From Nephromyces sp. MM_2019 (Eukaryota > Apicomplexa > Aconoidasida > Nephromycida), in assembly GCA_015657535.1 (NCBI GenBank), contig JADHZB010001687.1:25391-89390 (forward strand): DNA of 64,000 nt, written 5' to 3'. The notes beneath the pieces were generated by a model. The model saw only the letters and a program-made list of their open reading frames with translations. It ran no database searches and was not told the origin of the DNA. Below are positions 1 through 64,000 of the stretch, one piece after another. The first letter of the stretch is position 1. Each line of letters opens with the position of its first letter. A program made the position numbers and the translations under genes.

Positions 1-3000
1 CTTTTTCTTGGGTAAATGCGGGATGTTTTAATAGCTTTTATACACAAGGTGGTACTCAAGGCGTAGGGATAGCAATTATTAGTTTTGCTTTAACGTACAA
101 GACTCAGCAGAGCTTGGGGGTGTACAAGGTAAGGTCACGCTCCCGTTATGTATACATGCATTATACCATCGTTTCTGCACACTAGAAGAGTGTAGCGGGA
201 ATGCTTCGACACACGTGCTCATAGGGAAGAAACAAACACAAGATTAGATCTGTAAGGTACCAAAAAAAAACGGAAAATAGAGGCAAAACACTTACGGAAC
301 TATGTTTTACGTGTTTTGGTGTATATCGTGTGATATCTCGTGTTATAGAGCAAAGGTGGCTGACAAGAGTCTACCAACTTTATTTCCCTTATTTTCTGGA
401 AAAAAAGTGAATCGACAGAGGAAGGCTAGAAGTTTAAACTGGGAAGAAGCGTGGATTAGCATGCTGCCTTCATCTTACGGTCTGTGCTTTCTCTTATGAA
501 GGTGATTTCATACATTCTTTTTTGAATATACAAACATGTTTCAAGATTTGCAGACGCCAATGTGTGCGCATCTACCTTTTAATAGGAGATAGCGACTTAC
601 CTCCAAGGATTCGTCGTTTTCGAATGTTTGTGTGAAACCAAACTTATGCATGTGTTCTTTGCTATCAAGCGAAGGGGAGGAGCATGCTAGTCGCGAGTAA
701 GCCACTTATGTATACCAGAAGGCGAACTAGCGGAAGCAAGCTTACCGAAGAACGCTAGCGAAAAAGCGACTAACACATTTCAGTGGAGGTGCCACATTAT
801 CTACATACTTATATATATCTACCCCGTTCCCATTCCCGTGTGTGTGCATATGTAGGTGCGCCCCCCTCTCTTTTATGAAATGGCTCATATTACTATCATT
901 CACATGCAGTGCAAACTAGAAGCGCTGTTTTAAATGACTTGAATTACTTCTGTTTCTCAGCGTAGCTCTATAAATATTATCACTATGTAGGGCGTTTCCA
1001 TAAGCGCAAACATACAAACTTTCATGCTGTTTTTATCTACGGGCAATCTCTCTCTTGTAAGTTATGTTTCAATTCAGTATGCATCGCTACACTTTATCGT
1101 GTGAGGGGCCTAGTTCCGTAACCGGGCGTGCACGTATTTGCGCTTTAAGTGCACGTGTGTGATGATTGCTATACATGCCCCGCTGCCATGGAAATACCAA
1201 CCCAATTAGGGGAAGCTTCCCATGCTCACCACTTTTTATGAAAAGTAGCCAATCTCCTTGTAAGTATGAAAGGCCTTCTTAATTAAGGCGGCTTGAAACG
1301 TAGAGGAAACTTGACTTTGTGGTAAGATTTTGAGACCAGGTTTTCAGAGTGTAAAAGGGTGTGAGGGGCGTTAAACTCTTTCTTAAAGTGGAATCTTTAA
1401 TAGCATTGTCTTGGTATATATTGAAACATTGGTTGCAGCACTTTGACTCAACTCGTTGCTTTATCGCAGCTCAGACCATTAACTTGGCATAGTATTTAGA
1501 AGAATCTTCTGAAAATCTAACGAATTTAAGAGGATGCATGCAAGAGATTGGCTAATCAATAAGAATTCCTAAAAGGTTTATTTTACTTACTTGCAAGTTC
1601 CTTAAAAAATGCCAATAAGGGATACTATATAATATATACTTTTAGGGAATACTCCTTCGAGGGGTCTCTACTGGAAGCAAGTTATCAATGCGGTGTATAT
1701 TGGATCGTCGGAATGAAGGTGCTCCGCGCTAGTATTTGGATCAATACGTAGAAGCGAGTATACATATAGGAAGTTATTTTATGTATATCCAAATCGGCTA
1801 GAGGGCTGAGGTCCGCATCTTTATCCTAAACAAGAATTCCACTGGAATTTAGTATACATTAGCCAATCTAGAGTCGCTCGATATTATATCAAGGCCCTCT
1901 CGAAGTCGAAGACCTTCTATGACTTTGAGAAAAATCACCGCACCGCCAGTAGGGGACTGCCACCTTTTCTCCCTGCTCCATGAATCCTTCCTATTTTACT
2001 TTGAAGTACGGAGGCTTCGATTTTATAGCGCTGAAATGGGTGCGTGACCTTCGCAAGCACCCTATAATGGATATACACTAAGAATAGCTAGGACGTAGAC
2101 ACTAGGGAGTACTAGGAGGATAAGAAGTCCAGATTTCTACCGCGCACAAGCCTTCTGTAACTAAACGGAACAGCAGCCTCAGTAAACTAGAGAGGAATAT
2201 TGGGAAAATCATGGTAAAAGGGGGGTAGCTATACTGGTATGATGGGAATAGGCACCCTGCCAAATGGCGGTAATTGGTACTCCTCCTGCGGGTGACCCTA
2301 GAAGATGCCCTTTAAGAAATATAAGATACTCTTACACACTAAACGCTTATGAGCTGAAGGGCTTCATACTAGCCCCATCCATGGGATGTACTTTGGTATA
2401 ATATTGCATGGAATAATAGATTAAAAGCAGCGAGTTGAAGTTTCAACGCATTATTATAGTGGAAAGTATTTTGAAACTGAAACAGTCGGAAAAACTGTAT
2501 AGCACGCAAAAAAGAGTAATAAAGGAAAAATAAAAAGCGTGACTCTAAACACGCAAGCAAAATTGCTGCCAAGGACGCCAGCAGACAAACTACCGCTTAC
2601 ATTCTGGGTACACCACAGGTACACAAGCGTGCTTAAAAATGGTAGAGAAACTATGTTGAAAGTACAATTCTTAAGAGGTACCAGCTAATGTGCGGAGATA
2701 CATGATACATTTTTGAAAAACTGAAGAAAGTAAATCATGATTTACTAGAGGTGTAAGATTTTTTGTGTCCCTTACTCACGCTTATCTAAAGTATGCTGTG
2801 TGCTTAAATATGTGGGATACCTTTTTTTTCCGTACATATGGGAGGACTGCCCTTTCTACCATTTTCACTCCGCAGCGAATTACATAATCAAAAGACTTAC
2901 CTAAAGAATCTAAATTCTAATGGCTTTCAATTAGTCTGCGCACCGTGGCAGCTTGTTCAGATAAATGGGATCATGCTGGTACGCTAGAAATAATCTTTAT

Positions 3001-4602
3001 GCTTATAGTTTTTGTTCATTTTGAAGTGCTACTAAAAGTAATGCTATTGAGAACTTCGCGTAATAAAAATTCATTATATCTAAATCGACATGATTACTTT
3101 ATACACCTTAGGATAATAATTTGCTATGAAAGAATTCCGTTACTGCCAGCACAGCCGGAAGTATGGGGTTTTCTCGTTATCGCACACTTAGTGCCCAGCA
3201 GAAGCATGCACACACTTCGCTCGAAGTCTAATGAGAAAAGTCGTTACACTCATGAAGTAGCAACGCAGACACATGCTTATCCTAAGCAAAGTGATCCATC
3301 AAAAGACATGAACGTAGAATGAAGGTAATTAGCAATCACATTTATCGCAAGTTAGAGTGAATGTAATTAGCAATCGTAGTGTTTTACATAAAAAAATCTA
3401 GTTATCCTTATGGAACTGCTGTTATCCCTATGGAAATGCCATTATCCTTATAAACTATTCACATAACTAGAATTTATGCTACGGTAAGCTAGCAAATAAC
3501 CTTAACCATGCTGTTACTTTTCACGGAATAATGTAATCTAAGAATGCTGAAGTTTCGCGATACCTTTTGCTTGAAAATCAGCGGCACTATGGAAGCTTCG
3601 GGCAAGACACATCACATCTCTTACTAAATTTACCCTAGGCTCTGACCAGCTGCGTTATCCATTGAAGACCTGGTGCTGACTAGCTTAGGTCTTGAATTCT
3701 TGGCAGATGTTAGATGCAATATTGCTATACCGTTAATATGAGTGCTGAACTACTCCTGGCTATCATTTTTCTTCAATTTAGCAGCGGCGAACATCTTTTT
3801 CTTGTTTTTGCTTTAGTGAATGCCCTTTTTCACGCCTTTCACCATAAAGAAAAACTCCTCCTAGGTATTTTTCTGATTCCTGCGTTTCTTTGAAAACTAG
3901 ATCTTAATTTCTAGAATCATACACGTATACCTAGGAAAATATGTTTATGTACCTTAAAGAAGGTATGCAAATCAACAAGGATGCTATATTTGCCTCCCGC
4001 AGGAGCACCCAAAAGGTTACCGCAATTACGTTCGTGGCAAAACAGTAAAACTACAGAATTGATTTAAGCCTTTTACTGTTAATTTCATGTAGATCGGACA
4101 TTTTCCTATTGCAAGTTGCTCGGGGTATCCACGATGGTAATACAAGCTTACTGTTAAATGTGTACCGGAAATATTCTATTGGCTGCCCCCATTTCAATAG
4201 TCATCAACTTTGTGGGAAAACTTAGGGGCCTAAAAATAAATCCACTGCAAGAGTAGGGATGTGGGCTTGAACGTCTTTCTTTTCGAAGAATCCATTGAAG
4301 CTTCCTGGTATGTCATCATGCAAGGTGAAGGGCTGAGCATGGAATACAACACCATGAGAATGGCAATGCCATGAGCTTCAATTCATTCGGGATGTAGGTG
4401 TAAAGTGTTTAAAGTATCCAAGCAGGCAGGGAGTTACGAATCTGTAGATATTCCCACTACTGCTGGTAATGCGTGTACCTGACTCGCTCTAATTAATTAT
4501 ATATGCTTAAGTGACATCATAAAGCGGAGGCCCACGCATTCCTTCTACTACATTAAATCGTCCCCCACAGTGTACCTCCTGTAATTCCGTCGTCCCTGTA
4601 TA
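1..4602. other. Stretch without a recognised gene
   Basis: No protein family, splice-consistent exon chain or RNA gene was recognised here. The longest open frame (2945-3322, +, 125 codons) does not start with ATG, contains no recognisable motif and has no convincing splice context, so it is not called. The stretch holds a short 20-bp tandem repeat at 3401-3457 and a 16-base direct repeat about 40 bases apart near 3320-3375. The 3' part presumably carries the promoter and 5' UTR of the DPCD gene. Confidence 0.5.
3401..3457. repeat. 20-bp tandem repeat, three units
   Basis: Three consecutive units start at 3401, 3421 and 3441. Each begins with (g/a)ttatcc followed by (t/c)ta; the first two continue tggaa(c/a)tgc and the third diverges after 15 bases. 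The period is exactly 20. Just upstream, taattagcaatc occurs at about 3328 and again about 40 bases later, so the area may be a more decayed version of a longer array. No coding role is apparent. Confidence 0.7.
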
Positions 4603-5830
4603 ATGCTAGCGCGACAAACCTCCCCGGTGAGGATCTGCGTCCTTAAAGATGGAAGGTATCATATGCACACGACTATGGTCAACGGAAATGATGAATTTTT
4701 CGAAGAGTTTGATGCAAGGACTGGCCTCGTCGTTCATCGAATGACACGGCGAAGGACTCTGCTAGGAAAGATGAGCCCTTGGGAAATAGAGGTAGGAGAT
4801 CTAGATGCTGGCAAGCCCAGCGTCGTACTTCAGAACCCATCATCGCACACATGCCCCAGTCACGAGGTTTTATACCCAAATTTCAATGACAACAGCAGAA
4901 CTTCTTTGGGACAAGATAAATCTCCTTTTGAGCAAAGCCAACTGCTTGATAACCTCGCCTTCGCCAAGGGGTACTCAGGACAGAATGCTGCACTCCTTAT
5001 GAGAGAGTCTCCTTCATCACGAAAGCAAACACCTGTCATATCGAGGATAGATACGCCAGACCGATTTGAATGGAGAGTCAGAAACATCCCTCACGATCAG
5101 TTGGAAAATTTCAAGGTAAATATTCTCACGTCAAAGCAAGTGCTCGCTATTTCTACATTGAACAAGAAGTACTATAAGGAGCTGCGCATACCTGATTTGC
5201 ACAGGCAAGGTATAAAATTTGATGCCTCAAGTTTCTCCAGCAAACATGGGAGGGGAACAATAATAATAAGCTACAAGAAACCTACGGAGGTAAGCAAGGA
5301 GTAAACGTACGAAAGGAGCTGCACCATTAGCATAAGTACTACAGTTGAGCTTGAAATAGCAGTCATTTGTGGACACGGGTAATATTAGTAGTATCCTTAG
5401 ATCGGTAATCGTAATAAGGTCAACAGCAGTCGCCGTAGATAGAACATGGGGTTTACTCGCAGTACTACAAGCAATGGGGATTTAGGCAATGCCACGGTAG
5501 ATTTCAAGCTGCAACCGAATGCGCATCGCATAATATAAGTTGGTACATACTTACACGCAGAGCTGTAGGTCATAGCCTCCAGTTCATACTGCATAATCCG
5601 TCAATCATACACAAACACACTCGTGCCTGACAGATGCAAGAGATTTCAAGCTTATACCAGCAGAATACCCGCAATGCGTAAATTTTCGTAAGCTTCGCAG
5701 TGATGATCATTATTCCCTACTCTTTTAGATTCAAAAAGCAGAAAAGGAACTTTTTCATGCCGCAGTAGAGGCACAGCTTCTGACAAGTGAGAAGTTGGAC
5801 TCCCAAGGCACTGATGCTAACCAAGGATAA
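4603..5830 (+). CDS. DPCD: DPCD family protein (cilia/flagella assembly factor)
   Basis: The product is a 262-residue DPCD protein, a family tied to motile cilia and known to associate with the R2TP/RUVBL chaperone machinery that assembles dyneins. Two exons are seen: 4603-5289 and 5729-5830, joined in phase 0 through donor gag|gtaagc and acceptor ttttag|att. Conserved block one is residues 12-66, with the KDGR start and WEIEVGD end. Block two is residues 155-228, with FEWRVRN, NKKYY, IPDL and IIISYKKP. The second exon gives a charged helical tail beginning IQKAEKEL, as in animal DPCD. Residues 67-154 form a low-complexity insertion longer than the matching part of the human protein. The ATG at 4603 has an in-frame stop 19 bases upstream and gives an N-terminus of ordinary length. 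An unspliced 5' exon cannot be excluded. Its presence implies a flagellated stage, probably a microgamete (inference). Confidence 0.93.
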
Positions 5831-8130
5831 TCGAGGACAAGGATATACCAATCAGTGAATATTGAACTCGGTAAGAGGGTGAAGCTTGCAGTGTACTGTA
5901 TCAAGTAACACAAGGGGTGAAATGCGATTTTTAAGGGATTTGATAGCCAAGACAATTTTGCAAGAGCTTTCCATACCGATGGACAGCCAAAGGGGAGAGA
6001 ATGAGCTTAGTGCATAGAACTCTATTCAAGGGAGCCAGGAGAAACAGCACAAGCACACACACAATTTGGGGAGGAAGCAAGAGAGAAAGCCGCACACACA
6101 AAAGTTGGGGATTATAATATGGCGGCGATATATACTTCTTCAGCTATAATCGCGACTGCTTCCTTATGCTTCCCACATGCCAGGCAGATCACGTAGTGTC
6201 ACTAATAAGGACATCATTGACTGCAATGAAAAACTCGTTTACTGTGCGCATGCCAGATTTTTGCATGAGGTAGATAACTCATTCTAGACGGTAAAAACTA
6301 AACATAAAAACATATTCCAAGAATTCCAGCATGCAAAAAGTACATAAACCTTCTAGATTAGCATGCTCCTTATTGTGAAGTAAATAAAGGCGGACGTCCA
6401 TATTAGTATGTATCTTACTCTGAAATAGTGCATGGTATTAGAGCAACTAAGCAAGGAACCACCGAGAGCAAGATTCCAAACATGCACCTAAAAAAGCTGC
6501 AATTATCAAAATGAATAATCAGCCCCAAAAATTATCCAGTAAGACACTTATAAGTCAAACAAATCATTATAAACACCAGACTACTGGAAAAAAAGTTTCA
6601 CCCACCTTAATAAATAACACCAACTCCCCCATCTGGCTTATTTTTATCAAGTTCTCCATATGGATTTGCATTAATTCATACAATCTCAGTTTCGTACATA
6701 TGAATCAGTGAATATACCGAATCATACTCACGTTCATCATAAAAATCAATAATAACGCTATTTTCATGAAGCCTGTGAATCTCCTTGTATACACATTTGA
6801 CATAGGGAGTATAAGCTCATCGTCTAGCAGCTTCCCTGCTTCTTTCCCATTCGTGCAGGCAGATACTACCAGTTCATATTTTAAGTATACAACCATCCTT
6901 TCAGCGGCAAAAATTTAAGCCACAAAGGAAGTACGATAGGAATATTTGTCCAGGATTTTTCAGCCAGAACATACACACGAGTAACTACTATATACTGTTA
7001 TCCTACATGGGACTTTTTCAAACCAAAAGTATGTTGATAAGCCCAAGTGCAGTTGTATACGCCGTGATAGATAAGGAGCAAGCCGGGTATATGCACAAAA
7101 AAAATCCTTCAATAGAGGCCTACGGAAGAGCCAGTTTGCGAGAAAAATAAGCGGCTCATGCACTTTAAGTGTCAGCAAACAAACTTTCCCAGAAAAAAAT
7201 CCAGATCCAGCTTGGTGTGCATTTCAGCATGCTGCAAGATACAAGAGAAATGTGCAAACATTAGGGAAGCAGTAGTCAAAGATGGGGAAACTTTTAGAGA
7301 ACAACGCGAATCAAAAGGATGTGTCAGATGGAAAAAAAAATTTTAAATAAAAGAATCCAAAAGCGGAATAGAAAAGATTTGAGTATAGCGATATTGTTGA
7401 TACAACGCCTTAATCAAAGCGAAAAAAACCGTAAAAATGCATTAAATGCTTTACAAAGTGCAGCAAAAAAAACGAAATCACATGCATCTGGGAAGAACCT
7501 CTATATCATACACACAGAAAAAGCAGTATCTATCATTATATCACAAACCCCATAATAAAGGCCAATTCGGTGTAAAATACAGCCCTAAGTTCACATCCAA
7601 ATAGACCAAATCACACGAACAGCGACACCACATCCAAATCATAGCAATGACTGAAAAATTCTACTTTATATATAATAACTAATGGAAAAAATCTCATCAT
7701 TTATTATTCTAAAAAAACAAAAAATAATCAAATTTAACAAGAATAAAACACCACCCGAGTATACTTAATTTATATGAAATTAAACATATTTTAAACATCA
7801 AACGTAACAAGCATGTTATAGGGTTTATGGCGTAGGGTTTGGGGTTCAGGTTTTCTCGAAAAAAAAACTCAAATAACTTGAGATTTTCCGCATATTTCTT
7901 TCTAATGATAAGCTAAATATGCTTACATCCAAAAGCTCAACAGTGGAACAGCACCAAGGCATGAAGCCTAACAAATTTCCAGCTCTTCAATGACAGAAGA
8001 GCAAAAAAAATTTCATCACACATTTCACAGATTTGGTGTAATTAAGAAGATTCACTACACTTCAGAAGGGAGCTGCTTAACCTACCTAAGCAAGTAGTCT
8101 GAAGGTAACGGCTTCATCATCTTCTAGGAA
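5831..8130. other. Intergenic stretch, DPCD to YKT6 3' ends
   Basis: DPCD and YKT6 are convergent, so this stretch should hold both 3' UTRs and poly(A) signals. No gene was recognised. A minus-strand frame at 6705-6896 has coding-like composition but no motif or supporting splice sites, and is not called. From about 7330 to 7800 the sequence is strongly A-rich. A telomere-like heptamer run lies at 7821-7855. Confidence 0.5.
7821..7855 (+). repeat. Degenerate telomere-like heptamers (TTTAGGG type)
   Basis: Five consecutive 7-mers stay in register: GGGTTTA, TGGCGTA, GGGTTTG, GGGTTCA, GGTTTTC. Two are the plant/apicomplexan-type telomere unit (TTTAGGG) exactly or with one change, and the others are decayed. 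It lies about 300 bases past the YKT6 stop on the reverse strand, inside an A-rich intergenic stretch. It could be a relic of telomere repair at a break, or chance in a G/T run. The register across 35 bases argues mildly for the former. Confidence 0.45.
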
Positions 8131-10804
8131 CTAGTACATCTTGCAGCACTGATTATTTCTTTTCGCTTGTCGGTAGAATTGGTAAGAGCTCGATGAAATA
8201 TCAGCACTTTTCTGCATCAATTCATCCAATTTCTCCCCTCTTTTGAGGATTTGATCAATGTTTTTCAACATAACGTCCTTAACCTATAGGGATTGAGAGT
8301 CAACGGTGTGTGTTGCTGTAATTAAGCATCGGGTGAGTTCCATTTAGACGTGTATTCTACTGCAAAGAGCGAAATCTTCTATGGAGTACACTGGACATAT
8401 ATAGTCCTCATAATTTATCGTCGAAAGGTAGATTGGAAGGCTTAATGATCGAAAGGGGGGATGATGAGCAAGCAGTTCATAAAAACACGTAATACAAAAA
8501 GAATAGCCCGGGAGCTTCTCTTAATTAGGAGCTCCATAAAACAGAAAAACCTCGTTTCTTCCAGAGTAGATGTTCTTAAACAAGTTGAAAACGTATACAT
8601 GCGAGTGGCGAAGTCATTAATTCTGGACAACGCAGCTTTACAAAGCCGCACACACAAAGAAATACTCCTTCGATTAGAATAATATCTAGGCAAGAAATTG
8701 TTGCGAGAAAGAAGGACTAATAAGCTGCGCATCTGCAAACTAAAATTTAATGAATTTCTAGGCGAAAATTCATGGAATTTTTTAGATTGAAAATTACCCT
8801 AGGAAATCAGGCAAGCTTCATCCAGCACAATCAAGTTATACACTAGAGCGAAGCTTCAGAGCAAAGACACACGTTCGAGCTTGACCGTACATACACAAAC
8901 TTGATCTCTACCGAACACACACACTCGATCTCTACCAAAAACACACATACAAACTCAAACTCTACCGAACACACACAAACAAACTCGAACCCTACTGCAC
9001 CCAAACACACAAATTCTGCAGCACAGATACACTAATTGAATGAAAATCTTAAAAAGATATCAACACTGTCTTCTTCCTATTTTTCCAGTATAAAGAATGC
9101 ACATGCACAGTAGATCCCTTACCTCATTTAGATCCTTTTGAACTTTTAGGATTTTATCAGCCTCTACAGGGTTCTGATAGGTATTCAAAAGCTCATTACC
9201 AGCTCGAAACACTTCAGACTCGGGTTTATCAGTAATACAATTCTTCCAATCCAGCTCTGAATGTGACTATAAAAGGAAACAAAAGCAGCAGAAAATTGGA
9301 GAATTTGCGTATAAAAAAAAGTGAGGAAAATCGCATGAAGAAGGAAATGCGTCAAAATAAAAGATCTATACAATCACACAAAAACAACAGATAAAACCAT
9401 GAACCTTCAAACACCCAAAAACCAAAAGGAGAAGCAATGGGCGAAAAAAAAGAGAAATTGCGAATTTGCAAGCAGAGAACTGAAGAGCTTACAAACCTCG
9501 TGTGTGCGTATATGCAGTCAAAATGATTGCCATTTTGAGCAACTATTAGAAAAAAGGCAGCGAAAAACATCATTTCTTCAAACTATAATCTACAAATGCA
9601 ACCTAAATCTAGCCCATTTCACCATATTCATCACTACTGCAGAATAAAATCTACAAAACGACGCCAAAACTTCATGTTTTGTCGAACCTCTATATAGACC
9701 CTGATAATTTCCGACACACACGCAAAGGCTACTCTCATTGGGTAATCAATGCTGGTGACAGCAGTAGCACAGATACCACTTGTATGGGCGTAAGAATGGC
9801 AACGTCCCATTTTTTCTTCAAACTCAACCACTTCCCTCCCACCCAATGCTGTCCTTGAAGCAATCAGCCTGATTGAGGATGTCTCATGCAAAGAGTTTAA
9901 TTATCAGCAGCAAAATCTTGCGTGAACTTGAAAATCGTGATTTTATTGGTATTTCTTTATATTAGCTAGCAAGAAGGTAACAGCTATGAAAAGTGATGAT
10001 TTGTTACTGAAAAGGTGGCTCTCAAAGAGGAAGTATACGCAGTGCATACAAATATATTCTGAGTGTACATACACATCCTTTTCAGCTTCGCATTTAAATA
10101 TTTCGTAACATCAAAAAAATAAAATTTGCCAGCAATTCTTCGTGTGAATGCCATTTCACACACACAACAATAATATCTCTTCAATACTAGCTTTTTCCCA
10201 GCTTGAAGCAAAAAACTTAGCTGCTTAACACTGTGCATGACTCGAATCATATATAGAGGCTGAAAGATTGAAAATCATATGGCAGCCTCAGTTTATCCCA
10301 AAATTCTCAGCATAACGCAGGTTTAGAAGGAAACAGAGAAGCTCTACACACAGACCAGCCAAGACACCTAAGCTGGCAACAAAATCTAACATATAAATCG
10401 CGAATAACTTCAAAAATTGAGAATTTCAAGATGACTCTTCAGAACATCAATTCCTAATTTAAACATAGCATTTGATAACACTTCTTTTACAGCACCATTT
10501 TCTTCAAAGCCACTCTGTTTCATGCTCAAAAACTAAAGAAAAATATATAATTCCAGCCCAAGAAATACCTTGAATTGAATACGATATGCTCTTTGATGGA
10601 CTGCCTATAAAGGAAAGGAAACGTCGAAAGGTGGAAGCACGTAGCCAATTGAATCGGGTTTGATGCGTTCCAGCGATACAAGATGACGCTATACATAGCA
10701 ATTCCATGCTGGGCATTAGAGGGTGAAGAAACGGGTGGAGTAGAGGTGGAAGCAGGCTGTTGAGAGGAAGAGCTCCCATTAAAGTATGAAAAGAAGCTCG
10801 CCAT
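8131..10804 (-). CDS. YKT6: R-SNARE YKT6
   Basis: YKT6 is the lipid-anchored R-SNARE acting in ER-Golgi, endosomal and vacuolar/autophagic fusion. Four minus-strand exons join in phase: 10804-10569, 9868-9700, 9254-9123 and 8283-8131, giving 229 residues. A longin domain spans about residues 35-150 (IKEH, then DYPMRVAFA in exon 2). The SNARE helix is in exons 3-4, with the zero-layer arginine at about R194 within LKRGEKLDEL, and FYRQAKRNN precedes the C-terminus. The tail is CCKMY, with both cysteines of the palmitoylation/prenylation site but an unusual last residue (CCAIM in the human protein). The ATG at 10804 sits in a strong context (gccATGg) and adds about 34 Ser/Pro/Thr/Gln-rich residues before the canonical start. 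M37 is an alternative, but it would clip the first strand of the longin fold. A good acceptor (tctcttcag) lies 6 bases upstream of the ATG, hinting at a spliced 5' UTR. Confidence 0.96.
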
Positions 10805-11032
10805 GGCAGTCTGAAGAGACAATACACACGGGAGCAAGAATTAGCTTTGTAATATAGCCACTGCTCTATCTTCATTAAAAAAAAGACGATTTCCAGAGGG
10901 AATAATGCCCGGAACTCTTGAGGATTTAAAATTCTCCAAAAAATCCGTTTCTAGAGAGTTCTACAATTTGTCCCAAGATATTGTATATGCAAAAAAAACA
11001 ATTTGATAGAACTCCTAGCTTAAAAGTATGAT

Positions 11033-11845
11033 TTACCCTGCTTCAATATATATAGGCATATACAACCCATTCTTAGTTACGCTGCCAAAAATGAGCCACG
11101 GCAAACTCCAAATAGTGTCGGGCACTGCCATCCACAAATCACTATAATGTGAAGCAGTTTTGTGCCTTAACTTATCATCATCTTCATCATTTTTATCATC
11201 TTCAGCTTTCTCTTTATCATCTTCATCTTCATCGTTATCTTTGTAATCTTTATCTTCATTATTTTTAGCATCTTCATCTTCAACTTCGTCTTTATCATCT
11301 TCATCCTACACATTTCGTCACTAAAATTCCCTCAAATTATAGCAGCAGATTCTACCTCTCTAATCAAAGGGTGCATCATATATGAGAATAGCAACTTTTT
11401 CACTGCTTTATCTTTGTTTTTTCCTTCAATTAACCCCTGAACTTTTCCAAAATTAAATTTTCATCAAATTTCTTATCATCATACTGAAAACATACATCTA
11501 GTCGTTTCGGTAGAGCATCTTCGACAAATATACGCAGGGAAACATAGGAAAACCTGCATACCATCAGAGGAACACAAACACGCACACACTCCCACACAAA
11601 CACATACACGCTGACACACATACATTCACACACACAACACACTCCCACACACAACACACACAGTTACACACACATTCCCACACACTCCCCCACACACACA
11701 CACAGATACATATCAAAAAATAATCCCATCGTCTCATACAAAAAAACGTATTTTCTGCATCAGATAGTAAAATTATACTCTCTATTCACCTGTATTCAAA
11801 GTATTGGCCTAGAGCACATAGAAGAGGCCGAATCTTCAACAATGG
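11033..11845 (-). CDS. Unidentified protein with acidic tract, C-terminal exons
   Basis: I do not recognise this gene. Four minus-strand exons fit together with matching phases: 11845-11790, 11553-11496, 11436-11356 and 11305-11033, with stop TAA at 11035-11033. Together they encode 155 residues. The order is: a short basic start containing KIRPLLCALG, a segment with YVSLRIFVEDALP, a segment with KAVKKLLFSYMMHP, about 45 residues of Asp/Glu/Lys-rich low complexity, then a tail rich in aromatic residues (SDLWMAVPD, SLPWLIFGS). One intron is only 59 bases. The acidic tract falls at the start of the last exon, and the tail does not resemble a shadow frame. Upstream exons beyond 11845 are not resolved. 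The gene ends about 230 bases before YKT6 starts on the same strand. Exon reality is fairly likely; function is unknown. Confidence 0.6.
11570..11705. repeat. (CA)n-rich microsatellite
   Basis: The plus strand is dominated by cacaca runs interrupted by c, t and a substitutions (acacaaacacg, cacactcccacac and similar). It lies in the intron between the first two resolved exons of the unidentified minus-strand gene, where on the transcribed strand it reads as a GT/TG-rich tract just upstream of an acceptor. An open frame across it (11430-11657, -) is read-through of this repeat and is not a gene. Confidence 0.85.
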
Positions 11846-12084
11846 CTATAACCCAATCTACACAGTGCCTAGTGGGGGCGGTATGAACACATTCCTCCTC
11901 TTTTTGTAGGAGCACGTTAAGATGCTATATCATCCGTATTTGCCTCTGACCCTGTGTGTGTTACAATTTAGAGAGCATGTTAATACGCGCTAGCGAATTT
12001 TAGTAGGAGAAACCGAAAGTGCTTGTTGCAGTGTGTGTTGGTGTAGATGAAATTTGCACTGAGGATGGGGTAGATAGGGTATAA

Positions 12085-12200
12085 GGACGGTTGAGAGAGG
12101 GTGGGGAGGGTAAAGAGGATGGGGAGGGTAAAGAGGGTGGAGAGGGTGGAGGTAGGCTGGAGAGGGACAAGACGGTGAAGAGAGAGGGGGGTGTGAAGAG
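12085..12200 (+). repeat. G-rich purine tract with a G-quadruplex motif
   Basis: The plus strand is almost pure purine with repeated gagggt(gg/aa) units. Within 12121-12146 four G runs of three or more are separated by loops of 1, 6 and 6 bases, which satisfies the standard G3+N1-7 quadruplex pattern. The stretch lies between the unidentified minus-strand gene and the carrier-like fragment. The 97-codon minus frame across it is Leu/Pro/Ser/Thr repeat translation and is not called. Apart from this and the CA tract, the interval 11846-12503 shows nothing further. Confidence 0.7.
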
Positions 12201-12503
12201 CCGGTTCAGAGACGGTGGAAAGAGGGTTGAGAGATGAATGTGGAGAGAGACGGCAGATTGAGGATGAATTCATTAAGCTGCTTGCAGGGTGGTGTGGCTT
12301 AAACTAGGAAAATACGCTAGCTCAGCATTTTGTCATCCAAAGAACCTGTCTTTGCACACGAGGCTTGCGATTGTGCTAAAGTGTGTGGTTGAGTAGAGAC
12401 TCCCAAGAGTTGCCGCTTGTGTGTGTGTTCAATGCAGGATGATTCGTCAGTCAACAACTAAACCAAACGATTCCACATTCCCTACAGCAGGGATTATCAG
12501 TTA

Positions 12504-13000
12504 ATGTGTAAGCTTTATTATCTCGATTCTAGTTTATTAAAGCTCTCAAATCAGGAGAAAAGATGGAATCTCATCGATTCCTCATACACTCTAGGTATAG
12601 TTTATCTGGTCATAGCAACTGCCAAGGAAAGATTGCTAAAAATTGCATCCGAACTTCAAATTTCAGGCACAAATCCTCTTCAAACTGCATACTTCATAGT
12701 ACGAACAGACGGTTTTTATAATGTCTATAAAGGCCTCCAAACATCAAATTCAACGATAAAGGTGATTTGCTGGCTCCATGACAGTGCTTCTGAGCACACA
12801 GCATGAACTTCTAGCATCTCATGACACTTTTAACGTCTAAATTTGCAAACCTCGTAACTTCCAAAATCATCGCATAAAGCATCCAGTAATGAGCCGTTGT
12901 TACAGAATTTAAGTCTTTTTACTTGCTCCATATAATCGTAGTATAACAGCAGATAGCAGCCTTCTACTCGAGTTATATCAGGAACTATCTGTACTTCTAA
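12504..13000 (+). CDS. Mitochondrial-carrier-like fragment
   Basis: Two exons, 12504-12761 and 12950-13000, join in phase 0 (donor aag|gtgatt, acceptor ataacag|cag) to give about 102 residues. Residues 50-102 read like the second half of an SLC25 carrier repeat: PLQTAYFIVRTDGF, then YKGL, then a second helix with AFYSSY. SLC25 proteins are six-helix inner-membrane transporters with three such repeats. Here the upstream part lacks a clear Px(D/E)xx(K/R) signature (the position reads ATAKER), and a stop follows soon after the second helix. Either further exons were missed, since a GT lies just before the stop, or this is a decayed copy. An acceptor-like tttcag at 12660-12665 may mark the true exon start. 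The substrate cannot be guessed. Confidence 0.4.
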
Positions 13001-14025
13001 TTGTATTAACTCAGCAACTAGCAGCCTTTTTCTTCTCATATTCACTCAGCAGATAGCAACCCAGTCACATTCACTCAGCGGCTATCCACACTGCTTATAC
13101 TCTCATGTACTCAGCGACTACAAATATTTTCTCTAATAACAATTGCTAAAGCGTCTATTCCCAGTCCTTTTAGCCTCATACTACCGTGAAGTACTACTAG
13201 AATACTTCTAGCCACACTCCTCATCCACTTGATGCAGCTCAACAAGATATACGCACGCTTTGATATTAGACGAGGCCACACCCTTCCGAGTCTAATAGCA
13301 TCATATCTGTATCAAAAAGAAGCTGCTACATGAAACTCCCCCCTCTCTTCTATAGCGTGTGTGTGATGCTTTTAACTCCCTTTCCTTAAGCCTATCAACT
13401 ACTCAATTCCTGCAGTGATATAAAAGATTGAAATTGCCTTGACTTGAGTTTCACAAAGGAGAAAACTGCCTTTTATGCGGCTCTACCTCTTCTTCTCCTT
13501 TTGAGCTAATTTTTTCCGGTGAGTGTGTATTTCTTCACTTTGATTTCTTCTCTTTAGAAATTCTACATACTACATCTTCACATGATGATGATATAGGAAA
13601 AATCGATATGAATGCTTATTTAGCTATGGTTTCCCTTCTCTTGGGGGGTTATGAATGTTCATCGTCTTATGAGTTAATCTGTTGAGGAAGGGGCAAGTGT
13701 TCATTATGTTTTCCTCTCTGCTTTCTTCAGAGTATCTTGTAGCCTTTTTTGTGGATTTCTCTTCTTCAGTTTCAATATGCCATTTTCACTTTTAGGATGA
13801 TGAAGATAATTTCATCATTTCTTAGGGGCATGTGGATATCCATGCGGGCATTCTCGCTGGTGTGTAGCGCTTGCGCACTCTTCTTCTTGGAAGGGTTTTT
13901 TTGAGTGTTTGGAGGTGTGTGGTGGTGTGTGTGTGTGGAGGTGTGTGTGTGTGGAGGTGAGCTTCTTGAGGTGTGTGTGTGTGAAATTGATTTTCTTGAG
14001 GTGTGTCTGTTTGCTCCTTACAGCG
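13001..14025. other. Intergenic stretch before the NIFK-like gene
   Basis: No gene was recognised. From about 12950 to 13110 a loose motif resembling actcagc(a/g)(g/a)(c/a)tagcaacc recurs. From 13500 onward the plus strand becomes T-rich. At 13909-13992 it is a TG-rich microsatellite (gtgtgtgtggaggt units) ending in a pyrimidine-rich acceptor-like ctccttacag directly before the NIFK-like ATG. This suggests a leader intron or a pyrimidine-rich promoter segment. Confidence 0.5.
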
Positions 14026-16520
14026 ATGGCGCTGCATAAAAAGTCGCTTGCCAAGAAGCCAAAGCAAACTATAGCTTCACCCAAGAAGGTGAAGTCGGAT
14101 AAGTTGTCCAAGGGGGGCTCCAGTATGAAGCTTTCTTCAAAAGCTCTAACGAATAAAGCCGGCAAAGGGGCAAAGGGAGCGCGTTCAAGGTTGGCGCAAA
14201 CGAGTACTGCATTGAATAAGCTTATACCTGAGTCAAAAACTGCGTTAGGAAGCGTGAAAAAAGCCGATTCAGGGAAAAAAAGGATAAAACACTTGAAAAA
14301 GGACAAAAGAATAGATGAAAGTGCTGTAGTTTATCTTGGACACATCCCAGACGGTTTTTTCGAGAAAGAACTACAAACTTTCTTTGCACAGTTTGGTAGT
14401 CTGAAACGAGTTTGCCTGAAGAGAAGTCAAAAGGTGAGTGAGGAATGTGTTGAACAGCATCAAATGATACAGTTTCCACATATTCGGTTAATCTTACTCT
14501 TCTTTGTGTGTGAAAAATACCAAAATTTACCGTTACTTTGCTTCTGCGTAATAATCCTTTTAGAATTTTTTAAAGCCTAGGATTTTAGAGATTACACATG
14601 TTTGTATACCGAGAGATTTTTGTGGCTTGCATATAATTTTATCATTTGTCTCCCTCCCTAGTATATATGCCTTTTTCTGAAGCAGTTTTAAATTTACGAG
14701 AATCTACAATAACTGCAATTTTTATCGTTTTTCCCCCTGTAGAGCTAATTGCGTTGAATTTTTTGAAAAACATTTTTTAGGTTTTTTCAAATTGTGTGTT
14801 TCCTCAACATCTTTTCTCATGAAATTATATTTGCTTAATTTTGTTTCTTTAATGACTTTTTCTGATTGAAAAACCCTTAAAATTATGTTCTGAAACCTTT
14901 AGAATTTGAATTTTGATGAAATTCACTCAGAATTTGCCTTCTTTGCATCGTATTGAAGGCCTGATTGTGTGTTTTCTCGATAATTTCTTGCGAGGAAAAA
15001 TGGTGAATTTGGAGTTATTCTTCCTCTTTAATCTTCTGGCACTATTGGCCACAGAAATGCATCCCCAGTATTGCTCACCCCCTCTCTTTCTTGTGTGCTC
15101 CTGATTTCTTCTGTTTGAAGTTCCTCTTCGCCGAAATGTACTAGAAGATATAGCATAGCCTCTTCCCTAAAGTATTGAAAATTCCCTTTTTTTGTGTGTG
15201 CTGTATACTGCAGACTGGGAATAGCAAAGGATACGCTTTTTTGCAGTTCGAAAACCCAGAAGTTGCCAGGATCGTGGCAAAAACGATGGATAAATACATG
15301 CTCTTTGGGAAGATCTTAGACTGCAAGCTAGTGCCAAGTTCAGAATACAAAGCTGGAATGCTTTTCGTTAGTTTCTTAGATGCTCTTTAACTATGTGATT
15401 TTTTCCAGTTTTGCATAGCTTTAAGCAGTTTATCTTTAGTGAGGAATATGATTTAGTACCAAAAATAATAAATGTGTGTTGTTGAATAATGTTATCCTCC
15501 CTGCGGCCGTTCTTTGCATTTTTTGAAGACCACGTGTGTTTTTCTGGGTTCTTTAATGTGTGTTTCATGAAACTCTTGGGGTGTGTAATACTGAGCTTAA
15601 TTTTCATCTTGAAGGCAAATATTAGTACGGTATTGTCACCATTGCAGTGCATTGGGTGCTTCTAGATGCTTACGTATAGTGCAAATGGCTGTGATGCTTA
15701 GGTTCCTGCCCAGTGTGTATGTTTATGCCTATTTTTTTTATGGGTTTATGCTTCTTACTATGTCATTTAGAGGAGCGTGAAATGCGATAAGTTTTTGGCT
15801 TTTCTCGCAGTTTCTGCTAGCAAATATGCATAAAATCCGCATATGAAATAATCTTTTTACAGACATTCACCATCATTTTTATTTGATATTACGTGGACTC
15901 CGACTCCGTCGTTTTTCGAGTCACCATTGGTTTTTGCGCTTGCCCGTTGCATTATTGTTTTCTGCAAGCCTCATTGGATTTTCATTTAGAGAACTACTAG
16001 ACTTAGTGTGTCCCCTGCAGGATATTCTTCCACACAATTTTTGATGTTTTTTTGCCATAAAACTTACGTATATAATGCTACCAAAAAAATCCATCTTTTA
16101 AAGCTATACCTACACTTTTCTTTTTTCTGATTCCTCTGCATTGACCGTCTCTGAACTTTTTCTCCTGACTATGCATATGCCGTGCTTCCCTGTTCTTTTT
16201 CATATTCATAGGGACAATATAACAAAGCAGATACTCCAAAGAGGAGGTTGAAAGTCGCTACTGAGCAACATAATCGTGAGTTATCAGCAGAGATCGCAGC
16301 GAAGAGGATACTGCGCAGAGCACACAGAAATTCGCGGAAGATCAGGCAGTTGGAGGCGCTTGACATTGACTCTCAGCTCTTAAAGTTTGAAGCTTACAAT
16401 GTAGAAGATGTAGAATTAGCGGGTAAAGTCCTTGGCAAAGAGGGAAAAGTGTTGAAAAAGGACAAGGCCACGACACCTGCAGGAAAGAAAAAGATTAAGG
16501 AGGCGCTGATAAAGCAGTAA
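14026..16520 (+). CDS. NIFK/Nop15-like nucleolar RRM protein
   Basis: This is a 289-residue single-RRM protein of the NIFK (human) / Nop15 (yeast) family, nucleolar factors needed for ITS2 processing and 60S subunit assembly. Exons are 14026-14433, 15214-15366 and 16212-16520, all joined in phase 0 (aag|gtgagt, tgcag|act, ttc|gttagt, atag|gga). Residues 1-98 are a Lys/Ser-rich basic tail. The RRM spans about 101-180, with RNP2 VVYLGHI at 101-107 and RNP1 KGYAFLQF at 141-148. The family hallmark GHIPDGFFEKEL and, later, LFGKILDCKLVP are clear. The C-terminus after the RRM is basic and helical with KRILRRAHRNSRK. An in-frame extension upstream to 13909 exists but translates a TG microsatellite, so the ATG at 14026 is preferred. 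Human NIFK carries an additional Ki-67 FHA-binding tail that is absent here, so Nop15-like is the safer functional label. Confidence 0.93.
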
Positions 16521-19500
16521 CCATTTTAGGATAGCAGAGATAGTCTAGTTAAAGAGAAGCAGTAGCGAAAATTCGTTTTTTTTGGTGCTTTAAGTGGAGT
16601 TTTCTAAATATAGCCCTATTAAGATATCTATGTAGAAAGCGAAGACCTACTTATTCCTGCTGATTTTACTAAAGCAAGAAAATAAATAGTGATCTTGCGC
16701 ATTTTGTCTCAATGTAGAAACTATGAGCAAAAACGCTGGAAAATCTTCGTGAGAGGCGGGTCATATTTGTGTGCTAGCTGCTAGTCAGGAAGAAGAGCAG
16801 AAAATTTTCAAAAGGGAGATTATGCGTACCATTTTTCCTAGAGATTTTCTTGAGAAATTATTATATATAGATGCTCAGCAGACTGGCTTCACTGTGGAAA
16901 GAACATTTGGAGCTATCCTAATCTAGTGTTGCTCCATGGGATAATATATAAAATTACACAGGATTGCGAGATTCAAAGAGTAAAAAAAAATAGCATAATG
17001 ATGCTTATTAGCAATAAAGGCTGAAATTTTGCAGACTAAGCCGGCAAATGATTTATTCATTGTGTATCCTATTGCTATTATGGTGGAAACAGCGCGCAAA
17101 ATCATATCCACTACTTATACTTGTCTGCTTGGTCTGAAACTTCACCGAGAAATGCATTTTTCTAGGCACTTGCCTGCATGACATTCACAACGAACTGCTG
17201 CATGTTTATGCATCATCTTTTAAATGAGTTTTACTTCAATTTTGTGAACTACAGTTTCGATGTGAATTTGTGTGAAACTCTACAGCAAAGGTCATTCAAG
17301 CTAATTTTGTATGCTTTTTTGGTTCTGAAAATAGAAACTGTGTTTTTGCAAATGGCTTGAAATTAATAGTAGGACTAAGTTTGAGGAGTTTTTATTTGAT
17401 AATAAACGAATTGCTGATGTCTCGAGTGACCTTGGAACCTTGTTCCGACGTCAGGTTATTACCTGATAATCGTGTCTTTTGTTTTTTTTTGGTATCGTAT
17501 AATCAATGTATGCCTCCTTGAGTTTACTAGTTTTATCCACTATTTGTTGCTCAAATCGCTACGATCCTTTTTCTAGGGAGCTTTAAGTCCCTGACTTACT
17601 TGTTCTCCTCCCAAAAAAGCACCATCCACCACATGCACAGTATGTCTCACGTTAGTATATATCGCCTTCAGTTACTAATACGCGCTGTGTATGTGTGTAA
17701 TAACCTACTATGAGGGCTCTGCTTCTTCGAACGGACCCTTTAGCGTTCCTGTGGGCGGCCAAATTCTTCCCTCTAATTTATGTTGTTTAACGGATTTGCC
17801 ACTTTCTAAATTGCTCCGCGAACTTTGCTATCCTTAAACCAGAGGGAAGTGATTGATAAAAGCAGTCACAACATCCAGATTGGAGATACTAATGCTCTTT
17901 GTGACATGCTTATATGGTGATTTTGGAGCCAGTACTTAGTTCTGTCTGCAAATCATAGAATGCAATAAATCACATACTTGGAGTCTGAGCATAAGACTGC
18001 TTATTAAATGATTCTCGGCGATAGCGCTGGTGTGATACATAATGGTATTTGCATACTTTTGTGATAGTAATTTACAGTTTGACGTATACATAAAAGTGTG
18101 TATGCCCATTGCCGGGAAACTCTGCATATTTTCTGGGCGAGCGTGCATCATCACAGCTTGGCTGGTGAGTTTTTACCGCGCTTATTCTACTGGATCCATT
18201 TAGTTTTCTCCAGTAAATGCTCTTTAACAGTGGTTCTCGCAAGTTTTGTGATTTATTGCTAACAGTGTGCTTCCTCTCTGTGTGCTGTTTCAGACTTTTA
18301 TTCGTGCTATTTCAGTCTTTATCTATGGTATACCTACGTGATTTCTATGCGCAGTGCAATGTGTGTCATCCACAATAGTTTCTGTTTGCGCATAAAATTT
18401 AAATGTATGGTACCCCTGTTTTTGGTGCGATGAGTGGAGGTGAGTTGATAAAAATTCGGTACATAGCACGCGCCGCCTGCATCTGTGCTAATAGGCATTT
18501 TCCCAGCGAGAAAAAATGCTATGCTTTTCCAAAGAATGCATCAACCTTTTATGGCTCATAAAGGACTATTATATTATCCAGTTGTCAGGCAAGAGCCGCC
18601 AATTTATGTTGTTAATAATTTCTCCGCGGTGCATGTTGCTATATTCCCATATGAACTGAAATACTTTTCTAATCGAAGAATTGTTCATTTCTGGATGAGA
18701 GACGAACACTTAAGCCCGGAGATCATCGCTGCTTAGCCAAGGACTTGGGTCAAGTAATCTGAAGAGCCTACCGATTAAATACATTAAGAAGTCATAATAG
18801 GCAATTTATCAGTACCTGTGTTACTATAGATGACGGGTAGCCGTGTTTTAAAAAATGGAACTGGCAAATATATATCATAAATGAGAAAAGACAAAGTAGA
18901 TTAAGGGAGAAACGAAGATTATGAAGAGAAAATTGGAAAAATGAAGCAGTCCTTGTAATGATATGCCAAATTTGGCAGTAGAAAATGGTGTAACACGGCA
19001 AACATTGCTCCAAAGAGGGTTGTCTAAAGTGAGAATGGCAAAAAAGGCGCTATCCTGCCATCCTCCTTCCCATTGACCCCCAAAATATAAATGATATTGA
19101 AGAGTCTTGCTTCTTTGAAAGAGAAGTGTTACAAAAGCGTCTTTTTTGTTGCATGTCCTGCACAGTATCCCTGCAATCTGCCTCTTTCCCACGTTCCGGA
19201 CGAATCTGTCCCTTTCTATAATACGTCCTGCAAGTTGCAGAAAATCTCTTGCCGGAAAACTTCCAAGACCGAATTTGTGCCGTCGAAGTAAGCTTTTCCG
19301 CGTGACAACAAGGCTCTACAAGACGAGTCGATAACCCGAGTTCCCCAATCGTGAAAATATACATTCAGTATATACTACCCTTTACCCTCCGTGTGGAAGT
19401 GCAGGGTTCAGCATACGCTAGTCAAAAGTCATGGTTTTTTTTCTTATACTTGAGGTAGCTTTTAATGAATTACCAATAACTGAATAATAATAATATCCCG

Positions 19501-22081
19501 CTCTTTTTATTTTTAATGTCAGCAGGACCTGCCCTGCTGTCACTAATATTTGCTGCCTGTATGCGTGCCATTACGCACTTTGCACAGCACAGTTTCCATT
19601 CATATTACCTGCTGGGTGACTTTCTTGGAATGCCTTTGCTTTTGGCCCCACGAATCAACAGCTGCATTTTCTAAGCTGCATTTACATCATTTGATCCTTC
19701 CCCCCCATCATCTTCGTGGCAGTTGCCTTCCCGGTAATTAGCTGTTGAGTTTTCTGACTTTAAATTTTTGGCGCGCTTTGACATTTAATTTGACACTATT
19801 CACTAATATGTATGAATCTTTGGAATTCCTTTGATTATTAAAAATAAATGGGGTATCGTTGGTGAGACTTAGGTTTACCTCAATTGAGATTAGCTGGTAG
19901 GTATATCTGGAAATTGGCTTCCTTGTGAGCGGCATTGCATCCATCCAAGGTTAAATGTGCTTCCCATCAAATAACCAATCGATTATGGCATTAGATGAAC
20001 AAGTCAAGCTCGCGAGGAAGTTATTTATCCTTAGTGCTTCAAATATCCCCAGTTGATTGACGCATGTGACCCTAAAATGTAAAGAATAGGCATAAATTCA
20101 GCTGCCATATATCATGCGAACATACGAGGGAAAACGTTCAATGTCCTTCTTGGGTATGTTCGTTTTGGCAGCAATTTCAACTTCTAGCCATGTTTTATTT
20201 TCACACAAAAGCATCGCATGTCAGCAGATTATCTTTTATATATGCCCTTTGTAATAAAAGTTATGAAAATTTACCTTTTTTCGCCCAAGGTTATACAGAG
20301 TACTATAGCAGTAATGCTTGATGAAAAGCACGAAGCTATTATCGCGAATAAATATGCTAAATGAATGCTTCATTAGCCTTGTAAGGATTGCCGAGCAATA
20401 TTCCTGTTTCAGCTGCTTTGGAAGTAATGTTGCTTCGGATGCTGCAGCATACCCTTATGAAAGAACGCGAAAATTTTTTCATTGCAGGTGGTTTGGCTAT
20501 TAAGAGAGCCTCATGAAAACATCGACATACTTCATTGATAAATAAGCTCGAGGATGTATTGAATTTCTTCCGTTCGGCTCAGTTTTTAAGAGGTTTATAC
20601 TGCTTTTAGCGTTTTTCTTGTATTCTATTTCGTCTGTTTGGCTCTGTTTTTTGGAAGGAGTATACTTCCTTAGCATTAAGCCGTCAGTTATTTTTCTCCG
20701 TATTTTTGTTTCTGTTGTTATTTCACATTTCCCATTTTGGGATCATTCCTATAAAAGTTCAAACTAAAAATACTTCTTGGAACTTGCTATAGCTTTCCCG
20801 GTTTTTTTTATTATCGCATACAGTAGCCGCTTCTACACGATATGGGGAATGCAATCTTCCCGCAGATTTTATGGCACTCCCGTAATTTAAGCAAAGTCCG
20901 CGTTCTAGCTACCTATAGACTGACCTTCGCCCTCCAAAATCGTTTATGGGAGACTTAGTGCTGTCTTTCATGCCTTTGTTAGTCCTGAAAGTTCTGTGCA
21001 GCTGGTGTGTTTAGAGCTCTTCATAAATGGATTAGACACTTTTGCGGCGGAGAATTTCTGTCCTGGAAATTATCATGTAGGATTGAATTCCATTGACTCA
21101 ATCCTTGCAAAGTTCGAGTCAGGATTGCATTTTCTGTGTGTCAATGGCTAAGCATCGTGCATTCAAGCTTTTATCATCTAACTTCTAGAAAAATTGTTTG
21201 TATATATACTTCAAGCTACTGAGGACTTTGCATTGAAGATATGGGATCGAGCTAGATTCTTTTGCTGCTGCGTCAATTGACAGCTTCAGATTGTATGGAC
21301 TTTCAAATGACTCCAATTTCTTATTTATAGGCTAGTCAAGAAGGAACTATGACGAAATTTCCTTCGGATCAGACTATGCGGATTTGTTTGCTAATCTGAT
21401 TTTTCAAGGGTCAATACCCTTGAATTTTACTAAGGAGTATGGTTAGGATAAGTACCAGAATTTTACTTTAATGCCTATTTGAAGGCATATCGCTTTACTT
21501 GCCTTTTGTAAGCTTATTTCTTTTTTATATATTTCCCCTCTTTGAGTTCTCTCTGTATCCCAGAGGTAGTTTTGCTTTTTTCATATTTATAAAGCTCTGT
21601 ACTACTAAAATAGATAGCCTGGTGTACATTGAAGTCATGACTATTGTAAACCGTCACTTTAGCCTTCCAAGTTCTATTGGAAAGAGAAATCTAGTTTGGT
21701 ACTTTAACTGAGAAATAGATTTATTTCTTCCTCACCCTCACCAATTCACTGGCGTCCTAGGCATCACCTTATATTCATTGTGGGCTCTCAGCCTCTGTTC
21801 ATGTATGTGTCAGCTCTTTCTTTAGAGTTTTTTGAGCTTTTCGTCTTCATCTGTCGTTTTTGCTTTACCTTCCTTCCCCCTCTTCAAGTACTTCTTCACT
21901 CTATTCTTCTAAAGCTGTTGGTGTTTGGTGGTGTTGTTATGATACCCAGTTATCAATATCTTCGAATACCTTGCAGGATGCTTACAAAGGAATATTCAGC
22001 TTATTTCTCGGATCCCAGTTTTTTATATTATGATTTCTTTTTTTTCTGGTGAAAGCTGCCTCCTTCACACACCCAGCGGAC
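16521..22081. other. Long stretch without a recognised gene
   Basis: About 5.5 kb between the NIFK-like gene and the FKBP-CS gene. I found no family match or exon chain. Several open frames of 60-105 codons occur, for example 18485-18736 (+), 19050-19364 (-) and 21499-21711 (+), but none has a motif or matching splice partner. The last part may hold 5' non-coding exons of the FKBP-CS gene. The frame at 21780-22052 is hydrophobic and pyrimidine-driven and is not called. Confidence 0.45.
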
Positions 22082-25000
22082 ATGTGGATAAAAAACATCA
22101 CCAGGTCTATAATCTCCCTGCTTATATATAAGGAAGGATGCACATATTCCGTAATTTCACTAGCTCAATCGTGTTCTTTGGCTATGAGAATTGCCGGTTC
22201 CTACTCTTTTCTCCCTTCCTTCATCCCTAAATTAGCCGTTTTTAGGCAGATTAAACCGCAAAGCGAAGTTTTTGCTCCATTCAGCCGAATATGGACTTAT
22301 CGCAGAATAGTTTTCTTAGCATTTTTCACACTCCTGATAATCACTTCCATTTTCCCCTCAAAATCTTCTGTTTGGAGAACTTCTTTTATCCCTTTCCCTT
22401 CTCAAGAAATTTATAGTTCCGGTGAGAAATTCACCCACCGGTTATGGTTTTCTTCATTTGCTAGTGCCCTGAAAGCACCTCCTACTAACTTAAGGAACTT
22501 CTCTTCAGCACGTAGTTTCGTTTCCTTGCAAAGATGCACACACGCTGAAAGTTATGAAATTGCTGCATTCATGGTGAGAAAACCAACCTTCCAAAAGATC
22601 AACGCATTTCTTAGGAGGAGCAGCGAATTTTGTAGCCTGAAAGGCATGAAAATTCTTCCACCCTCCCTCACACCAGCGTCTTCGCTTCGGGTCGACGATG
22701 CTTTTAGAGCTGATCAAAAAAGTATATTGTTTTTCTCATCATATTCTCTCTTTGCGCCATTTCTTCGCAAAAATCCTATAACTCCACATAAGATTGGTAG
22801 CTATGCTCTACCACATTCTGACGGAATACCAGAGGACGCGAATGAACAGAGCTCCTTGATTCCGTTTAATGATGAAGAAAATGATGCCGACGAAGATGTT
22901 GTGGATGTTTCCACGCAAAGCACTTTACCAGACGAAGGCTGGAAAGTACTTTATGAGAAAAACGTGTATAAAAAACTCATAAAGGCTGGTGAAGGGGGAG
23001 GAAAACCCTCTTATAACTCCAACGTAACGATAGAGTTCAAGATATCGAAGGTTGATGGAACTATGCTAATGGATAACAAGCTACTTAATGTGTCCATGCT
23101 AAATTTTCCTATGGTAAATTTAATTTTTTTACTTAGTATTCAGCGCCGTGAAATCCTGAGATTTTTTGATAGCATTAGAGAGGTTAGCTTGCTTTACGGC
23201 AGAAGCTTATTCAAATGCTTTCACTTGTTCTTACTGTGTTGAATGATGCCATTGAGGAGATGAGCTGAATTTTTTATATATGTTGGTTGTCTTTATGTGT
23301 TTGCTTCTTCATCTTAGCGGCCCTTGTGGTTGGCGTAGTTCACGCATATTCCGGTTTAGCCTGTTGAGTTGATTTCATCCAGTATTTGATTTAGCCTTAA
23401 AAGGCTGGAGTTTTGGATGCTTGTTTTTTTTATCTTAGAAGATGATTATATTTGATAGGCAAGAGCCTAACTACATAGATGAGAAAGGTGTTTTATGGGG
23501 AGGGTTTAGTGAGAAAATCTGCCTTTTGCAGCTTTCTTTAATGTATTTACACTGAATTTCCTGAAAGTATGAATTGGTTGTATTGCATGGAAATTCTGAA
23601 ATGAAATCTCTCATTGTGTGTTGGATTTTTTACTGGCTAGATATAGGTACGATCATGCCATTTTTTTTAGAGTAATTTAGGGTCTTCTTCAGGTAGCTCC
23701 CCACTATTATACCTCTTTGAAGTTTTGGCCCTTTTATGTCACACACTATTGTAAAAGCGTTGGGTAGCCGGATTTTTTGTGTTTTTTTAGCGAGTTTTTT
23801 GTCAATGCGGGTTTGTATTTACCAACTGTGTTTAAGGTTGGTTTATATAGCTAAATACTCACAAAAATAGCACTCACCATGACAAAGCTTAGCTTATACT
23901 GTAAAATTCCTTTCAGACTTTGTTTCTTTTTGATACATGACTTTGCTGATGAACTGAAGAAAGCTAGAGAAATATGCTATAAACTATGTATCATCAAGCT
24001 TTTAAAGTTAAATAGTCCCTTCCAAACAATAGATGCTTGTGCCATATACCGTAGGCCGAGGCATCCGAAGGCATGAAGTTTGCAATCTCAACGATGGAGA
24101 GCTCAGAAGAAGCAGTTTTTATTATCCATCCAGCGTTGCACAAGCTTGGGGGGAAATCTTTCGATGATTTCAGCATTGATACGGCTGAATGGCTACGGTG
24201 TGTGAGTTTCTTACATTATCATACGATTTTTTTTATATAGAAGAAGAGAATTTCTCTTCTTATTGCAGCTAAGCCACTGTGTGTTGATGCTGCTACATAG
24301 AGAATGCTATAATTCTGAAAAGGACGTGGTAAAAAATGTAGTTTTAGAAGTGGAAAGGTTTGAATAATTTCAGGAAGGAATGTGAGATTTGAAGAATCTG
24401 AAAATCCGCAGAGCCAACTCAATTTCAAAGGCTTAAGAGTTGTTACTGAAGATGTGTGTTGCTCACTTTGTAGTAGATGAAGCTGCTGGTACTTGATAAA
24501 ATGCTTTGTGCAATCTTATTCTTACTGGCATACACTTGATAGTTTCTATCTTTTTTGTGTGTGCATCGATTCTAATAAGATTTTCGCAATCTCGCAAAGT
24601 CTTGGTTTCACTGGCGTACAGTTTGTGGTCAGCGTCACAAAGCCATTATGGGGCTTGAACTGATCAGATTTTATGTTGAGAATTTTTTGAAGATTTTTCT
24701 ACAGAAGGCAGCATGAAACTGCTGAATTTATACTTTGCTACTCCCCTTAGTCTCCTATTTATGACCCTTAAAGTAGCAATTTTATTGCAGGATAAGATAG
24801 GATTCTTTCAATTTCTTTATAATTTGTGGCAGTTGCAAGCTAATGAGAATGAAAAATAGCTGATTAAAGCTGCCGAAATAGATACACTATAATTACAAGA
24901 TATATCTTCAAAGATAAATCAAGTTTTTAATTGTTTAAGTATCATAAGGATAGTTTTTTTTTAGAATTTTATACAAATCCTATGAAGCTGCGGAGATTGG

Positions 25001-28000
25001 CAAATGTATCCATTGTTACGTAGATACTCCAGGTAGAAAATTGCACTCACGCAGATACTATAGGTAGTAAATTTCGCTCACACGCACACGCTGGGTAGTA
25101 AATTGCACACACTATTTTTTTTGTTTTCTCTCTTGCTCTCAGCAAAATTTCGGCTTTTTTCCACAAAATACGATTTGGTGGGTGTCTGCCCTGGTTTTTG
25201 CTTATCTTTGACTTTCATAGCTTGCCAAATAGAGCTATATATCGTAACTTATCTACACACTATCTGCTGGTTCCAGAGGCTGAATTTTTGCCTCTTCTTT
25301 TCCTACAGGTTTGAGATAAAATTGTGTGGTTTCATAGGGGCAGACGAAAAGGTAGGAGCTATTGGCCCAGGTATGGACCTATCTTGGATACCTCAATCTG
25401 ACGGTAGCAGTGGTTCTCCCGCTGACATCTCCGACGAGGAGAAAAGGGAAGAATATGCAGACCAAATTGTCAAGGAAACAGAGGTAATTCCTATGAAATT
25501 CTTGATTTTTTTGAATATTTTCAAAAAAGTAAAAATTTATGAATAATCTTCAAAGATATATGCTACTAGTCAAATTATAGCTAAAATGGAAAATGGACAC
25601 GCGCTCAAAATAGAATGTGCATGATCTCTATATGAATTATTCATAGAATCACTACAACTAGCGTTAAATACTCCTACTACAAACACACTTTTGGCTTTTT
25701 ATTTGCAGAAGAATTGAAAATTCTTTTGCTCAATTGCAAGAATTGCTTGGTTTTTATTGAGCGAAATTTTTGCTCGTTTCCATGACGTTTATCCACTTTT
25801 TCAAAGTTTTCGGGGGAACTTAGTCGGTATTATTCCCATAAAAAAGCAAATCACCACTTTTTCTCCCTGGTTCCTCGTTTCCATAATCTTCTCACTCTTC
25901 TCCATCATTTCGTGTTTTTTCTGCTTAAAGCGTTGGCAGAGATGCTATGAAAATATTTTTTTTTTGGGGTAAATCAAAAGGGTTTGGATGAGAATTTGGT
26001 ACAGAGAGGAATTACTTTTACTTGGTGATGCATTTTCAGTGCGATTCACTGCTTTACTCTGAGATAGAAGCAATCAATCTGATAAACTCTAAATTTTGGA
26101 GCAGAAGTACACTAAAAAGCTATTCCTGCTCTATTATGGTTGGAGAGGTTCATTCTGTGTGTTTGTTTGCTTGTTATTGAATTCGTAGTTTGCCATTATT
26201 ATGGTGGATGAATTGATGATTATGCTGTCGGATGAAGACGTAGATTTGTGTGAACTGCCAACGTTTTAATAGCACATTCATGCTTGAATCTGTTTAATTT
26301 TGCCCTGGATAACACACATGCTTGAATCTCTTCGATTCAACCCTTTTTTGTTGAAATTTTTTCAAAGCCCCTTCGCCCGTAGTTTCCTGCTATCTGCTGT
26401 CTCCGAGATCCGCCTCGCCAGCAGCTTTTTCATTTGCTAAAACGCATGCACTTTTCTTTTAAGCTAATGATTATGCTTGTTCTCACTCCTTGAATTGCAG
26501 TTCGCTTCATTTTTGCTCTTTTTGAGACTATTCGTCATCTCATTTCCTCATAATTTATAGGTTTAGTGCGCGAGTACAAAGCTTAAGTTGCAGTAGTCTA
26601 AAGAATACTTTCACATATATTAGGCATAACGCGTATTTCTCTATAAATTTTACTCAAATATTTTTTTTTTCGCCAGCGTGAGATGTCTACCAACCCATCT
26701 TCCCCTTTATGGGAGGATATAAAGCCGGACCTCACCCCGTCTCATGAAGAAAAGCTCGATGGTAAATAGCCCCTCAACTCACCTCCATCCTCCTTCCCCC
26801 CTACAAAATGATGAAGATGATATGCTTAGATACGAATTATTAAATCGTTGATCTACAGGATTTTTTATTCTTCACTGGGAAATTGAAGGGTATTTCTTGT
26901 GATAGATTTACTCTAGGTATTTTACCAAGAAGGCACTAGCGCGGCAATTACTGTTGATCTTGCTTCCCTCACTATAAGCTTTAAAGCAGGAGATAGAAGC
27001 AAAGAGAAATGTCTATTAGACACTAGATATCTTCAGAAGAGAGCATATCTGCAGCACAGTAGCTAGGAATGTAATAGTAAATTTTGTTAAATGTTGAGGG
27101 TTTATCAGCGAGTACTGTTGATTATTGCGATAATGCTTGTGTGTGTAGCTGCCCATTCTTAAGTTCCTCTATTGGGTTTTTGTTGTTGCTAGGGTATCCT
27201 CGGGAATGAGCTACACGCTAGTGTATGTGTGATTTCGATTTCTGTGCTTGCTTAACTTGAATTGAGAGAATAAGAATTCTCCTTGTCCTGCTTTCTTCAC
27301 ATAAATCAACTGCTTGCTTGCAAGTTTTGCTTTTTGATTCTTTTGTTGTAGATGATAGTTTAGTCTTTGAAAAATCTTCCTTTTTTAGCATTTTTTATTT
27401 CAATCTACTCCGTAGCATTTAGATGTAATTTTAAGGAATATTCGTAGGTAAAAATTGAGATTTCGAGGTCTTGCTGCATCTTCAATATCATAATTTTTCC
27501 GCATTTTCTTCACCTTTTAAACTCTTTGTTCATCCAATTAAAGTTGCAGCCCCTTTTAAATTTGATTCCAGTCTTTCATAATACTCGAGGCTACGGCATT
27601 TTCATGAAATCATTGGTAATTCACTTTGTTATGGCAGCTCATTTTCGGAGTACCATTAACTACGGCAAACCTCGAGACCCATCAATAGATGGCTCCAGGG
27701 GTTTCATAGAGTCTTTTTTGAACAACAATGAGGCCTCCAGATTTGGCTACCAACTAGGCGATCGTTTAGAAGGCAGAGGCAAACATTACATATGGCGAGA
27801 GAACCCCTATAGGGTAGAAGTGCTCATCCCAGTAGTTCCAGGAGTAAGAGCTAAGCATGTTTACTGTCATGTAACGAAAGACTCCTTTACACTATCTATC
27901 GGAAGCAAGCCGGTAATTCTATTGCTGGCTTATTTCGTTCGTAGCTATTACTTTTATGTGTTGTTTTAGTGCGTGAAATTGCCAATTTTTTTGTGTGCTG

Positions 28001-30436
28001 TTTTACTACCTAAAATCGCCTATCCTTTCGTGTGCTGTTTAACTACCTAAAATCGACCAATTTTTTCATTTTCAATTTAGGTGTGATTTACTATTCAATA
28101 AACTTTATTTTGTGTGTGTTGGAGATTGTTTTACTCTTTTGTTAAAATTGAAAGATCTCCACTTTTTTTTTTCTTGTCATATTTTTAAAGTGGTGATATT
28201 CGGATTGGGGGTGGGCTGCGATAACGGAAAAAGCTGGGAAATTTGTAGACACCGCTAATCAAGGAGGATCTCTTCAGTGCGAGTGTATGTTAAGATATCG
28301 TCATAGCATGCATTGTAGGTGCTGTAGAAACCCCTTGAGCTAGCAAATTTACAGGATTTTCAGTTGGGTGCTTGTTGGTTGTATTCTCAGGAATATGTTA
28401 GTTTAACTATACTATTGAAGGAAGAGAAATTTCTCTTGTCTTTTTCCTAAGGTTTTCTCGCTGCTTCAAGCGATTCTTTGTTAATTTTATACTCTAAAAA
28501 AAGCGTGTAGATAATAAATTTCCCTCATCTTCTATTGCTAAAGGTTTGCTTAAGCTGACTCGTATTTACAGAGTGTGTTCTGAGAGCTTTAAGTGTTACA
28601 GAGGGGAAATTTTGATGTTTTTATCCATCACCTTCATTTCAATGGAATTTTTTTAAATGACAGTTAAAGCGACTTGGCATTGCAAAAACCAAGTAAATTT
28701 GATCCTTTGCTTCTGCAAGATTTCATGTAAAAGGATGATTAATTTGTGACTTTTTAGCTTGATTAATTGTAATTTAACGTGGTGCTTATTTAAAAATCCA
28801 TTTCTTCTCAATGGTTAGTTTCTCTCTGTGTGTTTCATCAATTTTCAGGTTTTTTTTTCATTTTTATGCTTGTATCGCTTTGATTCTGCAAGGCTGTTGC
28901 AGGGCCAAGTTTTTCCTTCTTCTACTGAATTTGATTCTACTGTAAGTCTTTTCATATAATTGTCCATAAATCAATATGTTAGGTACTTGAAGATGAACTA
29001 ATGGGAACCGTAGATCATATTTCTGGAGTCGTCTGGTCTATGAATGAAGCGGTATGTATGTGAAGAGTCAAAATTTATGTTACTAATAAACACAAATTCA
29101 GCTTTCATTGTAGTAGAAAATTTAGGAATCTTGTTGTGCATGCTCTATTATGTAGGGATAAAATTGAATCGCAAAATAACCGTTTTTTGCTTCTTGAAGA
29201 GTTGCTACAAGAAAAGATTCGTAAAAGAAACGAAGTTGTAGTAATTTATTGTAAAAAATAGACATTTTATGCCGTTTTGATGTGAACACCGCACATTTTC
29301 CATGAAGATGGTGTTCTGTCACGATTGAGTGAGAAGTATGTGGAATTATGCGAGCTAGAACCTTCAAGGTACGGAGGTCGCGCGATCTTTATTTAACTTT
29401 CACACAAGTATTGCGTATGAAAAATCACGTTATGAAGAGATTATGCTTTTTACGCCTAAAAAGTATATATAACTTATCAACAAAAAATACCCATATCTGA
29501 GTTTATGTTTGAGGCTTAGGAAAGGCTTCGATGATTAGTGATTTAAAAGTTATTGAATCGCAAGTATTGCGCCGAAAATATGTAGTAAATTTCAAAATGC
29601 AAATACAAATTAAAGGAGCCACTACTTTTGAAGCTATAGAAGTGGAAAAAGCTTTATTAATGTGAAGCTATAAGTTTTTTTGATGGTATGGGAAGAGGAA
29701 GAGCTGTTAGTTTATAAAAGTGATGCAAAACTCCAGACTGGCCTTTTATTTCTAGGCAGGACGTGGCTAAATGATAAAATTATTAGGGATTATCAAAGAT
29801 TATTTCCTTTTGTTTTGAGTTTTTTGTATCGAATTGTCTATCGTTATCCCCTTGTTTAAAAAATGATCTCACCGTGAGTACCGAATGCCAGAGACTGGAT
29901 GAAGTATCATCTTTGGTTATGCTTCCATTAGTCCCTAGGCTTGAAGTAGATTCCCATGATATCGCCCTTCCCTTCATCTTTAAGAGTGCAATTTTTGTAA
30001 GCTGAACTAATTCAGGGAAACAAAATCGCTGTTTGCAGCTTTCTCACTCTAGTATGAGGAAGTAAGACAAGAATGGCAGATGGGGACTCTTATTTCCAGA
30101 TTTACTGGTTTTTTTTGTAAGCTGCTTAACTGCTTCTTGAAATTTCTTCATTTCAAAGCTTTGATACCTCTAAGCAGGCCACTCGACTCCTCAAACTCTG
30201 ATCATTGAGATTACTACTAGGGTTTTTGCATTGTCTCTTTTGCTCTCCAAAAATTAATTGTACAGGCTACTCGGCATGCTGCCCTTACCAATGAGCAGAT
30301 AACGTCTACATCTCCTTTATTGAAGACAAAAACTGGAGATTCCTTTGAACATTGTGCAGAAAAGCCATGCATATCTGTCATCCTGTACAAGAAGTATAAT
30401 CTTCAACTTTGGGGAAGTGTGTTCAAAGAAATTTAA
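22082..30436 (+). CDS. FKBP-like domain fused to CS (p23/NudC) domain, possibly organelle-targeted
   Basis: Seven exons join with matching phases into 649 residues: 22082-23113, 24055-24197, 25309-25483, 26677-26761, 27638-27912, 28983-29051 and 30266-30436 (TAA). Residues about 286-395 look like an FKBP fold of the non-catalytic second-domain type: KKLIKAGEG, DGTMLMD, GMKFAISTMESSEEAVFIIH, then RFEIKLCGF. Active-site aromatic positions appear unconserved. An acidic linker (SDEEKREEYADQ) follows. Residues about 529-645 match a CS domain: YIW, YRVEVLIPVVPG, VLEDELMG, VVWSMNE, then CISVILYKK and LWGSVF, with about 35 extra residues between the last strands. CS domains of p23, Sgt1 and NudC work with Hsp90 or as chaperones. 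The N-terminal 280 residues hold a hydrophobic stretch at about 76-92 followed by a basic Ser/Thr-rich region, as in recessed bipartite plastid leaders (inference). The start is the first ATG of the open frame; an upstream exon is possible. Confidence 0.86.
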
Positions 30437-32019
30437 CGGCTAGATGCCGGGGTTAACAAGCCAGCGCGGCAGTCTTAACGCAATAGAAGCATGCCTTCTT
30501 TTCGTTTTGTTTATAATGAATCATAGTTGTGGTATATATATGTCTGTATTGACTTGCTTCTTTGTTGCTGTGCTATGAGTGTGCGCTAATTGATGGCTAT
30601 TTTATCTCTGCCATTACTATTGGGAAGGGGCACCCCTCCTCGGCGTTATGTTGTGCACTGGCATTCAAAGTGAGGATGTATGCACAGCTGCGTGCTTCTC
30701 CATATTCTCTATACGATTTTGTACTAAATACGCGCATTTTAGTATGGAGGTCATTGCTTGTGCGGGCACTCCATTTCATTTAGTGCAGCTTCCGCTGTTA
30801 AGTTACAGCTGCTGAGTCCAATGAAAATACTTTGTACAGAGATCGTGCTTTTTGATTTGCACTGCATATTAGTGTGATAATCCATCAAAGCGGAAGTTAT
30901 AGGAATCTACCGGCTTATCGCTAGAATATAGTCTAATGATGTTCAGGACATTCAAGTTGACAGTAGTCGACGCACTTCCTATATAGGTATAGAAAAAGTT
31001 ATTCGAAAATAGCGGAATTCAGCGCGTTCTCACATAAGAAGCTACACTCTAGGTGTGCCCGGGGTTTAGAGTGATTATCGTGGTAAGTCAGGCTTTATTG
31101 GCAAGGCATGGATATTATCGGTAAGATATCGACTTTACCGGTAAAACACGGATTTTATTGGCAAGATATTGATATGATATTGATTTTATAGGCAAGATAT
31201 TGATTTTATCGGTAAGACACGGATTTTATTGGACTCCTTAACTTTATGTTGACATTTGCTATTGTTTCCAGATGCTTCGGGCTACCAGCACAGTAATTGA
31301 GCACCCAGAGGCGACTGTCACGTCACTTTGTAGTTGTGGCATTCCCAATTCCCTCGTCGTAGAAGCAGCCCGCAGAAATCATCCTGTCCACTGCAACACT
31401 GAGCCCCTTACTCATAAAATCATTTTTTAATGCTACCTTGAGAGCTTCAAGGCGGGTAGATATATTCAGTTAAAACTGAGTCTGAAGTTTCATCTCTGTA
31501 TTGCCAAATGTCCTTTAGAGTAACTCTGTATGGCTTCGTGTGTGCTATGTGAGTAGGGATTAAGTAGCACAATGAGATCCAGCAATCGCAGGCACGCTGT
31601 GGAGCAGGACTAATGTTATCCATCGACACAACGGCAACACAAAAAAGTTAAGTAGCTGTAGCAGTCCTGTGCTCTTTTCTCTGCGCAATAACATCAATCC
31701 CGCAAGAAACCTGATCACCTGAAATACATGAATATGCACTCAAAAGCCTTATTTATATTAAAAAAAGCTTTAAGTATAAATTCTAATCTAGAAAAAACAT
31801 ATAAATAATAAGTTCATTATTTCTGCATCCTGAATTGCAGTATGTGTGCTGATAGCGAATGTTTAGTGCAATTTTCTGGAGGAGGAAAATTCCTCTACTG
31901 TGCACAACAACTTGATAAATGGCTGACATGAAACTGCTTTTGCCAGATTGGGGTGTGTGGTAGAATAGTGCTAGCTCGTTGGTATTTTTCTATCCTTGTT
32001 TCCTTGCCTGTATAATTAC
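30437..32019. other. Intergenic stretch with a tandem repeat
   Basis: Apart from the 20-bp array at 31082-31230, no gene was recognised. A minus frame at 31447-31629 ends with coding-like sequence (HTKPYRVTLKD then WQYRDE) and could be the C-terminal exon of the GOLD-like gene. The phases that I could test did not join it cleanly to the exon at 32020, so it is left unassigned. Confidence 0.4.
31082..31230. repeat. 20-bp tandem repeat, seven units
   Basis: Seven units each begin gg(t/c)aag or ggtaaa and end in tta(t/c)(t/c) or ttacc. They start at 31082 (18 bases), then run at a 20-base period, with one 31-base unit that contains an 11-base internal duplication (atattgat-atgatattgat). The consensus is close to ggtaagatattgattttatt. 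The array is not open in a way that suggests coding. It lies 650 bases past the FKBP-CS stop. Confidence 0.85.
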
Positions 32020-32520
32020 AGGCATACAAACCATCGGTATGAGCCCTCAAGAAACCAGTTGAAATATTGTGGTCACCATTATCTGCTTCATCTTCCTCTA
32101 TTGGTTCCACTGTTTAACTAGATTTATACCATTAATATTCTCTCAGCATTCTCTGTCGCCATGCTGCCGCGCTTAGAGAGAAAGGGTACACTTCATTTGG
32201 TGCCGATGGAATTCTGTATTTTCCCAATTCAAGAATCCGCTGTTTTGCCTCATGCTTGCCGCATAATTAACTACAATGTGAGACAATGCATTTTATCCCT
32301 CACATTGAGGAGAGCTCGACGGTTGATTTCGTCGTGTCACTAGCTGTAATATCATCAATCAATCTCCACCACAAGACAACAAATCCGTCTTTCAACTTGT
32401 AGTTACCTGTGAGGATTGTACCATTGGCATCGCAGGACATCCTTCCTTCCCTAAAGCTTTCAGCAAGAGAATGCCATTCCTTGTTTGGCTCAACAATATA
32501 CAGGAAAACTAAATCGTACC
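32020..32520 (-). CDS. Possible GOLD-domain protein, internal exons
   Basis: Two minus-strand exons, 32520-32341 and 32109-32020, join in phase 1 (donor gcta|gtgaca, acceptor aacag|tgg). The first reads YDLVFLYIVEPNKEWHSL, later DANGT and GFVVLWWRLIDD. The second begins with an acidic loop (IEEDEADNGDH) and then FLRAHTDGLYAC. The pattern of a beta strand ending in W.W/R, an acidic loop, then an aromatic...G.Y strand resembles GOLD domains of Sec14/patellin-type and p24 cargo proteins, which act in Golgi and endosomal trafficking. This is fold-level resemblance only. If the first exon is instead read through its donor, it stops at 32300. N-terminal exons above 32520 and the C-terminus below 32020 are not resolved. 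Confidence 0.4.
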
Positions 32521-32828
32521 CTGGATTCAGTTATGCCGTGTCAAGCGCATGCTAGACTCATGGCCCAACTTATTGTCGTGCTGGCGATTTTGCTATGTTG
32601 AACTTCCGCAGCCCAGTGGGCTGGACGCTGATATTTTCCTATAGAAACATGGCAGATGATTAAAGCAGAGAATTACACATAAAATCTGCGTACCATATCC
32701 ATGACGTTTTATTACTCTAAAATCAGCACACGCGCACACACAAACATCGCGGCGACTGACTGGGCAGGCAGCTGCGCGGCGCATAGTGCTAGGATGATAT
32801 AACTCCTTGTGTACAACTACGCTATGTC

Positions 32829-32901
32829 GGCGGCGTGGCCTAATGGATAAGGCGTTGGTCTTCGGAACCAAAGACTGTGGGTTCGAGTCCCACCGTCGTC
32901 A
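32829..32901 (+). tRNA. tRNA-Arg (anticodon UCG)
   Basis: A full cloverleaf folds without an intron. The acceptor stem GGCGGCG pairs with CGTCGTC (two G-U pairs), the D stem GCCT with AGGC, and the anticodon stem TTGGT with ACCAA around loop CTTCGGA, giving anticodon TCG for CGA codons. The T stem GTGGG/CCCAC encloses TTCGAGT. A 3' A is the likely discriminator. A run of six T at 32917-32922 is a standard RNA polymerase III terminator. The A and B boxes are intact. Confidence 0.97.
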
Positions 32902-34508
32902 TTTCCTGTTTAGTGGTTTTTTCTTTCTTTGTTAAAAGAGCCTTTGCAACGACTCCAAGGTGTTTAACCGAACCTGGAGCCCCATCTTACATTTTAGCCT
33001 TGCAGCAAAGGCCATTACACTTCTCCGTCTCGTTAACTAAATACCAGTACCACCAAGCTCAGCCATTATCGTAAACTGCGGCACTTGCTCATACTACCTG
33101 TAACGCGGACTTGCAGATTGCCTTCTACATTTTACCCTTTAATTCATGGCATTTCACTTTATTCTACCTGGTGGACAATCATTCATAGCATTAATGTTGT
33201 TTTTACCGGTAGATATACGAAATAAAAGGCTATACTATAGCTATTTTATAGCATTCAAGCTTGAAGTACATGCAATCACGAGCCCTCTACTTTTAGGCTT
33301 CCGTACATCGAAATAATAGCCGTGTACGTGGGGATCAGTTGCTAGAGCCGCCGCTGACAGAATTAAGCAACTCTACTACAGTAAAATCTATACTACTCTC
33401 AGTTAGCAAACTCCTTGAGTTCACCCTTTAACAGTTTGATATAGTTTAACCCTTCTTTAAGCCTACGGCCTATTCACACTTGAACAATGCGTGCAACCAA
33501 CGTGCCATCAAACAAGTGTTTGAAGCATGAAAATTCGTACTTATAGTGCTACCAACTGAATTACCCCCACTTTAAAGTCTCCCATTTCCTTTTCACCATA
33601 TTCCACGACATGGTCTCGTCGGTGATTTTTTTACCCAGGCATATTAATCCAATCATAGCCTACTCGCTTAAGGACTTATGTGTCGCCAGTATTTTAACAA
33701 GCGCTAGGTGATGTTAAGCATCTTATACGATCATTTTGGCTCAAGATCAAATCGTACGTGCTACTACGCTGCACAAAACGGTCAGTAAATAAGGGGTCGT
33801 GCGTATATATACATCTGCTTATTCCCTATACCAGTAGTAATATATATTTATTAGTATTAACATGATTTTCACCTTAAAGTAACAATGGTCCGTCTTGATT
33901 GGAATATTCTAATTATCTGAAGTGACGCTGAGTAGAGCCACTTACCATTACTACGAATAAAAATGCAGTGTTGGCAATTTTCTTTAAGTTCAGGAAGACA
34001 GATTAAAAATACTAGATAAACAGTAGTATCCTTAACTGCCTAACACTTACAGACACTAGCGGATCCTTAAATTCTTGTCACCAACACAACAGAAGTCGTT
34101 GAGTTCTGTATAAAGCATGGCAATTGGCGATGCTCAATAGAGAATATCATATGCAGCATAGTTAACTTAAGTGCTACAAGAGGGCGATATTGTATATTAC
34201 GGGCAGAGTTTTCAAGGACATGCGTACATGCGGGGTTATATTTAATGCAAGGTTGCAATGATACCTGGTACATGAAATCCAAGTCACTTCGTAGACATAA
34301 AACCGGCTGTATGTTTGTTTTGCCGCGTATAAAGCATCTAGCGCACCAATGTGCCGATAAAACAATCCCTAAATTTATTGCAAGGATGGAATAACGCGCG
34401 TGACGCTCCGTTGGGAGTGGTACATGCCATGAACTGTGTTTGAAGAGTCACCTGGAGGAAGCGGTCTGCATTGATAAAATTACGAACGACAAAAGCCAGC
34501 AAAAGAGC
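32902..34508. other. Intergenic stretch between two tRNA genes
   Basis: No gene, repeat or RNA structure was recognised beyond the Pol III terminator of tRNA-Arg at its left end. Short open frames on both strands (for example 34067-34541, -) are overlapping, lack motifs, and partly run into the tRNA-Lys gene. Confidence 0.5.
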
Positions 34509-34581
34509 AGCCACCAGCGGGGCTCGAACCCGCGACCACATGGTTAAGAGCCATGCGCTCTACCGACTGAGCTATAGCGGC
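34509..34581 (-). tRNA. tRNA-Lys (anticodon CUU)
   Basis: On the minus strand the acceptor stem GCCGCTA pairs with TGGTGGC, the D stem GCTC with GAGC, and the anticodon stem CATGG with CCATG around loop CTCTTAA, giving anticodon CTT for AAG codons. The T stem GCGGG/CCCGC encloses TTCGAGC, and the discriminator is T. No intron is present. T-rich stretches follow on the minus strand below 34506 and can serve as terminator. Confidence 0.97.
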
Positions 34582-37500
34582 TACGCAGGACTTCTGGCTT
34601 TGTTAAACTATTCATATCTTAAACAAGGTGCGGTGTGTACAATCGAATAATTTTGCCTATTCCATATATCAGTGCCCTCGATATCCCCGATGACTAATTT
34701 AAGACGAAAAATGCAAGCACATTCGAGTCAAAAAGAAAAGTGACAATATAAATTTAGCTTTTTTTATTATTTGACTCTCTTTCCGCACTCAATTTGTGAA
34801 GAAGCTTGCCTTGCCTACCGGAAGATGTGTAGGAAACCACTAATACGCAAACATACTTTCCTGCGTACGCCGCACCAAAGTTCATGCAGTACAGCCTGAC
34901 ATGCTTTCAGGTATATGCTGCACCACACCAGCATGAGCATGGCAATCTTTTCACTCTCCTGAACTGTCCACAATGTTTACCCCGTTTAGCTTTATGAGTT
35001 ACTGCTGCACTCGCATTTGCTTATGCCTTGTACACACTCTCTTATCCCGTTCAGTGAGAGCAATCTCATGTTCACGTTCGCCCAAGGAATTCCTCAAGCG
35101 TTGCTTAATATAAAATAAGGGTGCCTTTTCTATAACATCAGTAAACTTATCTTGCTAATATCCCACTTTGATAGTTCCCACTAGAGGCCTCAATTCACGC
35201 TTGTAGCTTCAGTTTATCCATTTAAGTAAACGAAGAAAAGAGGCGATCATTATAGCGTGCACTATAACGGTCGTGACAAACATCGCATCAGCTATGCAGA
35301 ATGCATAATAAAGGCAGAGTAAATTCATCCTCCGCTTTTGGATACCTTGCGCCTGCACATCTCTCTTGCAGTGCTGCTTATTATAATTATCTGGATAATT
35401 TCACAACTCCTACAAAGCACGCCGTCACAAACCCAAATATGCTTTTCTAGCATTACGCATGCTAAATTTATAGATGGAATACTAGCAGCTCAGGCGATTT
35501 AGCCTTTTACAGGAGTAGAGCCAGACAAAATTTGGGTAAGCTTTGCATCTATGAAGAATTTTCGATAATGCCAAAGCGGGCTATACCCATGAGTGGCTAC
35601 ATAGTGCACTCAATGGCACACGCTATTTTGTTGTGAAATAACACTGTATAATGTTAAATCGCATGGTAGATACTCCTCTTCCATGTTTTCTAGAAACTGC
35701 TGGGCGGTTCATAAATAAGCCAAGTTGCTATAGATAGCTTCATATCAAGGATTGAATTAAGAATTACTGTTTGCACGCAAGTCATATTTTACGGAGAATA
35801 AAGCTAGTAACCCAATTGGCTTAGACAGTAGTGTCATGTTGCTTAAATAATCTTAAAACCAGCTGTAGACGAATTTTTAGGGTCTTTAGGGTTTCTATTC
35901 CCATATATAATGAGCTAATTGTATTAATAACTCGAGACGCATTAAACTCAGTTATACGAGCTACTTCCATTAATATGCTTAATGAGCGCGTCGCATCTCC
36001 TAGATTACTTTGCTTTTCCGTTTGCTCAGTTTTATGATCTGCGCCTAAGTTAGTTTAACGTGCCCTACTTGTCGTAAGATCAGGTAGAAGTGTAGAAATG
36101 TATCATCAAGAAATTTTCTCATTTCACCGTCAGTTGTGTGCCGCCATGGAGGATGACCTAACAAATTCATATGCGGTAATGCAGATACTAAAATATCTTT
36201 CCCGCCCATTCTTGCATATAAATTATGGTCATAATCCATTGGGAGAGTTTTATGGAAGAAAGACTACTCAGTCAATGTTTTTAAGAGCTACAAAAGCTGA
36301 TAAACGACTTTGGCGCCACGCTCACAGAGATAGTTTCAAAATATTGGGCATCCAAAGACTACGGGACCTTGCCGTTTCAGTAAAATTCACAGCATTTTGA
36401 AACGCCAAAGGGTTTCTGCTATAGATTATCGATTCTGCAGGGACAAATATTTGCCGCATCTTCAGAAAAGTCACTGTAGTTTCAATGCCTCATAAAACTT
36501 AAAACCGATGCTGCGCCATAGTTACATGGTGAACAAACCTACTATTCCTGCCCAGCACATACCAAATTGCTGTAGTAGCTAAACAAGATTCCAATTTGTA
36601 ATTTTCTGCACTGAATCTATCATGGTATTTGAAGTTACGCAGAAGACGCTTTTAGGTCTGTAAAAAAAAGCTACATCATCAGTGTACAGATGCTCATATG
36701 GTACATACATAGCGAAAGCATGCATTCCTGAAATCCTCGCTATTCCCGCGGATGTAAGGCTTGTGAGCTGCGCGAAAAATATCTAACTTGAGGGAAGCGA
36801 TGGAAAATTGCAATTATATAATCTTTGTGGCATGCATATATTCTTTTGCTTAATCAAAAACCTTTTTTTATGTACAGCAGCAATTTCATGCTCCTCCCGT
36901 TACTGCAGGGAGCTCATGCTCATAGAATGGAGTTTTCACACCACATGGTGATAAGGAACAAAAAAAATTAATATGGAATCTGACTAGTTTATTGCGGTTG
37001 AACTCTTGCGTTATCGCATGCCTACCCACCCTTTGCTAGTAAGGCGAAGGAAACCTAAAAAAGTACTGCAAATCAATCTCTCCAGATGAAGTTGCTTATG
37101 GAGCGCAACCCTGCTACGCTTGCTTCTTCATATAAACATTCCGTTTGTTTTTAGCCATCATCTACAAAGAGTCGCTAATAGAAAAAAGTAGGATAGCACC
37201 TTGGCCAATAGTTAAACCACGTGCTTCCATTGAGCGAAGTAATCTTCAAAGTAATATTACCTTCAAAGAGCAGCTTTTTGTGATCCAAACTCATCAGGAA
37301 ATACATTCTCAATGTAAAGTATTTGTGGTAGTGTAACAAATTTAGTTCTACCTTCAACGCAGACAACAGCTGCTTTAGAGCCACGCTTTGAAGCAGAAAA
37401 TATAATCTAAATGGGATAATAGCGAAAAATGGTAATTCATTCGCCACCCTTTACCTCATTTGAACAACTCGAAGACTCCAATGTGCTAAATTTTTTTTTG

Positions 37501-37587
37501 GCGCTCATAGATTGCAACGAAGCAATACGCAGGCACAAGCATGATGTCAAGAGACACGATTAAAACTTGTAATTCGAAAGTAGGTCG
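34582..37587. other. Stretch without a recognised gene
   Basis: About 3 kb between tRNA-Lys and the small coiled-coil gene. Open frames at 36098-36400 (+, 100 codons) and 36045-36239 (-, ends near a possible donor caa|gtaggg) overlap each other, and neither shows a motif. The minus one could be an N-terminal exon of the GOLD-like gene, but no linking exons were found. Nothing else stands out. Confidence 0.45.
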
Positions 37588-38869
37588 TCAATCGCTTAAC
37601 GTAACAGCGAATTTATTCATGAGATCTTCTTCATTTCGTTCCGTTTCTCTCAAAACCGCCCGGTAAATTTTTTCTTCTTGCAGAGACTTCTCCTTCAATT
37701 TTTTATTGATATCTTCCTTGAAAGACGCCAAGCGTTTAGAGCTTTTAGCCAAAAATATATCTGAACAAAGATCGTGCTAGTTCAGTTCTCAGTCCAACTT
37801 ACTTACACTAGGTTCGAAGCCTCAAGGGCCCTTGCCAAGTTAGCTCAACCCGGCATCTATAAACAGTATGATACTAATCTGGTAGCCCAAAGCTGGAAAA
37901 ACTATAAAAAATGTTCTTGGTTTCTTCCTTCGAACTTTAGAAGACTAAGCAAGCAAAGTTTTCATATACTAACAGGCTATGCATGTTTCGGAGATTTCTA
38001 CGTAAACATTGACGGAATCCACAAATCACGCAAGCTTATACAACACGTAGAAATAGTACGGGTAATATGCGTACCTGAGCGGCTTATTTTTTCCTGTGTG
38101 ACTTGCCCCTTTTTTTTTAATCCTTCTCTGACCTATTAAAAAAAGCAAAAGGGTAGTATAAAAAGCACTACACTTACTATGAAAATCAATAACAAAAGCA
38201 AGATGCATTCGTTTCTTGACCTGCATGGAGAATGCAGTGCTTTGGAGCTTGGAGGCTAAAACTACATGTTTCCTGCAAGAAATCTCCAACATTGCATGCT
38301 TAATTTCTCACCTGCAGCACATCTTTGTACCGTAGAATCTTCTGCTTCGCAATTTGGCTCCTCTGTTTCGTTCTCTCTTCACCTTCCTTGGTCCTCTGAA
38401 TCGGTTAGCGTGTAGCTTCTCTGCAAAGATGATACTGTCAGAGCGATTAGTTCACTTACCTTGATTAAGAATTTCATTGTTTCAGAGTGTAGTTCATCGA
38501 TCATAACCTCAAACGAGGTCTTTCTGAGACGCACAAGTTAGGTATTAAGAGTTAAAATTTGATTTCCTTAAATGAAGATTCCTTTAGGAATTTTTGCCAT
38601 CGACGGCTAAAGTACATGTTATACTTTCACAATGCGAAGCACACAACATTCTTGAGCATTTACTCAGTATGCAAGGTGCATACTTTATATCGTCGAGCGT
38701 TTTATGAATTTTATGACGGCAGGTACACAAGTTCTAAAATATAGGGACCTAATTATCTTTTATTACTATCAGTAAGCATAAAGGCATACCTGTGCTCGAG
38801 TACCGTATTGTCCCTTATGCCTGTTGGATGTGCCCCCTTTTCAGCGAGGGCTACTGCTGCCTCGATCAT
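37588..38869 (-). CDS. Small coiled-coil protein, unidentified
   Basis: Five minus-strand exons keep phase throughout: 38869-38790, 38523-38460, 38395-38312, 38272-38221 and 37760-37588 (TGA). They give 150 residues. The first exon carries MIEAAVALAEKG then HPTGIRDNT; exons 2-3 are charged and helical (FEVMIDELHSETMKF, GEERTKQRSQIAKQK); the last is a strong coiled coil (KEDINKKLKEKSLQEEK, RETERNEEDLMNKF). The ATG at 38869 has an in-frame TAG 12 bases upstream. That same TAG could also be a splice acceptor (ttag|gtcagc), so the N-terminus is not certain. I do not recognise the family. The composition resembles axonemal and basal-body coiled-coil proteins, but that is not diagnostic. One intron is 64 bases. 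Confidence 0.6.
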
Positions 38870-39152
38870 GGTGCTGACCTAACCGGGCACACCTTCAGTA
38901 TTACCTTGCCGCCGTTTTTCCTCTTTTATAGCTGAGAATAGCACCTTTTTAGGTCTATTTCGTTTCTCAAACGAAGTGAGGAAGCTAAAGAAAAAAGTGG
39001 CACACTGAAGCATTAAGAAAAGGTAAATGTATAGCCAATACCAAGGTTATAAAGCATATCAGACTCACGTGATAGAAAAAATTGGAACAAACCAATTAGT
39101 ATTAGGATATATTTCTTGAACACCTGGTCGAAGTCACCCTTCACATACTAAT

Positions 39153-40375
39153 TCATGCTATATTCTTCTTGCTTTGCCGCTTATCCAGTAGAGCTTCAAT
39201 ATCATTCACTATTCCCAATTTATAAATTAGAAGCCGCAGAAACCTATCGAGTAGACTTTGCCGAACAATGTAACTTTCGCAGGATACAAGCTAGCTGAAT
39301 AGAAGCTTCCCCTTTTAGATCAAAAATTTGCAGGCACAAGGAAAACTCAGCATGCATACAATATTAAAAGAAATCAGCTACGTTGCGCATCTTTCCACCA
39401 TTAAAGAGGTAAGAGCCACTCAGACCTATCTTAGGATGTTGTCCTAGCTAGCATCATGATGCATTCCATTAAAAAGAGTTTAAGCTGCTTAGATGAAAGC
39501 AGCATTGTAGTAACGTATAATAACAGTTGATGTAAAAATCTGCAGGGCTATACAGCTGTATATTTTAAGCAAGAAGCTACTACCAAAAAATAAAACCCCG
39601 GTATATAGCGCATTGCATGGTTGACCACTCATATAACATCTGTCAATGCCATCTCACCAAAAAGAAAGAGGTAGTATCATGTGAACCTAGGGTCAACGTC
39701 TTTCATTAAAAGCAAATATAATATGTACTAAAAATGGCATAATAAGGTGCTCGTCAACACAAATTTAATTCTTCAGGAATATGAAGTGATAATTTACTCT
39801 AGTTACTCTGTAGGTCGCGTCGTTGGAAACAGTTTTAGTAATAATATGACATGTAATACTCTGGGTTACAACTTCTATTTTGAAAAATGCCAAAATCTGC
39901 AACTACCGCCTCATGTATGCCTTCCCCTATCGCTCTAATTTTCTCAGGAAGCCTCACAATTAGCTTTAAAGAAATCAGTAGAGATTAGGGCTCTTATTTT
40001 TTGTTTGCCGCCTTTGTCATTATAATCAATCTTCTGCTAGGGAAGCCATATACAATTTCAAGTTCTTTTCTCTTAAGCTAGAAGCACGTATCACAATGCA
40101 CTATAAAAGATGCAGTATGCTGAGCAGAGAAGGATTGAGACGCCGTTAGCTCCTTACAACATGAAAAGCAGAGGGTACTTAAAGTTTATGAGTATGACCA
40201 TCGGGTGACTAGGCTATTATTTTGTAGAGGCATTGGGGTGAAATATCGTCGCTTTCAAAAAAAGTTTGCTCTTTTTTTACAACCAAATAGGAAAGCAACT
40301 GCGATCAAACTTGAAGTTTGGAATTAAGCCTTACCGGTCTGAGATAGCAGGACACCGCTAGCTCATCGAATACAG
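39153..40375 (-). CDS. Unidentified protein, C-terminal exons
   Basis: Two minus-strand exons join in phase 0: 40375-40335 (VFDELAVSCYLRP, donor ccg|gtaagg) and 39290-39153 (acceptor gctag|ctt, then SCESYIVRQSLLDRFLRLL, IEALLDKRQSKKN and stop TGA). A possible further upstream exon is 40604-40557 (LRPTTQNTLRDRENQQ, between tttag and gtgagt), but its phase does not fit the 40375 exon directly, so at least one exon is missing. The FDEL motif followed by a cysteine and a leucine-rich arginine helix loosely recalls the start of the p28/DNALI1 axonemal dynein light-chain domain. I regard that as a hint only. The gene ends about 280 bases before the small coiled-coil gene begins on the same strand. 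Confidence 0.5.
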
Positions 40376-40604
40376 CTTGGAGAAATTCTCAGGATATCAC
40401 CGTTCAGCTTTGGAGCTATTTAACCTGCATAGCCGCACTCCCTGAAAGCTTGTCTTTTAGGGCTTGCCCACCTGCGTGTCTACCTGCGCTCACCCCAACT
40501 GTGGGATTTGGCATTGACTTATTCTGGCCGCACAATGTAAAAGCACGGAGACTCACCTGCTGATTCTCCCTATCACGGAGGGTATTCTGAGTTGTTGGAC
40601 GGAG

Positions 40605-42554
40605 CTAAATTTTTTGGGAGAGAAAGGTGTCTAACAGAACAGAGGAATATGCTAGTTTCATGGTAATTGGACCAAGGTACAGTACTATTATACGAAGCAG
40701 TGGGTACGGTGCTTTTTTTTGCGGTAATTTGGTGGGGACTGATAAAATCGCTATTATCCTTGAATTTCGCTCCAAAGAAAATCAATAAACAAGACTCTCT
40801 TAAAAAAAACCTGTATCATGTACTTATCCTTACATTCAGAGTAATCCTTTTTGTATGTTTACTGTTTGGGCATACTGATCAATAAGAGAACTTCCAGGTA
40901 AAATTTTCAAAGCAAAGGCAAGCAGAGTTTTACTCCCTTTAAGATAATATTACGTTTTTTATTTAAGCACCTAGCACTGCGCAACAAGTGAATAATCATG
41001 CCACTCAAAACTATTTGCTGGAGGGATGGCTTGTAAGGTACTGTCTTGATTTTTACACAGGATTTTTACTCTGCTGGAGGTAATGCAAAGAATTTGCTTC
41101 GTTATGGGGTGTTTGGTGGTTAAATTACCATTAGTTGATCTATGTAAACACTGATATGAAACGTCACCTTCCTTTAAAATAGAATAAACTTTAGTAGGCA
41201 GTTCCATTCCCTATCCAATCAACCTCTCTTGAATCTTGAAAATATATATTTAGGACGCAGCATATGGCTGCAGTAATAGGGCAAAACACCACACGAGCAG
41301 TGCTTTCTCTTCTTCGGCTACCGTTCAACGAGTGGTATTAAAGAAGCCTTTAGCTGCAAATAGGTCCCTTTAGCAGTTAAAAAACCACTAAACACTTATT
41401 TTACGATGCAAAGCGAATCAATGAGCTTACCTACTGTGGTGTGTATGTAGGGACCTAGTGTGTGTATGTGGGAGCCTAATGTGGTGGGTGTGTGGTGTGT
41501 GCATATGTGACCCTGGAGTTATTGGTGGTACCAATGCAACATTTACGCACAATTATCCTTTTTTTCCTCGTTGAGGAGCATGATCATCAAGAAAAGAGCG
41601 TATTGCAGTGCCCATAGAGGCTGAGTCCTCAATTTCCCGAATTTCTTATCAAAAAGCTAATAATATACTTCAAGTCGCAGCTACACCAAAGCTGGCGGTA
41701 CAAGTGGTATACACTGGCGGGAGCTTTCTATTTCTGCTTTTTACTATAAAAAGGTCAATAATACGCCGTTTCTCGCCAGTGCGTACCTACGCTAGCCTCA
41801 GTGATTCTATAGCACCTTTATTCGCTTTCTCTGAATCGCCACTTTCTGGGGTGGGTAGTTTTGGTACAATATACGTAACCGCCTTTAAAGAGAAGACTAC
41901 CAAAGAGAAGCTAGTCCATAGCTGGATGCAAGTTTGCACTGAGTACTCTAAGCTCCTCGAACTCTACCAAGTCCAGGAAATTTGTTCAGCACTCGGATAA
42001 CCGCAGAAAACATCTACCTGGTGAAAATGCTATGTATAGCCTGTAGTTGAATGGCTCAGTCACAAACTCTCGGTAGTACACCTTGTTAAAAATAGCTGGC
42101 TGTACCATCATTTAGAGCCTGCATCTGCACGTCGCAGGACACTACCTCCGTAAAAACATCACAAGTGCAAACACAGGCAAGCAGTCCAAAGAGTATCGTG
42201 CAATGATTTCGCGAAGCCCTCTGCTATACAGTATACTCGATACGTCTTTAAATTCAAGATTTAGGAGGGTTGCGATTATTTGGAAGCAATCATCAAATCG
42301 AGTGTTTCTGGCCTTATTTATACGCAAATTTAAGATGCATGGGGGTTACGATTAATATGAATCAATCATAAAGAAAAAAAAGTTCCTCCGGCAGTCAGAA
42401 ATCCTCTGCTTGCCCCAATGAAGTAAAAAGTATACAGGAAGCAGCGCGCAAAAAGCTTGTCATGTTTCCATCAAAATAACCTCATCCAAGAGCTTTCCCA
42501 GTTGCACAGCACTAATCAGCTAAGTACTATAAGATTAACATTTAACTCTTAACA
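40605..42554. other. Stretch without a resolved gene
   Basis: Between the unidentified minus-strand gene and the 3' end of TRM13. Missing upstream exons of the former probably lie here; a start such as the minus ATG near 41207 followed by a donor-like gaag|gtgacg is possible but unproven. A GT-rich tract lies at 41435-41510. The 130-codon plus frame 41608-42000 has no motif or splice support and does not begin with ATG. Confidence 0.4.
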
Positions 42555-45500
42555 CTATGCATCGGATGTGGCGATAATAACTACGTCTTCCGGGGAAATA
42601 CTATTGGCGACGAACGGTTGAACAGTCGCATTGGAAAACCCGTTATCTCTCAGCCACATAACCCTAAAAAATATTACAAAAAACTGAAAATTACTTTCAA
42701 AAAACTAAAGTGTGATGAATCAATAGACCCACATGTTACAAAGACGTCATGAGATTTGATCGCTTTATATAAGTAGCTAATGCTGTAGGTGACAAGATGA
42801 TTTATGAGCAGGTACTAAGCCAATGAGGTGAAAACTACCAATTTAAGGATGCACATATCTAGTCTAACCGTGGAGTAAGCAGCCTTATACTATTATCCAG
42901 CACGACAAAACTTTCAGAGGTATCGTAAAAATACCACACACATAGGCGAGCAAAGTCTTTTTTAGGAGGAAGTGATGCAAATAGAAGATGAATATACCCA
43001 TAGAAAAGAAAAAAATTGAAAAAGGCTAGCAACTGAATAAGCAGTGGGCAGCGAGAAATAAGACGCCGACTTAAATTCCATACAAATAAGCTTTTAACAC
43101 ACAAGAAAAGAGAGGGAAATAAGAGTGCCACACACAAGGAGAGAGGGAAATGGTAGCTGCACACACAAACAGGAGTTTCACACACAAGAAGACACACAAA
43201 CTGGAGTTTCACACACAAGCTTATTTGAGCTGCCAACTTTCCATCTAAAAAGCAATAAAATTTAATCAAAGCGCTAAAACTAGACAAAAACCCCTACATA
43301 CCTGCCAAAATCTAAAATTCTCTTCACCATAAGCCCTATCCGCGTTTTATATCCTGCTGCATTGGTGGCCCAGCTGAAAAATATAAAATTCATGAGAAAA
43401 AAATTTAATTAACTGAGGAGAGACTGATGGAAAAAGGAATTTATGCCTTTATCACAACTATAAAAAAAAGTATAACAAAGAGAAAGTTATGAAAGTTCGT
43501 TTATCCCAGGTAATAATTATAGTAATTTTTTACCTGTGTGTGTGAATTCAAATCCCACACACTATATAGTCCTCAACTACGAGAAATGCTCAGTGCTCCC
43601 ATACACGCATGCAATGCAGTCATGATATTTCTCTCATTAAAAAAAAGCTTTCTAGGCATATTCAATGCAAAATAATGTAGTTTGAGCAAGTTAATTACTA
43701 AAGCAATGCCACATCACCAACACACACTCATCCACCAGCTGCTCGAGAAAAGAAAGGTAGACAAAAAAAGTATCAAATATTGATGTATACCCCAAAAATA
43801 AAGCACCAAAAAGCTTTGAAGACTTAAAATATAATAAAACGCAGTTAAACAAGTGTTCAGCATCTAAAATTTAACGGAAATACCTTGACATTGAGATTAG
43901 AAAAAGAAATTCTTCTCTTGAAAAAATCTTCAAAAGATCGCCAAGAAGCTTCAATCCAACATAGTCCTCAAAAGTACAGCTTAAAACAAAAGAAAGAGAG
44001 AGTTTAAGGGCCTAAAACAAAGCATTTCAGGAGGTGAACTTCTCTGCTTTTTCACTGTGCTTTTATCAAGGAAAAACCAAAGTCAATGGCATGTAAAAAT
44101 ACATGATAAACTAAAGCATATATATGCCTTAAATATACTAATTGAAGTAGGATAAGCTACCTGGGAGGCGAAAATCAACGCTTCTTCAACGAATAATAAA
44201 GCGTAAACTGCTCAAATGGATTGGATGAATATCTCAGAAACTCCATTGAAATTTATAAAATAGGGATTGGCACATATTACTGAAAAAAATGCAAGAAAAG
44301 ATGGCATTTATGCGCAGAAAAACGCATTCATTACTCGACATGCAGCTTTTGCACGCTATAATTGGTGCAATAAAGAGAGAAAGGATAGGATAGAATCTAG
44401 GAAGAAAGGAAAATCAAAGAAAAGGCCAAATATAATAGAAAAATAGCAAATTTTATAACTCAAAGCAACAACAGAAAACTCTATCAAAAACAGTAACCTG
44501 CACAACTTCACCACACACACGCACAAACTAACTGAATCATCTAACCTGTGATGACAACAAGTTGCCACGCAAATACTAGCTTTAATATCAGCCCTTCTTG
44601 GAAGCTTAAAACTCTCTCCACTCCTGCACACACCCCCAGGCGATACCACAGCATCCGCGGACACAGTGGATTTCCTCTCTCCCCCCCTTAAACCCTCCTT
44701 CGCCTCATCACCTGAAGAAACATCAGCCAAGCCGCTAACATTTTCAAAGGAAGAAGAAATCACACTCTTCAACGCTAAATCTGTGGCGCTTCCACACAAG
44801 TGTTTAGCAGCTGCGACTAAGTGTGAAACTGGTTTATTACGGAAACTTCTTTCAAAACAATCCAAAGTATGGTTTATATTTGGTCCTCCTCCTCTTGAAA
44901 TTTTACTTAGCAAACTCCACACTGAGCTAACATCTTCTATCGAGCTAATATCAAGTCGGACCCCAACTTCATGGAGCTCTTTGATGAAGCCGGGAATGTG
45001 GGGTCTGAGATCAGAAATAAAATTGCTTTTGGGGGGACAATAATCATTTAAACGCTCTGATTTGCAAAATTAGAGATTTTTTTTCAGTTTGAGATAACAA
45101 ACTTTTATACAAAAAACCAGGTAGTTACTATAATATAAGCATTAAATACTTGAAAAATCTACAATTCTGACAAATTATTGAATATCAAGTTTAGATTGAA
45201 GAGACAGATATTGCTTTATATGACTTAGTCAATTTGGAGGAAAACACACAAACTTTAACCAGACCGCATCTTATTATATCCATAAAAATTAGAATCCATA
45301 AAATCGCTTAAAAAAAAATCCCATTTCTCCAAGCTTTATAAATAAGATGAATGCAGCATCTTCAGTTTGCATAAAGAAAATAAAGAAACTGTGAAAGCTC
45401 TGTAGGAAAATCCGCCTCATTCAGAGGAAACATCAAAAAAATGCGAATTTCAAGCTTTTTTATGGCAAGTCATTTACTAGCAGCTACATTAAAGGCTCTC

Positions 45501-48500
45501 CATTAGGCTTTTGCTGTGCCTTATTGATGTATTACTCGCAACAACAGCAATAAGTTCATAATTCTTATTTCGCAGCTTTCGCCACATAAAACAGACGAAA
45601 AAGTAGCGAAAAAAATATTCACCAGTTGATGCAATCACTTGCCTTCGAAAAGCTGAAACATCTCCAAGATTTGTGTAGCGTAGGACATCGCCAAGGTTGA
45701 AACGCGAGATGTTGTTTCGAAGACGAATGATTCTTCCACTTCTCGAGAGCTCTTCGGATTCATTAGAAGATAAGGAGAGGCTAAAAAAAATTGGAGTTCT
45801 TTAGAGGAAATCGTAACTCCCAGCAAAGAGAGGATGAAAAAGTACCAACAAAAACCCCCAAAAAAGGCTAAAAGGCACGCAATAAATCAGCAGAAAAGTA
45901 TACACATGCGAGTGAACAGGAAAAAATTTGCGATGCAGATATATATGCTGAAGGTGCAGGAAGAAGAAGCTCTTTTTTGGAAGGAAAAAGTAGGGAAACA
46001 AGCATTTTACTACAGGAAAATCCAAGGACTCATAATGCTATTTCTATTTCAATTATAGCTTGTTTAAATCGTAATACCACCTGCAGAGGACATTAATAGC
46101 ATAGACTTTCATTTCGAAGATGACGTGGAAGGGACGCCACCTTTTGATAGAGGCTAAATCTATCTCTGTTCTCTCATAAACTATATCAAATTAGAGGTTG
46201 GTGAGAATCCTTATTTTTTGCTATTTAACAAGAGAAACTATCGATTTTAGAGGATTTTATGCATTTTTTAAAATGCAAATCATTCGCTTCTTATATTAGA
46301 TTTTTTTCCCAAAAGAAGAATCTTCACATGTGTGTGGAAGTGGCAAGAAAAAAGTTAAATATATGGCAATCGCTATGCTATAAGCAGCTTTTGTTACTAA
46401 AAACACTTTTTTTTTGGAGAAAAGTAGATATTGGAGTAGGAAAAGAAAAAAATGCAAGCCAAATTGGATTATAAAAAAGCAAAACTCAACTGAAATGCAG
46501 TGAAACATACAATTAAGAGGTAAACCAGTTGGAAACTGGCGAAAAGCGATGAAGTAGACAAAAAAAAGTCACTTTCTGGTAGGTTTGTGTGTGTGCAAAC
46601 AGTTGGAGTGTAGATGTGTATGTGAAGAGTTGGAGTGTAGTTGTGTGTGCAGAGATGTTAAACGTGTGTGTGGGGATGTTGAGCGTGTGAGTGGGGATGC
46701 TGAATGTGTGGATGGATAAATTTAATGTGTTTGAAGACACTGCATGTGACTGGAGATGTAGCATCAGCGTGGAGAAGTTGCATTTTTTTTTGTATTTGAT
46801 ATATCGCCTTTTCTCAGTACGTCTATGAGGTATATTTCCCCTTTTTCTTACTGCGAAATATATGGAACGCACACACACAACTAGTATTACACACAAGGAA
46901 AAAACATACTTTACGTCCATCTTTTCTCGTGGGCTCCTCATTGTCTTCTTCTCCACTAATAGAAAACGAGTTAAATGATTGCGACCATTACTTTTTGGAG
47001 ACTTCAAAGGACGCAGTTTAAGCTTCTCACTGCGTAACGAGGATGAAGCGAAGTTAGCAGTAGGATGATCATTGGATGCCGCCAATTCACCTGCATTAAC
47101 TTGCTCTGCTGAATTTGAAGACAGAAATTGTGTAATAGAAGAAGAGGAAGAGTCTGCATTAACAATAGAATGAGAAGATAAAGATGAAGAAAAAGAAGAA
47201 GATGATGATGGGGAAGAACAAAACGAAGAAGAGCAGGTAGAAGATGAAGAAGATGAAGAAGATGAAGAAGATGAAGAAGATGAAGAAGATGAAGAATATA
47301 ATGACGAAGAACAAAATAAAAAAGAAGAAGAAAGCGAACCAGAAGAACGGGATAAAAGATTTCCAGCGCGTGACAAAGCATTTCCATTTGCATTTTCCTC
47401 AGAAAAACCTCCAGTAGTATCGTCACAACTACACTGATCCACCATAGACGATCCATACTCAAATAGCTTGCTGCAGCCGAAATTTAGCCAACGAGTTAAT
47501 CCTCCTTTTCCTGAAAAAAAAAAGCTTTTTTAGCAGTATTAAACCATTTTAAATTTAATCTATCGTGCAGTATTTTGCCTCAAAAACTACACTTTGACAA
47601 CGCAAAACCAAAGTAAGTTTGACTTAACAAGAATAAACATTTATAAATTATTTTTTAACAAAAAATATATTGATGAGGCTTAGAAAACACTCAATAAAAC
47701 ACGCCGGATTGCATTAATACTTCCAGAAAAAAAAAGAAAATTGCAAAAAAAACAAAAAAACGTCAAGAAAAACAAAAAAAAGCACAAAAGGCGACCAATT
47801 TGTAACTGTGGTAAAGCTGAGACCTCAAACTCTGGAAAAAGAGCGTAAAACCATTCCCTAATGGTTTTTTCAAAGGGAATTCAACGAAAAAAAACGATGC
47901 AAAAACTCTAATTTTTACAAAATAAACGGCTAATTTGACAGCTAGATTGAAGTTTCATCACATAAAAACAGCTTTTCCTGCGAAAGAAGCTCCTTAAAAG
48001 CAAAGAAAACGGTTATTTTTACAAGCCAAAACTCTAGCATTCGCTTAATACTGGTTTAGTAGTAGGAACTGCTTAAGGTTTATAAACAAAAGATACACAC
48101 CTCAAAAAAAAACGAACAGTTATAGTCTCTCCAGTCATCTTATTCTACGGCTTCATCTGTCTCAGCACCCTAACACACTTCATATAGTGAAGTTTACAAT
48201 ATTTCCTCAAACGCTACAGAGAAAAGTTGAAAATTTCATGATTTTTACGAGAAAGAGCCTACCAATTTTAGACAACACGCATCATCTGAAGCATCAAGAG
48301 GAGAATAATCATCGGTTTAGAATAAAAGATTCACATACACAAACACAAGTAATTGAATACAGTTGCATACCTGATCCAAATTCAATCACAAGCAAGGATC
48401 CACCAGAATTTATAGCATCGTCTAATAAACCCTTCATGATGCAGATTGCGAGAATATTAGCGTTTTGTACATCATGTGAATTCCAAGAATTAGCAAGATC

Positions 48501-49762
48501 ACCAAAGTTTCCTGAAAATTCAAATCTTTGAAATATCCTAAGTCGTGGAGAATGATGACGTTTCCATGTGATGGATATATCAGCGTGTCGCAAAGCAAGA
48601 AGAAAAGGCAAAAACTTAAATAAAATCTATGCAAAATATTGAAAAAGCAGTAAAAATCATCACTTTAAAGAGCCTCTAAATCACCAACCTCCCCAAAGAT
48701 AAGAAAAACCTCCAACACACACCCAACACCCCTGTACTCACCCTCTATCATCCCAGACAAGCACGGATACCCATTTTTGTCTGCATCATGTATCCTCCTC
48801 TTGGAAACTCCTTCAATTGTCGCAGAGTAAGAAGCTTCTATAAAGGCTCTCCAACGAAGCGAATTTTTCCTCAGAATCTCCTCTCCACCCTCATTCATGG
48901 TAAAGGAAGAAGAGCCTCTTCTACATCCATCCTGAGAAGAAGAAACTGCCTTTTCCCCCCCCATCCTTACGTAGATAATGTCTTTCTCCTCCTTCCAACG
49001 TACTCCATGAATAACATTGGGAATCAGTTCTTTTCTCGCATCTTCACAACCCAACAGAATAGCCTTACAATCTACACCTATGGAGCTACAGATTGATTCA
49101 AAAGCAGAGGGAATCAAAATTTTTTGTATTTCTATTCTCCGTTCCGCAGTCACGAATTTTTCATAATTTTTGAGTATACCTTCTGTAGTTTCATGTTTAA
49201 TAGAAGCTGCTGGAAGTGAGTTTTTGCCGAAAAAATCGGTATTTTCATCATTTTTGTGTATGAAGTCTTTAGTTTCCTCTTCAATAGGGGCTGTTAAACT
49301 TGATTTTTCGCCGGAAAAATCTTTTTTTTCATCATTTTCAGGTCGGCAATGCCGCGCTAATACTTTGCTATAAAGTACTTTATCCTTTTGAAACAAAAGA
49401 TGTATCGGTACCGTCTTTTTTTTGGAGAAATAGAGTGAAGAGTAATCTTCACCTTCAATGAAGGAAATAAAGCTAATTTTCTTTTTATTCCTGATTTCAT
49501 AGACTTCATCATATACTATACCGAAAATATTATGTTTTCTTGAATTCTCAATGTATTTAGTAAAGTAGTAACTCTTTGTCTGAGGGATAACAAAGGGCAA
49601 GAGGGCTTCAAAGGCCATATCCCGTAGTTTCGGGCAACATTTTAGATGCTTGTACCATCCTCCTACACGAACTGAATGTGTAGAATCGAATGGGCAGCTG
49701 ATGTAAAGCGTGAAAATATATTCAGGCAATTTAGGCTCTGCTGAGGAAGCTAGGTCCTCCAT
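42555..49762 (-). CDS. TRM13: tRNA 2'-O-methyltransferase Trm13
   Basis: Trm13 (CCDC76 in animals) methylates the ribose at position 4 in the acceptor stem of certain tRNAs using S-adenosylmethionine. Seven minus-strand exons agree in phase: 49762-48742, 48511-48371, 47510-46915, 45054-44546, 43979-43884, 43373-43302 and 42663-42555 (TAG), giving 847 residues. A CHHC (U11-48K type) zinc finger is formed by C23, H29, H39 and C43. SAM motif I is VIEFGSGKGGLTRW (382-395, split by an intron). FLLVEKKTMR is the next strand. AAAKHLCGSATDLAL (667-681), the CCHHSC motif (752-757), SWAT (788-791), KRILDFGR, and SISPEDVV near the end are all family landmarks. A Ser-rich insertion (about 430-520, with near-pure Ser at 459-478) lies between motif I and the next strand. 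The N-terminal CCCH finger of animal and yeast Trm13 is not seen. The protein is much longer than the roughly 480 residues typical of the family. Confidence 0.93.
47239..47296. repeat. 9-bp microsatellite coding for poly-Ser in TRM13
   Basis: The plus strand reads gaagatgaa repeated about six times in perfect register. On the minus strand, inside TRM13 exon 3, the period of nine keeps the frame and gives TCT/TCA serine codons only. Flanking sequence (47130-47340) is an imperfect extension of the same purine-rich pattern. The 152-codon Leu/His frame at 47004-47462 is the same repeat in another frame. Confidence 0.9.
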
Positions 49763-51632
49763 TTATGCGTTTGCGTGTTTAGGGGGGGGAAAGGACGAGA
49801 AGTAAACAACAAGGACCTCAAACTATGCTCCCCAGAAGAAGAACATGAAGATGATGAAGAAGATGATGAAGATGATGAAGATGATGAAGATGATGAAGAT
49901 GATGAAGATGATGAAGATGATGAAGATGATGAAGATGATGAGGATGACGAAGAAAAAGAAGAAAATGAAAAGAAGGAGAGAAGGAAAAAGATGAGGATGA
50001 TCAAGAAGATGAAGATGAAGTAAACAAAACTGAATAATATGAAAAAGATGAAGAAGGCAAATACGATATGATGCAATTGAATCAAAGAGAACAGGCTAGG
50101 GGTTTCATGCAACCATACCCATTAAGGAGCCAGTGGCTAGAAGCGCGCGCTCCACACTTCAAGCTCCAGCAAGCAATAAAATCTCTAGGCTAAGGTCTAG
50201 GGTAAATAATCCATTAATTCACAGCTAAGCATATCGAAGCCCTCAAAAAAGACCTCAAAGCTCCAAAATTGATGCGCCTTGATACTACAGGCTCATACGT
50301 AGGTATAAAAAAAAGCCACAGAACGGGCTAGACGCAATGAGAAAGAAATTTCTCGTTAAGATCCGTCACCCTGTAAGCAAGAGCAGTAGAAGTGATCGGC
50401 AAAGATAATACTTTATTTAATACCAGCAATACCAATAGAGGATTATGCTTTCATCTCTTGATATCTCAAATACTGTAAGGGATGAGCCATCATTTTTTTA
50501 GAGGAACTAGCTAGGAGCAGAAGAGTTTTTTGCTCTAATTTTTTGAGCAAAAATATTAATCTGTGATTATACATTTTTGAAGATTCTATAAATTTGCCTA
50601 AAATGCAAAAAATAGGCGAAAAAATATTCAACTATATAACTCTAAAGAAGATTCTATATATTTAAAAAAAAAGCGAAAAATATTAAAGAAGACTTGGAAG
50701 TAAAAATAATCAGCCAATATGTTGAGAAGCATTTTTCGTCGTGTAAATTCACAAAGATTAGAATCCGCTAGAGCAATGAAGGTGGTCAAAAACTAATCCC
50801 AAGCGAATTAGCTGCCAATTAGGCACAAAGAGCAGAATATGATGAAGCATAGAGAGGCAGAAACATATTCTTTTGACTGAAGAGTCGGGTGAATCAAGGT
50901 GCTTGAATTTGATGACAGCGCACACACTATTAATGTAAAGCTCAAAAATCTAATGCTAGCAGCAGGAAGTTTCATAATCACTGCGGCGTAGGGCATTTTT
51001 ATTTTTAGAGGAAAAAATTTATGTTAATGTTGCTGGAAAGAGAGTCTTGGTAGTAGGGAACTACTTTTCCCGCAAAAAATGATAAATTCTATCGAGAAAG
51101 AGGGAGTAGCCTTAATCCCCGTATAAAATTAATTTTCCTACAAAAAAAAATAAAACACTCAAAAAAATTGGACTTACACGCTCAACTTCCTCCTCAAAGC
51201 TAAAAGTAGAAAGTGAATTTCAAGTGTATAATAATGACAAGCATAAAGAAGAAAAAAAAAGGCAGCAAAGCGCAAAATAAAACTATCCACCTGAACTCAA
51301 GGCCCAGCATCAGAGAGTTTTCACTCCAAAATCTACTCATGTTACAAAGAAAAAACTCAACTCTACATCAACAGCATACTTCGTAATTTTTTTTCTTCTA
51401 ATCATTGATCTTATAAAACTCTATAAATTAGTTGCTTCCTACTAGAAAAATTCTGATGACATTAATTTACAACTCATCACACACACGCACACGCTAATTT
51501 TGCTCTCAACTCTTGTTTATCTCGCGTGTTTATCTCCGGTGTGTGTTGATCTCGTGTATGTGTTTATCTCGTGTGTGTATTTATCTCTGGTGTGCGCGTT
51601 TATCTCTTCTTTATCTCTTGATTTAACTAATT
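49763..51632. other. TRM13 upstream region and intergenic stretch
   Basis: The TRM13 ATG is at 49762, so its promoter and leader lie immediately to the right, next to the GATGATGAA microsatellite. Between about 50100 and 51630 no gene was recognised. The sequence is AT-rich with many short overlapping frames. A GT/tatctc-rich patch (gtgtgt...tttatctc units) lies at 51525-51620, just past the stop of the unidentified minus-strand gene. Confidence 0.5.
49845..49945. repeat. 9-bp microsatellite (gatgatgaa)n
   Basis: About eleven near-perfect units of gatgatgaa on the plus strand end in slightly diverged copies (gaggatgac). The array lies 85-185 bases upstream of the TRM13 start codon, on the 5' side of the gene. 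In one plus frame it would encode Asp-Asp-Glu repeats, and in a minus frame poly-Ser. Neither frame starts with ATG or leads into a recognisable protein, so it is annotated as non-coding. Confidence 0.9.
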
Positions 51633-52045
51633 TTACATTGTTGTGACGAATAATTTGATATTTGTCTTGAGAAAATCCCCAGATTTTCTCAAATTTTGAT
51701 ATTGAAGGCTTGAAGCTACCAAATTTCTTGGATAAAGTCCAGAAGAGAAACCAATGCTGTTAAACGTAGAAGCTCCAAAATATAGCTTGGAATCCTGCTT
51801 CTGGTACCTTTTCCTGATTGTTTTATGACACACCGCTGCTAAGCAACAAAAATTTTCAGCCATACTGCTCGAGTATGTATTGGTTGTAGAAAATCTAGTG
51901 TTTTCTCCCTCATCTTCGGTGTATGTATTTGCAAAATATCTATAGAAAAATCGCATGGGGAGGAGTAGATACCACTATTTCTTCTTGAAGTCACACACAT
52001 TGAGTCATATGAGACATCCTCAGCGCTCAAAACTGATACTTTTTC
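51633..52045 (-). CDS. Unidentified protein, C-terminal exons
   Basis: Two minus-strand exons join in phase 0: 52045-51866 (acceptor tttgcag|gaa, donor gca|gtatgg) and 51800-51633 (acceptor taccag|aag, stop TAA). They encode 115 residues with no motif that I recognise; the first carries SVLSAEDVSYDS and the second SKLYFGASTF. The evidence for coding is two open exons of 180 and 168 bases with matching phase, a good acceptor and a plausible 65-base intron. Upstream exons were not found. It could be a chance arrangement. Confidence 0.33.
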
Positions 52046-55000
52046 CTGCAAAAAGAAGGCTAAGAAAGCTCTAACCCGATTGTGTGTGGAGTCGTTTGAT
52101 CTTTGGACTGCATCTATCTAGAAATCACTAGCACTTGATTAGCACTTTAGAATTCTATTATATACTTGATATATCGTCTATTATCGCTGTTTCACTTACA
52201 AATTGTAAGAGTTCAATCATACACTGAATAATTACTTTACAACTCGCACAAAAAATTAACTTGTTATCTGAGATATATGATATACACACACACGATGGGA
52301 AGCTACATGCAACGCTCCACTCACAAAGTGAGTGTAAGTACACTCGAAAAAAAATGCTGATTGCATTTTTTTCTCCGCAGATTTCATAAAAATACTTCTT
52401 TTCTTTTAGTCCTTAGTCTAATACCTTGAACTACTATTTTTCCCATAAATGATTTGGTTGTGTAATATATATACCTCCTCTAAGGCGCGTAACTGGTGGT
52501 GTTATTTGTATTTTGTTCAATGTAACTAGCAATTAGTGTTACATTTTCATTGCTTAGGGCCAGAGATCTTGGAACTTTAAACTTTTTTCTGGGGGGAATA
52601 AATGAAGAGCTATGGTATTATGAAATATTTGAGTGAAGGAGAAGATTCCACAGTATCTGCATGAATTAAATCTGGAAACTGGCCTGGAAAGCTGCTAAAA
52701 AAAGGTAAATCCAGTGCGTTTGAAAGTAGTTTTAGTTCCTGTATATATACACCCAATGAGCAACCACAGGAAGCTCTGATACCCTCCCTTTAGAGCTACA
52801 AGAGAAAATGCTATAAAAGAATCGCTAGAAGTTTTGGGTTTTTTCATTCTGTCTTCAGCCACAGCAGAAATTAAAGGACTTTAATACGTTTCATCTTTTA
52901 TTTCAAGCTGATTATGTTATAATACGAGAATTGCAGGTTTTTTCAGCATACCAAAGCAATAGAAGAGACTAGGCTCTTACTGAAATAAACCGGCCTTTTT
53001 TCTTGATTTATTTTTAGCAAAATACACTTCTTAGATACGCACATTTACGGCAATCGCCGCAAAGAATCGGTTATGGAGAAAAAATCCTCATTCTACTGAA
53101 GTCCTCTGTTAACTTTCCAAGTTAAGAATGGAAAAATTGCAAAAAATTAACTAAAATCGTAGTATATTATGGAGACAAAAAAATGGAGACCTGGAAACGT
53201 CGAAAGGAAGTTGCTATCTAATATCAAAAAGCGAGAGAAAAATAGTGGAATTTTATATCTTAATTTTTATTAAGGGGTCGCATTTGCATCTAGGCGGCAT
53301 AAAGTTTATGCCGCTCAATTTTATGACTAAAATGAAGGGCTTTAAAAAAATTTGTGAAGATAAATCAACTCTTTCTGATGAATAATAAAGTGTTTTACCC
53401 TTAAGAATTCATCAATTTCAGCATTTTTCTTAATTTTTTGAGCTTATTACTGAAATCTGCGATTTTTTGCCAAATAAGGTACTAGTTACTCAAAAAAGAG
53501 TATCAATTAAATGTGAAATAGATGCTTTTTGAGAAAGCAGCCAGTTTTCTCACGATGCAATGACAAACAGTTTTTTCATACACAAATTTTTTTTTTCTCG
53601 AATTAAGCAAGCTGCTCTTCGATTTCAACAACGGAAAGGCTTTGGAGCTGCTTTTTCCCTTTTCTGAGGAATTACCAAAAATTCATCATTTTTTTGGCAG
53701 ACTATAAGCTTTTCTCTAGTATACTATACTCGATTTCGTTGCATTATCTCAATAAAGAAACTGAGAGTAAAGGCAGCATCCTCATATATTTTATAAGAAA
53801 AACTGGATTTTATGGAAGCGTAGCAGATAAGATAGAGAAGAAAAAATGGGTAAATGGGTGCTTTGTGTATGTTATTGCAATTACCCACTCTTGTGCAATA
53901 TTGTCAGAAAATGTTGGTGTGTGTGTTGGTGTGTGTATTGGTGTGTGTATTTCTGTATGTTGGTGTGTGTTTTGATGCCTATGAGCCTATGTATGCCTGT
54001 GTCTATGATGCCTGTTTGTGCCGATGCCTGTGCCTGTCTATACCTATGTGTGTGCCTATGCCTGCCTGTGCCTGTGTGTGCTTTTTTTGAACGTTTTGTT
54101 AATCTCTCACTTCCTCTAAACCCCATCAAGTAGCATCCACAGTCAACTCTGAAAGAAGTGCCTTTTTTTCTCAAGATAGTGCACTCATCATGCTTACTAG
54201 TAATACCTTTAAGCGTGAATCTCTTATACTTGCACTAGAAATACTAAAGCCTTTTTTCTTTGCTTTTTTTTTAACTCTTTAAATCTCTAGAAGATGATTT
54301 CTAGCAGAAGCTAGCTTCTTCAGTATATATATTAGATTTAATCATATAAAAAATCTAGAAACTAGCTTTTTTTTTGATTTTATTAGTAGCTTCTCGTCTT
54401 GCAGAATCGCGCAACTACTTCTTCCTTGTTGCTCATAGGAGCTACATGGAATTTTGAGGGTTTTAGATTCTAGTCTCTTTATGTGAATACCTAGAGACTA
54501 GTCTTTCTCATCCACAGTATTGCAAACTAGACAACCGCAGTGTCACACCACCAGTCTTTCTCATCCACACTATACATCCATAGTTCTGCACATTAGCCTC
54601 TCTCATTCAGTGTCACACACTAGCCCCTCTTATTCACAGTATATGATGACTTTTATTATACAAAAATGGCTGTATAATATTCCTTTAATAAAGCTTTTAA
54701 GTTTTCTTTGGACTAAAAGGTTGAGAAAATTAGTTTGTAACTAGAGCAGATGTAAGTAAAGTCTTCATTTTATCTATTTCTCTTGTCTTTAGCAGTTAAG
54801 TTAGACTAGGCAGCGTTGTAGTGCAAGGGAAGAGAAATTCATCAGTTTTAGTGATGTATTACCATGATTTATTTTTTGCGCTTTCTTGCTTTATACGAGA
54901 ATAGAAAAATCGACTTTATCACTTTCCACATCATAGCTTACAGCAGCTCGATTTTACAGGGATTACATAGTGAGCATCATCAGCTTTCTTTATTTTCCTG

Positions 55001-55436
55001 TTTTTTTTCTCTTCATATTCGGTAGTTTCCCATTCATGTCCTTCCTCTTCTTCTTTTATCCGTCGCTTTTCAATCGTGTTTCCACAAATTTTCTCTTGCT
55101 CCATTCCCTTTGAAGAAATCCTTCTTGTTCCTTATCGTTATCGGGAGAGTTTTTCTTCAGTGTGTGTGTGAATTTCATTGTAACTCCCACCTGCTTCTTA
55201 ATAATCGGAAAATCATCCCTTTTAGTTCAACTTATGATCTCACGTTTATCCTCCTCCTCATCCTCATAGATTCAAACAATGTAACACCACATTTCCACGA
55301 TTTTCCCTTTTCCTTTCCAGAATCATCAAAAAAGCATTAAAAAAGCTATTTTTTATGTTATTTCCCCCCTATTCTCTCTTCAATTGAAGAAAATTGCTCA
55401 GTAACTGGGTATATCCAACACATTAGCTTTCATCTA
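52046..55436. other. Stretch without a recognised gene
   Basis: About 3.4 kb upstream of Ku70. It contains a GT/TGCC-rich simple-sequence patch at 53915-54085 (gtgtgtgttggt, then tgcctgtg units) that produces long frames on both strands, and a run of short direct repeats of ctagtctttctcatccaca type at 54490-54640. No exon chain was found. Missing exons of the minus-strand gene ending at 51633 may lie in the left part. Confidence 0.45.
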
Positions 55437-58400
55437 ATGGAGAATATGGAAAGTTTCCTGGATCCTGGTATTTATGATGATGAGGAAGACGATTTGAGTA
55501 ACGGTAATGAGGGGTGCATGAAATGAAGTATTGCCCCTCAGCATGTTAAAGCTAGCCCTGAAGAGAGTATGTTTGTGGCAATTTCTGTGTGTGGGAACCT
55601 CTATGTTTGTGACAATCTGTGTGTGTATGACAATCTCCGGGAGATTTTCTTCCTATTATCCGTAAAAATTGCAGCTAAAACTCTTTTTTTATATATTTGC
55701 TACGTTTTAGTGGTATCTACCATTGGAGTTGCTTGCATCTTCATAATGCCTAGTCTAATTTGTCTTTCAAAGTGAGTTAAATCGCGAAATTTCAATGTTT
55801 TTTAGAATGTCTATAATAGGCAAATGATTGTATTATACGGAGAATGTTAGAGGTCGTGGTTGCTCTGAACTTTGAAGAATTCAAATTTGGTTGATGCGTC
55901 TTTTTAAGGAAATAATTAGATATTGCGATTGATAATGTGTTGTGCTTCTGCTTCACCTGAGCTTTTTTGGTGTGTGTGTGTTGTTTTTTTTCTGTCTCTG
56001 TGAGTTGTTTTTTCTTTTTTGTGCGTAGTTTTTTCTGACTGTGTGTGTTCTTTTCTTCTCTCTCTCTGTACTATTTGCTTCTATAACATGAACAAGCTGA
56101 TGTTATCTTATTAATAGCGGATGGAGAAGAAGATACCACTGATGATTCCGGAAAAAAAATCGCATCTTCAAGCTTTAAGTATACACGGGAGTGCTACATT
56201 TGGCTGATTGATTGCCAGACTGAGCTTTTTCATGCTACAGAGCTGGAAGGTGGAGATTGCACGAGAACTTGGTGGCAGGTAGATGAAGATGCTACACAAA
56301 ACTTTTCTGTGTGCAATTCTAGTCTAGTCGAATTTTTGTGCACCCTAATGTGTGTGTGTGCTTGTTTAAATCTGCGAGTATTTAGGTGTTCTGTAGCTTT
56401 GACACTTCTTCGCCCTAGTTTGAAAACGAGTCGGTGCTTTGGACTAGCAGAGATCGCTGTTTTGATGCTAATCTTTGGCCGCTGAATAGTAGTTCTCTCT
56501 TGTACTTGAGGACTCTATTCAATTCTTTTTTCCACCTTCTTCTTACTCAGTTTGCTAAAACAGGAGAAATTCAAGTTTTTTCTCTTCATTTTTTGGCTGA
56601 AAATCGTGTTTTTAGCATTTTTCTGGGGGTTTGACAGCGTCTCAATGATGAAATTTGAGGATTCTAGAAAAATTTCCTCTTTTATTTTTGCTGCATTAGA
56701 TTTTCTTGGTTATTTTTGTGCTTTTAAAGCCTTTTTGGAGGTATTTTTATCGTTAGCTCTTATGGCTAAGCAAGCTTAATCTGCGTGTTCATTTGGATAA
56801 TTCATCAAGTTTGACTTTAATTGCTTTTTTTGCCCCTTTCTTTCTCACTTTGTGTGGATATTTCCCAGTTAAAAATGTCAATTTTATGCTTTTGGAGGCT
56901 GAAATATGTGTTTGGATGGTTATAGGTATAAGCGCTCCTTTCATAGACGTTGAGCAAAGAGTTTAGTAGTATATGTTCTCGGAAAGAGTGTATGTACAGT
57001 TGTTTATTGTAAGGGTTATGCATAGATTTGAGCGATTTCTTCAGTGATAAAATGGCAGATTTTGGATTATATTTTTTCATGAATCATGCAGTTTGTGTGT
57101 TCCTAGCAGAATAAAGCACAATCTTACCGTGATAATCATTTCTTGGGGGCTGGCTACACATATAAGGAGATTTATTGAATGCTTACACTTATTAGAAGAA
57201 ATTCTAGCATTATAATCCTCACGAAATCCGGTTTTTTTGCAGCTTAAAACTAGGCGTAATAAGCCTAAATATTGAGCATTATGATGTGAATTTGTATACA
57301 GTTTTATATACAAGAAATGGTGAGGATGAGCACTCTTTATTACCGTAGCTTTTCCACTGGTTTTCTGGCTTTGATGTTTCCACTTTGATCGCATATACTT
57401 ATACCCTGTGTGTGTACTGCTTTTCATGGTAAAAAAATGAAAAATTGTCCTTTTTTGGGCTTAAATACAAGCTTTATAGCGTTTGGTAATCTGCAGATGA
57501 AATCTCTTCAAAGACAGGGTTTTCTCCATTATTTCTGTGTATTTTTAATAGTATTATTAGAAGCGAAATTTTTGCTTTATTTTACATTTTGAATAGTTGG
57601 GTGATGTACCTTTAGTGTGCTAGAATCTATTATTTTTATAAGCTGAGATTTTTCTGCTTTTTTTCATCTTCTGTATTGTTATGAAAACTGGAAAAGTAGT
57701 GTGTGTTAAGTAGTATGTTGCTCTTTATACAGGGTGAATATATAATTGTGATTATAGGGGCTACAAATATTATGCACGCTTATACCCTTATCATCTTCTA
57801 CCCGCTTGTACGCACATCATCTTCTGCACCCCTCCACCCTCATCAACTTCTCTCCCCCCCACTCCCATCAGCTTCTACCCCCCACACCCTCATATTAATT
57901 GAACAAGAAAATATCCTTATTTAGTGGTTTCTCTGATTTTTTAGGAACTTTTCATAGTTTTCCTGCTCAGAAGCATGCAGCTCTTTTCGATTAGAATTTC
58001 TTCTAATCTTTCTTTTTGTGTGTTGTGTGCTAACCACCCTTCATGAGATGGTGGATTGCTAGCAGTAAGTAGAATGCAAAAAGAGCCAAATTAGAGTAGA
58101 GTTTGCTTTTTTAGAAGGAGTTTTATACTATGAGCAGGTAATATGAAATTTCTTTATTATTTTGGAAAGATTCGCATCTTCTTCATCTTTGCTTTGCTTT
58201 TTTCTGAATGAATTCCTTCTGTTTAACGCATTTAGAAATTTTTGCTTGCATTATGAAGAAGTGTGTGTTCGTAGGAGTGAGGTTTAAGCTCCTTTGGATG
58301 TTTTTTTAAATGATTCTTATAGTGATTTTCTGCTTCTAGGTAGAAAATTGTGAAGTTTTGCAAGTCAAAGATATGTTGAGGAGAATTTGGTAGTGAATGG

Positions 58401-61400
58401 CTTTATCTAGTTGATTTCCTGTGTATTCTTGGAGTGGACTAAGTGTTAAGCTCTATTTACATCTTTTTTTATGAGGAGGATATCTTTGTTGTGTGTGCTG
58501 CTGCGGGTATTTGGTGTGTGTTTTATTGTGCCTGTTTCTTTTTATCTCTATTTTTTTTCTATTTTTTCCCCTTGTTTTTCTTTTCTTTTTTTACTCTCTT
58601 CTTTCTCTGTTTTCTTCTCTTCTCTCTCACGTCTTCTTCTTACTCTTCTTACTCTTCTTGTCTCTCTTTTCTTCTTCTTTATATATCTCCTGCCATATCA
58701 TCTTTATCTTACCCACATATTCTTCCCATCAGTTTGTAATGAAAATCCCTCTCCTTTACTATATATGCTCCCCCTCTTTTAGCGATTTGCTGAGCGTTTA
58801 AACTGTATATTTTGCAGGAGATTATGATGACTGCTACAGAGTATATGAAGAATAAGATAATTTCTCAGAGCAAAAGCATGTTTTCAATAATTCTTTACAA
58901 CACTCGTGAATATCACAATGAGCTGGGAATTAAAGGTGAGTTTGTGCTGCAATATGCTGCTAACACACACAGTCGACTTCATGAATATTCTGTTAAATTT
59001 TTTGTACGAAGCGAAAATTTGGTATTTTCTTTGGCCTTTGCGTGCTTTTTTCGAGGATGATGTGCTTGAGTGAGCTGCTCTTAGAAATAGAGGCTTTTAA
59101 TGAGTATGTTAGCTGCTGAAAAGCCTTGAAAACTTGATCTTTCGATGATTTTTTCGGTTGAGTCTTTTCATATGCAAAAAAATGCTCATTTTCAATGAAG
59201 AAATGGAAGTCGGTTTATTCGAAAGGATTGTATGCTTTCCTATACAAAAAGAAGCCTTTCAAGGAGGCCTGAAGAAAGAAATTGTGAAGACAAGAGCAAA
59301 TGTATGAGAGAATGTCTACGCTCACACACGTACACACACATTAATAAGGGGTGCATGTCTTCATTGGCAGTATAATGATCAAGAAATGTGGTTTTTTGCT
59401 TCGTATGGATTTTAGCCGATTGATTGGGAGAACCGTGGAGTTTTTTGCAGGTAGTTCTGTGTGTTTATTCGTAGACTTGAGAGCTTGGCGTGGGGCTTAT
59501 TGTGTGTGTGGGGTTGCATGCAGGTGAGTGATTCTATGTGTGTGATTTGTTGTGAGTTTTGGACTTTTGTTGAACATGTGAAGCTTCTTTGTGTGTTTGA
59601 AGCTTCCCCTTCTCTTTCCATTACTGTCTGCTTCTCATGTAGCCTGTCACCAACCCCCTCAGGGGCCCCCCTCAGCACCCCCCTCAATACCCCCCTTAAC
59701 CACCTTCAACACCCCCGATTATGACAAGAATATGGTACAGAAATATCGGAATCACGTATTTGAAAACAAGCAATCTTTAAAGAAAAGCTTCTTCTACTAG
59801 TAATGCTTTTGTGTAGTACATCTTTCAAGTCGAGAAAGTTCAGCGAATACTTACAAAGAAAATGTTTGCAGCGGCGTTTTGCATATATGGGAAAAACGTA
59901 CTAGTTGGAGTTTGTGCATGTGAGCAATTTGAGCGTATATAAAAGCAACTCAACTGTATGTGCAAGAATTCCAAGTGTATGTACGAGAATCTCAGCTGCA
60001 TATACAAGCAGTTGAAGTGTGTATAAAAGCAGCTCAACTAAATCTAGAGAAAATTTTATCAAAGCTTTTACTCAACAGTCTGTCTTTTATCCCGGAATTC
60101 AATACTGAAGATTAAGTGTATGTATGCGACTCTGCTGCTTACATTAGGTATATATACGCTACTTGATCTTGAAAGCTTCGATGCTCCGAGGATACAAGCT
60201 ACTACAGACTGCATTTATCTCGATTTCGAGAGATTTTCAAAGAAATTTGGGTTTTATTCCAACAAAGAAATGGATGTGAGCCTTGCTGGTGGGTGTTTTG
60301 CTTTTATCTGCGTGTGCATAGAGGTAATGAGAGAGAAGAAAAGCAGCAGATTTCTTGATTAATAGGCTCTTTACGCTGTTAAAAGATGATTTTCTATGAA
60401 GTGGGCCTTTGTGTATGGATATTTCGCCGTTTTTTTAGCCAATAAAGGGATACATTGCTTATAAAGAACGTATCACACACATAAAATACGGGAGGAAAGG
60501 GGAGAAAAGATGGCGTACTTAGAGCTATGAAGGAAGCTATAACAGTCGATATTTGTGTGTAGTTTAGTAGAGTTTATGTGGTCATATATAATAATGAAGA
60601 AGCACACGCACACAAACCCACACGCACCATTTAAATGCTGGGTTTATTTTGTGGTGATTGGGTATTTTGTTATATATATACGCTAGTATATGTGTGTGTG
60701 TGTGTGTGCATGTCTAGGCAATAGAATACTCGGATTTACAGGTTTTTTTTTTTAGCTTGAAAACAGCATCATGGTTATACTTTTAGTTTTGGTTATATGG
60801 GAAGCTCGATTTCCCGTAAGCAGCAGTGAGGAGGCTGAAGCTTTGGGAGTTTTTCTTATTTGCTGTGTGTGTTGGGCCACTTTTGCTGTACTTTCTAGTG
60901 TATTTTTATGAAGCCTCTAGTGGATTTTTTGAGTAAGAACTTTGCAGTGCTACTGCATAAAGGTATAACCAAAATCTTCAAACTCATCATTTTTTAATAA
61001 GAATTTGAGTATTCTGAATATATCGCACAAGCATTATCTCCTGTTCATTCCTTTGCTTCTTGCATATTCATTGTGTCTCCTTTTTTCTGTGTGTATCAAG
61101 TTTTTTGGCATAATAAGGTAGTCTTCTCTGCTTCCTTCGTTTCCTTCTTTTTCAATTTACCTTATCGCACATCTCTCGATCATATTTCAAATATTACCTA
61201 AATCAGTCTAAATCGAGCTTATTTGCATCACAGATACCATCATTTTGCAGAGTTTTTCCTTTAAATAGCTTATTTTTCGTATATTTTGTGGTGCTTTTAG
61301 ACGTTTTTTGGGTGGCTAATAAGTCACTGATGAACTACAAATCATCAATAGCTCAATGGGCAAACATGATGGTGAAGATTTTGATTTTTTCTGCGTGTGA

Positions 61401-63714
61401 TAATCCCTGTCCTACTCCGGAAGAGAGAAGTTCGGTGCTGAGACGGTAAGAAAATGATGAAGCTTTGAAGAAACCCGAAAGCTGAAGATTCAGGAAACTT
61501 TATGAGGGGAAATTTGATTGTAGGAAACTGAGAAAAAAATGGGTAGAGAGGAGAGATTGGGAGTATCTTTAGAGGTAACACCAGTAGAGGATGAGATCAG
61601 AGAGAATATACTGCAAAATATGCGAGAAAATGATGCGAAAGGAGAGAATAAACCGTGAAGATAGCTAGTAACTAGCTCTCTATTTGTGTGTGTGTGTGTG
61701 TGTGCGCGTGTTAATGAGGATTTTGTTTGAATGCTTTACGCTTTCATGCCAATGTGGATCGGAAATGAGCTTCATATAGGTAAGGGAGATAAAGGCGTGT
61801 TTGCATATAATGTATTGCGTATCTCTGGCTGTCTTGGGGTGGGTTGGTGTGTGTGTGTGTGTGTGTGTGTGGGTTGTCGTTTAGGCTTGTGTGTGTGGGT
61901 GTTTGTTTGCGTATGCCTGTGTGAGTGTTTTGCCGTGTTCTTTGGCTTCTTCATCTTGCTGTTTATAGCTTTTGCATCTCGATCTACCTTTTTTTTGCTT
62001 TTGCCTTGTATTCAAACACATCATTCTCACTCGTTTTCAGGCTTTAAAACTAGCTTTTACCATTGAGCAGCAGCCTATGAATTTGTGTGTTATGAATTTC
62101 ACTGTTTGGTGAGGACTATGTGCACTGAGGAAGCGGATCGAGAGTTTTATGATGCCCTAAGAGGCTTCCGCACACACATTAGATATTTAGTTAGATAGAG
62201 ATATTGCTCTGAGTGTGTGTGTTATATTCTCTTCATACTGACGGCTTTTCGCGTGTGTGTGTTTCCTTAGAGCTTTAGACTTGAAGGAGAATAATGTAAC
62301 TATCGATCTGCTGCCTTTAGAAGTTCCTGCTTCTACCGGTGAGTTAAGGAGCCTCATCTTTGCAGATAGCCAATCAGCTGCCTGTGAAGATGCTTGTACC
62401 CTTTCAATTTCTGCTTCACTATGCATTTAGTTGATTTTGTTTATTAATAAGACTGTTTTGAAGTGGGTTATGTCTATGTATAAGCGGGATGTATGTAAGT
62501 GGGGTGTGTTTGGTGTGTGTGTGAACTACAGATTCATCAAAGCCAAAATTTGCCGTTTTTTTGTCTCATAAAGCGTATGTATGTATACTCCCCTTCTGTG
62601 TGTATACTACAGGCTCATCGAAGTTTAAAGTTGGGCTTTTTTATCAGGAATTGCTCGGGATTGAGCCTAGTGAAAATCATTTATACAAAGGATATGCTGC
62701 AGTTACTTTGCAGAACTTTAAAGATAGAATAAAGTAAAGATTGTTTTGTGTGTATTTTCAGCTTTGATAGGCGATTTTCCTAGTTTTAAGCAGAGCGAGA
62801 ATTCATCTAAGTAGATGTTGAATGATGTGTAGCAATAATGAGGCTTTTTCTGCTTAAAATGTGCTGTTTTTAGATGTAGATACGTGTGTGTGTGCAGATG
62901 GTTCTGAGTTTGTGATGATTTATGTGCATGTTTTTTGCATGTTTTTGTGCGTTTGAATTTAGTTATGCGTGTTAGCTTTCTGTGTGTCTCATTTTTTGCA
63001 TGTTTCTTTCATTCTGTGTGCTCCCTTCTCTATGTGTGTTCTACTCTTTTTGAGACGTATACCTAGTTAAATTACACCAAAAAAAAGAGATATTGCTTGC
63101 ATAGGCTGTGTGTGTCTTGCTCATATGTTGTGCATTTGATGAGTTTCTCGGAAAAAGCTCTGCTAACACACAGTGAAGCTGAGCTAACACACAATATTTA
63201 AGGCTCTTTATACAGCCTAATCTGAATTTCCCGTAAAGTCATCAAAGTGCTTTGTAAATATCTCAGACTAAAGGAATTTCGACAGAGATGCTTATATTCT
63301 CATCTTCTGGAGATTTTTGATGATTTCAAAGTTTCTGTTGATATCTTCACATGTGTGCTGCCTCGAAGATTCCCTTCTCCCGTTGTAATTAGCGCTGATA
63401 ATCATGAGCCTTTGGTTTGCCGCACAGAATGGTGAGTCGGTGCTAAGAAATGGGGGGAGCGTGGAGAAAATATTGGTTGAGGAGAGATTTGAAATTTTCA
63501 CACACGACACACGCGCATGACGTTGTGAGAACTTGCGAAGTGGATGATTTTAGGAGAAATGGTGTGTACATTGGTGTGTGGGTGGGTGCTTGTGTTTCAC
63601 CATCATGATACGCATTAATTCATTTTTCTCTATTTTTTTGTTACTGCTCTTGCTTCTTTGTGTGTGTGTGTGTGTGTAGGCGCGAACTTTATAAGTTAGG
63701 AAATGAGTTGATAT
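55437..63714 (+). CDS. Ku70 DNA end-binding protein, 5' part (gene continues past the window)
   Basis: Ku70 (XRCC6) pairs with Ku80 to form the ring that binds DNA ends and starts non-homologous end joining. Nine exons keep phase: 55437-55503, 56118-56278, 58818-58935, 60148-60275, 61324-61445, 62271-62338, 62613-62733, 63267-63431 and 63680-63714, giving residues 1-328. An acidic N-terminus (DDEEDD) precedes the alpha/beta von Willebrand-like domain: CYIWLIDC (48-55), the SIILYNTR strand, IYTLLDLES, VKILIFSACDNP (175-186), LDLKENNVTIDLLPL and KVGLFYQELLG. The bridge into the beta-barrel core follows (LKEFRQR, VDIFTCVLPRRFP). Spacing matches Ku70 rather than Ku80, notably the DNP after the fourth strand. 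For exon 5 the acceptor aataag|tca is chosen because cttttag|acg breaks phase. The core barrel, the arm and any SAP domain lie beyond the window. Introns reach 2.5 kb. Confidence 0.92.
60685..60715. repeat. (TG)n microsatellite
   Basis: A near-pure tg run follows gtatatg inside the Ku70 intron between 60276 and 61323. Similar pure tg runs occur in later Ku70 introns at about 61685-61706, 61849-61872 and 63659-63677; the last directly abuts the acceptor of exon 9. Confidence 0.85.
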
Positions 63715-63790
63715 GTAAATAATGAGTAATTCTTATGGTAGTGGCAGCTTGAATTTTTATGCAAGCAGTAATGCATGTTATCTATGAAAG

Positions 63791-64000
63791 CCCCGTGTGT
63801 GTGTTTAACTGTGTGAAAACCCCGTGTGTGTGTTTAACTGTGTGAAAACCCCATGTCTGTGTGTGTAACTTTGTGAAAACCCCGTGTCTGTGTGTGTAAC
63901 TTTGTGAAAACCCCATGTCTGTGTGTGTAACTTTGTGAAAGTCCCGTGTGTGTGTTTAACTGTGTGAAAACCCCATGTCTGTGTGTGTAACTTTGTGAAA
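63791..64000. repeat. 29-31 bp minisatellite in a Ku70 intron
   Basis: About seven tandem units start with cccc followed by (g/a)tgt(c/g)tgtgtgtgt, then (tt)aact(g/t)tgtgaaa. Two forms alternate: a 29-base unit with ttaactgtgtg, and a 31-base unit with gtaactttgtg. Unit starts include 63791, 63820, 63849, 63880 and 63911. The array begins about 75 bases after the donor of Ku70 exon 9 and runs off the end of the window. Confidence 0.92.

Follow-up and report, generated by a model that had tools for sequence, protein, structure and literature searches.

A seven-exon Nephromyces gene encoding an FKBP-like domain followed by a CS domain, with a plastid-like leader

The gene model and its counterpart in the assembly

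The window, a stretch of 64,000 nucleotides, carries on its forward strand seven exons that are joined in phase through GT-AG introns of 876-1214 bases into a single coding sequence of 649 aa without internal stops, the stop codon of which ends at 30436. The initial annotation had proposed exactly such a protein from seven phase-matched exons, and splicing of the following segments confirmed it.

22082..23113, + strand: exon 1, coding for the leader (residues 1-285) and for the N-terminal half of the FKBP-like domain, from splicing and hydropathy/composition; leader hydrophobic at about residues 75-94, basic and Ser/Thr-rich at 94-246, acidic at 247-285
C1036:35930-35412, - strand: counterpart of exon 1 in the probable ortholog; leader unaligned by blastp and of different length
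24055..24197, + strand: exon 2, middle of the FKBP-like domain; 143 bases and phases equal in the probable ortholog
25309..25483, + strand: exon 3, C-terminal end of the FKBP-like domain and start of the linker; P-x-M-x-L-x-W-x-P common to both proteins
26677..26761, + strand: exon 4, linker; S-P-x-W-x-D-I common to both proteins
27638..27912, + strand: exon 5, end of the linker and predicted first NudC-type CS strands; profile match to NudC-family chains
28983..29051, + strand: exon 6, middle of the CS domain; 69 bases in the probable ortholog too
30266..30436, + strand: exon 7, stop codon preceded by a variable insert and the presumed last CS strand (K-P-C-I-S-V-I-L-Y-K-K ... L-W-G)

If stop codons occurred as often as in the gene's own introns, 280 consecutive open codons would arise with a probability of about 1.7e-8, and the 74 open codons at the 5' end with one of about 0.009; the model is least secure at its 5' end. 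A later exon 7 acceptor that removes the insert was rejected on sequence inspection, as the frame is lost.

A second gene, on contig C1036 of the same assembly (1127 contigs, 48.3 Mb searched), matches all six introns in place and phase, and its protein is 34% identical to that of the window over 374 aligned columns comprising the FKBP part, the linker and the CS part (E 4e-74). Its introns measure 64-238 bases, with 68, 154, 173 and 64 bases between exons 3 and 7. The exon structure thus exceeds chance, both by the open-run probability and by its recurrence in a second gene at this level of protein identity. The two loci also share the order of an RRM-like ORF (assigned by eye), a tRNA-Arg(tcg)/tRNA-Lys(ctt) pair (inverted en bloc), TRM13 together with two neighbouring same-strand ORFs, and one further ORF.

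The GC content of contig C1036 is 0.309 as against 0.381 for the window, a difference (31% versus 38%) from which we conclude that two species are probably mixed in the assembly and that the C1036 gene is an ortholog. That one assembly holds both copies would also fit a paralog within a single organism, but we consider this decidedly unlikely given the GC difference, the several times shorter introns on C1036, the largely conserved neighbours, tRNA pair included, and the presence of two cytosolic-type Hsp90 genes (C349, by PDB matches, and C819, by its MEEVD tail), which lie on stretches of differing GC and are 66% identical over the compared segment. Were the copies paralogs, the conclusions on domains and architecture would hold and only the word "ortholog" would change.

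The long introns of the window gene, and a model known from genomic sequence alone, leave room for the reading that head-to-tail FKBP-like and NudC-like genes were wrongly joined. This is highly improbable: the ortholog has all seven exons in the same phases with introns so short that separate FKBP and CS genes could hardly be accommodated, the linker exon 4 measures 85 bases at both loci, and neither half of the window protein matched anything in the assembly outside contigs C871 and C1036. Two joined genes were therefore rejected on the ortholog's short introns. A single gene model, FKBP-like then CS, is conserved at two loci, probably from different genomes, and the order of domains claimed by the initial annotation is borne out by the conserved exon structure and by a profile built from the two orthologs.

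The FKBP-like and CS domains

With single sequences the FKBP similarity was weak. FKBP_C (PF00254) gave E 0.025 and 15.3 bits in the whole-protein Pfam scan and E 0.0013 and 19.4 bits with the FKBP part alone, the scores across scans (15.3, 19.4 and 18.5 bits) all lying below the cut-off of 21.1; six-frame genome searches with the Pfam CS and FKBP_C models missed both the window gene and its ortholog. The two-ortholog FKBP profile, compared with PDB, reached a best E of 5.9e-17 with a wheat FKBP (three domains summed) and, for a single domain, one of 2.5e-5 within the three alignments shown; all 32 of its matches at E<=10 were named FKBP or peptidyl-prolyl isomerase, 12 of them at <1e-3. The corresponding whole-protein profile gave 24 matches at E<=1, namely 18 FKBPs or PPIases, five NudC proteins and one other. 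In NCBIfam, the FKBP part matched BamJ (0.0029, 17.9 bits versus 100) and GldI (0.028), both discarded as far below cut-off.

In an alignment with FKBP51, the positions of Asp37, Trp59 and Tyr82, which we take to be PPIase/FK506 pocket residues in FKBP12 numbering, are occupied by Met330, Met351 and Lys374 in the window protein and by Ile159, Met180 and Asn203 in the ortholog. Since these residues are replaced in both orthologs, we speak of an FKBP-like domain and do not class it as an active FKBP; the protein is probably non-catalytic, its isomerase activity having presumably been lost. A still-working proline isomerase with an unusual pocket would agree with the retained FKBP homology, with the pocket Phe (F393 in the window protein, F222 in the ortholog) and with the aromatic at the Tyr26 position (F319/F148), but it appears unlikely in view of the three replaced positions.

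No Pfam CS match was obtained with the whole protein, and the CS part alone matched no Pfam family. The two-ortholog CS profile, however, matched five PDB chains at E<=10, all of the NudC family (best 1.3e-4, the others 0.026-0.096), and a reversed-sequence control, confined to the CS part, gave no matches. The test against Pfam FKBP_C and CS models foreseen in the initial annotation was thus weak at the level of one sequence, with FKBP_C below cut-off and no CS match; support for both domains came from the PDB matches of the two-ortholog profiles. Of 130 profile positions, the NudC matches span approximately the initial 80, and the last strand is assigned from its conservation in both orthologs: the end of exon 7 is kept, yet lies outside the PDB-matched region. 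An AlphaFold model of the exon 5 piece alone was of low confidence (pLDDT 52) and was set aside. By its PDB matches the CS domain is classed as NudC-type, so that of the p23/NudC-like assignment made earlier the NudC half stands and a p23-type domain is rejected. Pfam scans of both orthologs with E up to 10 (HMMER itself filters out most matches weaker than about 0.1) revealed no TPR family, and membership among TPR-immunophilins of the FKBP51/52 type was rejected on this ground. In one of the two proteins the linker matched Myb (E 0.0087, 16.7 bits versus a cut-off of 22.9), and a DUF4567 match (E 0.087) was obtained as well; both were likewise far below cut-off.

The N-terminal leader and its plastid context

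Targeting was judged by hydropathy and composition. Hydrophobicity in the window protein peaks at residues 76-94 (Kyte-Doolittle 2.0 over 19 residues), with a weaker segment at residues 10-28 (1.28); the former is followed by the basic Ser/Thr-rich region of residues 94-246, as had been described from the sequence. In the ortholog, a signal peptide-like hydrophobic run (residues 5-17) comes first and a K/R-rich stretch follows. Residues 27-106 of the ortholog contain 14 K/R versus 5 D/E, as against 42 versus 54 in its mature part (p 0.016), and residues 94-246 of the window protein 21 versus 8, as against 42 versus 56 (p 0.005); no 80-residue segment of either mature part (289 and 293 segments) reaches the net charge of the corresponding leader, all these tests concerning two proteins and having been devised after the leader was seen. 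DXS from the same assembly, a plastid enzyme by its pathway and our positive control, shows the same leader layout with 14 K/R versus 2 D/E.

Expected of apicoplast-targeted proteins is a signal peptide together with a basic transit-like stretch, or else a recessed hydrophobic signal; the ortholog has the bipartite layout and the window protein the recessed one. A recessed signal at similar depth, residues 86-106, is given for Toxoplasma PPP1 in PMC3228799. The plastid-type leader suggested in the initial annotation is supported by this depth and by the ortholog's DXS-like layout, and no cytosolic ortholog with a start beyond residue 100 came to light, the only ortholog detected having a signal peptide-like start. 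As the strong hydrophobic segment of the window protein begins some 75 residues in, it may be a signal anchor, or the 5' end may be mis-placed. Composition and hydropathy support a signal peptide-like, plastid-like leader in the ortholog and make plastid targeting likely; the window's protein would by extension reside in the plastid.

The same protein might instead be kept in the secretory system as an ER or membrane-anchored ER/Golgi chaperone, the basic stretch being a mere linker and the recessed segment a true transmembrane anchor. The internal position of that segment and its membrane-spanning length agree with this, as does an Hsp90 on C979, of ER type by eye, whose signal peptide-like start is followed by no transit-like stretch. 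The short N-terminal hydrophobic run of the ortholog and its DXS-like charge pattern argue for plastid targeting, however, and neither protein ends in an ER-retention tail (C-termini FKEI and FLKS), so that we regard retention in the secretory system as fairly unlikely.

Genes for a plastid were sought elsewhere in the assembly. It contains IspG and DXS, isoprenoid genes of plastid type, together with an Hsp90 on C179 that has a signal-peptide-like leader and whose best PDB match is chloroplast HSP90-5 (E 1.6e-69). All three lie on stretches of approximately 28-34% GC, which assigns them to the ortholog's genome; the assembly searched yielded no copy of them for the window's 38% GC genome and no candidate for LytB/IspH, results that speak against the plastid reading. 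Further Hsp90 pieces were noticed on C692 and C1059. The 64 AP2-domain matches, 44 of them above cut-off, fit an apicomplexan source.

Relation to known proteins and proposed role

The PDB matches of the CS domain, among them 2o30 (nuclear movement protein), 1wfi (nuclear distribution gene C homolog) and 2rh0 (NUDCD2), all belong to the NudC family and resemble the domain over roughly its first 65-80 residues. The window protein differs from the NudC/NUDCD family in bearing no sign of the NudC N-terminal region, in the insert ahead of the presumed last strand, and in the position of its CS domain after an FKBP domain and a targeting leader. Degenerate FK domains occur in large FKBP co-chaperones, and FKBP51/52 and wheat FKBP, the best PDB-chain matches of the FKBP part, are similar in FKBP sequence; in contrast to these, the window protein has a single FK domain, a CS domain in place of TPR, and a leader. 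Toxoplasma PPP1, CDC48Ap and Der1Ap have other domains. They share with the window protein the recessed hydrophobic targeting signal (PMC3228799). Apicomplexan FCBPs (FKBP-TPR-cyclophilin, for instance TgFCBP57.3) are likewise multi-domain immunophilin fusions but carry TPR and cyclophilin rather than CS, and both of their PPIase domains are described as active in PMC2713222. Sgt1 and p23 are chaperone helpers that also contain a CS domain, which in Sgt1 binds Hsp90 according to PMC12570473; the window profile matches NudC and not p23 or Sgt1, and neither TPR nor SGS was found. A Plasmodium "CS domain protein, putative" (PF3D7_0813200), known here by name alone, is listed in a table of PMC4794898.

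Among 5.8 billion proteins, residues 280-649 gave 3270 candidates with none at E<=1e-3, residues 285-649 gave 3009 with none at E<=10, and the two-ortholog alignment gave 6763 with none at E<=1. As such a search picks up just those relatives with which short exact words are shared, absence elsewhere does not follow. No description of the FKBP–CS combination was found in the literature searched, mostly at abstract level.

The initial annotation had envisaged an Hsp90-linked or organellar foldase/chaperone. The organellar part agrees with the plastid-type leader, whereas the replacement of key residues of the FKBP pocket in the window protein and its ortholog casts doubt on the term foldase. We propose, with about an even chance of being right, a nuclear-encoded plastid (apicoplast) holdase or co-chaperone that is probably non-catalytic, its partner and mechanism being deduced from sequence. 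The hydrophobic signal would bring the protein into the secretory route and the basic transit-like stretch would pass it on to the relict plastid, where the FKBP-like domain, its isomerase pocket lost, might serve as a binding domain for substrate or partner, and the NudC-type CS domain might hold clients and/or dock on a chaperone of the plastid, for which the plastid-type Hsp90 is the likeliest candidate. Binding to Hsp90 or to clients is conjectural, and the case for a linkage to Hsp90 is circumstantial, as it follows from the existence in the assembly of a chloroplast-type Hsp90 with a signal-peptide-like leader.

A more speculative and in our view improbable extension is a chaperone specific to complex red plastids, a fusion of eukaryotic-type immunophilin and NudC modules targeted to what remains of the algal cytosol, the periplastid compartment. 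There it would take over unfolded precursors at the ERAD-like outer translocon and deliver them to the inner import machinery. If the protein is a plastid chaperone, it adds this so far undescribed domain combination, within the literature covered, and offers a concrete candidate for precursor handling inside a multi-membrane plastid.

Gene structure and a second FKBP-CS gene

The seven exons proposed in the initial annotation (22082..30436, + strand) are all present, and splicing them yields 649 codons, with the stop codon ending at 30436 and with six introns that are all GT-AG and match in phase. Exon 1 contributes 344 codons without a stop. At a stop rate of 6.2% per codon, taken from the gene's own introns, 280 codons would stay open by chance with a probability of ~1.7e-8 and 74 codons with one of ~0.009; the body of the gene is thus almost certainly coding, with less certainty at its 5' extremity.

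Searched against its own assembly, the window protein gave nine matches, seven to the window gene itself and two to contig C1036. Read from that contig, the second gene has seven exons and encodes 474 aa. All six introns share place and phase with those of the window gene, exons 2, 4 and 6 are equal in length in both (143, 85 and 69 bases), and the proteins are 34% identical over 374 aligned columns (E 4e-74) spanning the FKBP part, the linker and the CS part. Introns measure 64-238 bases in the C1036 gene and 876-1214 in the window gene.

Other features of the window are:

4585-5304, + strand: DPCD family protein (Pfam E 1.8e-39), upstream of the FKBP-CS gene
13810-15387, + strand: RRM/NIFK-like ORFs, recognised by eye only; syntenic in C1036
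32829-32901, + strand: tRNA-Arg(tcg), adjoining the FKBP-CS gene
34507-34582, - strand: tRNA-Lys(ctt), adjoining the FKBP-CS gene
44356-45069, - strand: piece of a TRM13 tRNA methyltransferase (Pfam E 2e-9); syntenic in C1036
42558-42704 and 48668-49762, same strand as TRM13: ORFs syntenic in C1036 with the TRM13 piece, which may be parts of its gene
56087-56482: ORF with a syntenic match in C1036

The window and a 10-kb upstream stretch yielded 1101 open frames of 35 codons or more; compared with C1036, 18 of them matched at E<=1e-4 (19 rows), some being opposite-strand readings of the same place. The order common to both contigs is RRM/NIFK-like ORF, FKBP-CS, tRNA pair, TRM13 region and ORF 56087-56482, the tRNA pair being inverted as a block in C1036 relative to the window. 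Pfam gave no significant match for ORF 13810-14580, and the window DPCD, a cilium-linked protein, was unmatched in C1036 at the threshold of this comparison. The GC content of C1036 is 0.309 and that of the window 0.381; among the few contigs judged, sequence of ~31% GC with short introns stands against sequence of ~38% GC with long introns. Cytosolic-type Hsp90 likewise has two loci, on C349 (GC ~0.32; top PDB matches human HSP90) and C819 (GC ~0.38-0.40; ending in an MEEVD tail) that are 66% identical over the segment compared. Given the structure of the C1036 gene, the gene order, the GC difference and the two cytosolic-type Hsp90 genes, it is most likely that two related species are combined in the assembly and that the two FKBP-CS genes are orthologs, within-genome duplication being less likely.

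The window ends, together with its contig C871, in a tandem array of 31/60-base units (63798-64000, score 346).

Domain composition and the FKBP pocket

Read from one sequence, the domains are weakly supported. FKBP_C was the sole Pfam family listed for the whole window protein at E up to 10 (E 0.025; 15.3 bits against a cut-off of 21.1); the isolated FKBP part reached 19.4 bits and the isolated CS part matched nothing in Pfam. Of the two domains named in the initial annotation, Pfam accordingly recovered the first, weakly and below cut-off, and missed the second. Among PDB sequences the top match was a wheat FKBP (2.5e-8, domains summed), with NUDCD2 much weaker (0.87 with the whole protein, 0.1 with the CS part alone). 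Neither ortholog was recovered when the genome was searched with the Pfam families CS and FKBP_C.

Profiles of both orthologs were also compared with PDB sequences. All five matches of the CS-part profile at E<=10 belong to the NudC family (best E 1.3e-4, the other four 0.026-0.096) and span approximately the first 80 of 130 positions; reversed CS-part sequences, a control covering that part only, gave no match. The 32 sequences matched by the FKBP-part profile are without exception named FKBP or peptidyl-prolyl isomerases. Twelve have E values under 1e-3, the lowest being 5.9e-17 with three domains summed; among the three alignments listed, the best single domain reaches 2.5e-5. With the whole-protein profile, 24 sequences matched at E<=1, comprising 18 FKBP/PPIases, five NudC proteins at a place not overlapping the FKBP matches, and one unrelated protein in the linker. 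Pfam scans found no TPR families in either ortholog, and the predicted fold of the exon-5 piece alone, with a pLDDT of 52, plays no part in the domain assignment.

Pocket positions were read from the alignment of the FKBP-part profile to FKBP51, onto which we carried over Tyr26, Phe36, Asp37, Trp59, Tyr82 and Phe99 of FKBP12, which we take to be the pocket positions in numbering and role. In that order, the window protein has Phe319, Leu329, Met330, Met351, Lys374 and Phe393, and the ortholog Phe148, Leu158, Ile159, Met180, Asn203 and Phe222. Because Asp37, Trp59 and Tyr82 are lost in both, proline isomerisation and FK506 binding would be unlikely in either; conservation of the domain despite this loss argues for a putative binding role.

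Leaders and plastid setting

The ortholog has an N-terminal hydrophobic run at residues 5-17. In the window protein the strong hydrophobic segment spans residues 76-94, and residues 10-28 form a weaker one. In composition tests that cover these two proteins and were chosen once the leaders had been seen, K/R against D/E was 14 to 5 in ortholog residues 27-106 (mature part 42 to 54, p 0.016) and 21 to 8 in window residues 94-246 (mature part 42 to 56, p 0.005). When the two mature parts were scanned in 80-residue windows (289 and 293), none of these stretches attained the net charge of the leader belonging to the same protein. The assembly's DXS, which its pathway marks as a plastid enzyme and which served for comparison, shares this leader layout (K/R 14, D/E 2). 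Recessed hydrophobic signals are described for the apicoplast proteins PPP1 (residues 86-106), CDC48Ap and Der1Ap in PMC3228799, and for apicoplast proteins in PMC6115763; the strong segment of the window protein is likewise recessed.

The 64 AP2-domain matches in the assembly, 44 of them over cut-off, fit an apicomplexan source. IspG and DXS point to a plastid isoprenoid pathway; a LytB search of the assembly gave no candidate. The loci seen to carry leaders are:

C1019: DXS; leader bipartite, of plastid-like type
C179:18500-24500: Hsp90; leader resembling a signal peptide, best PDB match chloroplast HSP90-5; likely a plastid Hsp90

These two genes and IspG lie in stretches of ~28-34% GC and hence belong to the ortholog's genome. 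Queried against the assembly, DXS found no place other than its known one, and the C179 Hsp90 query returned, besides its own locus, the other Hsp90 loci at 28-44% identity. Further Hsp90 pieces occur on C692 and C1059, among which a plastid Hsp90 of the 38% GC genome could conceivably lie. As CS and FKBP_C family matches too are confined to low-GC stretches, that genome may be partly assembled or poorly detected. Since the plastid genes found lie in the ortholog's genome, we infer a plastid in the window's species from its relative.

Proposed role

Protein searches returned no relative from a collection not dedicated to eukaryotes, so that a Toxoplasma or Plasmodium counterpart under another name is possible; the accessible portions of literature on FKBP with a CS domain, the apicoplast, the periplastid space and alveolates held no description of such a protein. 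NudC and immunophilin co-chaperones provide the functional precedents. The FKBP-CS protein is most likely a plastid folding helper, in which the signal would drive entry and be followed by onward transit to the plastid, steps that the leaders support, while by analogy with those co-chaperones the FKBP-like domain would act as a binding module and the NudC-type CS domain as a holdase or Hsp90-docking module. Both the stroma and the periplastid space are possible sites; on the boldest reading the protein would reside in the latter, which is what is left of the algal cytosol and would suit two domains of eukaryotic type. Cryptophyte nucleomorphs are reported to carry FKBP genes whose functions are plastid-associated (PMC9548191).
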